39,299 nucleotides of DNA, taken from contig JAFWUI010000037.1 in assembly GCA_017524145.1 (NCBI GenBank), positions 1 through 39,299 on the forward strand, given 5' to 3'. Below the pieces are notes generated by a model. The model saw nothing but the letters and a program-made list of their open reading frames with translations. It had not been told where the DNA came from and ran no database searches. The DNA is from Oxalobacter sp. (GTDB lineage: Bacteria > Pseudomonadota > Gammaproteobacteria > Burkholderiales > Burkholderiaceae_D). A program made the position numbers and the translations under genes. Shown in pieces: positions 1 to 39,299 of this stretch; positions within the stretch are counted from its first letter, which is position 1; every line of letters begins with the position of its first letter.

Positions 1-78
1 ATCACGGACTGTCCTGCCTGACTCAACAGCCTTGAGTATGTTCAGTATCTGTGTCTCGCTGAATCTTGATTTCTTCAT
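1..78 (-). CDS. IS3-family transposase OrfA, N-terminal fragment (runs off the window)
   Basis: The reverse strand encodes 26 residues beginning MKKSRFSETQILNILKAVE. This resembles the helix-turn-helix start of OrfA proteins of IS3-family elements, which bind the IS ends and are joined to the OrfB integrase by frameshifting. A good ribosome binding site (AGGAG) lies 8-9 bases before the ATG. The gene continues beyond position 1, so OrfB and the other IS end cannot be seen. The IS abuts the left attachment repeat of the integrative element, so it inserted at or just outside that boundary. The family call rests on the short N-terminus only. Confidence 0.8.
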   Translation of the reverse strand, partial: MKKSRFSETQILNILKAVESGRTVRD

Positions 79-141
79 TCCGTTCTCCTGATTCCGGGAG
101 AACTCCAATTTTACATGCACCTATTTTAGGGGATGGCTACA
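1..141 (-). mobile_element. End of an IS3-family insertion sequence (partial)
   Basis: The truncated OrfA start is preceded by about 60 bases that should contain the IS terminal inverted repeat. Read on the minus strand, the outer end starts TGTAGCCATCCCC followed by TAAAATAGG, which resembles the TG...CCCC tips of IS3-family ends. Similarity to the right-hand copy of the tRNA-His downstream repeat begins at about 140, so the IS edge is placed near 141. The exact tip and any target duplication cannot be confirmed without the other end. Confidence 0.6.
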
Positions 142-252
142 AGTGTGTGACAGTATTTTGCCTAAAATGCGTTAATTCATTGATTTTAAGCAAAAAAATA
201 GTCGCCCTTGAGCGACCATTGAGGATTCTTTGGGGGAAGATGGGGCTCGAAC
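140..252. repeat. Left attachment-site repeat of the integrative element (diverged 3' end of tRNA-His plus its terminator)
   Basis: This block of about 110 bp is repeated in the same orientation at 11243-11357 with only a few mismatches and a 2-base indel. It contains the last part of a tRNA-His gene (GAAGATGGGGCTCGAAC, 236-252), a copy of the tRNA terminator hairpin around 200-219 with a T-run on the minus strand, and AT-rich downstream sequence. Homology to the tRNA stops right after the T-loop sequence, as expected for a site-specific insertion by a tyrosine integrase. The copy cannot make a tRNA. Confidence 0.85.
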
Positions 253-307
253 TGGAATCCTAATATCTTGTTTTATAAGAATTACCAATTTCGCATAAGA
301 ACCATCT

Positions 308-324
308 GTTCCCTAAACTGTTCC
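308..324. promoter_or_regulatory. Possible integrase arm-type site (left end)
   Basis: GTTCCCTAAACTGTTCC here recurs with one difference at 11203-11219, in the same orientation, so both ends of the element carry it just inside the attachment repeats. Tyrosine integrases of the P4 and lambda type bind such arm sites as well as the core. An arm-site role is inferred from position only. The rest of 253-492 holds no convincing gene. Confidence 0.45.
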
Positions 325-492
325 TAATCTAAGTCACTACCTGAATTTCAAGCCCACAGTGCTCGCAAATTCCTTACGTTTGCATTCTATCAGAGAAGAT
401 ATTCAATATCCATCGGCTGACCAAACAGCCGGTTTCCCATGCTCAGAACATCCACCATAAATACCAATGAGAAAGCAACGCCTGGGGAGATT

Positions 493-927
493 ATGGACGA
501 CAAAATCAAGACAAGATTGTTATACGCAACTATTGAGGCATACGGTGGAATACACGAATTTCTGGATGCATTGGCTGAAAAAGTGAAGAACCATGAAATC
601 ACAGAACAGATACAACATCTGACAGAAGTTGGTGACACCATGACCGGCTACCCTACCAGCAGGGACAAGATTTACCGTCATTACATGAACAAGGCTATGC
701 AAAAGGCTAAACGGTATGACCGTAGGAACAAGCCTGAGAAAGCTAATCGATACTACAAGACTGTAAACAACCTGTTAAGCAGATTCATGGGAAGCATCCC
801 TAAAGGTCAGGAGAACCCTAACGACATCTTTGACAGGCTATCCAGAAAACTCCCTGCCTATTATCAGAAACGCACGGTAGAGAACAGTGCCAAACATCTT
901 TACCACCCAAAGCATAGTCGGTACTGA
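493..927 (+). CDS. Hypothetical protein with YGGI motif
   Basis: I do not recognise this 144-residue protein. The frame is open from an ATG at 439, but that codon has no ribosome binding site. The ATG at 493 follows GGGGAG at good spacing, so I start there (MDDKIKTR...). The product is rich in Lys, Arg, Asn and Tyr, is predicted soluble, and has a basic C-terminal half. Residues near the N-terminus (EAYGGIHEFLDALAEKV) resemble a stretch of the low-complexity protein encoded at 5258-6127 (EQYGGIEPLVEALESVV), so the two may share a short domain. It is the leftmost gene of the element and converges on the serine recombinase. Confidence 0.6.
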   Translation: MDDKIKTRLLYATIEAYGGIHEFLDALAEKVKNHEITEQIQHLTEVGDTMTGYPTSRDKIYRHYMNKAMQKAKRYDRRNKPEKANRYYKTVNNLLSRFMGSIPKGQENPNDIFDRLSRKLPAYYQKRTVENSAKHLYHPKHSRY

Positions 928-1045
928 TGTCCTGAAAATTTTGGTCTGCTGGACCTGATTTTTTCACCTGACCGGTAATTTTGATTTTGGAATGTTTTTG
1001 AAATTCCGGTCTGGACAACACCCAACTTGAAGGGGGGGGTCAGGA

Positions 1046-1166
1046 CAAGGCTAATGGAAATTTTGGGGATGAAAATCTGAACAGGAACTGTGTTAATCTG
1101 CGATTCTACATTAGAATCTTTTCAAGTTTCCCCTGACGATTGTCAGGGGATTTTCCATCAGCCTTG
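1046..1166. repeat. 15-bp inverted repeat flanking the 3' side of the serine recombinase gene
   Basis: CAAGGCTAATGGAAA at 1046-1060 is matched in inverted orientation at 1152-1166 (one mismatch, 91 bp between arms). The spacer carries a separate hairpin (CCCCTGAC/GTCAGGGG, about 1131-1150) followed by TTTT on the plus strand, which could act as a terminator between the convergent genes. The remaining sequence from 928 to 1174 shows no gene. The arms could be recombinase sites or simply part of a larger RNA fold. Confidence 0.45.
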
Positions 1167-1174
1167 CCCCATAA

Positions 1175-1735
1175 TCATGATGCCATTGCAGGACGCAGGT
1201 ACTTGTAAAGAGTCCCTCTACTTATATTCAGGTCTTTGGCAATCCTGGCTTTAGGGATTCCAAGTTTTACCATCTCACCAATCTTGGCAATCTGTTCATC
1301 TGTCACTTCCTGCTTGCGTCCAAGGTGAATTCCTTTGGCACGGGCAGCGATAATCCCCTCACGTTGTCTGGCAAGAATCATATTCCGTTCGAATTCCGAG
1401 AATGCGCCAATCATGGAAAGCATCAGTTTTGCCATCGGTGAATCATCCTTGGAATCAAAGGTCAGGTTTTCTTTGACAAACTCCACAGATACCCCCCTGT
1501 CAGTCAGGTCTTTCACCATATTCAGCAAATCAGCAAGATTGCGTGCCAGCCTGTCCATGCTATGGACAACCAGAACATCACCTTCACGGATATACGCCAT
1601 CAGTTCCTTCAATGCAGGACGGTCAGTATTCTTGCCAGATACCTTATCTTCATAGACCTTTTCAACCTGTACATCAGCAAGCTGTCTGTCTGTATTCTGG
1701 TCTGTGGTAGAAACACGTTTGTAACCGATTCTCAT
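1175..1735 (-). CDS. Small serine recombinase (resolvase/invertase family)
   Basis: This 186-residue protein has the full layout of a small serine recombinase such as Tn3 resolvase or the Hin and Pin invertases. The nucleophile Ser9 lies in YKRVSTTDQ, the active-site segment SMDRLARN covers residues 59-66, and a long E helix begins near FSEFERNMI. A C-terminal Hin-type helix-turn-helix spans roughly residues 143-183 (IAKDLNISRGTLYKYL). Such enzymes bind inverted sites and resolve multimers or invert DNA. The ATG has a good ribosome binding site (AAAGGGGATG). A perfect inverted repeat lies in its promoter region (1754-1818), fitting autoregulation or a res-like site. Resolvase and invertase cannot be told apart from the sequence alone. 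Confidence 0.93.
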   Translation of the reverse strand: MRIGYKRVSTTDQNTDRQLADVQVEKVYEDKVSGKNTDRPALKELMAYIREGDVLVVHSMDRLARNLADLLNMVKDLTDRGVSVEFVKENLTFDSKDDSPMAKLMLSMIGAFSEFERNMILARQREGIIAARAKGIHLGRKQEVTDEQIAKIGEMVKLGIPKARIAKDLNISRGTLYKYLRPAMAS

Positions 1736-1753
1736 CTTTCATCCCCTTTCAAA

Positions 1754-1818
1754 GTGTTCATTAACCTATTACTGTTCAGATGTGTATAATAATAACACAA
1801 AATGGCTTTAATGAACAC
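1754..1818. promoter_or_regulatory. Inverted repeat in the serine recombinase promoter (operator or res-like site)
   Basis: GTGTTCATTAA at 1754-1764 and its exact reverse complement at 1808-1818 enclose 43 bp just upstream of the recombinase start. A further half-site-like TTGAACAC lies near 1873. The enclosed AT-rich stretch (TATAATAATA) could hold the recombinase promoter. Recombination sites of small serine recombinases commonly lie next to their gene and double as operators, so this is my candidate. Confidence 0.5.
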
Positions 1819-1928
1819 GCAAAACAGGGGTTTTAGATGATTTTTTCACTGTGTAATAAGGTGTACCTTTTTGAACACTGGTAAAGATGGAAATCAGACG
1901 GGTTGAAAAACAGGAAACCCTGTTGCAA

Positions 1929-2414
1929 TCATTTTGACTGTTTCATTTTGCCCTTGGCGTAAGCAGGTGTTGATTGATGCACAGTGACATCAGGATTGAT
2001 GGTTGCACTGTAATTCAATGATGGCAGAGCTTCTGCATCAACCTTGCCTGATGATGCCAAAGCCTTTGTCAGGACATAGCACCATTCCCTGACCTGACTG
2101 TAAACGAATGAACGGTATCCTTCTGGCAAGGATTCCAGCACATCGATCAGATTATAGGCAATGGCTGTTGATGATGGTGACATCAGGAACAAGGTGGACA
2201 CTGGCACATCAAGCACATTGGCAATCTTGCTGATGGTTGCAAGACTGGGCGCAACACTCCCACGCTCAATCCGTGAGATTGATAATGTCTGAAGGTCAAC
2301 CAGTTCTGCCAGACGTTCCTGTGTCATCTTGGCAGATTTCCTTGCGGTTGCAATATTCCTTCCAAGCTGTTGTTGGATGTCAGAAGTACCTTTGTTCATA
2401 ACGGTATAAGCCAA
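1929..2414 (-). CDS. XRE-family transcriptional regulator
   Basis: This protein of up to 161 residues has a Cro/C1-type helix-turn-helix at about residues 15-70 (NIATARKSAKMTQERLAEL, then LSISRIERGS). It is probably the repressor of the element. The C-terminal 90 residues are unlike known sensor domains and contain no protease motif that I can see. The start is uncertain: a TTG at 2414 lies only 2 bases from the GGAG sequence, while the ATG at 2399 is 17 bases away. A palindrome at 2481-2499, between this gene and the divergent lipoprotein operon, is a plausible operator, so it may control both directions. Confidence 0.85.
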   Translation of the reverse strand: MAYTVMNKGTSDIQQQLGRNIATARKSAKMTQERLAELVDLQTLSISRIERGSVAPSLATISKIANVLDVPVSTLFLMSPSSTAIAYNLIDVLESLPEGYRSFVYSQVREWCYVLTKALASSGKVDAEALPSLNYSATINPDVTVHQSTPAYAKGKMKQSK

Positions 2415-2480
2415 ATCTCCTTGTTTAGCCTGTACACGCTATGTTGTGTGGATTCCTTTCATCATGTAATATCGTTATAT

Positions 2481-2499
2481 GATTGTTAACTATACAATC
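2481..2499. promoter_or_regulatory. Palindromic operator candidate between the XRE gene and the lipoprotein operon
   Basis: GATTGT and ACAATC form a perfect 6-bp inverted repeat around a 7-base centre (TAACTAT). It sits in the AT-rich divergent intergenic region, 67 bp or more upstream of the regulator start and 62 bp upstream of the first lipoprotein. XRE repressors bind such dyads. No strong -35/-10 pair stands out. Confidence 0.4.
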
Positions 2500-2561
2500 T
2501 ACGAATACGAAACCCTCCAATTAATGACAGACGTTATCCCAACAGACTTGAGGTAGCCTAG

Positions 2562-2759
2562 ATGAAGAAAGCTCTGACAATCATATTCACCATACTTGCA
2601 TTGGCATCCTGCAAAGCAGGTAATGAGAATAAAGCATCAACTGTAAAAGGACTGGCTGTAGGTGCTGAAAAAGCTTTCAAAAAGACATCAAATGACAGTG
2701 GAATACCCGTCGGTGCTGGTTCAGCTTACAAGAAAATTGGTATCAAGGAAAACAAATGA
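2562..2759 (+). CDS. Small predicted lipoprotein
   Basis: This 65-residue protein begins with a short signal sequence and a lipobox (LASC, Cys at about 17), so it is expected to be lipid-anchored in the cell envelope after export. The mature part is short, basic and Gly/Lys-rich, with a repeated VGA motif (GLAVGAEKAFKK, PVGAGSAYKK). I do not recognise a family. GAGG lies 8-9 bases before the ATG. Its stop overlaps the start of the next lipoprotein gene (ATGA), so the two are translationally coupled. Confidence 0.65.
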   Translation: MKKALTIIFTILALASCKAGNENKASTVKGLAVGAEKAFKKTSNDSGIPVGAGSAYKKIGIKENK

Positions 2760-3298
2760 TTAAAAAATTACTGACTATTTTGTTTACTGTACTCGCATTG
2801 ACATCATGTAAAGAGGGCGACAACAGCAGTAAATCATCCAACAAAGTAACTGATAAAGTAGAAAATCCTGCAAGAGAAATTAAGCCAAAACCTTCTGAAA
2901 TTTCCATCGCGAATGAAATTAATGTCTCAGATATACAATTTAATAAAGGCGAAGGATATAACTTAACAATAAGTGCCAATGTTACGAATAACTCTTCCAG
3001 AAATATAAAAGGAATTCAGTTTTTAGTTAATTATGATGACATGTTTGGAAATCGCATTGCACAGAAATCATACATGATTAAAGAAATTCTGAATAGTGGA
3101 GAAACCAAAACTTTCACATGGAAAATATACTCCACATGGCATGCCGCGGAAGATTTAGACAACATAAAATATGGTGGTACTGCTGATGGGAAAATTTATA
3201 CCTTAGTTAAAAATGGCGAGGTTAGGGTTACCTTCATAAATCATGCCATAGCTTATGAAGATGGGACGTTAGTCAGGAATAATGATATTATTTTTTAA
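2756..3298 (+). CDS. Predicted lipoprotein, possible FxLYD-like beta domain
   Basis: The 180-residue product has a signal peptide and lipobox (LTSC, Cys at about 18), a Ser/Lys-rich linker and a beta-rich domain of about 110 residues. The segment SANVTNNSSRNIKGIQFLV followed by NYDDMFGN resembles the FxLYD-type pattern of bacterial surface lipoproteins. That is a pattern guess, not a firm family call. It overlaps the preceding small lipoprotein gene by 4 bases and has AAGGA at proper spacing. The gene is clearly more AT-rich than the chromosome to the right, which fits horizontal acquisition. Confidence 0.7.
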   Translation: MIKKLLTILFTVLALTSCKEGDNSSKSSNKVTDKVENPAREIKPKPSEISIANEINVSDIQFNKGEGYNLTISANVTNNSSRNIKGIQFLVNYDDMFGNRIAQKSYMIKEILNSGETKTFTWKIYSTWHAAEDLDNIKYGGTADGKIYTLVKNGEVRVTFINHAIAYEDGTLVRNNDIIF

Positions 3299-3316
3299 TT
3301 TTTATCGATTGGAGTT

Positions 3317-3580
3317 ATGATGAATACATTTACAAAAAATATTTTAGATAAAAATTCAATAAACATGATATTAAATCAACTTAGCAATAAATATGGCTAA
3401 TCAATAAGTTCTGAAGCATTATGTATAAAAGAAACTGAAGATGAAAAATTGAATAATACCCTCCTATTCTTAAAAGACAACGGATATATTAAAGCATTAA
3501 CAAGATTCTATATGGGCAAGGAGGTTGTTATTGATGCAAAAATAACAGTTAAAGGGCAAGAATATATATCAAAAATATGA
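3317..3580 (+). pseudogene. Small gene split by one in-frame stop codon
   Basis: From ATG 3317 (or 3320, which has the better GGAG spacing) to TGA 3578 the frame would encode about 87 residues but for a single TAA at 3398-3400 after 27 codons. The part after the stop reads as an ordinary small domain (LLFLKDNGYIKALTRFYMGK, then KITVKGQEYI), reminiscent of small winged-helix phage proteins ending in a T.KG..YI motif. No alternative start with a ribosome binding site restores the second part. A recent nonsense mutation is the simplest reading. A base-calling error or stop read-through is also possible. Confidence 0.5.
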
Positions 3581-3600
3581 TTATGCCGGGGGGTTTGAGA

Positions 3601-4113
3601 ATGAAAAAAATCATCACGTTAGCTGTATTGTCTGTTTTACTTGTCGGTTGTGGCAACAAGAAAGAAGTAAAATCCGAACAGACCAATCAAGCTGTTACAT
3701 CTCAGCAGATAACCCAACCATCAGCTTCTAATAATGTAGAAGGATTGCAGGGTGTTCAGGGTACACAGAACCTAAAGAACACTGAACCGAACAATCCAGC
3801 AAACCGTAATTGGGAATTTGTTGCAGATATTGACAATGAAGTCAAATCATATATGGATTACAGTTCAATTGACAAACAGCGTCATAGGGTTTGGACTAAA
3901 CTGGATTACGTTGCAGGCGAAAGTAAAGGACTGATTGCTGTCGATTATATCGAAGCAGATTGCGGACAGAATGAAACAAGATTCCTGAAGGAATATTTCA
4001 TCAGAGATGGTGCAGTTGTCGAAGAACATCCTCGTCCATCAATGTGGAGAAAAGCACCTAAGAAATCATTTCATGGATATGTTTTGGATTATGTCTGCGG
4101 AAGGGTTGACTGA
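3601..4113 (+). CDS. Predicted lipoprotein with surface-adhesin-E-like domain (copy 1)
   Basis: The 170-residue product has a signal peptide and lipobox (LVGC, Cys17), a Gln/Ser/Asn-rich linker of about 40 residues, and a C-terminal domain with WEFV, YMDYSSIDK, HRVWTK and a paired Cys pattern (ADC...YVCGRVD). This layout matches the Adhesin_E type of small secreted domain, and that assignment comes from motif resemblance only. ATG 3601 is chosen over the in-frame start at 3577 because it begins the signal peptide. It is the first of two tandem paralogues. Its linker is almost identical to that of copy 2, while the signal peptide and C-domain have diverged. A conserved untranslated block with inverted repeats follows. 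Confidence 0.75.
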   Translation: MKKIITLAVLSVLLVGCGNKKEVKSEQTNQAVTSQQITQPSASNNVEGLQGVQGTQNLKNTEPNNPANRNWEFVADIDNEVKSYMDYSSIDKQRHRVWTKLDYVAGESKGLIAVDYIEADCGQNETRFLKEYFIRDGAVVEEHPRPSMWRKAPKKSFHGYVLDYVCGRVD

Positions 4114-4211
4114 TAAATAAGGTTGAATGAAACCACTTTGAGGAACACTGTAAGAACAAAGTTTGAGCACATTTTCAATTTTGACAGTTTGAAAGTAAAA
4201 GTACATTTCAT
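4089..4211 (-). CDS. Candidate 40-residue antisense small protein (copy 1)
   Basis: Antisense to the end of lipoprotein copy 1, an ATG at 4211 is preceded by a near-perfect GGAGGT at 6-base spacing. It opens 40 codons, MKCTFTFKLSKLK at the start and SFNLIYQSTLPQT at the end. The second duplication copy has an equally long ORF with the same tail, the same reading frame through the inverted-repeat arm and its own strong ribosome binding site, but a different N-terminus. The tail lies partly opposite lipoprotein code, so its conservation may be passive. A small regulatory or toxin-like peptide is one possibility, and chance is not excluded. Confidence 0.35.
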   Translation of the reverse strand: MKCTFTFKLSKLKMCSNFVLTVFLKVVSFNLIYQSTLPQT

Positions 4212-4311
4212 AATTTCACCTCCATTCCTGAGAAATATGATATATGTAAAAAGTGTTAATACAGTAAAGTATGTGTTCCCCAGAACTACACAAGTTCCCC
4301 GAAGTGGTTTC
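4129..4311. repeat. Segment bounded by an 18-bp inverted repeat (copy 1)
   Basis: The arms are GAAACCACTT-tga-GGAAC (4129-4146) and GTTCC-ccg-AAGTGGTTTC (4294-4311): 10 plus 5 paired bases around an internal loop, enclosing 147 bases. The equivalent arms behind lipoprotein copy 2 differ in sequence but remain complementary. The enclosed AT-rich DNA holds the start and ribosome binding site of the antisense 40-codon ORF. It could be a structured RNA or an invertible DNA segment. Confidence 0.6.
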
Positions 4312-4349
4312 GCCCGATTATTGTATCATACATAAAAGATGTTATGGTC

Positions 4350-4398
4350 ATCACTCGTTTTTGAGTGATAAATTAAAAACCCCACTGTTTGCGCAGTG
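4350..4398. terminator. Double hairpin, terminator truncated on the plus strand
   Basis: A first hairpin (ATCACTC/GAGTGAT) is followed by CCCCACTG-tttgcg-CAGTGGG. Unlike the copy at 5209-5237, the stem is followed here by AGAAGAAGGG and the next gene rather than a T-run, so plus-strand termination should be weak and lipoprotein copy 2 may be read through. On the minus strand the stem is followed by TTTTTAATTT and should still terminate. This is probably the joint of the tandem duplication. Confidence 0.6.
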
Positions 4399-4419
4399 GG
4401 AGAAGAAGGGAATAAAAAC

Positions 4420-4932
4420 ATGAAGAAACTATTAGTTGCAGTCACACTGGCTTCAGTGTTCATCACTGGCTGTGGCAACAAGAAAGAAGTTAAATCCGAA
4501 CAGACCAATCAAGCTGTTGCATCACAACAGATAACCCAACCATCAGCTTCCAATAATGTAGAAGGATTGCAGGGTGTTCAGGGTACACAGGCTATTGATA
4601 ACCTTAACAACCCATTAAACAGGAAATGGGAATTTGTATATACAGTGGACGATGAGGTTGAGGTTTATATGGATTATAGTTCCATAGATAAAACCAAACA
4701 TAGGGTCTGGACAAAAATCAAAGGAATCAAGGGTGATTTCAATGGTACAGAAGGTGCAATCTATGTTGAGGGTGATTGTCGAACCAATGAAACCCGTCAA
4801 CTGAAAGGATATTATTACAAGAATGGAAATTTAGTTGAGGAACACCCACATCCTAGAAATTGGGAACCAGCAACAGATAAAAAATCATTCAACGGCTATA
4901 TCCTAGACCATGTCTGCGGAAGAGTTGACTGA
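4420..4932 (+). CDS. Predicted lipoprotein with surface-adhesin-E-like domain (copy 2)
   Basis: This 170-residue paralogue of the gene at 3601 has a lipobox (ITGC, Cys18), the same Gln/Ser-rich linker (about 39 of 40 residues identical) and a diverged C-domain (WEFVYTVDDEVE, VYMDYSSIDK, HRVWTK, VCGRVD at the end). ATG 4420 follows AAGGGA and starts the signal peptide, so the in-frame start at 4396 is rejected. The gene begins immediately after the truncated terminator of copy 1, so the two are probably one transcription unit. The role is unknown. The product is expected to sit in the outer membrane or face the periplasm. Confidence 0.75.
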   Translation: MKKLLVAVTLASVFITGCGNKKEVKSEQTNQAVASQQITQPSASNNVEGLQGVQGTQAIDNLNNPLNRKWEFVYTVDDEVEVYMDYSSIDKTKHRVWTKIKGIKGDFNGTEGAIYVEGDCRTNETRQLKGYYYKNGNLVEEHPHPRNWEPATDKKSFNGYILDHVCGRVD

Positions 4933-5018
4933 TAAATAAGGTTGAATGAAACTGCTTTGAGGAGTTCTGTCATCAATGATGTTATGTTGATAATAATATT
5001 TGAGGTTTCAAGAATCAT
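4896..5018 (-). CDS. Candidate 40-residue antisense small protein (copy 2)
   Basis: An ATG at 5018 follows AAAGGAGGAT at 8-base spacing and opens 40 codons (MILETSNIIINITSLMTE at the start, LLKAVSFNLIYQSTLPQT in the body, then WSRI). Upstream on the same strand a promoter-like pair CTGTCA, 17 bases, TATAAT lies inside the inverted-repeat segment. The central part is hydrophobic but not a clear membrane helix. Length and tail match the copy-1 ORF while the N-terminus does not. The frame stays open upstream to 5141 without another good start. Coding is a hypothesis. Confidence 0.38.
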   Translation of the reverse strand: MILETSNIIINITSLMTELLKAVSFNLIYQSTLPQTWSRI

Positions 5019-5139
5019 AGTTCTATCCTCCTTTCTGTCACTATTGACAATATTCTCAAAAATGACAATAAACAATATTATATAAACAATTGTAAAAGAT
5101 GACAGTCTCCCCAGAGTAATAACTCTTCGAAGCAGTTTC
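4948..5139. repeat. Segment bounded by a 19-bp inverted repeat (copy 2)
   Basis: The arms are GAAACTGCTT-tga-GGAGTT (4948-4966) and AACTCTTCG then AAGCAGTTTC (5121-5139). Compared with copy 1 the outer stem has C-G changed to T-A and A-T changed to G-C, and the inner stem has changed on both sides, so pairing is kept. The enclosed 154 bases share little with copy 1. The sequence outside the arms is nearly identical between copies. Confidence 0.6.
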
Positions 5140-5169
5140 ACCCGATTATTGTATCATACATAAAAGATG

Positions 5170-5238
5170 TTGTGGTCATCACTCGTTTTTGAGTGATAAA
5201 TTAAAAACCCCACTGTTTTGTGCAGTGGGGTTCTTTTA
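5170..5238. terminator. Double hairpin and intact bidirectional terminator
   Basis: An ATCACTC/GAGTGAT hairpin is followed by CCCCACTG-ttttgtg-CAGTGGGG (5209-5231) and TTCTTTT on the plus strand. On the minus strand the same stem is followed by TTTTTAATTT. It should end transcription both of lipoprotein copy 2 and of the convergent low-complexity gene that stops at 5258. Confidence 0.85.
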
Positions 5239-5257
5239 TGCGATTAAAGAATTATTA

Positions 5258-6127
5258 TCAGTAACCATAATCACCGGAATATCCGCCCGGCTGACCAAGT
5301 TTTTCTTTGCCATAATATTTCTTCTTCCATGTGTCATAAGTTGATGGTTTTGATTTTGTGTTTGATGAACCATATTTCTGGGAAGCATAATCTGTTTGTG
5401 CAAACGGATTCATACTTGCTGAATAATCACCCCCAACCATACTCTGACCAACCTGTTTATTTGATGAAGCAATATTCTGCCTAATCTGTTTTGGAGTAGG
5501 CTTCTTACCAACAGGTTTCCTTACAACAGGTTTCCGTACAGGGGCTTTCATCCTGTTTGCCAGTTTTGGTGCTGACGCTTTGGGGGATGATGCTTGGGTT
5601 GCTGACGCTTTTGGTGCACCCTGTTGTTTAACCTGAGTTCCAGTTTGAGTGGTTTGGTTCAGGTTGACATTACCTGTTGCTGTAGCTTTCGCACCCTGAA
5701 TTGCATTAGGTTTGAATGTTGGTGCTGAAACTGGCTTTGCTTCAGGTCTTGGCGAATGGTGGATGCCAGTTTCCAGTTCATCTTGGTCCCACTGTTCCTG
5801 CGCACGTCCAACTGCATCATTGGAATAACGGTTCCAGCCAAAAGGCTTGGCGGCAGGCTTGGCTGAAGGCTGTTGGGCAACTTGGGCAGTCTTGTTTGCA
5901 ACCTGTGTCGGGGTCTTTGCCGGTGTTGTTACTGAAGGTTTGGTCACAGCAGGCTTGGACTGGTACTGTGAAGCATAAGACTGGTTGACTTGTGATGCAC
6001 TGTGTGGCTTCACTGTGTATGAAGGTTTGGTGACAGTTGGTTTAGGTGATGCAGGTTTGGTCACAACTGATTCCAATGCTTCCACCAATGGTTCAATACC
6101 ACCATACTGTTCAACCAGTGATAACAA
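5258..6127 (-). CDS. Pro/Lys/Thr/Gln-rich low-complexity protein (start uncertain)
   Basis: I do not recognise a family. About 290 residues are dominated by P, K, T, A, Q and S, with runs such as KPVVRKPVGKKPTP, and end in a Tyr/Gly-rich tail (GGYSGDYGY). A more ordinary stretch lies in the middle (PFGWNRYSNDAVGRAQEQW), and near the N-terminus LVEQYGGIEPLVEALE resembles the protein at 493. The frame is open to a TTG at 6319, but that region contains a minus-strand terminator (6125-6154) and a better small ORF in another frame, so I place the start at the TTG at 6127 or nearby. No clear ribosome binding site supports any start. The protein is very basic and may bind DNA or surfaces. Confidence 0.55.
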   Translation of the reverse strand: MLSLVEQYGGIEPLVEALESVVTKPASPKPTVTKPSYTVKPHSASQVNQSYASQYQSKPAVTKPSVTTPAKTPTQVANKTAQVAQQPSAKPAAKPFGWNRYSNDAVGRAQEQWDQDELETGIHHSPRPEAKPVSAPTFKPNAIQGAKATATGNVNLNQTTQTGTQVKQQGAPKASATQASSPKASAPKLANRMKAPVRKPVVRKPVGKKPTPKQIRQNIASSNKQVGQSMVGGDYSASMNPFAQTDYASQKYGSSNTKSKPSTYDTWKKKYYGKEKLGQPGGYSGDYGY

Positions 6128-6154
6128 AAAAGCCCCGCCATGGAAGACGGGGCG
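6125..6154 (-). terminator. Rho-independent terminator after the 34-residue peptide gene
   Basis: Read on the minus strand, GCCCCG-tcttccatgg-CGGGGC is followed by TTTTTTG. It sits 30 or more bases past the stop of the small gene at 6186-6290 and before the low-complexity gene, so the two are probably separate transcription units or linked by attenuation. Confidence 0.75.
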
Positions 6155-6185
6155 AAGACAGGAATTGTTGGAACTTTCGGAGATT

Positions 6186-6290
6186 CTAGTGACAGATATA
6201 ACAGTCATCTTCCCTGGGCTCACTTTCAATGAATGAAACCAGTGCCTGAAACACCAGAAACAAGCACAATCCGACAATCTTTTCTGCCAT
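6186..6290 (-). CDS. 34-residue predicted membrane peptide
   Basis: An ATG at 6290 preceded by AGCAGGA at good spacing encodes MAEKIVGLCLFLVFQALVSF followed by a polar tail with two Cys (DDCYICH) and a TAG stop. One hydrophobic stretch of about 16-18 residues could span the membrane, with an acidic, Cys-containing tail on the other side. It lies downstream of the AlpA-like gene and is followed at once by a terminator. It overlaps the open upstream part of the low-complexity frame, which I regard as non-coding there. The function is unknown. Lysis-like, toxin-like and membrane-anchor roles are all possible. Confidence 0.5.
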   Translation of the reverse strand: MAEKIVGLCLFLVFQALVSFIESEPREDDCYICH

Positions 6291-6352
6291 GATGATTCCT
6301 GCTGGTACCTGTCAAACAAAATCCCCTGTATCGGTATTTATAATGCGTACAT

Positions 6353-6553
6353 TCACCTTGTATGATGCCCATGCCTAGACTTCAGCACCTGTCTGTCCAT
6401 CCAATCCTGAATGTCATCTGAACGCCATGCGACAACCCGTTTACCCAACTTTGCAGGCATGGGCAGGAACCCGTCCTTACACCATCGGTAAATAGTTGTG
6501 CGGTGCACTTTCAGAATCTTTTCCATGTCAGGAATCCTGAGAAACTTCGCCAT
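6353..6553 (-). CDS. AlpA-family helix-turn-helix regulator
   Basis: The 66-residue protein (MAKFLRIPDMEKIL...) has a MerR-like winged-helix pattern: RIPDMEKILKVHRTTIYRWC, then a wing with FPMPAKLG-type spacing and RVVAWRSDDIQDWM. This matches the AlpA regulators of P4-like elements, which activate excision or integrase genes and act as excisionases. The frame is open to 6589, but the Met at 6553 starts the conserved part. The ribosome binding site is weak for both. It is the second AlpA-like gene in the element; the other is at 8253-8543. Confidence 0.85.
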   Translation of the reverse strand: MAKFLRIPDMEKILKVHRTTIYRWCKDGFLPMPAKLGKRVVAWRSDDIQDWMDRQVLKSRHGHHTR

Positions 6554-6809
6554 AGATGAACCCACATTAAATTGAACATATACAGGCATGAATGCTTGCC
6601 ATAGTATTTATGTCAATTCAAGCCTCATCATCCAGACCATCATTGCAGAAGCATCCAGAATGTTCCATCCCATGAAGATGCCCATAGTCTGGCTAATGCG
6701 CACCAATCTTTTGATTAGATGGACGATGCTCCAATACATATGGATACGTACAGATGCGCATGATGCAGATACGGATAACAGATATCCCAGAACCACCCTA
6801 AATTTGGCT

Positions 6810-6836
6810 CAGAACGCCCTGTGTGGCGTTTTCTTG
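6810..6836 (+). terminator. Rho-independent terminator (plus strand)
   Basis: GAACGCC-ctgtgt-GGCGTT is followed by TTCTTGTTTT. No plus-strand gene is recognised upstream, so it may end a small RNA or protect the region from outside transcription. Confidence 0.65.
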
Positions 6837-7080
6837 TTTTACCTGACAATCCATAGCCAACAGTGATGGACAGCCTGCTGTAACGCCTAAAAGGCCTTTT
6901 GAGGCTATGTGGTACTGTTCACCAACATGAATTGAAATATTGAAATGATGATGGTGAATGACTGATGGAACCACTGATCCGGATAGTCCTGCCAATACCA
7001 TCAGGCTCATTACCAATACCATCAGTACTTGCCATGAGTAGTAATACCTGATTGGTCAACTGCCATCATAACCAGCTAAT

Positions 7081-7104
7081 CAGCCCTTTGTTTGGGCTTT
7101 TTGC
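7081..7104 (+). terminator. Rho-independent terminator (plus strand)
   Basis: CAGCCC-tttgttt-GGGCT is followed by TTTTGCC. As with the one at 6810-6836, no plus-strand coding gene is visible before it, which leaves room for an untranslated plus-strand RNA between 6840 and 7100. Confidence 0.6.
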
Positions 7105-7245
7105 CTTCATCATGGGTAATGACACAGTAACCGGAAAAGCCTGATATAGAGGCTGTAAAGCTGTCTATGAGGCTGTTTATCACTGTTGGATGATTATGGG
7201 AATTTACATTGACTGTCATCCATATCAGGACAACATTCCATGGTT

Positions 7246-7289
7246 ACATTGGAAACACATTGGAACCACATTCGAATCACATTCCCATC
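7246..7289. repeat. Four tandem 11-bp iterons
   Basis: ACATTGGAAAC, ACATTGGAACC, ACATTCGAATC and ACATTCCCATC follow each other without gaps, one per DNA helical turn. Loose ACATT copies lie at about 7206 and 7233. Between about 7345 and 7402 the reverse motif AATGT occurs six times, giving an inverted layout. Iterons of this kind mark initiator-binding sites of replicons. Confidence 0.7.
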
Positions 7290-7576
7290 TAATCATTGAA
7301 CCATTGATGATGCCATGATGATGGAATTGTTCAGGGTAATGATGGTGCAATGTGGATGAATGTTGAATGTAATGTTGTCAATGTAATGTCTGGATTACAG
7401 TCACCCATGCAAATCATCATAATTGCCAAGTAACCATAATCCGTACCCGTATTTTGGTTACACTAATCCTATCAAGCCCTGAAATCCATTTTTTGGACAT
7501 GGCTTCGCCATATAGGGAACCATTGCAGATTCCCCCCAAAGCTGGTTTCCCAGCATAATGGAATATCCTTTTGGAT

Positions 7577-7619
7577 GATGCAGACGGCAATGGCATACAC
7601 TGCCATCACTGCCTGCATC
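7577..7619. repeat. Interrupted hairpin downstream of the Rep gene
   Basis: GATGCAG (7577) and ATGGCA (7590) pair with TGCCAT (7601) and CTGCATC (7613), leaving a 5-base loop and an internal bubble of 6 bases on each side. No T-run follows on the minus strand, so it is a poor terminator. Being 22 bases past the rep stop codon, it could be the nicking or single-strand origin hairpin. Confidence 0.45.
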
Positions 7620-7641
7620 ATGTATTTATGAGTTATGTTGT

Positions 7642-8256
7642 TTATGCGTGATATGGCGTGGTTTCCATGTTATCCACGTCAATATCATTGTTGCCATCAT
7701 CAAAGTTGATGGACCGCATCAGGTACTCGACACACCGCTCAGGTGTGCCTGTCACCGGTCTGACATCATGCTGACCATAATCATCATGACGCATACCCTG
7801 AATCTGCCTGTTGGTTTTTGCTTGATTGGAAACAAAATCACAGAATTCCTGGATATGTTCAGGCGTATCGATCATTTCATCTGGAATTTGCAGGAACATG
7901 TGGGAATGGACATGTCCTGATTGCCCGTTGTGTTGCTGTCTCACTGGCAGACAAGCCAGCCTGATATCCTTTTCCTGATAATCCTTGCCAAAAAATTGGC
8001 GATGGACAATGTCCAGTAACTTGCGATGAGCCCTTGAAATTGTTTTCTCGGCAACCATCGGCTGACCTTTGGAATTTTCTTTCTGATGGTAAGTGAATGA
8101 ACATAGGCAATATCTTGCATCATTGTCTTTTTCCAGCATTTCAAAGTACATCTGTCTGATTGCATTTTTGGCATCTTCCCTCATCTTCTTTTGGATTGAT
8201 GCACGTTTGTCATCATCTTCAATACGCCTAATCGTATAGTGTTTCTTGGATTTCAT
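7642..8256 (-). CDS. HUH-type replication initiator (inovirus Gp2-like Rep)
   Basis: This 204-residue protein shows the three rolling-circle Rep motifs in order: motif I near 51-58 (CSFTYHQ), the metal-binding HUH motif II at 115-122 (HVHSHMFL, H115 and H117), and motif III with the probable catalytic Tyr178 in EYLMRS, a YxxK/R form. Such proteins nick one strand at an origin and stay joined to the 5' end through the Tyr. The size and the segment after the HUH motif fit the small Gp2-like Reps seen in integrated elements and filamentous phages. The start overlaps the stop of the AlpA-like gene (ATGA) with GGAGAT at good spacing, so the two are coupled. Putative iterons and a hairpin lie just downstream. 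Confidence 0.8.
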   Translation of the reverse strand: MKSKKHYTIRRIEDDDKRASIQKKMREDAKNAIRQMYFEMLEKDNDARYCLCSFTYHQKENSKGQPMVAEKTISRAHRKLLDIVHRQFFGKDYQEKDIRLACLPVRQQHNGQSGHVHSHMFLQIPDEMIDTPEHIQEFCDFVSNQAKTNRQIQGMRHDDYGQHDVRPVTGTPERCVEYLMRSINFDDGNNDIDVDNMETTPYHA

Positions 8257-8543
8257 GCCAAATCTCCTTTCATGGATTCAGCATGACAGTCACGTTGCGC
8301 AGTGCAATCAGCCATCCAAGCATCAATCTCAGATTTCCGCCAGCCAACGGCATAACCGCCCAATTTGACCCGTTTTGGAAAATTTCCTGCTTTCTCCATC
8401 TTGCGACGGGTTTCTTTACATAAACCAGAAATCAGCTTGACTTCTGGTTCCCTGAGAAAGTAATCCTGATTTGGTGGAAGATTGCCAGCAGAAACAGTAG
8501 CATGAGGTAAGGGATTGATGGTTTGTTTTTTTTTATTATTCAT
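8253..8543 (-). CDS. AlpA-family helix-turn-helix regulator (upstream of rep)
   Basis: The 96-residue protein has a polar leader of about 25 residues and then an AlpA-like domain: YFLREPEVKLISGLCKETRR, FPKRVKLGGYAVGWRKSEID and AWM. It probably controls the rep operon and possibly the integrase. AAAGGAAA lies 6-7 bases before the ATG. The codons after the start contain a run of nine A's, a possible slippage site. A 26-bp palindrome at 8652-8677 lies upstream, and a close relative of that palindrome lies upstream of the integrase, suggesting both are bound by the same regulator. The stop overlaps the Rep start. Confidence 0.85.
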   Translation of the reverse strand: MNNKKKQTINPLPHATVSAGNLPPNQDYFLREPEVKLISGLCKETRRKMEKAGNFPKRVKLGGYAVGWRKSEIDAWMADCTAQRDCHAESMKGDLA

Positions 8544-8651
8544 AAATTTTCCTTTTTGTAAGATTTAAAAATATGTCAAACAATGACCTTTGAGGACAAC
8601 TGCCTGACAGCTTGGAAACCATCTTGCCAGAAGGAAAACGTATTGTTATTT

Positions 8652-8677
8652 ATCTGAGCCTCATTTGAGGCTCAGAT
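8652..8677. promoter_or_regulatory. 26-bp perfect palindrome, shared operator candidate
   Basis: ATCTGAGCCTC, a 4-base centre ATTT, and GAGGCTCAGAT form a perfect 11-bp dyad 109 bp upstream of the AlpA-rep operon. The sequence at 11138-11163, upstream of the integrase, matches it except for the central pairs. The rest of 8544-8871 is AT-rich with a terminator at 8763-8795 and no gene. Confidence 0.6.
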
Positions 8678-8762
8678 AGAATCAGATACACATATTTTAT
8701 TAAATCAAATGATTATATTTTGTAGAATTTTATGGACGGGTGTTTAATAGCCTAAAAATATA

Positions 8763-8795
8763 AAAACCACAGAATCTTATGAATCCTGTGGTTTT
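8763..8795. terminator. Bidirectional terminator after the coiled-coil gene
   Basis: AAAACCACAG and CTGTGGTTTT form a 10-bp stem around 13 bases. On the minus strand the stem runs into TTTTTATATTTTT, so it should end the integrase-side transcript. The plus strand has only a short T-run. Confidence 0.75.
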
Positions 8796-8871
8796 CTGGC
8801 AGTTTGTGGTTTACTGCGTAGGGTTAGTCTGTTATACAGTTGAAAAGATTAAGATGGTATTCTTGGAAAAA

Positions 8872-9723
8872 TCACATCATTTTTATTTTATCGCCTGAAA
8901 CTACTTCTTCAAAGGCATCCCTTAAAATATTGCGGACAGTGTTTTCAGATAAACTGCCGTCGAGAGTTCTTGCCTCTTTAAGTTTATCCAAAGTATTTAC
9001 AATATTGGAGATTCCATCAAACTTTGGGATGGTTTTTCCTGTAGTATCATCAATGTGAACTGGAATGCGATATTTGTCTATCGCCATTCCAGCAACCAGT
9101 CTTCGGTATGATACAAGATTTCTCCCTGTTGGATTTTCTGAGAAACCTTTTAATGATTTTTGCAATTTTTGATTCTGTTGCTCAAGGTCAACAATTCTGG
9201 CTTTCAGCTTCTCAATCTCATTGGTGTTTTCAGAAGGCATTGTTTTGTTCAGATGTTTTTCGATAAAACTGTCCAATTCTTCTTTCTTGATTACAAACTG
9301 GTATTCTCCTGCTATGAAAGGTGGCATATCAAGATTAGTTTGAAAATCAGGGTCATTGGCAGGGTTTTTGAAATCATATAAGAAAATATAACTTATACCA
9401 TCTCGTTCCAGTTCCACATGCCCCTGAAGTAAGTCTGATAGATTGTGAGCTTTAACCCCCCCAGTTTTTTCTCGTTCTTCCTCAACAGCACTGATTTCGC
9501 TGGCATTCATAGCTAGGTCAAATACGCCAATGAGCCTTTCATTTTTTCGGTTTTTCTCGTTTCTGACCCATACCCCTTCAGGAAAATCAATAGAGAGTTT
9601 CAACTTACAGTCAAGGGCTAAATCATAAATATCAGTTTCAGTAGCTGTTATATCAAGGGTTGAAAGATATTTACAGGCTTCAGGAACAGTCAATATGCTT
9701 CTAAGTGATAAAAGATTTTTCAT
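8872..9723 (-). CDS. Hypothetical protein with coiled coil, downstream of the integrase
   Basis: This 283-residue soluble protein belongs to no family I can name. The N-terminal 170 residues are mixed alpha/beta with a segment on ligand-like strands (YIFLYDFKN). Residues about 172-195 form a coiled coil (EIEKLKARIVDLEQQNQKLQ), and the C-terminus (about 205-283) is helical, with a conserved-looking start (GRNLVSYRRLVAGMAIDKY) typical of small regulators carried next to integrases on genomic islands. AAGG lies 9 bases before the ATG. It is 98 bp after the integrase on the same strand and shares its terminator. Confidence 0.65.
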   Translation of the reverse strand: MKNLLSLRSILTVPEACKYLSTLDITATETDIYDLALDCKLKLSIDFPEGVWVRNEKNRKNERLIGVFDLAMNASEISAVEEEREKTGGVKAHNLSDLLQGHVELERDGISYIFLYDFKNPANDPDFQTNLDMPPFIAGEYQFVIKKEELDSFIEKHLNKTMPSENTNEIEKLKARIVDLEQQNQKLQKSLKGFSENPTGRNLVSYRRLVAGMAIDKYRIPVHIDDTTGKTIPKFDGISNIVNTLDKLKEARTLDGSLSENTVRNILRDAFEEVVSGDKIKMM

Positions 9724-9821
9724 AACAGCGTGCCTTTAGCTATTGTACCTGTTGGGAAATCCATGTAAGGCGGTTAGGCTGACCGCTTTTCACCCCGTCG
9801 GGCTATGCATGGCTTGTTCAG

Positions 9822-11063
9822 TTATGCAGCTTTGACTAGTCTCAGCATGTTCCTGTGGCGGATTGAGTCAATATAATCTGCCCAACCTTGCAGAAGTGCT
9901 TTGCGTTCTTTTCGAAATGGTGCACGATGATATGCGGCAAGAATTTTGTTTTTCTCTTTATGAGCCAGTTGACGCTCAATGACTTCACGCCGGTATCCCA
10001 ATTCGCCTAATGTGCTAGCCGCTAAAGCCCTGAAACCATGACCTGTCATGCGTCCATGATAGCCCATGCGTTTCAATGCCATCAGGATAGCACCATTACT
10101 CATATGACTGCGTGGATTTTTCCAGCTGGGGAAAAGATGTTCCCTGTGCCCAGACAGGGTTTTCAGTTCTGTCAGTAGAGCAATAGCCTGTTTCGGCAAG
10201 TCAATCAGATGGTCAACCTGAACGGGATTGATTTTTCTGCTTCCCATTTTCATCCGTTGCCAAGGGATAATCCAGACACCTTTTTCAAGGTCGATTTCTG
10301 ACCATTTTGCGCCAATCAATTCATTGGTACGCATGAATAGAAGCATCATCAGGTTGATGGCAATGCGTGTGCCCGCAAACATATTGATTTTATCCAGTTC
10401 TTTGAGAAATTCTGGCAATTCTTCCGATTGAATGGTGGAGTAATGCCCTTCTGTACGTCTGTTCAAGACACCATTCAGACAAGTGGCTGGATGATTTGGG
10501 GTTACTATTTCCCTCTGGGTAGCAAAATTGAAAATACGCACAATATCACGCTTGACCTTACCGGCGGTTGTTGCGGCACGTGCTTCAATCTTTTTCAGCA
10601 AGCCAATAATCTGACGTGGTTTTATTTCAGCAATCGGAATATTCCCCAAGGTAGGGAAGATGTCCTGTTCCATCCTGGAAAGTGTTCTGGTTGCCGTGAT
10701 GTCCTTCCATTCAGATAAGGTATTCTGATGCCAGTCACGGGCAACCTTTTCAAAGGTGTTTTCAGTTTTGGCTTTCTCAGCTTGTTCACGTTCCTCCCAG
10801 ACTTTCCGAGGGTCGAGACCTTGCGCTACCAATGTACGGACTTCTCTGCGTTTCTCACGGGCATATTCTAGCGATACATCAGGATATTTGCCGAAAGAAA
10901 GTTGTATGTATTTGCCATCTAGGCTGATTTTCATTCTCCATAACTTTGAGCCTTTGGTGGTTATGTACAGAAATAGCCCATCCCCATCGAACAGGGAATA
11001 GTTGTTAGCTTTGCTCTTTGCCTTGTTGACTTGGGTTGGTGTCAGAGGTTTTACAGTTTTCAT
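9822..11063 (-). CDS. P4-type tyrosine recombinase (integrase) of the element
   Basis: The 413-residue integrase has the N-terminal arm-binding domain of P4-like integrases (DUF4102-type; LFDGDGLFLYITTKGSKLWR near 24-43), a SAM-like core-binding domain (about 104-190) and the catalytic domain with Arg245 (MRTNEL), Lys272, His342 and Arg345 (GHGFRALA), His368 (LAHKEKN) and Tyr378 (AAYHRAP). It catalyses insertion and excision at the tRNA-His 3' end. Length is normal for the family and all catalytic residues are present, so it should be active. It is transcribed away from the tRNA, and a palindrome (11138-11163) and arm-like repeats lie in its 5' region. Confidence 0.96.
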   Translation of the reverse strand: MKTVKPLTPTQVNKAKSKANNYSLFDGDGLFLYITTKGSKLWRMKISLDGKYIQLSFGKYPDVSLEYAREKRREVRTLVAQGLDPRKVWEEREQAEKAKTENTFEKVARDWHQNTLSEWKDITATRTLSRMEQDIFPTLGNIPIAEIKPRQIIGLLKKIEARAATTAGKVKRDIVRIFNFATQREIVTPNHPATCLNGVLNRRTEGHYSTIQSEELPEFLKELDKINMFAGTRIAINLMMLLFMRTNELIGAKWSEIDLEKGVWIIPWQRMKMGSRKINPVQVDHLIDLPKQAIALLTELKTLSGHREHLFPSWKNPRSHMSNGAILMALKRMGYHGRMTGHGFRALAASTLGELGYRREVIERQLAHKEKNKILAAYHRAPFRKERKALLQGWADYIDSIRHRNMLRLVKAA

Positions 11064-11137
11064 TTTATTTTCCTTTAAAAAACGTGGTAGAAACTACACA
11101 GCCGTACTTTTATCAGGAATGCAAAGCGATGAAATTT

Positions 11138-11163
11138 ATCTGACCCTCAAATGAGCCTCAGAT
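11138..11163. promoter_or_regulatory. 26-bp imperfect palindrome upstream of the integrase
   Basis: ATCTGACCCTC, centre AAAT, GAGCCTCAGAT: the dyad matches that at 8652-8677 in spacing and outer bases, with two central pairs broken. It lies 75 bp before the integrase start, so a regulator controlling the AlpA-rep operon may also act on integrase or on recombination at this end. Confidence 0.55.
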
Positions 11164-11202
11164 TGATTTTTAAGAACAGTTTTTTTCGTACATCCGCAGG
11201 AT

Positions 11203-11219
11203 GTTCCCAAAACTGTTCC
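11203..11219. promoter_or_regulatory. Possible integrase arm-type site (right end)
   Basis: GTTCCCAAAACTGTTCC repeats the left-end site at 308-324 with one change. An inverted half copy (GAACAGTTTT) lies at about 11174-11183. Confidence 0.45.
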
Positions 11220-11242
11220 CATTTTTCGTGGGTTTGAATGGT

Positions 11243-11357
11243 CAAGTGTGTGACAGTATTTTGCCTAAAATACGTTAATTCATTGATTTTAAGCAAAAAA
11301 ATGGTCGCCCTTGGGCGACCATTGAGGATTTTCTGGGGTGGAAGATGGGGCTCGAAC
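11243..11357. repeat. Right attachment-site repeat of the integrative element
   Basis: This is the same-orientation partner of 140-252. It starts in AT-rich sequence, includes the tRNA-His terminator and runs into the 3' part of the intact tRNA gene. The element is therefore the roughly 11 kb between the two copies. Confidence 0.85.
11290..11324 (-). terminator. Terminator of the tRNA-His gene
   Basis: On the minus strand GGTCGCCC and GGGCGACC form a tight hairpin followed by ATTTTTTTGC, about 12 bases after the tRNA 3' end. It lies inside the att repeat and is duplicated at the left end. Confidence 0.85.
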
Positions 11358-11410
11358 CCACGACAACCGGAATCACAATCCGGGACTCTACCAACTGAGC
11401 TACTCCCACC
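11334..11410 (-). tRNA. tRNA-His (GTG anticodon)
   Basis: The minus strand reads as a complete tRNA. The acceptor stem GTGGGAG pairs with CTTCCAC, with the extra 5' G opposite C73 that is typical of tRNA-His. The D arm contains AGCTCAGTTGGTAGAG, the anticodon loop ATTGTGATT carries GTG, the T arm contains GGGTTCGAGCCC, and CCA is encoded. A strong promoter precedes it. The integrative element sits immediately downstream and leaves this gene intact. Confidence 0.97.
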
Positions 11411-11439
11411 ATAGATGAGTTAACATCATAGAACTAAAA

Positions 11440-11468
11440 ATTATACAAATATATCCCGGAATTGGCAA
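11440..11468 (-). promoter_or_regulatory. Sigma-70 promoter of tRNA-His
   Basis: On the minus strand TTGCCA (11468-11463) and TATAAT (11445-11440) are separated by exactly 17 bases, placing the transcription start about 20-25 bases before the mature tRNA 5' end. Confidence 0.8.
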
Positions 11469-11509
11469 GTAATTCTTTCCCTGTCAATAGGGTAAACGTT
11501 GGAAAGTTA

Positions 11510-12160
11510 TCAGAAGATAAAGCGGTTCTGTTCAGGCTGGATGAGCGGGGCAACATCGGTCTCAAACAGTCTTTGGCTTTTCAATGTGTTGCTTGGTGTT
11601 TTTTCAATCAGTTCAACTTGGCATAGGGCAGTTTCTTTGCGGAAGGCAAGCATCCGGCCGTTTTCTGCAAGGTGTTCATGGAACCGGTCAGGCAGGGAAA
11701 TGACGGCTCCGGAAAAAACAATGATGTCGAATGGATTGTCAAACTGGTCAAGGTCTGTCGCAAAACCGTCTGCACAGATGACACGGGCATTATGGATCCC
11801 CAACCGTTTCAAACGGACTTGGGTGGTATCTGCCGATTGCGGGTTGATTTCCAAGGTGATGACAAAACGGGCAAGCTGCGCCATCAATGCTGCAGAAAAA
11901 CCGGTACCTGTGCCGATTTCAAGGACGATATCTGTTTTTTTAGGGGCGGTTGCCTGTAAGACTTTCGCATCTGTCAATGGCGGGAACATCTGCTGGCCAT
12001 CTGCCAAGGGGATTGGCATGTCCGCATAGGCATAACCCTGATAGGGTTCAGGGACAAACATCTGTCGGTCAACAGCGGCAAACGCATCAAAAACCTGTGG
12101 GAGGTGGATGCCACCTGCCCGTAGCTGGTTTTCAATCATGTTGTGATAGGCGTCAAGCAT
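11510..12160 (-). CDS. pcm: Protein-L-isoaspartate O-methyltransferase family protein
   Basis: The 216-residue cytoplasmic enzyme has the PCMT fold: an N-terminal region with MIENQLRAGGI and VDRQMFVPE, and the SAM-binding motif I EIGTGTGFSAALMAQLA at about residues 81-97. Family members transfer a methyl group from SAM to isoaspartyl residues and start repair of aged proteins. In betaproteobacteria a divergent member often lies, as here, in front of a TolC-like outer-membrane gene, and its substrate is less certain. Here it is 72 bp downstream of the efflux gene on the same strand, so it may be the last gene of that operon. Confidence 0.85.
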   Translation of the reverse strand: MLDAYHNMIENQLRAGGIHLPQVFDAFAAVDRQMFVPEPYQGYAYADMPIPLADGQQMFPPLTDAKVLQATAPKKTDIVLEIGTGTGFSAALMAQLARFVITLEINPQSADTTQVRLKRLGIHNARVICADGFATDLDQFDNPFDIIVFSGAVISLPDRFHEHLAENGRMLAFRKETALCQVELIEKTPSNTLKSQRLFETDVAPLIQPEQNRFIF

Positions 12161-12232
12161 GGTTTCCTGCTGAAAATGACCTGAGGTTTATTCTAGCAAA
12201 CCGTCTTGATTCTGTGCATCTGCCGGAAAACG

Positions 12233-13594
12233 TCAGGAGCCGGTAACAATCCGGGCGCCCAGTGCCTTGTAGATGGCGTTTTCTTCATTGATGGCCCTGT
12301 ACTTGGTTTCAAGCAGTGTCATCAGCGACTGGTTTTCTGAACAGCGTGCTTCCAGCCATTCTTTCAGTTCATAGGTGCCAACTTTGTAACGTTGATGGCT
12401 GTACTGGCTGATCTGGACATCATTGCTGTATTTCTGTTGTTGGATACCCAGTTGGGAACGTGTCCGTTGGTAAGTGTAGTAATAGGTATCCACTTCATTC
12501 AATGCGGTATTGATGGCAGAGGTCAGCCCAAGTTTCGCACTTTCGAATTCTGCCTCAGACATCCGGATATTCCAACGGAGCCGGTTCCATTGCAGGAAAG
12601 GCAGGTTCAGGTTGACGGTTCCGCCAAGGATCGGGGCGTTGAACATGGTCCGGGCACGGTTTGAGGAAACCCCCAGGGTACTGCCAATCGTGATACTGGG
12701 GTACAGGTCTCCTTTGGCGGCTTCCCAGTCCAGGAAGGCAGACTGGACACGGAATTCAGCGGCTTTGACATCAGGCCGTAGGCCAAGCGCCGCAACAGGG
12801 ACATCCAGGTCGACATCTGTAAGGGGAACGCCCATCAGGTTGTCATTGGTCACCTCAAGCGGGTCTTCTGGACGCAGGTTCAACAGGTTGCGGAGTGTCT
12901 GTTCAACCTGTTTGCGTTCGGATTCAAGGTTTTTCAGGCTGTTCTGGGAGGACAGCAATGCTTTGTTGGCATTCAACGGATCGGAGACATCTACCTGTCC
13001 GACACGGTGCTTGTCTTGGGAAATGGTCAGCAGACGGGAATAGAATCCGATGTTTTCCCGGGTGATTTTGATGGCATTGTTCAGATAAACCAGATGGAAG
13101 TAACTGTCCACGACATTGTTGATGAGTGCCAGACGGGCAGATTCCAGGTCAAGCTGGGTGGCCTTGTATTCCCATTCCTGGGCTGATGCGGCGTCGCGCA
13201 GACGGTGCCAGAGGTCGATTTCATAGCTGACACCAAGCTGGGCATTATAGGTATGGGAGGTGATTCCTTTCTGCAGGTTCTTGCTGGCACCAGCACCGGC
13301 AGAACCATAGAACGAAGGGATCAGGTCTTCTCCCAAGAGATTGGCTTGATACAGGGCTTTGTTGACGTTGATGGCGCTTTTGCGCAGGTCAATGTTGTTG
13401 ACAAGCGCCTCATCGACCAGGGCATCCAGAGTCTGGTCGCCATAGATTTTCCACCATGCCCGGTCCACTTGGTATTGTTCTGCGATTGCCTGTTGGGAAA
13501 GCAGGCCGCTGTCGGGGATTTCTGCTGTTTTAGTAGCGCAACCTGCCAGGAGTGCACAGAGCAGGATTATGGGAATCAGACGTTTCTGCCGCAT
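12233..13594 (-). CDS. Outer-membrane efflux lipoprotein (TolC/OprM-NodT family)
   Basis: The 453-residue protein has a signal peptide with lipobox (LLAGC, Cys19) and two tandem outer-membrane efflux domains of the TolC/OprM type. The pattern includes DRAWWKIYGDQTLDALVDEA near the N-terminus, long amphipathic helices and repeat-2 features such as LGLRPDVKAAE. It should trimerise into the exit duct of a tripartite pump. It lies 58 bp downstream of macB in the same direction, so MacA, MacB and this protein probably form one exporter. Length is normal for the family. Confidence 0.92.
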   Translation of the reverse strand: MRQKRLIPIILLCALLAGCATKTAEIPDSGLLSQQAIAEQYQVDRAWWKIYGDQTLDALVDEALVNNIDLRKSAINVNKALYQANLLGEDLIPSFYGSAGAGASKNLQKGITSHTYNAQLGVSYEIDLWHRLRDAASAQEWEYKATQLDLESARLALINNVVDSYFHLVYLNNAIKITRENIGFYSRLLTISQDKHRVGQVDVSDPLNANKALLSSQNSLKNLESERKQVEQTLRNLLNLRPEDPLEVTNDNLMGVPLTDVDLDVPVAALGLRPDVKAAEFRVQSAFLDWEAAKGDLYPSITIGSTLGVSSNRARTMFNAPILGGTVNLNLPFLQWNRLRWNIRMSEAEFESAKLGLTSAINTALNEVDTYYYTYQRTRSQLGIQQQKYSNDVQISQYSHQRYKVGTYELKEWLEARCSENQSLMTLLETKYRAINEENAIYKALGARIVTGS

Positions 13595-13652
13595 CGCATA
13601 TCCATCCTATAAACATCAAAACCATAATAAAAACTACTGCATCTATCGGTCC

Positions 13653-15602
13653 TCAGTCACTGCTCAATGCATCGACAGGATTGAGTTTTGCCGCGTTTTT
13701 CGCTGGGATATAGCCAAAGATGATGCCAATCATCGTAGAGCAGAACAATGCCAGTATCACAGAGGCAGCAGAATAGGACATCGTGAACATCTTGACGAAC
13801 ATCGAGAAAAGGAGTCCGATGCCAAAGGCAAAGAGGATGCCCAGGAATCCGCCGATGATGCAGATGAGCACGGCTTCAATCAGGAACTGTTGCAGGACAC
13901 TGCTCCGCCGGGCACCGACTGCCATGCGGATACCGATTTCGCGGGTCCGTTCTGTCACGGAAACCAGCATGATGTTCATGACACCAATACCGCCAACCAC
14001 CAGGGAAATCAATGCGATGCAGGAAATCAGCAGGCGCATCGTACCGGTTGTGCTTTCAACCGTCTGGCGGATACTGTCCGTATTGATGGTGAAGAAGTCT
14101 TCTTTGCCATGTTTCACGGTCAGGAACCGGATGATGTTCTTTTCTGCAGCAGTCATGCTGACGTCATCGACAATTTTCACAGTGATGGAGGAGATGTTCC
14201 TGTCACCGGTAATCCGGTTCATCACCGCTGTATAAGGCGCCCACATCTGCAGGGTATCCTGTGCTCCATAGCTGGCATTCTGTTTTTCAGAGATGCCGAC
14301 GATTCTCAGTGGATGCCGGTTGAAGATGACTGTCTGCCCCAGGATTGCACTGTTGTGTTCATGGGCAAACAGTTTGTTTTTGGTGTTCTGGTCAATGACG
14401 ACAACCGCATTGCCTTTGATGATATCGTCTTTCGTCAAAAGCCGTCCGGCTTCTGCCTTGAGGCCTTTCACATCGAAGTACTGTTCGCCGACACCCTGCA
14501 GCTGTCCTGTCACCGAAATGTTCTCGCGGGTGATATTGCCAGATGAACTGACAGCAGGTGTTGAGCTTGCGACATAACTCTGCCTTGCCAGCAGTTCAGA
14601 GTCATGTACAGTGAGGGTTTTGTATTTACTGGAGTTCCTGTCGCCAAATCCCTTGCCAGGCATGATGACAACGGTATTCGTCCCCATCGCATTGATGTCA
14701 GACAGGATCTTTTCCTGTGACCCTTTGCCTAAGGCAACCACAGAGACAACCGAGGCAATACCGATGATGATGCCAAGCATAGTCAGCATCGAGCGCATCT
14801 TATGGGCGCGGATGGCCTGGATGGACATCTTGAATGCTTCGACAAACTGGTCTTTAAGGTAGGCGAAGGTGCTTCTAAGGTCCTTTTTCAGTTCGTAGAT
14901 CTTGGTACTGTTCTTGTTTGGCCTAAGCCGTTCATCACCGATGATCCTGCCATCCTTGATTTCAATGACCCGGTTTGCGGTTGCCGCAATCTTCTGGTCA
15001 TGGGTGACCAGGATGACGGTATGGCCTGCATCATTCAGCTGTTGCAGGATTTCCATGACGTTTTCCCCGCTTTTGGAATCCAGTGCGCCAGTCGGTTCAT
15101 CGGCAAGGATGATGTTGCCGCCATTCATCAGGGCACGGGCAATGGAGACACGCTGTTGTTGGCCGCCTGAAAGTTCTGAGGGCAGATGGGTGACACGTTC
15201 CCCCATGTCAAGGTCTGCCAGCAGCTGTGCTGCACGTGCTTTACGGACATCCTGTTTCTCACCGGAATATATGGCTGGCAGTTCAACATTTTCTTGGGCA
15301 GACAGGGAAGTCAGCAGGTTGTAACGCTGGAAGATGAAACCGATATAGCGGCTGCGCAGGGTGGCAAGGTCATCGGGTGACATCCCTTCAATGTCTTCAC
15401 CGGCAATCTTATAGTCACCGGAAGTCGATGTGTCCAGACAGCCGATGATGTTCATCAGGGTGGATTTCCCAGAACCGGATTGACCGATAATGGCGACAAA
15501 ATCCCCGGATTCGATGTCAAGGTCGATGTCCCTCAGGACATGGACCTTGCTGCCACCGGTACCGTAGATTTTATTGATGCCACGCAGTTCAATGATGTTC
15601 AT
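13653..15602 (-). CDS. macB: MacB-type ABC exporter (ATPase and permease)
   Basis: The 649-residue fusion has an N-terminal ABC ATPase with Walker A (GQSGSGKST, residues 40-48), the signature LSGGQQQR (144-151) and Walker B (IILADEP, 164-170). A transmembrane helix follows near 270-290, then a large periplasmic domain, then three helices within about 525-640 with the FtsX-like GGIGVMNIML segment. MacB drives export of macrolides, lipopeptides or virulence peptides by a mechanotransmission cycle, working with MacA and a TolC-like duct. It starts 3 bases after macA, which implies translational coupling, and is followed by the outer-membrane component. The true substrate cannot be read from the sequence. 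Confidence 0.95.
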   Translation of the reverse strand: MNIIELRGINKIYGTGGSKVHVLRDIDLDIESGDFVAIIGQSGSGKSTLMNIIGCLDTSTSGDYKIAGEDIEGMSPDDLATLRSRYIGFIFQRYNLLTSLSAQENVELPAIYSGEKQDVRKARAAQLLADLDMGERVTHLPSELSGGQQQRVSIARALMNGGNIILADEPTGALDSKSGENVMEILQQLNDAGHTVILVTHDQKIAATANRVIEIKDGRIIGDERLRPNKNSTKIYELKKDLRSTFAYLKDQFVEAFKMSIQAIRAHKMRSMLTMLGIIIGIASVVSVVALGKGSQEKILSDINAMGTNTVVIMPGKGFGDRNSSKYKTLTVHDSELLARQSYVASSTPAVSSSGNITRENISVTGQLQGVGEQYFDVKGLKAEAGRLLTKDDIIKGNAVVVIDQNTKNKLFAHEHNSAILGQTVIFNRHPLRIVGISEKQNASYGAQDTLQMWAPYTAVMNRITGDRNISSITVKIVDDVSMTAAEKNIIRFLTVKHGKEDFFTINTDSIRQTVESTTGTMRLLISCIALISLVVGGIGVMNIMLVSVTERTREIGIRMAVGARRSSVLQQFLIEAVLICIIGGFLGILFAFGIGLLFSMFVKMFTMSYSAASVILALFCSTMIGIIFGYIPAKNAAKLNPVDALSSD

Positions 15603-15605
15603 GGT

Positions 15606-16817
15606 TTATATCCTTGGACCACGCATCCTGGGCGCATTGCCGACTTTTTCGCCTTCATTGACTTCAGAGGAAATCACTTCTTCCCCTTCAGAAACCCCGG
15701 AAAGGACTTCTGTATAGACCCCATCCGTTATGCCAATCTTGATTTCCCTTCTTTCAACTTCATCCTTGTTCTTCAGGATACGGATGTAATGTTTGCCACC
15801 GCTGCTGCTGATGGCGATGCTGGGGACCAGCAGGACGTTCTCTGCATTGGCGACCAGGATTGTGCATTGGGTCATCATCCCGATCCGCAGTTTGCCTTCA
15901 GGATTGTTCACGAAACTCTTGGCATAGTAGTAAACAGCTGAGGTACTGGAACCGCTGGAAGTTCCTGAGCTGCTCTTGTCATAACTGCCATCGCTCAGGG
16001 TTGTCAGCCCTGGGTCGAGGGAATCCAATGTAGCATGGAAAACCGTATTCGGTTCAGACAGGATGGTGTAGTCAACCGGCATCCCCTGCTTGACCTTTGT
16101 GATGTCACCTTCAGAAATCTGGATGTCGATTTCCATGTCGTTCAGGTTGGCAATCTTGATGATGGTTGGTGTTGTCTGGTTGGCGTTGACGGTCTGGCCT
16201 TCTTCGACTGGGACAGAGACGACGGTTCCATCCAATGGGGCGCGGATTTTGGTATAGCCCAGATTGGTTTCATCGGTATTGATGGCCAACAGTGTCTGTT
16301 TGATCAGGGATGTGGTTTCATCCACATTGGCTTTTGCAATAGCGTAAGCGTCCCTGGCGTTGTCCAGTTTTTCTTTGGAGGTGGCATCCGTCTTGATCAA
16401 TGCCCGTTCCCGGTCATAGGCCCGCTTGGCGACTTCCAGGGTGGTTTTACGGGAAGCCAGCTGGGCCTTGTAGGTTTCAAGACGCAGTCTGTCCGTCCGC
16501 AGCAGGTTTTCCTGGGTGGTGGAATCGATTTCAGCAATCATCTGTCCTTGCTTGACTTCCTGTCCCAAGACGACATGCAGTTTCTTGATCTGCCCACTGA
16601 CCTGTGCACCGACAGTGACCAGGTTCACCGCACTGATTTCTCCGGTTGCTTCAACTGCATGCCTGATGTTGCCGATACGGGCTTTTTCTGTCATATAGGT
16701 GACACCGCTTTTCCTTTGGGAAATCCATACTGCCAACAGGCCGATTATCAGGATCAGGATGATGGCGGCAGGAATCCAGACCTTGGGTCTTTTGAAGTTC
16801 TTCAGTTTATCGAGCAT
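15606..16817 (-). CDS. macA: MacA-type periplasmic adaptor subunit
   Basis: The 403-residue protein has an N-terminal membrane anchor (about residues 15-32, VWIPAAIILILIIGLLAVW), a biotinyl-lipoyl-like half (VGAQVSGQIKKLHVVLGQ), a long coiled-coil hairpin (about 105-175), the second lipoyl half (IRAPLDGTVVSVPVEEGQ) and a beta-barrel region. A Ser/Gly-rich insertion lies near residue 280 (SSSGTSSGSSTS). It bridges MacB and the outer-membrane duct. It is the first gene of the minus-strand macA-macB-OMF unit and shares an intergenic region with the divergent uppP. Confidence 0.94.
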   Translation of the reverse strand: MLDKLKNFKRPKVWIPAAIILILIIGLLAVWISQRKSGVTYMTEKARIGNIRHAVEATGEISAVNLVTVGAQVSGQIKKLHVVLGQEVKQGQMIAEIDSTTQENLLRTDRLRLETYKAQLASRKTTLEVAKRAYDRERALIKTDATSKEKLDNARDAYAIAKANVDETTSLIKQTLLAINTDETNLGYTKIRAPLDGTVVSVPVEEGQTVNANQTTPTIIKIANLNDMEIDIQISEGDITKVKQGMPVDYTILSEPNTVFHATLDSLDPGLTTLSDGSYDKSSSGTSSGSSTSAVYYYAKSFVNNPEGKLRIGMMTQCTILVANAENVLLVPSIAISSSGGKHYIRILKNKDEVERREIKIGITDGVYTEVLSGVSEGEEVISSEVNEGEKVGNAPRMRGPRI

Positions 16818-16888
16818 GGCTAATCCGTAGACTGTTCAGCTGTTATTAAGGTATTGTTTCCCGGGCGCAGACTCAAGCAAATCAACAG

Positions 16889-16917
16889 CTTGTTACAATT
16901 CAGATGGCTATTATAGG
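16889..16917 (+). promoter_or_regulatory. Possible promoter upstream of uppP
   Basis: TTGTTA and TATAGG are separated by 16 bases in the divergent region between macA and uppP. It is only a moderate match to the consensus. A CCCCTTAAGGGG palindrome follows at about 16980-16991. Confidence 0.35.
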
Positions 16918-17046
16918 CGACATCACTGCAAAAAACGTTGATTTAAAACCATAAGTTACCGTTTTTTCCGTTTATTCCTCCCCTTAAGGGGGCAACGGGA
17001 GTATGATGTCGCTTCTTTGGGCAGTTTCTATTTCATAGGATATTTC

Positions 17047-17880
17047 ATGGATTTCGCTTTAGCGGTAAAAGCCTTCATCATGGGGATTGTCGAGGGATTG
17101 ACGGAATTCCTGCCAATCTCGTCGACGGGGCATCTGATTCTGGCTGGAAGCCTGTTGGATTTCACTGGCGAGAATGTCAAGGTGTTTTCCATTGCTATCC
17201 AGGCAGGGGCAATGCTCTCTGTTGTCTGGGTTTACCGCCAGAAAATCCTGGAAGTCCTTCTTGGGATGTTTACCCGAGAGAAGGAACGCCGGTTTGCCAT
17301 CAATGTCATCATTGCATTCATTCCTGCCGCAGTGCTTGGCCTGTTGTTCGCGAAGAAAATCCAGGCTTTCCTTTTCTATCCGATACCGGTTGCTGCCGCA
17401 TTCATCATTGGGGGGCTGATTATCCTGTTTGTTGAACGCAGGAATGAAAACCGGTTCGGCGGTGCCCGGGTTGAATCGGTTGATGATATGACCTATATGG
17501 ATGCCCTGAAGGTAGGGATTGCCCAGGCTTTTGCCTTGATTCCGGGAACCAGCCGTTCAGGGGCGACGATTATCGGTGGGATGCTGTTTGGCCTTTCCCG
17601 TAAGGTTGCGACAGAGTTTTCCTTTTTTCTGGCGATGCCGACTTTGTTTGGTGCTTCCATTTATTCCATTTACAAGGAACGCGACCTGTTGGTGGCTTCC
17701 GATATCCCGCTGTTCACGGTTGGGACGGTTTCTTCTTTTATCTTTGCTTTCCTCTGTGTCCGTTGGCTGCTGCGTTTCATCAGCTCCCATAATTTCATTC
17801 CGTTTGCCTGGTACCGTATTGCATTTGGCATTCTTGTTTTGGTCACCGCCCATTATGGCTGGGTTGTCTGGGCGGAATGA
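17047..17880 (+). CDS. uppP: Undecaprenyl-diphosphatase UppP (BacA)
   Basis: This 277-residue integral membrane enzyme dephosphorylates undecaprenyl pyrophosphate, recycling the lipid carrier for peptidoglycan and other wall polymers. Overexpression gives bacitracin resistance. The two signature motifs are present: [17 protein letters not shown] near the N-terminus and [13 protein letters not shown] near residue 160, with about eight hydrophobic helices. I chose the ATG at 17047 (AGGA at 6-base spacing) rather than the upstream TTG at 17017. The gene is monocistronic-looking, with the DUF4139 gene starting 107 bp later. Confidence 0.96.
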
Positions 17881-17987
17881 ACAGGCTCTCTGTCTGTATA
17901 TCCCTTTCTTTCAAAATGTAAGCAGGCTTGCGGGACAGTTGAGGTGTTCTGATAGACTTTAGGCAGTTCCTTGCCTGAAAGATTGTT

Positions 17988-19427
17988 ATGAACCCTTTTC
18001 ACCGTCTTCCCCTTTTGCTGTTGATGGCATTGAGCCCATTGGCAGTATCTGCTGCAGCTTATGAATCCGGTTCTTCTGACCGCCAGAACCTGTCCCTGAC
18101 AGTCTATGAGCAGGCGCAGGCTTTGGTGCGTGACGCACGTTTGGTACAGACCGGCCAGGGACGTTTTTCATTGGTGGTCAAGGATGTCAGCGGACAGATA
18201 CAGCCAGAGACCCTGATGCTGGAATCCAATGGGCGTTTAAGGCTTTCCGGTACAACCTTCAATACCGCTTTATTGACGCCGGAAAACCTGATGAAAGCCT
18301 ATATCGGGAAAGAAGTTTCCTTGATACATACCAATCCAGCAACAGGTCAGGAAACGGTGAAACGGGCAAAGCTGCTGTCGATGCATGGCGGTGGGATTGT
18401 CGAGGTGGACGGGCATATTGAGACAGTATCTGCTGATAAGCTTGTTTTTGATAAGGTACCGAAAGGATTGTATCCGTCACCGGTCTTGATGCTGGATGTA
18501 CAGGGAGGTTCAGGTGGCAGGCAGCATTTGACGTTCGACTATCTGACAGGCGGTTTGTCTTGGCATGCAGATTACACAGCCGTTGTCGGGAAGCATGATG
18601 ACGAGATGTCATTGGCTTCTTGGGCAGTGATTGGCAATAACAGTGGGGTGGATTACCGTAATGCCCAGCTGCAGCTGCTGTCCGGGAAACAGGAGCGGGG
18701 ACCGTCTTATCCCAGGATGGGGGGGATGCTGATGGCGGCAAAGGCGATGGATACCGGTATGGCGATGGAAAATGATATGGCTTCTGAGGAGTCATTCGCA
18801 GATTACCATCTTTATACGGTGCCTGACCGGGTGGATGTTTTGGACAAACAGACAAGCCGCCACCGTCTGCTTTCTGCTGACCGGATCAAGGTGCTCAAGG
18901 AATACCGGTTCAATGGCAACCAATGGGCATATGAATCCCGTCAAGGACAGTCAGGCCCTTTCCATGCTGGAACATGGCTGAGTTTTGACAACAAGAAAAA
19001 AGAAGGGCTTGGCCAGCCCTTGCCAAAAGGAACCATCCGTTTCTATCAGGAGGATAAGTCGGGCAACCGTCAGCTGCTGGGACAGAATACCATCAGCCAT
19101 ACACCGGTTGATGGGCATCTTCATCTGAAGTTGGGGGAGGCTTTCGATGTGACGATGGTCCGGAAACAGACAGATTACAGCCAGAAGCCTCTTGTCCGGA
19201 AAGATGGGGAAAAGGTTTACCAGACAACGACGGCATGGGATTTGGCTTTGACGAACGGAAAGTCAAATGCGGTGACTGTCACAGTGGAAGAACCGCTGCC
19301 TGAAAACGGCAAAGTCATTGAAGAAAGCCTGCCACATCAGAAACGGGATGCCAGCACGGTTATCTGGCAGGTGCCTGTTCCCGCCAATGGGAAAACCGTT
19401 CTTCGGTATAAGGTACGGGTGAACTGA
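17988..19427 (+). CDS. Exported DUF4139 domain protein
   Basis: The 479-residue protein has a signal peptide (LLLLMALSPLAVSAAA) and the DUF4139 beta-rich fold, recognised from segments such as LTFDYLTGGLSWHADYTAV and NNSGVDYRNAQLQLLSG, and a C-terminal stretch with LTNGKSNAVTVTVEEPLP. The role of the family is not established. A Met/Ala/Asp-rich insertion (MLMAAKAMDTGMAMENDMAS) interrupts the domain around residues 245-265. The protein is expected in the periplasm or outer membrane. It converges with sir2, with no clear terminator in the 33-bp gap. Confidence 0.85.
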   Translation: MNPFHRLPLLLLMALSPLAVSAAAYESGSSDRQNLSLTVYEQAQALVRDARLVQTGQGRFSLVVKDVSGQIQPETLMLESNGRLRLSGTTFNTALLTPENLMKAYIGKEVSLIHTNPATGQETVKRAKLLSMHGGGIVEVDGHIETVSADKLVFDKVPKGLYPSPVLMLDVQGGSGGRQHLTFDYLTGGLSWHADYTAVVGKHDDEMSLASWAVIGNNSGVDYRNAQLQLLSGKQERGPSYPRMGGMLMAAKAMDTGMAMENDMASEESFADYHLYTVPDRVDVLDKQTSRHRLLSADRIKVLKEYRFNGNQWAYESRQGQSGPFHAGTWLSFDNKKKEGLGQPLPKGTIRFYQEDKSGNRQLLGQNTISHTPVDGHLHLKLGEAFDVTMVRKQTDYSQKPLVRKDGEKVYQTTTAWDLALTNGKSNAVTVTVEEPLPENGKVIEESLPHQKRDASTVIWQVPVPANGKTVLRYKVRVN

Positions 19428-19460
19428 GTGGCTCCAAGGCAATAAGGGGGTTGTTTCCTT

Positions 19461-20297
19461 TCAGCGGGTTTTATTGAGTTCCCTTTCAATCAGCTGCAGC
19501 GCAGTAAGGGCTCCCAAGGCGATTCCAACATCCCGTCTTTTGTTGGGGACTTCTGGATAGGCAGGGTTGATCCGGATGATGGGAACCCCAAAGGATTCAC
19601 TGGTATTACGGACAGCAGGGACATGAACCCCAGCGCCCATTTCGATGATGGCAAGACGCTTCACTTGTGACTGCCATTTGTGCAGGTTACTGTACTGGAG
19701 TTCCGTACGGTCAGAAATCCATCCCCAGTCATTGAACATCAGGATGTTCGGTCGGGCAAGGCCTTTACATTCTGGACAGACGGGCAATGGGGATGTCAGC
19801 TGGCAGTTTTCTTCATCAACCTCAACCTTGAGGCTGTTGGCTTCCCAGATGCCCCGTGAGCAGGGGGTTGCGCATTGGATATGATGGATGGATCCATGGC
19901 ATTCCACAATACGGTTGTCTGGAAAGCCCGCTTTCTGGAACTGCCCATCGACATTACTGGTGAAAACAAAGCTGCCATGGGGTTTATCCGCTGCCAGGCG
20001 TTGCAGGATATGGAATCCTTCATGGGGAATCACCTCGCGGTAACTGTTCAACCGATGGCCATAGAATCCCCATGCCAGACGGGGATTGTCAGCAAAGGCG
20101 TCCGGATTCGCAATCTCAACAAAAGAAATGCGGTGCTGTCCCAGTTTCGGATAGGCTTTCCAGAGTCCTTGGTTGCCACGGAAATCTGGCAGCCCAGAGT
20201 CGACACCCATGCCGGCACCGGCTGCAATCAGGATACCGTCAGCCTTTCGGATGATGTCAGCGGCACGGATGATTTTGTTGTCAAGGGTCTTTGCCAT
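19461..20297 (-). CDS. Sir2-family NAD-dependent deacylase
   Basis: The 278-residue sirtuin-like enzyme has the NAD-binding motif GAGMGVDSGLPDFRG, TSNVDGQF, the catalytic His in ECHGS, and four Cys in two pairs (CATPC, CPEC) that can bind zinc. Sirtuins remove acyl groups from lysine using NAD. The variant motifs (GAGMGVDSG for GAGISAESG, SNVDGQ for QNIDGL) place it in a divergent bacterial branch, so substrate and activity are uncertain. I prefer the ATG at 20297, which follows AGGAGG, over the upstream frame start at 20354. ahpF ends 85 bp upstream on the same strand. Confidence 0.9.
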   Translation of the reverse strand: MAKTLDNKIIRAADIIRKADGILIAAGAGMGVDSGLPDFRGNQGLWKAYPKLGQHRISFVEIANPDAFADNPRLAWGFYGHRLNSYREVIPHEGFHILQRLAADKPHGSFVFTSNVDGQFQKAGFPDNRIVECHGSIHHIQCATPCSRGIWEANSLKVEVDEENCQLTSPLPVCPECKGLARPNILMFNDWGWISDRTELQYSNLHKWQSQVKRLAIIEMGAGVHVPAVRNTSESFGVPIIRINPAYPEVPNKRRDVGIALGALTALQLIERELNKTR

Positions 20298-20382
20298 GGT
20301 TTCCTCCTGGACAGGGCGGCCAAAGAACTCTGCGATTGTGCTGAAAAGTCCCATGCCGCTCTGTTATGGACCTGATTGAGGG

Positions 20383-21927
20383 TCAATGTCTGATGAGGTG
20401 GTCAAAGGCACTCAGGGATGCCTTTGCGCCATCACCCATCGCAATGACAATCTGCTTGTAAGGCGATGATGTTGCATCCCCTGCGGCAAAAATGCCGGGA
20501 ACGGAAGTCCGGTTATAGACATCCACCTCGATTTCCTGTTTTCCATTGAGTCTGACAGGGCTGTCCTTGAGCCAGCCAGTTGTTGGTACTTGGCCGATCT
20601 GGACAAAGATGCCGGATAGTGGCAGGTTTTTTTGCGTGTTGTCTGTCTGGTCAAGATAGACAATGCCGGTCACTTTCTTGCCGTCACCAGCAACTTCAAC
20701 AGTCTTCGCCTGTTTGATTAATGTGACATTCTTGAGGGAAAGCATCTTGTCCTGCAATATGGTATCTGCTGTCAGGCGGTCACTGCGGATGAGGACTGAG
20801 ACATGGTTGGCGATACCCGCCAGGTCAATAGCGGCTTCAACAGCAGAATTGCCACCACCGATGACAGCGACATCCTTGCCTTTATAAAGAGGTCCATCGC
20901 AATGCGGGCAGAAAGCGACGCCTTTGCCGATATAGGTTTCTTCACCAGGGACAGCCATTTTCCGCCAGGTTGCACCGGTTGCAAGGATGACGGTCTTGCT
21001 CTTGACCGAGGCACCGCTTTCAAGCTGCACTTCAATCAGGTCCCCCGGGATGAGCTTGACCGCACGTTGAGGCATCATGACATCAATAGCATGGCTGCGG
21101 ATGTTTTCTTCGTAGATGGATGCCAGATGGGTCCCTTCAATTTTCTTGATGGCGATGATGTTCTCAATATCCGTTGTATTCAGGATCTGTCCACCGAAGT
21201 TCTCGGTAACAAGCCCTGTCCGGATCCCTTTCCTGGCAGCATAGATGGCAGCAGTTGCTGCGGCAGAACCACCGCCGATGACAAGCACATCAAAAGGCGC
21301 TTTGGCAGAAATTTTTTCTGCTTCCCGTTTAACACTGCCGGTATCGATCTTGGCAAGGATTTCCTTGACGTTCATCCGTCCCTGTCCGAATTCCTTGCCA
21401 TTCAGGTAGATGGTTGGGACAGCCATGATCTGCCGTTCCTTGACTTCGTCCTGGAAGAGGGCACCGTCAATCATGGTGCTGGAAATATTGGGGTTCAGGA
21501 CGGCCATCAGATTGAGGGCCTGGACAACTTCAGGACAGTTCTGGCAGGTCAGGGAAATATAGGTTTCAAACTGGAAACTGCCTTCCACCTGACGGATCTG
21601 TTCAATGACATCTGCTTCGACTTTAGGGGGATAGCCACCAGTCTGGAGGATGGCAAGGATCAGGGAGGTGAACTCATGTCCCATTGGCAACCCGGCAAAT
21701 TCAATATGGCAGTTGCCGTCAGGACGGTTGACGGTAAATGAGGGGGCGCGGGGACTGTTGCCATTTTCAGCCAGCGTGATTTTATCTGATAACCCTGTCA
21801 GGTCTTTCAGCAATCCCAGCATCTCTTGGGATTTTTTACTGGCATCTGAGGATGCCGTCAGGATGACAGGATTGACCAATTTGGTGAAATAGGCGCGGAG
21901 CTGCTCTTTGACTTTGTTGTCCAGCAT
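20383..21927 (-). CDS. ahpF: Alkyl hydroperoxide reductase subunit F
   Basis: The 514-residue flavoprotein passes electrons from NADH through FAD and two disulfide centres to AhpC. The N-terminal domain carries a CxxC (Cys128/Cys131 in LTCQNCPEV) and the thioredoxin-reductase-like part carries Cys340/Cys343 (AFCPHCDGP). FAD- and NADH-binding glycine motifs appear at about 218 (GGGSAAATAA) and 356 (VIGGGNSAVEAA). The usual last Gly of the FAD motif is Ala here. It lies 102 bp downstream of ahpC in the same direction, with a hairpin between them that probably lowers its expression relative to ahpC. Confidence 0.97.
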   Translation of the reverse strand: MLDNKVKEQLRAYFTKLVNPVILTASSDASKKSQEMLGLLKDLTGLSDKITLAENGNSPRAPSFTVNRPDGNCHIEFAGLPMGHEFTSLILAILQTGGYPPKVEADVIEQIRQVEGSFQFETYISLTCQNCPEVVQALNLMAVLNPNISSTMIDGALFQDEVKERQIMAVPTIYLNGKEFGQGRMNVKEILAKIDTGSVKREAEKISAKAPFDVLVIGGGSAAATAAIYAARKGIRTGLVTENFGGQILNTTDIENIIAIKKIEGTHLASIYEENIRSHAIDVMMPQRAVKLIPGDLIEVQLESGASVKSKTVILATGATWRKMAVPGEETYIGKGVAFCPHCDGPLYKGKDVAVIGGGNSAVEAAIDLAGIANHVSVLIRSDRLTADTILQDKMLSLKNVTLIKQAKTVEVAGDGKKVTGIVYLDQTDNTQKNLPLSGIFVQIGQVPTTGWLKDSPVRLNGKQEIEVDVYNRTSVPGIFAAGDATSSPYKQIVIAMGDGAKASLSAFDHLIRH

Positions 21928-21988
21928 GGCTTTTTCCTCCCTTCAGGAAAATAGTGTTCAGGATAATGTTGCTGATGGTCAGACAATG

Positions 21989-22014
21989 ACATACCGCAGG
22001 GAGCTGCGGTATGT
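21989..22014. promoter_or_regulatory. Intergenic hairpin between ahpC and ahpF
   Basis: ACATACCGCA and TGCGGTATGT form a 10-bp perfect stem around 6 bases. No T-run follows on the minus strand, so full termination is unlikely. An RNA stability or partial attenuation element separating highly expressed ahpC from ahpF fits its place. Confidence 0.6.
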
Positions 22015-22029
22015 TTGGGGGCCATCAGG

Positions 22030-22593
22030 TTAGATTTTGCCAATGAGGTCCAGGGATGGCGCAAGGGTTTCTGAGCCTGGTTGCCAGGATGCCGGGCAGA
22101 CTTCGCCGTCATGGGTTGCAACATACTGTGCAGCCTGGATTTTACGGAGCAGTTCAGTTGCAGAACGGCCAATACCCAAGTCATGGATTTCACAGATTTT
22201 GATTTCACCTTCTGGATTGATGACGAAAGTGCCGCGCAGGGCCTGACCAGCTTCTTCAATCATGACATCGAAGTTGCGGGTGATGGTGCCAGTTGGGTCT
22301 CCAATCATGGTGTACTGGATTTTCTTGATGGTATCAGAAGCATCTGCCCATGCCTTGTGGACGAAATGGGTATCAGTGGAAACGGAATAGATTTCGACAC
22401 CGAGTTTCTGGAATTCCGCATAGTTGTCTGCCAAGTCACCTAATTCTGTTGGGCAGACGAAGGTAAAATCGGCAGGATAGAAGAAGACAACAGACCATTT
22501 CCCTTTCAGGTCTGCATCGGTGACGGTGATGAATTCGCCATTGCGGTATGCTTCCGCCTTGAAGGGTTTGATGGTGGTGTTGATGAGTGCCAT
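22030..22593 (-). CDS. ahpC: Alkyl hydroperoxide reductase subunit C (peroxiredoxin)
   Basis: The 187-residue typical 2-Cys peroxiredoxin has the peroxidatic Cys47 in [10 protein letters not shown] and the resolving Cys166 in [11 protein letters not shown], and ends in ...LIGKI as in other AhpC proteins. It reduces hydrogen peroxide, organic peroxides and peroxynitrite and is recycled by AhpF encoded next door. A strong AGGAG precedes the ATG. The 248 bp before it hold its promoter region and, at the far end, the ppk2 terminator. No unambiguous OxyR box was recognised. Confidence 0.98.
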
Positions 22594-22796
22594 TTTATTC
22601 TCCTCAGAAAGGTCAGGTTCAATGACCGCCAGTTGTGTTGGCGGTGGATTCTTTGTTGGGTATTCTCCTGGTTATGGATGACAGGTACCAGTAGTATGAC
22701 TATTTAAACACATCTTTGGAAAAGTTGCAGGAAGTGGCTCATTTTTTCTGGAAAGATGATTTTATGTAACGCAGAGGAGCTTGGAAAAAGCAATGA

Positions 22797-22824
22797 AAAA
22801 ACCGCCATTGGTATGGCGGTTTGG
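22797..22824 (-). terminator. Rho-independent terminator downstream of ppk2
   Basis: On the minus strand AAACCGCCAT-acca-ATGGCGGTTT is followed by TTTC, 20 bases past the ppk2 stop codon. Confidence 0.85.
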
Positions 22825-22841
22825 CTAGGGCTGATGCAGAG

Positions 22842-23711
22842 TCAGACTTCTTCCAACTTTTCGCGGAGCATTTCAAGCTCATTGGTATGTTTCAGGGTCG
22901 CTTCTGGATAAGACAGTTTCAACTCTTTAAGTGTTCTCATGATGGCGTCTGAAACAATAAGCCGTGCATTTTTCTTGTCATCTGCCGGGACGCAATACCA
23001 AGGAGAATCTTCTGTAGAAGTATTCTGGATAGCTTTCTCAAAGGCATTCATGTATTCGTCCCAGTATTTACGTTCCTCAAAGTCTCCCAAACTTAATTTC
23101 CAGTTCTTTTCTGGATCGTTGATGCGGTCGAGTAGCCGCAGCCGCTGTTCTTCTTTGGAAACATAGAGGAAGAATTTAATGATACGGGTACCATTGCGGT
23201 GCAGATGCTGTTCATAATCGCGGATGGCTTTGTAACGGTTTTCCCAGAAGCTATGGCCAAATTTTGTATCTGGCAGGTTGGCAACGTCCAGGATTTCTGG
23301 ATGGACACGTGCAACCAGGACATCCTCATAATAGGAGCGGTTGAAGATGACGATTTCACCCCGTTGAGGCAACCGGATTGTTGAACGCCATAGGAAGCTG
23401 TGTTTCAGTTCCAATGCGGAAGGCTGTTTGAAGCTCTCAACCCGGCAGCCCTGTGGATTCACGCCACTCATGACATGTTTGATGGTGCCATCCTTGCCTG
23501 CGGCATCCATTGCCTGAAGGATAATCAGAAGAGAGTATTTGCCGGTTGCGTACAGTTTGCCCTGTTCCTCATTTATCCGCTTAAGATTCCTTCTGAGCTG
23601 GGATTTATAAGTGAGGTTGGTGGAATAAAAGAGATTGGTCCAAGTCAGGTAATTTTTCAGATGGAATTTCTTGCCATCAGTGATTTTGAACATCTGGGAA
23701 TCGATTGTCAT
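22842..23711 (-). CDS. Polyphosphate kinase 2 family protein
   Basis: The 289-residue cytoplasmic protein has the PPK2 P-loop fold: Walker A-like AMDAAGKDGT (residues 68-76), the region GCRVESFKQPS, and Walker B with FNRSYYEDVLVARVHPE (123-139). PPK2 enzymes use polyphosphate to phosphorylate nucleoside mono- or diphosphates. The single-domain length excludes the two-domain type, but which nucleotide it prefers cannot be decided here. It has its own terminator and appears monocistronic. Confidence 0.93.
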   Translation of the reverse strand: MTIDSQMFKITDGKKFHLKNYLTWTNLFYSTNLTYKSQLRRNLKRINEEQGKLYATGKYSLLIILQAMDAAGKDGTIKHVMSGVNPQGCRVESFKQPSALELKHSFLWRSTIRLPQRGEIVIFNRSYYEDVLVARVHPEILDVANLPDTKFGHSFWENRYKAIRDYEQHLHRNGTRIIKFFLYVSKEEQRLRLLDRINDPEKNWKLSLGDFEERKYWDEYMNAFEKAIQNTSTEDSPWYCVPADDKKNARLIVSDAIMRTLKELKLSYPEATLKHTNELEMLREKLEEV

Positions 23712-23913
23712 TGGGACTTCCTTTTGGATGGTTTGTTTAAGGGGTCTGTCACCGTCTACCTATTAATTTTACCATTGAATGCAATGACAGCAGGAAATGT
23801 CCTTATGGCAAGGATGGTTCCCTTTCCCTATCCAATACATTCAAGTGACCGCGATGTACTGATTGGGGAAGCATGCAAATATGGATGGCTTTGCTGGATG
23901 TGGAGAAAGGCTG

Positions 23914-24798
23914 TTATTTCTTGCTGTCTTTCCCATAAACAGGCGGCATACCTTTGGGACGTGTTTTGAACCGTCTATGGGTCCAGAGATATTCAGCTGG
24001 TTTTTCGAGGATACGCTGTTCAATGAATTCGTTGATGCGCTTTGTATCTGCGTAGGCATCTTTTGTTGGAAAGTCCTCGAGTGGTGGATAGAACTTGACT
24101 TTCCATCCTTGATAATTGGGCAGGAACGTTGCAATGACGGGAATGACTTTAGCCCGTGTTGCTGCAGCAAGGCGTGACGTGGCGACCAAAGTTGCGGCAG
24201 GTACCCCAAAAAAGGGTACAAACTCAGCATCCTTGATACCGAAGTCCATATCAGGCAGCATCAGGAATGGAATGCCCTTGTGTAGTGCACGGATAATCGG
24301 CTTGATGCCTTGGCTCCGGCTGTAAAGCAGGCCATCTGAATGGAAGCGGAGGCGGCCTTTACGCAGGACCCTGTCAAAGACCTTGTTCTTCTGTTCTGTA
24401 TAGATGGAGCAGCATTGGGAGTCCATGGTAAAAATTGCACCGGGCATCTCAAGGCAGACAAAGTGTGGGCACAATAAAATCACAGGACCTGAACGGGTTT
24501 CGTTGTAAGGGATTTCTGGTTCGACATGGATCAACCGCTTGATGCGGTCAACGGAAGACCACCAGAGAATCCCCCGTTCGATGATGCTCCGCCCATAGCC
24601 TTGGAAATGTTCCAGAGCGATGCGCTCCCGTTCATTTTCAGGCATATCGGGAAAACAGAGACGGAGATTGGTCAGGGTAATCCGGCGGCGCCTTGCCCAG
24701 AGATGGTAGGCACAGGTGCCAAGCAGTTTGCCCAGACGGCCAAGTACCGGTAATGGGAGCCAATGGATGGCCCACAGGATGAACAGAAAAAACCGCAT
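23914..24798 (-). CDS. LpxL/HtrB-type lipid A (Kdo2-lipid IVA) acyltransferase
   Basis: The 294-residue membrane-anchored acyltransferase begins MRFFLFILWAIHWLPLPVLG. It has the family block LGTCAYHLWARRRRITLTNL, the catalytic HX4E site (PHFVCLEMPG) and a typical length. It adds a secondary acyl chain to lipid A on the inner membrane. The frame stays open to 24981, but the extension has no family character and the ATG at 24798 follows AAGGA, so I start there. It is divergent from metK, an arrangement common in Burkholderiales. Confidence 0.92.
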   Translation of the reverse strand: MRFFLFILWAIHWLPLPVLGRLGKLLGTCAYHLWARRRRITLTNLRLCFPDMPENERERIALEHFQGYGRSIIERGILWWSSVDRIKRLIHVEPEIPYNETRSGPVILLCPHFVCLEMPGAIFTMDSQCCSIYTEQKNKVFDRVLRKGRLRFHSDGLLYSRSQGIKPIIRALHKGIPFLMLPDMDFGIKDAEFVPFFGVPAATLVATSRLAAATRAKVIPVIATFLPNYQGWKVKFYPPLEDFPTKDAYADTKRINEFIEQRILEKPAEYLWTHRRFKTRPKGMPPVYGKDSKK

Positions 24799-24984
24799 TG
24801 AAAAAATCCTTGATGATGGGGGCATTATAGCAATGCATTCCCGAAAGTTACATGATGGGGGGCTGTTGTCACGGAAAGGGAGCGTGTTCTGTTGCCTTTT
24901 GGGAAGGGGACAAGGATGTTGGAACTGTTGTATCCGGGGAGGAAGATTCTTGATAACTTGTAATTTCAGAGTAAAATTCAAAAT

Positions 24985-25100
24985 TCCGCTGAGTTAACGG
25001 GCAACTTGCGAAGCGGTCTATAAATTTCGCTAAAGCGTCGCAGGCTTCTTTTATTGGTTGGCTGCGACAGCAGTTCGCCTTTCTGATAAAGGAGCTTTTT
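24985..25100 (+). promoter_or_regulatory. Structured leader upstream of metK
   Basis: The 100 bases before metK contain nested complementary segments: GCGA...AGCG with CGCT...TCGC (about 25008-25040) and GTCGCAG with CTGCGAC (about 25037-25068), ending in AAAGGAG before the ATG. It could be a cis-acting RNA that senses S-adenosylmethionine or a related compound. It does not match the SAH, SAM-I or SAM-II consensus as I know them, so the class is open. Confidence 0.4.
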
Positions 25101-25102
25101 AA

Positions 25103-26269
25103 ATGTCAAATGATTATCTTTTTACTTCAGAATCCGTTTCTGAAGGGCATCCAGATAAGGTTGCAGACCAGATTTCTGATGCAGTCTTGGATGCAATCCT
25201 TGAGAAGGATCCTTCCGCACGTGTTGCAGCAGAAACCCTGTGCAATACTGGCTTGGTTGTCCTTGCCGGTGAAATCACAACAGAAGCCAATGTAAATTAC
25301 ATTGATGTTGCACGCGAAACCATCAAGCGTATCGGTTATGACAATACCGAATACGGTATTGATTACAAGGGCTGTGCTGTGTTGGTTGCCTATGACCGCC
25401 AGTCCCTGAATATCGCCCAGGGCGTCAATGAAGGGACCGGTCTGGATCTGGACCAGGGGGCTGGTGACCAGGGGTTGATGTTTGGTTATGCATGCGATGA
25501 AGCACCAGAATATATGCCAGCCGCCATTTATTATGCACATCGCCTGATGGAACGTCAGTCCCAGCTGCGCAAGGATGGGCGTCTGCCATGGTTGCGTCCT
25601 GATGCAAAATCCCAGGTGACCCTGCGTTATGTGGATGGCATCCCTGTCAGTGTGGATACGGTTGTGCTTTCAACCCAGCATGCGCCTGAAATTCCATACA
25701 AGCAGATTGAGGAAGCGGTCATTGAAGAAATCATCAAGCCGGTCCTTCCAGCTGAGCTGATGAAGGCTGCGCCGAAGTATTTCATCAATCCGACCGGCAG
25801 TTTTGTTGTCGGGGGGCCTCAGGGCGACTGCGGCCTGACTGGACGTAAGATTATTGTGGATACCTATGGCGGTGCATGCCCACATGGTGGTGGTGCTTTC
25901 TCCGGCAAGGATCCTTCCAAGGTTGACCGTTCTGCGGCTTATGCCGCCCGTTATGTGGCAAAGAATGTTGTTGCCGCTGGCTTGGCGAAGAAATGCCAGA
26001 TTCAGGTCAGTTATGCCATTGGTATCTCCCGCCCAATCAACATTACGGTGAATACCCAGGGTACCGGTGTAATTGCGGATGAAAAGATTGCAGGCATCAT
26101 TGCTGATACATTTGACCTGCGTCCCAAGGGCATTGTCCAGATGTTGGATTTGTTGAACCCCCGCTACAGCAAATCTGCCGCTTATGGTCATTTCGGCCGT
26201 GCTGAACCGGAATTCACTTGGGAAAGGACCGATAAGGTTGAAGCATTAAAGGCAGCTGCTGGCCTGTAA
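25103..26269 (+). CDS. metK: S-adenosylmethionine synthetase
   Basis: The 388-residue enzyme makes S-adenosylmethionine from methionine and ATP. Signature motifs are present: [18 protein letters not shown] near the N-terminus, [15 protein letters not shown] near 120-134, and [19 protein letters not shown] near 260-280. Length is normal. The ATG has AAAGGAG at good spacing. It appears monocistronic with its own leader and terminator. Confidence 0.98.
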
Positions 26270-26290
26270 ACTTTACGGTTTTCCAAAGGC

Positions 26291-26324
26291 AAAACGGAAC
26301 CACTTGCGTGGTTCCGTTTTTTAA
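26291..26324 (+). terminator. Terminator between metK and gph
   Basis: AAAACGGAACCAC-ttgc-GTGGTTCCGTTTT is followed by TTAA. The stem is symmetrical and flanked by A/T runs on both sides, so it can serve both convergent genes. Confidence 0.9.
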
Positions 26325-26348
26325 TGCTTCCTGATGGGAAGGGATTGG

Positions 26349-27041
26349 TCAATCTTCAGCAGTGGCTGTCTTGACAAGGGTCTGGAGCTGTTTTGGTGTC
26401 TGTGCGACAAAATCAGATGGCCAGTTTTCCGGATCAATGCAGTAGCCCCATTTGGCTGCAATGGCGGCACATATGCCTGCAGCATGGCCTGCCTGCATAT
26501 CGCGCAGGTCGTCTCCAATATACCAGCAGTCTTCAGGCAAAACAGCCAGACGCTTTGCGCCTTCAAGCAAAGGGTCAGGATAGGGTTTAGGGTGTGGCGT
26601 GGTATCTCCAGCGACCAGGCATCCCGCGTTGCCTAATCCAATCTGGCCAATCAAAGGTTTTGCAAGGCTTTCAACCTTGTTCGTAACAATCCCCCAACGG
26701 ATATTGGCCTGTTCAAGTTGGACAAGCAGTTCGGGAATTCCTGTAAAGAGAGTGGTGGCGGAAGCACCATTGGCAATGCTGGACCGGTAATGGGAGAGAA
26801 AGCGTTCCCTTAAATAGGGGAAAAGGAGATGGTCGCGTTCAATCTGGAATGCAGCCCTGACCAATCCTGGTGCTCCCGCTGAAGCATATGGCCGTAGGTC
26901 TTCATAAGGCATTTTTTCAAGATTGAATTCTACGCGGACGTTGTTGATGGCAGCAGTCAGGTCTGGCGCAGAATCAGCAAGTGTGCCATCAAGGTCAAAA
27001 AGGATGGCTTGGGGTTTCTTGAATTTCGGCAAGTCTGTCAT
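26349..27041 (-). CDS. gph: Phosphoglycolate phosphatase (HAD superfamily)
   Basis: The 230-residue HAD hydrolase has the nucleophile motif FDLDGTLADSAPDL (residues 15-28), motif II (VTNKVE), a C1-cap helical domain, and the DD motif (YIGDDLRDMQAG). Gph removes phosphate from 2-phosphoglycolate formed during DNA repair or metabolism. It lies 9 bp downstream of ubiG on the same strand, a pairing typical of betaproteobacteria, and should be cotranscribed. Confidence 0.93.
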   Translation of the reverse strand: MTDLPKFKKPQAILFDLDGTLADSAPDLTAAINNVRVEFNLEKMPYEDLRPYASAGAPGLVRAAFQIERDHLLFPYLRERFLSHYRSSIANGASATTLFTGIPELLVQLEQANIRWGIVTNKVESLAKPLIGQIGLGNAGCLVAGDTTPHPKPYPDPLLEGAKRLAVLPEDCWYIGDDLRDMQAGHAAGICAAIAAKWGYCIDPENWPSDFVAQTPKQLQTLVKTATAED

Positions 27042-27050
27042 GTTTTTTCC

Positions 27051-27746
27051 TTAGGTTTTCTGGCAGGCAACCATATAGTTGACTTTTGCATCGTCATCGA
27101 GTCTGAAATGGCGTGCAGTCAAGTCACAGGCAATTCCTGTAATGTCTTCAACAGACAATCCATACTGTCTGGCATGACGGCAGAGTTCAGCAGGTGTGAT
27201 GAACCTGTCAAAGTCATGTGTTCCAGGTGGGAGCAGGTTCAGGAGATATTCTGCACCGATAATGGCTTGACATAGCGACTTCAGGTTCCTGTTCAGGGTT
27301 GCAAAGAAGACATAACCATCGGGCTTCAGCAATGTTGCACAGGCACTGATGATGGAGCAGGGATTCGGGACATGTTCAAGCAGTTCCATGCAGGTGATGA
27401 TGTCATAGGCGGCAGGCTGTTCATCTGCCAGTTTTTCAGCAGAAATGCAGCGGTAATCGATATCAAGCCGTGAAGTTAAGGCATGGTCTCTGGCAACAGC
27501 AAGGACATCTTCTGCAAGGTCAATGCCAGTAACGGTTGCTCCTGATTTTGCGAGTGCCTCGGAAAGGATGCCGCCACCACAACCGATATCAAGGATTTTC
27601 TTTCCATTGACGGTGGAAGTGATGTTTTCAATCCAAGAGAGGCGCAAAGGGTTCATCTTATGCAAGGAACCAAAGCTACCGTTTGGATTCCACCAATCTG
27701 ATGCCAGGGTGTTGAACTTGCGGAGTTCATTTGGGTCTTGATTCAT
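27051..27746 (-). CDS. ubiG: UbiG, ubiquinone biosynthesis O-methyltransferase
   Basis: The 231-residue SAM-dependent methyltransferase has motif I ILDIGCGGGILSEALA near 51-66 and the UbiG-typical start (ASDWWNPNGSFGSLHKMNPL). It performs both O-methylations of ubiquinone synthesis. It is the first gene of a two-gene unit with gph, downstream of the OmpA-family gene. Confidence 0.95.
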   Translation of the reverse strand: MNQDPNELRKFNTLASDWWNPNGSFGSLHKMNPLRLSWIENITSTVNGKKILDIGCGGGILSEALAKSGATVTGIDLAEDVLAVARDHALTSRLDIDYRCISAEKLADEQPAAYDIITCMELLEHVPNPCSIISACATLLKPDGYVFFATLNRNLKSLCQAIIGAEYLLNLLPPGTHDFDRFITPAELCRHARQYGLSVEDITGIACDLTARHFRLDDDAKVNYMVACQKT

Positions 27747-27863
27747 ATTGAACAGGAAATGGTGTGCCTAGGGAAGATTATACCTTCTGGGATATTGAAA
27801 ATATTTGTTGGATGAGGAATCTGAAAAAAGCAGGTGGAATGAAAAAGAGGGACAGACAGAAAC

Positions 27864-27891
27864 AAAAAACCCCGCATTTGCGGGGTTTTTC
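27864..27891. terminator. Terminator downstream of the OmpA-family gene
   Basis: AAAAACCCCGC and GCGGGGTTTTT form a strong stem with A/T runs on either side, 22 bases past the stop codon of the minus-strand gene. Confidence 0.92.
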
Positions 27892-27913
27892 GCAGATTGT
27901 CAGTGAAATCAGA

Positions 27914-28537
27914 TTACTGTGCTGCAGCTGCTTCCTGTACAGGATTTGCAGTAACAGTGATTTCAACGCGACGGTTCTTAGCGCGACCTTCACGGGTAGC
28001 GTTGTCAGCAATTGGCTGAAGTTCGCCTTTACCTTCGGTGACGATCTTTTCACCGTCAACACCCTGGGAAACCAGATAGGACTTAACGGCATTAGCACGG
28101 CGTTCAGACAGTTTCTGGTTGTAAGCTTCGGTACCGGTAGAGTCGGTATGACCAACGCAGACGATAACTTCAACATCCAGACCAGATATGTCGGAAGCCA
28201 GTTTAGCCAGTTTTTCCTTACCTTCTTTCTTGACGATGGATTTGTCATGATCGAAGAAAGCATCTGCTGCGAATTCCAGTTTTTCAGCAACAGGAGCTGC
28301 TGCTGGAGCTGGTTCTTCCTTGACATAGGCAGGATCGCATTCCTTGATTGCGTCGGCTGGGGTCCAGTAACCGGTTCTCCAGCACAGACCATAACCGGAA
28401 CGTGCGATTACATCGCGCTGATCCTGTACGTATGCACTGTAAGGCTTGTTAGCGATGATGTCGGTGACCTCTGCAGAGGCGGTAGCTGCACCAGCAACTG
28501 CGGTAGCAGCGATGAGTACTTTAAGCAATTTATTCAT
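27914..28537 (-). CDS. OmpA-family outer-membrane protein
   Basis: The 207-residue exported protein has a signal peptide (KLLKVLIAATAVAGAATASA), a short region with a Cys pair (SGYGLCWRTGYWT and KECDPAY), a Pro/Ala linker, and a C-terminal OmpA-like peptidoglycan-binding domain (residues about 95-200; VCVGHTDSTGTEAYNQKLSE, RRANAVKSYL). It lacks the eight-stranded barrel of E. coli OmpA. This compact form is a major envelope protein in Burkholderiales. Codon use and the strong terminator fit high expression. Promoter-like sequences lie in 28560-28670. Confidence 0.93.
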   Translation of the reverse strand: MNKLLKVLIAATAVAGAATASAEVTDIIANKPYSAYVQDQRDVIARSGYGLCWRTGYWTPADAIKECDPAYVKEEPAPAAAPVAEKLEFAADAFFDHDKSIVKKEGKEKLAKLASDISGLDVEVIVCVGHTDSTGTEAYNQKLSERRANAVKSYLVSQGVDGEKIVTEGKGELQPIADNATREGRAKNRRVEITVTANPVQEAAAAQ

Positions 28538-29000
28538 ATTTATCCTCGTAGTTCACATATCCGCAGCAGGCTGCGCATGCAATTCCAACTTAAACAACAA
28601 TATTATTATAGCCCTAATTACTGGAGCCTTGGTTCCTATAATACGTTGCGTCTATTCTGACACAATGAACGAGGTCAGATAAGACATCTCGCATAAAGAT
28701 TCCCAAATTTCCCTTCCAAATGTTTTTTTCAGACAGGATTGTCGCATTTTTGCAACCCAAACAGGATAGAAACCTGACTGAAACCTGATGTTCTGATTCC
28801 ATGGTGGAATCGGATATCCAGTTTTCAAAACCTTTTTCAGGTTGCAAAAATACGTCATGAAAATTCTAATGAAAATAAATACTTAAATCAATTCCCAATA
28901 GTTAAAAAAGTTTGTGCTGGGCATGGTAAAATGTTGTTTTGATAATTGTTTTTGGTGTGCAATAGAAAACCGACCGTTGGTTCTCTGCCACATATGACTT
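28538..29000. promoter_or_regulatory. Divergent regulatory region between the OmpA-family gene and gyrA
   Basis: On the minus strand TTGTGT, 16 bases, TATTAT lies near 28634-28661 and a TATAAT near 28605, both candidates for the ompA promoter. A short hairpin (GATTCCA/TGGAATC, about 28794-28810) and T-rich stretches follow. For gyrA no single promoter stands out in 28860-29000, and its ATG has no obvious ribosome binding site. No gene is visible in this stretch. Confidence 0.4.
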
Positions 29001-31604
29001 ATGGATCAATTCGCAAAAGAAACCATTTCTGTCTCTCTCGAAGAAGAGATGCGCAAAAGCTATCTTGATTATGCGATGAGCGTGATTGTCGGGCGTGCGC
29101 TTCCTGATGTACGGGATGGATTGAAACCGGTGCATCGCCGTGTACTGTTCGGCATGCATGAAATGAACAATGTCTGGAACCGGCCTTATGTGAAATGTGC
29201 CCGTGTTGTTGGGGAAGTCATGGGGAAATACCATCCTCATGGTGACGCTTCCATCTATGACACTTTGGTGCGTATGGCACAGGATTTTTCCCTGCGTTAC
29301 ACACTGGTTGATGGACAGGGTAATTTCGGCTCTGTTGATGGTGACAGCGCTGCGGCAATGCGTTATACGGAATGCCGTCTTGACCGTATTTCCGATGAAA
29401 TGTTGGCGGATATCGAGAAGGAAACGGTCGATTTCGTGCCGAATTATGACGGCAAGGAAAATGAGCCTTCCGTTTTGCCGGCAAAAATTCCCAACCTGCT
29501 TGTCAATGGTTCTTCTGGGATTGCTGTTGGTATGGCAACAAATATCCCGCCACATAACCTGAAGGAAGTCATCGATGGGGCCCGCCATCTGCTGGCAAAT
29601 CCGGATTGTTCAATCGATGAGTTGATTGATTTCATCCCTGCTCCTGATTTCCCGACAGGTGGCCTGATTTATGGTATCGCTGGTGTCCGGGAAGGTTACC
29701 GTACCGGCAGGGGAAGGGTTGTCATCCGTGCGAAGACACATTTTGAGGAATATGGCAGGGATGGCCGTCAGGCAATCATCGTTGATGAATTGCCTTATCA
29801 GGTCAACAAGAAGACATTGCTGGAACGGATTGCAGAAAATGTCCGTGAGAAGAAACTGGATGGCATTTCAGATATCCGTGATGAATCAGACAAATCCGGA
29901 ATGCGGGTTGTCATTGAACTGAAGCGCAATGAGGTTCCGGAAGTTGTATTGAACAACCTGTTCAAGCAGACCCAGTTGCAGGATTCTTTCGGGATGAACA
30001 TGGTGGCTTTAGTGGATGGACAGCCCAAGCTGCTGAACCTGAAACAGATGCTGGAATGTTTCCTGGCGCATCGTCGGGAAGTTGTGACCCGAAGGACGAT
30101 TTTTGAACTGCGGAAAGCACGCGAACGCGGTCATGTACTGGAAGGCTTGGCCGTTGCACTGGCGAATATCGATGATTTCATTGCAATCATCCGTGCAGCA
30201 CCGACACCACCGGTTGCCCGGCAGGAACTGATGTCGCGTTCTTGGGATTCGTCGCTTGTCCGGACAATGTTGGAACGGACAGGTGCGCTTCAGGATAATG
30301 TGCCTGAGGATTTCCGCCCAGAGGGATTGCCTAAGATGTATGGTGTCCAGCCTGATGGCCTTTACCGGCTGTCCGAAGAACAGGCGACAGAAATCCTTCA
30401 GATGCGGCTGCAACGCCTGACAGGGCTGGAACAGGACCGGATATTGGATGAATACCGGAAAGTGATGGCACAGATTGCTGAATATCTGGATATCCTGGCA
30501 AAACCTGAAAAGATTGTTGCCATCATCGACGGTGAATTGGCGGATGTGGTGGCAGACCATGTGGAAAAAGCCAAGGATATGCGTCTGTCTGCAATTGAAG
30601 TCAATGCCACCGATTTGGCGACAGAAGACCTGATTACGCCTCAGGACATGGTGGTTACGCTGTCACATTCGGGATATATCAAGTCACAGCCCCTGTCAGA
30701 ATACCGTACACAGAAACGGGGAGGACGTGGCAAGTCTGCAACTTCAACAAAGGATGATGATTGGATTGACCAGTTGTTCATTGCCAATACCCATGACTAT
30801 ATCCTGTGCTTCTCTGACAGGGGCAGGGTATATTGGTTGAAAGTCTGGGAGGTTCCTCAAGGTTCCCGGGGTTCCCGCGGACGTCCAATCATCAATATGT
30901 TCCCTCTGCTGGACGACGAAAAAATCACGGTTATCCTGCCATTGTCAGGGGATAACCGGAATTTCCCTGATGACCATTATATTTTCATGGCGACCAGCAA
31001 GGGTACCGTGAAAAAAACACCTCTGACAGATTTCAGCAATCCACGTAAAGCAGGCATTATTGCAGTGGGGCTGGATGAAGGGGATTACCTGATTGGCGCA
31101 GCCCTGACGGATGGAAAACATGATGTGATGCTGTTTTCTGATGCAGGCAAGGCAGTCCGCTTTGAAGAAAAAGAAGTCCGCCCTATGGGACGTACTGCAC
31201 GCGGTGTAAGAGGGATGCATCTTGAGGAAGACCAGCGGGTGATTTCCCTGTTGGTGGCTGAAGATGAACAGCAGTCTGTCCTGACAGCGACCGAAAATGG
31301 CTTCGGCAAACGGACTTCGATTGTGGAATATACCCGTCATGGCCGTGGTACCAAGGGGATGATTGCAATTGCAACCAGCGAGCGGAACGGCAAGGTGGTT
31401 GCTGCAACATTGGTGAATGAATCGGATGAAATCATGCTGATTACTACGGGTGGCGTACTGATCCGTACACGGGTTTCGGAAATCCGGGAAATGGGCAGGG
31501 CAGCGCAGGGAGTCACCCTGATTTCCGTTGATGAAGGGACAAAGCTGAGCGGTCTGCAACGGATTCTGGATGAGGATTTCGACAAAGAAGACGCTTCTGA
31601 ATGA
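29001..31604 (+). CDS. gyrA: DNA gyrase subunit A
   Basis: The 867-residue protein is the DNA-cleaving subunit of gyrase, which introduces negative supercoils as an A2B2 complex. The active-site Tyr122 lies in [10 protein letters not shown], preceded by Arg121. The quinolone-determining region reads [13 protein letters not shown], so position 83 (E. coli numbering, which matches) is Ala instead of the usual Ser and position 87 is Asp. The GyrA box that wraps DNA is present (QKRGGRG, about residue 567), followed by the six-bladed C-terminal domain and an acidic tail ([11 protein letters not shown]). It ends 8 bases before serC. Confidence 0.98.
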
Positions 31605-31612
31605 TGTGAACG

Positions 31613-32701
31613 ATGCGGGTCTTCAATTTTTCAGCAGGACCAGCCGTATTGCCTGAGATTGTTCTGAAACAGGCAGCAGAAGAGATGCTTGATTGGCATG
31701 GTATGGGGCTGTCTGTCTTGGAAATGAGTCATCGGAGTAAACCGTTTGGTTCAATTATTCGACAAGTGGAAGAAGACCTGCGGGAACTGCTGGCTGTACC
31801 TTCCTGCCACCGGATACTGTTCATGCAGGGAGGTGCAACAGCAATGAATGCCATCATCCCGATGAATCTGGCATGTCGTTCAGGTAATCCGGCAGTCATC
31901 GATGTTGTCCATACAGGACTTTGGTCAGGCAAAGCACTGGAAGAAGCGCTGAAATACAGCCATGTCAATGTGGCAGCTTCTTCGGAAAACAATGGTTTTG
32001 CCTCAATACCGGCACAGGAACAATGGCAGCTGACAGAGGGAGCCGCTTATGTCCATGTCTGTCCTAATGAAACTGTTCATGGTGCACAGTTCCATTTCCA
32101 ACCAGACACAGGGAGCGTGCCACTTGTTGCGGACATGTCATCAGAAATACTTTCCCGTCCAATTGATTTTTCCCGGTACGATGTTGTGTATGCAGGTGCG
32201 CAGAAAAATATCGGACCTGCTGGTGTTGTGGTCTTGATTGTCCGTGAAAGTTTGATTGGTCATGCGATGGCATGTTGCCCTTCGGTCTTTGACTGGCAGA
32301 ATGTAGCTGAACATGGCTCGATGTTCAACACACCACCGACAGGCACCATTTATTTCTGTGGTTTGGTATTGCAATGGTTGAAACATGAAGGGGGGGTTGT
32401 ACAGATGGAGAAGAACAGCCTTGAGAAATCGGCAATGCTGTATGACTTTATCGATAACAGCCGCCTTTATTTCAATCCTGTTGCACCAGACAGCCGTTCA
32501 CGGATGAATGTCCCGTTTTTCTTGCGGGATGCTTCGTTGGATGAGGTATTCCTGATAGAAGCGGAAAGCAATGGATTGGTTCAGTTGAGGGGACATCGGA
32601 CAGTTGGGGGGATGCGTGCATCCCTTTACAATGCGATGCCGGTTGAAGGGGTTGCTGCCTTAATCAGGTTTATGCGGGATTTTGAGCGGAAAAAGCATTA
32701 G
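31613..32701 (+). CDS. serC: Phosphoserine aminotransferase
   Basis: The 362-residue PLP enzyme converts 3-phosphohydroxypyruvate to phosphoserine, and also serves vitamin B6 synthesis. It begins RVFNFSAGPAVLPE, has the PLP-contacting GGATAMNAI, and the Schiff-base Lys in YAGAQKNIGPAGV (about residue 197). It follows gyrA by 8 bases, so it is probably cotranscribed with gyrA and with the aromatic genes downstream, the usual betaproteobacterial order. Confidence 0.97.
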   Translation: MRVFNFSAGPAVLPEIVLKQAAEEMLDWHGMGLSVLEMSHRSKPFGSIIRQVEEDLRELLAVPSCHRILFMQGGATAMNAIIPMNLACRSGNPAVIDVVHTGLWSGKALEEALKYSHVNVAASSENNGFASIPAQEQWQLTEGAAYVHVCPNETVHGAQFHFQPDTGSVPLVADMSSEILSRPIDFSRYDVVYAGAQKNIGPAGVVVLIVRESLIGHAMACCPSVFDWQNVAEHGSMFNTPPTGTIYFCGLVLQWLKHEGGVVQMEKNSLEKSAMLYDFIDNSRLYFNPVAPDSRSRMNVPFFLRDASLDEVFLIEAESNGLVQLRGHRTVGGMRASLYNAMPVEGVAALIRFMRDFERKKH

Positions 32702-32793
32702 GCGGGGCCTGCACTGATGTCCTGTTCCATAGGTTATGACTTACAATGGATGACCATCATAGTATTGCCTCAGTTTTTTGATATCGGATAGAC

Positions 32794-33858
32794 ATGGATG
32801 AATTATTGAAGCCATTGCGTGACCAGATTGATAATCTCGATACGCAGATTCTTGAATTACTGAACCGCCGTGCAAAAATTGCGCAGGAAGTCGGCAGGGT
32901 CAAAAACAAGACCAATGCGCCGATTTACCGGCCTGACCGTGAAGCACAGGTACTCAGGAGAATTGCAGAACGTAATCCTGGACCATTGGACAGCAAGGAC
33001 CTTCAGACAATTTACCGTGAAATCATGTCTGCCTGCCGGGCATTGGAGAGGCGAAATGTCATCGCATTTCTAGGACCTGCGGGGACATTTTCTGAACAGG
33101 CGGTCTATGACTGCTTTGGTTCTGCCGTGGAAACGCTGTCTTGCAGCTCCATTGATGAAGTATTCTCTTCTGTAGAAAATTCTGATGCTGAGTTCGGTGT
33201 GGTGCCGATCGAGAATTCCACCGAAGGGGCAATCAACAGGACGTATGATTTATTTGTCCGTTCTCCTTTGACTATCAGCAACGAGGTTTCCATCCCTATC
33301 CGCCATAACCTGATGACTGCATCAGGCAATATGCATGGCATCAAGCAGATTTCTGCACATGCTCAGGCATTGGCACAGTGCCAGGGTTGGCTGAATACCC
33401 ATTTTCCAGATATTCCAAAGCGGGCGGTATCTTCCAATGCGGAAGCTGCCCGTATTGCAAAGGATGACCCGACGGTGGCGGCTATTGCTGGCGAGATTGC
33501 GTCCAAATGCTATGACCTCAGGATTGTCAATGCGCAGATTCAGGATGAACCCCAGAACCGTACCCGTTTTGCCGTGATTGGCAGGAAGGATACTGAACCG
33601 ACCGGCAAAGACCAGACTTCCCTGTTGGTGTCTGTCAAGAATGAAGCAGGGTCTGTTTATAAGATGCTGGAACCATTTGACAGGTATGGCGTTTCAATGA
33701 CCCGGCTGGAATCCCGTCCGATGAAAGACAGGGACTGGGAATATTATTTCTTTGTTGACCTTGTTGGCCATATCAAGGAAGAAAAGGTCGCCAAGGCTTT
33801 AGAAGAACTGAAGGACCGTGTTGCCTATTTCAAGGTACTTGGTTCATATCCTATTTGA
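32794..33858 (+). CDS. pheA: Bifunctional chorismate mutase / prephenate dehydratase
   Basis: The 354-residue P-protein makes phenylpyruvate from chorismate. An AroQ chorismate mutase domain covers about residues 1-85 (LRDQIDNLDTQILELLNRRA), the dehydratase about 90-270 (FLGPAGTFSEQAV, then the catalytic TRF in QNRTRFAVIG), and a C-terminal ACT domain carries the phenylalanine-sensing ESRPMKDRDWEY. Feedback inhibition by phenylalanine is therefore expected. It lies between serC (92 bp) and hisC (20 bp). Confidence 0.97.
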   Translation: MDELLKPLRDQIDNLDTQILELLNRRAKIAQEVGRVKNKTNAPIYRPDREAQVLRRIAERNPGPLDSKDLQTIYREIMSACRALERRNVIAFLGPAGTFSEQAVYDCFGSAVETLSCSSIDEVFSSVENSDAEFGVVPIENSTEGAINRTYDLFVRSPLTISNEVSIPIRHNLMTASGNMHGIKQISAHAQALAQCQGWLNTHFPDIPKRAVSSNAEAARIAKDDPTVAAIAGEIASKCYDLRIVNAQIQDEPQNRTRFAVIGRKDTEPTGKDQTSLLVSVKNEAGSVYKMLEPFDRYGVSMTRLESRPMKDRDWEYYFFVDLVGHIKEEKVAKALEELKDRVAYFKVLGSYPI

Positions 33859-33878
33859 TGAAATGAGATTGGAAAATC

Positions 33879-34988
33879 ATGACTAATCAGTTTGCTCCGG
33901 ACTATATCCATACCATTGCCCCTTATCAGGCAGGCAAGCCGATTTCTGAAGTTGCCCGTGAATTTGGATTGGATCCTGCAAAAATCATTAAGCTGGCATC
34001 CAATGAGAATCCAATGGGGATGCCGGAATCTGCCTGCAAAGCAGCGCAGGCTGCATTGACTGGCGATAATGGCCGCTATCCAGATGCCAATGGTTTTTCT
34101 TTGAAAAAAGCGGTTTCTGAACGTTACAGTGTTCCAATGAATTGGATTACGCTGGGCAATGGCAGCAACGACATTATTGATATTGCTGGCCGTACTTTTG
34201 CAAAGAATGGCGATTCCATCGTTTTTTCCGAATATTCCTTCATTGTCTATATGCTGACGGCAAAGGCAGTGGGGGCAACGGGGATTGAAGTACCGTCAAA
34301 GAATTACGGCCATGACTTGGATGCGATGCTGAAAGCCATCCGTGAAGATACCAAGATTGTTTTCCTGGCGAATCCAAACAATCCAACAGGGACTTTCCTG
34401 GAACCAGAAGAAATCGAAGCTTTCTTGGATAAGGTGCCTTCCAATGTCGTGGTTGTGATTGATGAAGCCTACAACGAATTCCTCGATGATTCCATCCAGT
34501 ACGACTCTACAGCATGGGTCAGGAAATATCCGAACCTGTTGGTTTCCCGGACTTTTTCAAAAGCATATGGATTGGCTTCTTTGCGGGTTGGTTTCGGTTT
34601 GGCTCAGCCTGAGCTGACTGATCTGTTGAATAGGGTCCGTCAGCCATTCAATACCAATGCAGCTGCGCAGGCTGCGGCAATTGCGGCATTGGATGATGTG
34701 GAATTCCTGAAGAAGAGCGCAGAGAACAATGCACAGGGTTATAAGATGTTGACCCAGGCTTTTGAAGAAATGGGGTTGGAATATGTCCCATCGTACGGCA
34801 ACTTCGTACTGGTCAAGGTGGGGGATGACGTGGATGCAGGTGCCCGTGTGAACCTGGAACTGCTGAAAAGAGGCATCATTGTCCGGCCTGTCAAAGGTTA
34901 CAAACTGCCTGAATGGCTGCGTATCTCCATTGGGTTGCCTGAAGAAAACCAGGCTTTCATTAAAGCATTGAAAGAAATTCTGGTGTAA
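33879..34988 (+). CDS. hisC: Histidinol-phosphate aminotransferase
   Basis: The 369-residue class-I/II PLP aminotransferase has KLASNENPMGMP near the N-terminus, NPNNPTGTF, and the Schiff-base Lys in SRTFSKAYGLASLRVG (about residue 228). HisC converts imidazole acetol phosphate to histidinol phosphate. Its place between pheA and tyrA suggests it also, or mainly, transaminates aromatic keto acids. Start ATG follows TTGGAAAATC with moderate ribosome binding. Confidence 0.95.
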   Translation: MTNQFAPDYIHTIAPYQAGKPISEVAREFGLDPAKIIKLASNENPMGMPESACKAAQAALTGDNGRYPDANGFSLKKAVSERYSVPMNWITLGNGSNDIIDIAGRTFAKNGDSIVFSEYSFIVYMLTAKAVGATGIEVPSKNYGHDLDAMLKAIREDTKIVFLANPNNPTGTFLEPEEIEAFLDKVPSNVVVVIDEAYNEFLDDSIQYDSTAWVRKYPNLLVSRTFSKAYGLASLRVGFGLAQPELTDLLNRVRQPFNTNAAAQAAAIAALDDVEFLKKSAENNAQGYKMLTQAFEEMGLEYVPSYGNFVLVKVGDDVDAGARVNLELLKRGIIVRPVKGYKLPEWLRISIGLPEENQAFIKALKEILV

Positions 34989-34992
34989 TCCT

Positions 34993-35886
34993 GTGATTGT
35001 ATTCAAGAAAATCGTTATCTGTGGTGTTGGACTGATTGGTGGTTCAGCAGCATTGGCATTGCGCAGATCTGGTTATACAGGCCGGATTGTCGGTCTGGAA
35101 CGGAGTCCAGAAGTGTTGGCGCGCGCCTATGCATTGGGCATTGTGGATGATGCAGGCTCTTCATTGGAAGAAACCTTCAAGGATGCGGACCTGTTGATGC
35201 TGGCAGTACCGGTTGCCCAGACAGCCAAGGTATTGAAGTCTTTCTTGCCTTATCTGCCAGAAGATATTGTCATTACCGATACAGGCAGTACCAAGTCGGA
35301 TGTTGTGGCAATGGCGCGTGAGGCGCTTGGAGACCGTGTCAAGAAGTTTATTCCTGCCCATCCGATTGCTGGCAGTGAATCGAATGGACCGGAAGCCGCA
35401 TTTGCAACGTTGTTTGAAGGTAAGAAAACAGTGATTGCGCAATTGCCTGAAAACAGCGAAGAGGATGTTGCAAATGTTGCCGGATTGTGGGAAACCTGCG
35501 GTTCCATCATCCATTATCTGACACCTGCAGGACATGACAATGTCTTTGCAACAGTAAGCCATCTTCCTCATCTGTTGTCATATGGGCTGGTGGATTACGT
35601 GGCGAACCATGCCCTTTCTGAACTGTTTTTCCAGTATGCTGCCAGCGGTTTCCGGGATTTCACCCGTATTGCAGAATCTTCTCCTGAAATGTGGCGTGAT
35701 ATTTCATTGGCGAACCGGGGACATCTTCTGGAAGGATTGGATGCCTACATGGCTGAACTGGCCCATATACGGGCATTGCTTGCCCATAAGGATGGGGCTG
35801 GGCTTGAAGCAATCTTTTCAAATGCCCGTCAGGCAAGGATGAACTGGCGTTGTGCCATCGAAGCTGCAGAATCTAAGAATAAATGA
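34993..35886 (+). CDS. tyrA: Prephenate dehydrogenase
   Basis: The 297-residue NAD(P)-dependent enzyme makes 4-hydroxyphenylpyruvate from prephenate for tyrosine. The N-terminal Rossmann motif is [11 protein letters not shown], and the family motifs TDTGSTKSD and HPIAGSE follow. The start is GTG, 4 bases after hisC stops, so coupling is likely. No fused chorismate mutase or ACT domain is present. Confidence 0.96.
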
Positions 35887-35887
35887 T

Positions 35888-37210
35888 ATGACCACCCAAT
35901 ATCCTGCTTATATCGATTTGAAACCGGTTGACCATGTATCTGGCACAGTGCTGTTGCCTGGTTCCAAAAGTATTTCAAACCGTACACTGCTTTTATCGGC
36001 ATTGGCGGAAGGCAAGACCAGGATCTGTGACCTGCTGGCATCAGATGATACGTCTGTGATGCTGGATGGGCTGAAGAAATTTGGCATTGACTGGACACAG
36101 ACTGGTGTTGCCAATGAGTATGAAGTCATTGGTGGTAATGGTGCATTGCCTAACAAAGAAGCAGATCTGTTCCTTGGCAATGCCGGGACAGCAATACGTC
36201 CATTGACGGCGGCTTTGGCAGCATTGGGTGGGGATTATCTGTTGCATGGTATTCCCAGGATGCATGAAAGGCCGATTGGTGATTTGGTAGATGCATTGAA
36301 TGCTTCAGGAGCGGATATCGAATATGTGGAAAACAAAGGGTATCCTCCCATCCGTATCCGTAAAGGCAATATTGACTCCAGGAATCTTAAAGTCAAGGGC
36401 AATGTATCCAGCCAATTCCTGACAGCATTGTTGATGGCATCGCCATTGATGGCTTTGGAATATGATGTAACGATTCATGTGGTGGGAGAACTGATTTCCA
36501 AGCCTTATATCGAAATCACACTGAACCTGATGCAGGCCTTTGGTGTTACTGTGGACAGGAAAGGGTGGGAAACCTTCGTTATCCGGAAAGGGCAGCGTTA
36601 CCGGAGCCCAGGGGTTGTCCATGTTGAAGGAGATGCTTCTTCTGCTTCTTATTTCTTGGCGGCGGCGGCAATTGCAGGAGGACCTGTCCGGGTACAGGGT
36701 ATCGGGAAAAACAGTATCCAAGGGGATGTCCGTTTCATCGATGTGTTGGAAAAGATGGGGGCCAAGGTTGTTTACGGGGAAAACTTTGTAGAAGTTTCCA
36801 GTGGTGATCCGCTTAAAGCAATCGATATGGATTTCAATCTGATTCCTGATGCCGCGATGACGGTGGCAATGCTTGCTGTTTATGCAGATGGTCCCAGTGT
36901 CCTGCGCAATATCGGCAGTTGGCGTGTGAAGGAAACAGACCGTATTGATGCGATGGCAACAGAGTTGAAAAAGCTTGGGGTCGGGGTAGAGGCAGGGGCG
37001 GATTGGCTGAAAGTCATTCCGGTGACCAAGATGCAGGATGCTGTGATTGATACCTATAACGACCACCGTATGGCAATGTGTTTTTCTTTGGCCAGCTTGA
37101 ACAGTGCTACAAAGAAAGGGGTCAATATCCGTATCAATGACCCCCGTTGTGTGGCAAAGACATTCCCTGGATATTTCCAGGCTTTTCAGACGATTGTCCA
37201 CCCATCATGA
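35888..37210 (+). CDS. aroA: 3-phosphoshikimate 1-carboxyvinyltransferase (EPSP synthase)
   Basis: The 440-residue enzyme joins phosphoenolpyruvate to shikimate-3-phosphate, the sixth shikimate step. Signature motifs are [18 protein letters not shown] near 24-41 and [13 protein letters not shown] near 97-109, where the usual Met before Arg is Ile, with active-site segments such as [11 protein letters not shown] and YNDHRMAM. It is a class I (glyphosate-sensitive type) sequence. I start at the ATG at 35888, one base after the tyrA stop. The longer frame from 35852 would overlap tyrA. It is the last gene of the visible run. Confidence 0.97.
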
Positions 37211-37341
37211 TGATTCTTTATAAGGATAATTTGGGCACTTTGCCTACAGCATCATGATTCCAATCGACATACTGCTTGATACAGGCTGTCAAAATTACTG
37301 ATATACGGCTTTTTTATTGATTCAATGAATCAACGGTTGCT

Positions 37342-38994
37342 ATGGCAACGCATAAAACACCTACGGAAAGTATGGTCCTGAAAGACCGGATCAAGCAGTG
37401 CTGGAATATCCCAACCATTCTTCTGTTGGTGGTTGTGTTTGTGATGAACTGGTTGTTCAGGATTTATTGTCTGAAGAAGCCGGTCGATTGGAGTCCGCTT
37501 GAATGGGAACCGATGGCATGGGTTGTCTTTGACACAATTGTCATGTTCTTGATCCTGCGCTTGGGGTGGTGGTTCCGGATTCCTGCATTGCTGTTTGTTT
37601 CGCTGACTTGGACAATCCATTTCACGACAGCCCATTTTTACCGGCATATGCTGCATTATGGTCAATTGGCATCAGTCTTTGAAACAAATGCCAGTGAGGC
37701 ATCGGAATACCTCCAATTTGTGGGATTTTATCCTCTTATCTTGTTTTTTATCCTGTTGGTGCTCTTTGGTGCATTGACGTTCAAGGTTTCCCGTGTAGGG
37801 TGGTTCGGAGCAACAGTTCTCCTGGGAGTTGCGCTTTATCCCGTCATTTCAATTGCCATTCCTTCCATGATGGGTGTGCGGGACAAGGAAGCCTATGAGT
37901 TTGCCCATTTCCCCGTGGAAAAACTCAAACAGCGTTTTGTCAATTCAACGGTTTTCCGTATGCCTGCCATGGTAGGTCAATACACTTCTATCCATTCACG
38001 GATGGTTTTTGCCTCCTATTACAAAAGGGAACTGCCGGAAGGCATTCAATACCATCCAGCGTCAGCCAGTCCAGAAATTCCCCGTCGGATTATATTTGTC
38101 TTGGGGGAAAGTGACTGGCGTGGTCATCATGGGGCTTATGGCTATACATTGGGAACAGACCGTTTCATGATGGCACGCCGCAATCATCCTGAAAGCATGG
38201 CAGCCTTCAATGCATTGTCACCAGCATCAGTCACCCGTGATGCCATCAGCAGGGCTTTTACATTTGCGACACCGCGGAATGTCGAGCCATTCAATGAGAA
38301 TATGGGGATTATTGATATGGCGCGGAATGCTGGCTATCAGACAGCTTGGTTTTCCCGTCAGAACTGGAATGGAATCTATGACACATTGGTCAAGATTGTC
38401 GCCCAGCAGGCAGATGAAACGGTTTATTACAGTGAAGGGCATGATGAAGTATTGATTCCGCCATTGTTCAACGCAATCAAACAGGGGAAACGGCAGTTTT
38501 TGGTCATCCATATCTGGGGAAGCCATTTGGGTTATGCAGAAAGGTATGATGCTTCTGATTATGGATTGGCTGTCAGGTCGTCAAAAGAATCACGCCAGTA
38601 TGATGCGACGATTGCACATACCGATAAGGTCTTGAAAGCAGTCAATCAATGTGCTGATGGACATACCTTATTCATCTACATGCCAGACCATGGTGAAGTC
38701 ATCAACAAAGGGCACGGGTTCCCAGAGATGTTTGCCAGCCAGTTTGAGATTCCCTTGATTGCCTGGTCAAATAATCGTAGCTATGTGTCCCATTTCAGGG
38801 ATATTGTCCAGAAATATTCCATCAGCAATGGCAATGGCAGGGTATTCAATACGTCTGCATTGCCGTTCGTCATGGCAGAGGTGATGGGATACCACGTTGA
38901 TGACAGAGCGAGGAAACAGTCGCTGGAGGATTCCCATTATATTTTCAATGTTGATGGCTATGCCTATCCAATAAGTGCGTTGAGACAGTCTTGA
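37342..38994 (+). CDS. Phosphoethanolamine-transferase-like membrane enzyme (sulfatase superfamily)
   Basis: The 550-residue protein has about five transmembrane helices in the first 190 residues, then a periplasmic alkaline-phosphatase-superfamily domain with FVLGESDWRGHHGAYGY, SVTRDAISRAFTF (probable nucleophile region), WGSHLGYAERYD, YMPDHGE and KGHGFPEM. These match EptA/CptA-type enzymes that transfer phosphoethanolamine to lipid A or core sugars. Such transfer can change sensitivity to cationic peptides, but the acceptor cannot be told. An in-frame ATG at 37372 is an alternative start. The gene stands alone between aroA and the rRNA leader. Confidence 0.85.
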   Translation: MATHKTPTESMVLKDRIKQCWNIPTILLLVVVFVMNWLFRIYCLKKPVDWSPLEWEPMAWVVFDTIVMFLILRLGWWFRIPALLFVSLTWTIHFTTAHFYRHMLHYGQLASVFETNASEASEYLQFVGFYPLILFFILLVLFGALTFKVSRVGWFGATVLLGVALYPVISIAIPSMMGVRDKEAYEFAHFPVEKLKQRFVNSTVFRMPAMVGQYTSIHSRMVFASYYKRELPEGIQYHPASASPEIPRRIIFVLGESDWRGHHGAYGYTLGTDRFMMARRNHPESMAAFNALSPASVTRDAISRAFTFATPRNVEPFNENMGIIDMARNAGYQTAWFSRQNWNGIYDTLVKIVAQQADETVYYSEGHDEVLIPPLFNAIKQGKRQFLVIHIWGSHLGYAERYDASDYGLAVRSSKESRQYDATIAHTDKVLKAVNQCADGHTLFIYMPDHGEVINKGHGFPEMFASQFEIPLIAWSNNRSYVSHFRDIVQKYSISNGNGRVFNTSALPFVMAEVMGYHVDDRARKQSLEDSHYIFNVDGYAYPISALRQS

Positions 38995-39083
38995 TTCTTC
39001 AGCTTTTGCTGAAGTGGATATAGGTAAAGGTGTTGTAAAAATGCAGAATAAAGGGCATGGCGTTGTAAATTTTGGATGGGTTC

Positions 39084-39113
39084 TTGACATGACGCTTTCA
39101 GTTGATGGATAAT
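39084..39113 (+). promoter_or_regulatory. Promoter of an rRNA operon
   Basis: TTGACA (39084-39089) and GATAAT (39108-39113) with 18 bases between them are a near-consensus sigma-70 promoter, placed about 50 bases before the boxB/boxA elements of the leader. Confidence 0.75.
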
Positions 39114-39135
39114 TTCAATTCTCCGCTTACGAAAC

Positions 39136-39299
39136 AGCCACAACGCGCTGTGGAGGCTGGGGAAGGTCTTTAACAAACAGGCAGATGATAGGTGTGGGCG
39201 CCGGCTGCATCCCGTGCGGAAAAGCAGATGTCGCCCACAGAGAAGAAAGTAAGGATGTAATATCCTTGTCAGTAAGATTTGAGAGCGACGTAAAAAGAA
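39136..39299 (+). other. rRNA operon leader with boxB-like hairpin and boxA (16S gene begins after the window)
   Basis: AGCCACA-acgcgc-TGTGG...GGCT (39136-39158) is a boxB-like hairpin. It is followed by AGGTCTTTAACA (39164-39175), close to the boxA consensus TGCTCTTTAACA, then GATAGGTGTGGGCGC. This is the order and wording of betaproteobacterial 16S leaders, where NusB/NusE bind boxA for antitermination. The mature 16S start is not reached. Nothing coding is seen in 38995-39299. Confidence 0.8.

Follow-up and report, generated by a model that had tools for sequence, protein, structure and literature searches.

Two diverged hairpins behind tandem lipoprotein genes on an apparent mobile island retain long-range pairing and may form minus-strand mini-mRNAs

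Two tandem lipoprotein genes on an apparent genomic island are each followed by a long-range inverted repeat, and the two resulting hairpins have retained their pairing while the roughly 150-nt interiors diverged almost completely. In both copies, we observed pairing between the arms, compensated base changes and, on the minus strand, a Shine-Dalgarno sequence followed by an ATG and an open frame. Judging from the sequence, we tentatively read each hairpin as the main part of a short mini-mRNA on the minus strand, with a leader that folds back and a 40-codon open reading frame (ORF), a reading that we regard as possible but short of probable.

The window analyzed here, meaning the whole 39-kb stretch of DNA, is one contig of a 1.81-Mb draft genome. 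The hairpins are located on what looks like an 11-kb island, probably mobile, which is framed by a 96-nt direct repeat (140-235 and 11243-11338) and by a second direct repeat of 27 nt (226-252 and 11331-11357). A tRNA gene is present at 11337-11409, together with genes for a tyrosine integrase (9822-11063), an AlpA regulator (6353-6589) and a serine recombinase of the resolvase/invertase family (1175-1735); the last of these accounts for the statement in the first-pass annotation that the element encodes such an enzyme. The identity between the framing repeats (140-252 and 11243-11357) extends about 90 nt past the tRNA end on both sides, so a second, related element may lie to the left. Adjoining the integrase gene is an int-alpA RNA (RF02996) at 9748-9813, with 48.6 bits against a cut-off of 35.8. 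Adjoining the serine recombinase gene, TGTTCATTAA/TGAACAC repeats occur in both orientations at 1746-1886, a cluster that is possibly the recombinase's own recombination site; the TGAACAC-type 7-mer was found within the lipoprotein genes too.

Lipoprotein gene 1 (3601..4113, plus strand) encodes a 170-aa protein matching Pfam Adhesin_E (PF16747, E=2.4e-8), with a lipobox read by eye as ...VLLVGCG. Its tandem paralogue, gene 2 (4420..4932, plus strand), matches the same family (PF16747, E=1.1e-7); the proteins are 65% identical, and the repeat spacings are 816-828 bp. The inverted repeats start 15 and 14 nt past the stop codons of genes 1 and 2, respectively. In copy 1, the 18-nt arms at 4129..4146 and 4294..4311 are 89% complementary with 147 nt between them; in copy 2, the 20-nt arms at 4947..4966 and 5121..5140 are 90% complementary with 154 nt between them. 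The first-pass annotation had reported inverted repeats behind both lipoprotein genes, with pairing retained between arms about 150 bp apart. The repeats are indeed present there, beyond chance, and the spacing agrees; of the span given (4129..5139), the start stands and the end does not, because the copy 2 arm reaches 5140.

Alignment of the arms over 18 columns showed 16 Watson-Crick pairs plus one G-T and one A-C in copy 1, and 16 Watson-Crick pairs plus two G-T in copy 2. Between the copies, the 5' arm has changed at columns 6, 7, 17 and 18, and the 3' arm at columns 6, 7, 13, 14, 17 and 18. All four 5'-arm changes (4/4) are compensated on the 3' arm with Watson-Crick pairing retained, and all four are transitions on both sides; the positional coincidence of 5'- and 3'-arm changes alone has a chance of 0.0049. 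Two further columns are altered on the 3' side only, from G-C to G-T and from A-C to A-T. The earlier claim that two neighboring pairs had changed on both sides agrees with this alignment, and the reported inner-stem change from GGAAC/GTTCC to GAGTT/AACTC corresponds to columns 17 and 18 plus one further pair in copy 2. Read as plus-strand RNA, all standard pairs are retained, whereas in the minus-strand reading column 14 is lost in copy 2. Over both copies, three G-T cells (wobble on the plus strand only) stand against one A-C (wobble on the minus strand only). In the outer helix of 19 pairs, 14 pairs are invariant, one has changed on one side, four have changed on both sides and none is broken, as counted from a minus-strand alignment in which columns unpaired on the minus strand were excluded from the structure. 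The covariation comes from two paralogues only.

Inverted repeats of this kind are rare in the genome. With at least 16 of 18 pairs and 80-250 nt between the arms, we detected three clusters in 636,903 bases of the rest of the genome, a baseline covering about one third of it, and four in the 39-kb window, two of which are these hairpins. Two runs on shuffled sequence gave one cluster in 324,258 bases and none in 351,944 bases; at least one cluster arose in 11 of 200 shuffled islands, and five shuffled windows yielded 9, 0, 0, 0 and 0 unclustered matches. A third long-range hairpin on the island (1043-1169; arms 16/18 paired, 91 nt between) starts 5 nt past the serine recombinase stop codon, with fold z-scores of -7.0 on the minus and -2.8 on the plus strand; searches of plasmids, phages and the remaining 12 genus genomes found no relative of it. 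A similar hairpin is located upstream of gyrA, off the island, at 28740-28857 (16/18 paired, 82 nt between; fold z-scores -4.6 and -4.3); it has an inner GATTC...GAATC stem in common with the one at 1043-1169. Separately, an inverted repeat at 22719-22862 (14/16 paired, about 112 nt between) overlaps the 3' end of a minus-strand ORF (22842-23711).

Both hairpins fold far better than shuffled sequence. The whole-hairpin fold z-scores on the plus and minus strands were -4.8 and -5.6 for copy 1 and -6.4 and -6.3 for copy 2, respectively, and none of 300 shuffles was as low in any of these four tests (two copies by two strands). The interiors alone folded weakly: on the plus strand, 75/300 (copy 1) and 11/300 (copy 2) shuffles were as low, and on the minus strand, 8/300 and 19/300, respectively. 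Minus-strand folds reached -57.5 kcal/mol versus -49.2 kcal/mol on the plus strand in copy 1, and -64.0 versus -60.0 kcal/mol in copy 2; the shuffle z-scores do not separate the strands. Each hairpin also has an inner stem and a side hairpin, which differ in sequence between the copies.

The tandem duplication of the lipoprotein units looks old. Synonymous sites of the paralogues are near saturation, with a proportion different of 0.71-0.90 in four of five blocks; in aligned codons 21-60, the synonymous difference is only 0.22. The genes (3601-4932) are mosaics of near-alike and saturated blocks, as after partial gene conversion. Around the hairpins, the left flank is identical at 30 of 31 positions between the copies, and the right flank block at 77 of 78 (4313..4390 in copy 1 and 5141..5218 in copy 2). 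Either such alike blocks were homogenized by recombination or the flanks are under selection. The interiors compared in the same orientation were at most marginally alike (shuffles as good in 31/500, global, and 43/500, local). A mobile mini-element inserted twice was considered and rejected, as the homology extends past each hairpin on either side. Terminator-like hairpins were listed at 4380..4401 for copy 1, in the minus direction only, and at 5206..5232 after copy 2, on the plus strand.

Further investigation revealed a feature that the first-pass annotation had overlooked downstream of its promoter candidate, namely a Shine-Dalgarno sequence and a 40-codon ORF on the minus strand of each copy. 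The copy 1 ORF (4089..4211; 40 aa) starts with ATG at 4211, preceded by GGAGG at 4223-4219; the copy 2 ORF (4896..5018; 40 aa) starts with ATG at 5018, preceded by GGAGG at 5031-5027. The arrangement reads GGAGG, 7 nt, ATG in copy 1 and AAGGAGG, 8 nt, ATG in copy 2. The ORFs cross the left arm in a shared register, and the 3' part of each is antisense to the end of its lipoprotein gene. GGAGG-N(4-10)-ATG sites number ten on both strands of the whole window, and two of them belong to these ORFs. Among shuffled interiors (5000 each), the GGAGG-ATG arrangement occurred at rates of 0.0056 (copy 1) and 0.0124 (copy 2), and together with an ORF of at least 30 aa at 0.0022 for each copy; these ORF tests are partly dependent, given that the copies share an ancestor and that the ORF was spotted before testing. 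No stop interrupts the ORF frame over the entire AT-rich interior of either copy (chance 0.031 for copy 1 and 0.013 for copy 2); for any minus frame, the chance is 0.099 (copy 1) and 0.028 (copy 2). One plus frame is open across the copy 1 interior as well.

Minus-frame translations were weakly alike (as good in 28/1000 global and 56/1000 local shuffles); among 18 frame pairs compared, a stop-filled plus pair scored z 2.43, above the z of 2.23 for the minus ORF frame, so we count protein similarity in the minus frame as weak evidence. The N-terminal halves of the peptides have almost nothing in common; their C-terminal part is identical, as the conserved arm and lipoprotein 3' end dictate. Because the interiors are otherwise without clear similarity (31/500), the Shine-Dalgarno sequence, ATG and open frame have outlasted the sequence around them. 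The minus frame is open further upstream, where copy 2 offers GTG at 5141 as a possible start; the corresponding open stretch of copy 1 contains no ATG, GTG or TTG, and we therefore took the ATG as the start. Peptide hydrophobicity is not beyond chance: the maximum 19-residue hydropathy was 1.70 (copy 1) and 1.19 (copy 2), as high in 160/500 and 64/500 shuffles, respectively. The GGAGG of copy 1 is almost fully paired (mean unpaired 0.002; 0/200 shuffles as low), and that of copy 2 is mostly paired (mean unpaired 0.179; 39/200 shuffles as low), with its ATG exposed. The minus-strand peptides matched no Pfam family. In positions 1-12000, none of six Rfam matches up to E 5 overlaps either hairpin; one of them, well short of its cut-off, extends over the flank from 5196. 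In copy 2, a hydrophobic 33-aa ORF on the plus strand (from 4984) was set aside, having no Shine-Dalgarno sequence by eye and no copy 1 counterpart.

The minus-strand promoter candidate proposed earlier is present in both copies as a TG-extended -10-like site, TGATACAAT, at 4328-4320 in copy 1 and 5156-5148 in copy 2, read by eye and with no good -35. These sites lie about 9-17 nt outside the right arm in both copies. As they are located in the nearly identical flank, their conservation carries little weight. A better minus-strand -35/-10 match (10/12), found in copy 2 only, lies inside the hairpin at 5105-5077; RNA made from it would not include the right arm, and copy 1 has no counterpart site.

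In the arrangement that we tentatively favor, a minus-strand transcript convergent with the lipoprotein gene and overlapping its end would start just outside the right arm, about 3 nt before it. The ribosome-binding site and the 40-codon ORF would lie in mid-transcript, and the first 20 nt or so of the transcript would pair with the ORF portion forming the left arm. Local pairing would mask the ribosome-binding site, to a striking degree in copy 1 and an unremarkable one in copy 2, and translation would be blocked until the RNA was cut, refolded or displaced. Lipoprotein mRNA reading through the hairpin would be the perfect complement of the mini-mRNA and could serve as its antisense. From this layout we infer that such a transcript would be translated, that lipoprotein transcription would control it and that the peptide would have a toxic or other effect. 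No plus-strand antitoxin promoter stood out; inside the hairpins, 9/12 matches numbered four in copy 2 and zero in copy 1.

Two rival explanations also invoke RNA. The loss of one pair in the minus-strand reading and the better promoter match of copy 2 led us to place less weight on the minus-strand mini-mRNA and more on these rivals. The hairpins could be a structured 3' UTR of the lipoprotein mRNA on the plus strand, or a small RNA derived from it, which would stabilize the mRNA or act once processed, with CCUCC (an anti-Shine-Dalgarno sequence) and CCCCAG exposed. We consider this somewhat unlikely. It would account for hairpins that begin 15 and 14 nt past a stop codon and fold well on the plus strand (z -4.8 and -6.4), for the retention of all pairs on that strand and for wobble types that slightly favor it. 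Taken by itself, the interior of copy 2 folds well on the plus strand (11/300) and that of copy 1 at chance (75/300); CCUCC is unpaired in copy 1 but largely paired in copy 2, the center of CCCCAG being unpaired in both. Copy 1 has no listed plus-strand terminator, and a 3' UTR leaves unexplained both the minus-strand GGAGG-ATG arrangement with its 7-8 nt spacing and the shared open frame. The same Shine-Dalgarno sequence, ATG and open frame would be coincidence in both copies if the hairpin were the stabilizing head of a non-coding minus-strand antisense RNA controlling the lipoprotein genes, which we judge unlikely. The minus promoter-like sites and the overlap with both gene ends agree with such an RNA, and the copy 2 RNA could traverse gene 2 as far as the terminator-like hairpin (4401-4380, minus direction) that directly precedes this gene. 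Against such an RNA, gene 2 itself contains a further minus terminator-like site (4710-4694), and no such site was listed directly before gene 1.

The remaining explanations place the hairpins at the DNA level. A palindrome maintained by template-switch correction or gene conversion (as a cruciform, or a replication or recombination signal), with no RNA function, appears distinctly unlikely to us. The mosaic of homogenized and saturated blocks makes recombination between the paralogues likely, and four compensated changes that are all transitions on both sides are what a one-step correction could leave. Against this, the arms differ between the copies and escaped homogenization, the inner stem and side hairpin present in each copy are built from differing sequence, and such repeats are rare elsewhere in the genome (three clusters in 636,903 bases). 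We find it hardly credible that the hairpins are invertible segments flipped by the island's serine recombinase, despite a resolvase/invertase-family gene at 1175-1735 and inverted arms around promoter-like sites. Inverting one interior does not make it match the other (as good in 318/500 global and 226/500 local shuffles), the arms differ between the copies and, by eye, have no internal dyad of the sort expected of a serine-recombinase crossover site, and the TGTTCATTAA/TGAACAC repeats clustered beside the recombinase gene at 1754-1878 are absent from all four arms. The first-pass annotation had offered a structured RNA or an invertible segment; the first agrees with the retained pairing, and the second does not agree with the mismatched interiors. 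A structured RNA is the likeliest reading of the retained pairing.

We found no relative beyond the two copies in the plasmid, phage, viral-contig and relative-genome collections searched. A blastn search with 3577-5240 returned no plasmid records, and copy 1 DNA matched one of 100 relatives, its own genome. Copy 2 DNA matched 17 of 399 genomes of the order at E <= 0.01, namely its own and 16 others in which the matching pieces were 19-48 bases long and were taken as chance or terminator matches. Copy 2 was also absent from plasmids and matched four of 50,697 phage records, in pieces of 9-10% of the query at E 0.03 or worse; exact patterns gave no hit in viral contigs. A covariance model of the hairpins, R1, detected only the own genome, both among 13 genus genomes (1/13) and, with stricter filters, among 392 family genomes (1/392). 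The inner helices of R1 come from automatic alignment of barely alignable interiors, and the outer helix alone was counted as evidence; a plus-strand match of R1 on copy 2 (E 0.0013) reflects the palindrome. The lipoprotein 1 protein was not found in phages, plasmids or viral contigs, and in genome contigs it matched one locus, over residues 1-24 only. It was found in three of 60 relatives and two of 392 family genomes, the own genome being counted in both. Scanned whole, the lipoprotein 1 loci L003, L005 and L006 contained 5, 3 and 0 inverted repeats, respectively, none of them arm-like in length with 100-200 nt between. In the portions available of the literature on long-range type I toxin mRNAs, convergent antisense pairs, and host small RNAs and toxin-antitoxin systems, this element is not described.

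If the minus-strand RNA were translated, each unit would be a compact addiction- or regulation-like device coupled to a surface lipoprotein of an 11-kb island, and such RNAs could swap nearly all of their sequence while retaining fold, start site and frame. If the hairpin were merely one of a 3' UTR, the pair would still be a clean paralogue example of compensated change in a long-range stem. A bolder proposal, which we hold to be quite improbable, is that a lipoprotein gene and a convergent self-folding mini-mRNA make up a new small-peptide unit of mobile islands. Lipoprotein read-through would supply an antisense that silences the peptide, loss of the island or of transcription would release it, and fast interior change would keep duplicated units apart with pairing retained.

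Several known systems resemble parts of this arrangement. Integron attC sites are likewise imperfect inverted repeats following an ORF, conserved at their ends and free to vary inside; their left end carries RYYYAAC and their right end GTTRRRY. On the plus strand of our hairpins, GTTRRRY is confined to the left end and RYYYAAC is absent; on the minus strand, RYYYAAC is confined to the right end. Unlike in attC, the homology extends far past the hairpin, and attC was rejected. As in excludon-type convergent antisense pairs, genes on opposite strands would give transcripts with overlapping 3' ends; unlike in those pairs, a strong self-complementary fold and a very short ORF lie within the overlap here.

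The closest likeness is to type I toxin mRNAs; it is one of anatomy, and we do not claim that class for the hairpin units, as no antitoxin RNA was identified, peptide hydrophobicity is at chance and neither Pfam nor Rfam gave a matching family. The hok/sok family occurs on mobile elements, and covariation in its mRNAs was reportedly the subject of a 1997 paper. Unlike in hok/sok, no sok-like RNA was identified here and the peptides have no Pfam match, Pfam being the sole basis of the comparison with hok. The hok and aapA type I toxin mRNAs fold back in a similar style, and hok/sok mRNAs share with our hairpins long-range pairing and coupled base changes among relatives (PMC6733600). In aapA, the long-distance pairing itself sequesters the Shine-Dalgarno sequence, whereas the long stem here lies outside it (PMC6733600). 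The opposite strand here, unlike in aapA/IsoA, is a lipoprotein mRNA, and the likeness is drawn from anatomy, not sequence. The Helicobacter pylori aapA/IsoA system nevertheless matches these units in having a small ORF, long-distance 5'/3' pairing and multiple copies per genome, and, most clearly for copy 1, in placing the Shine-Dalgarno sequence in local hairpins (PMC6733600).
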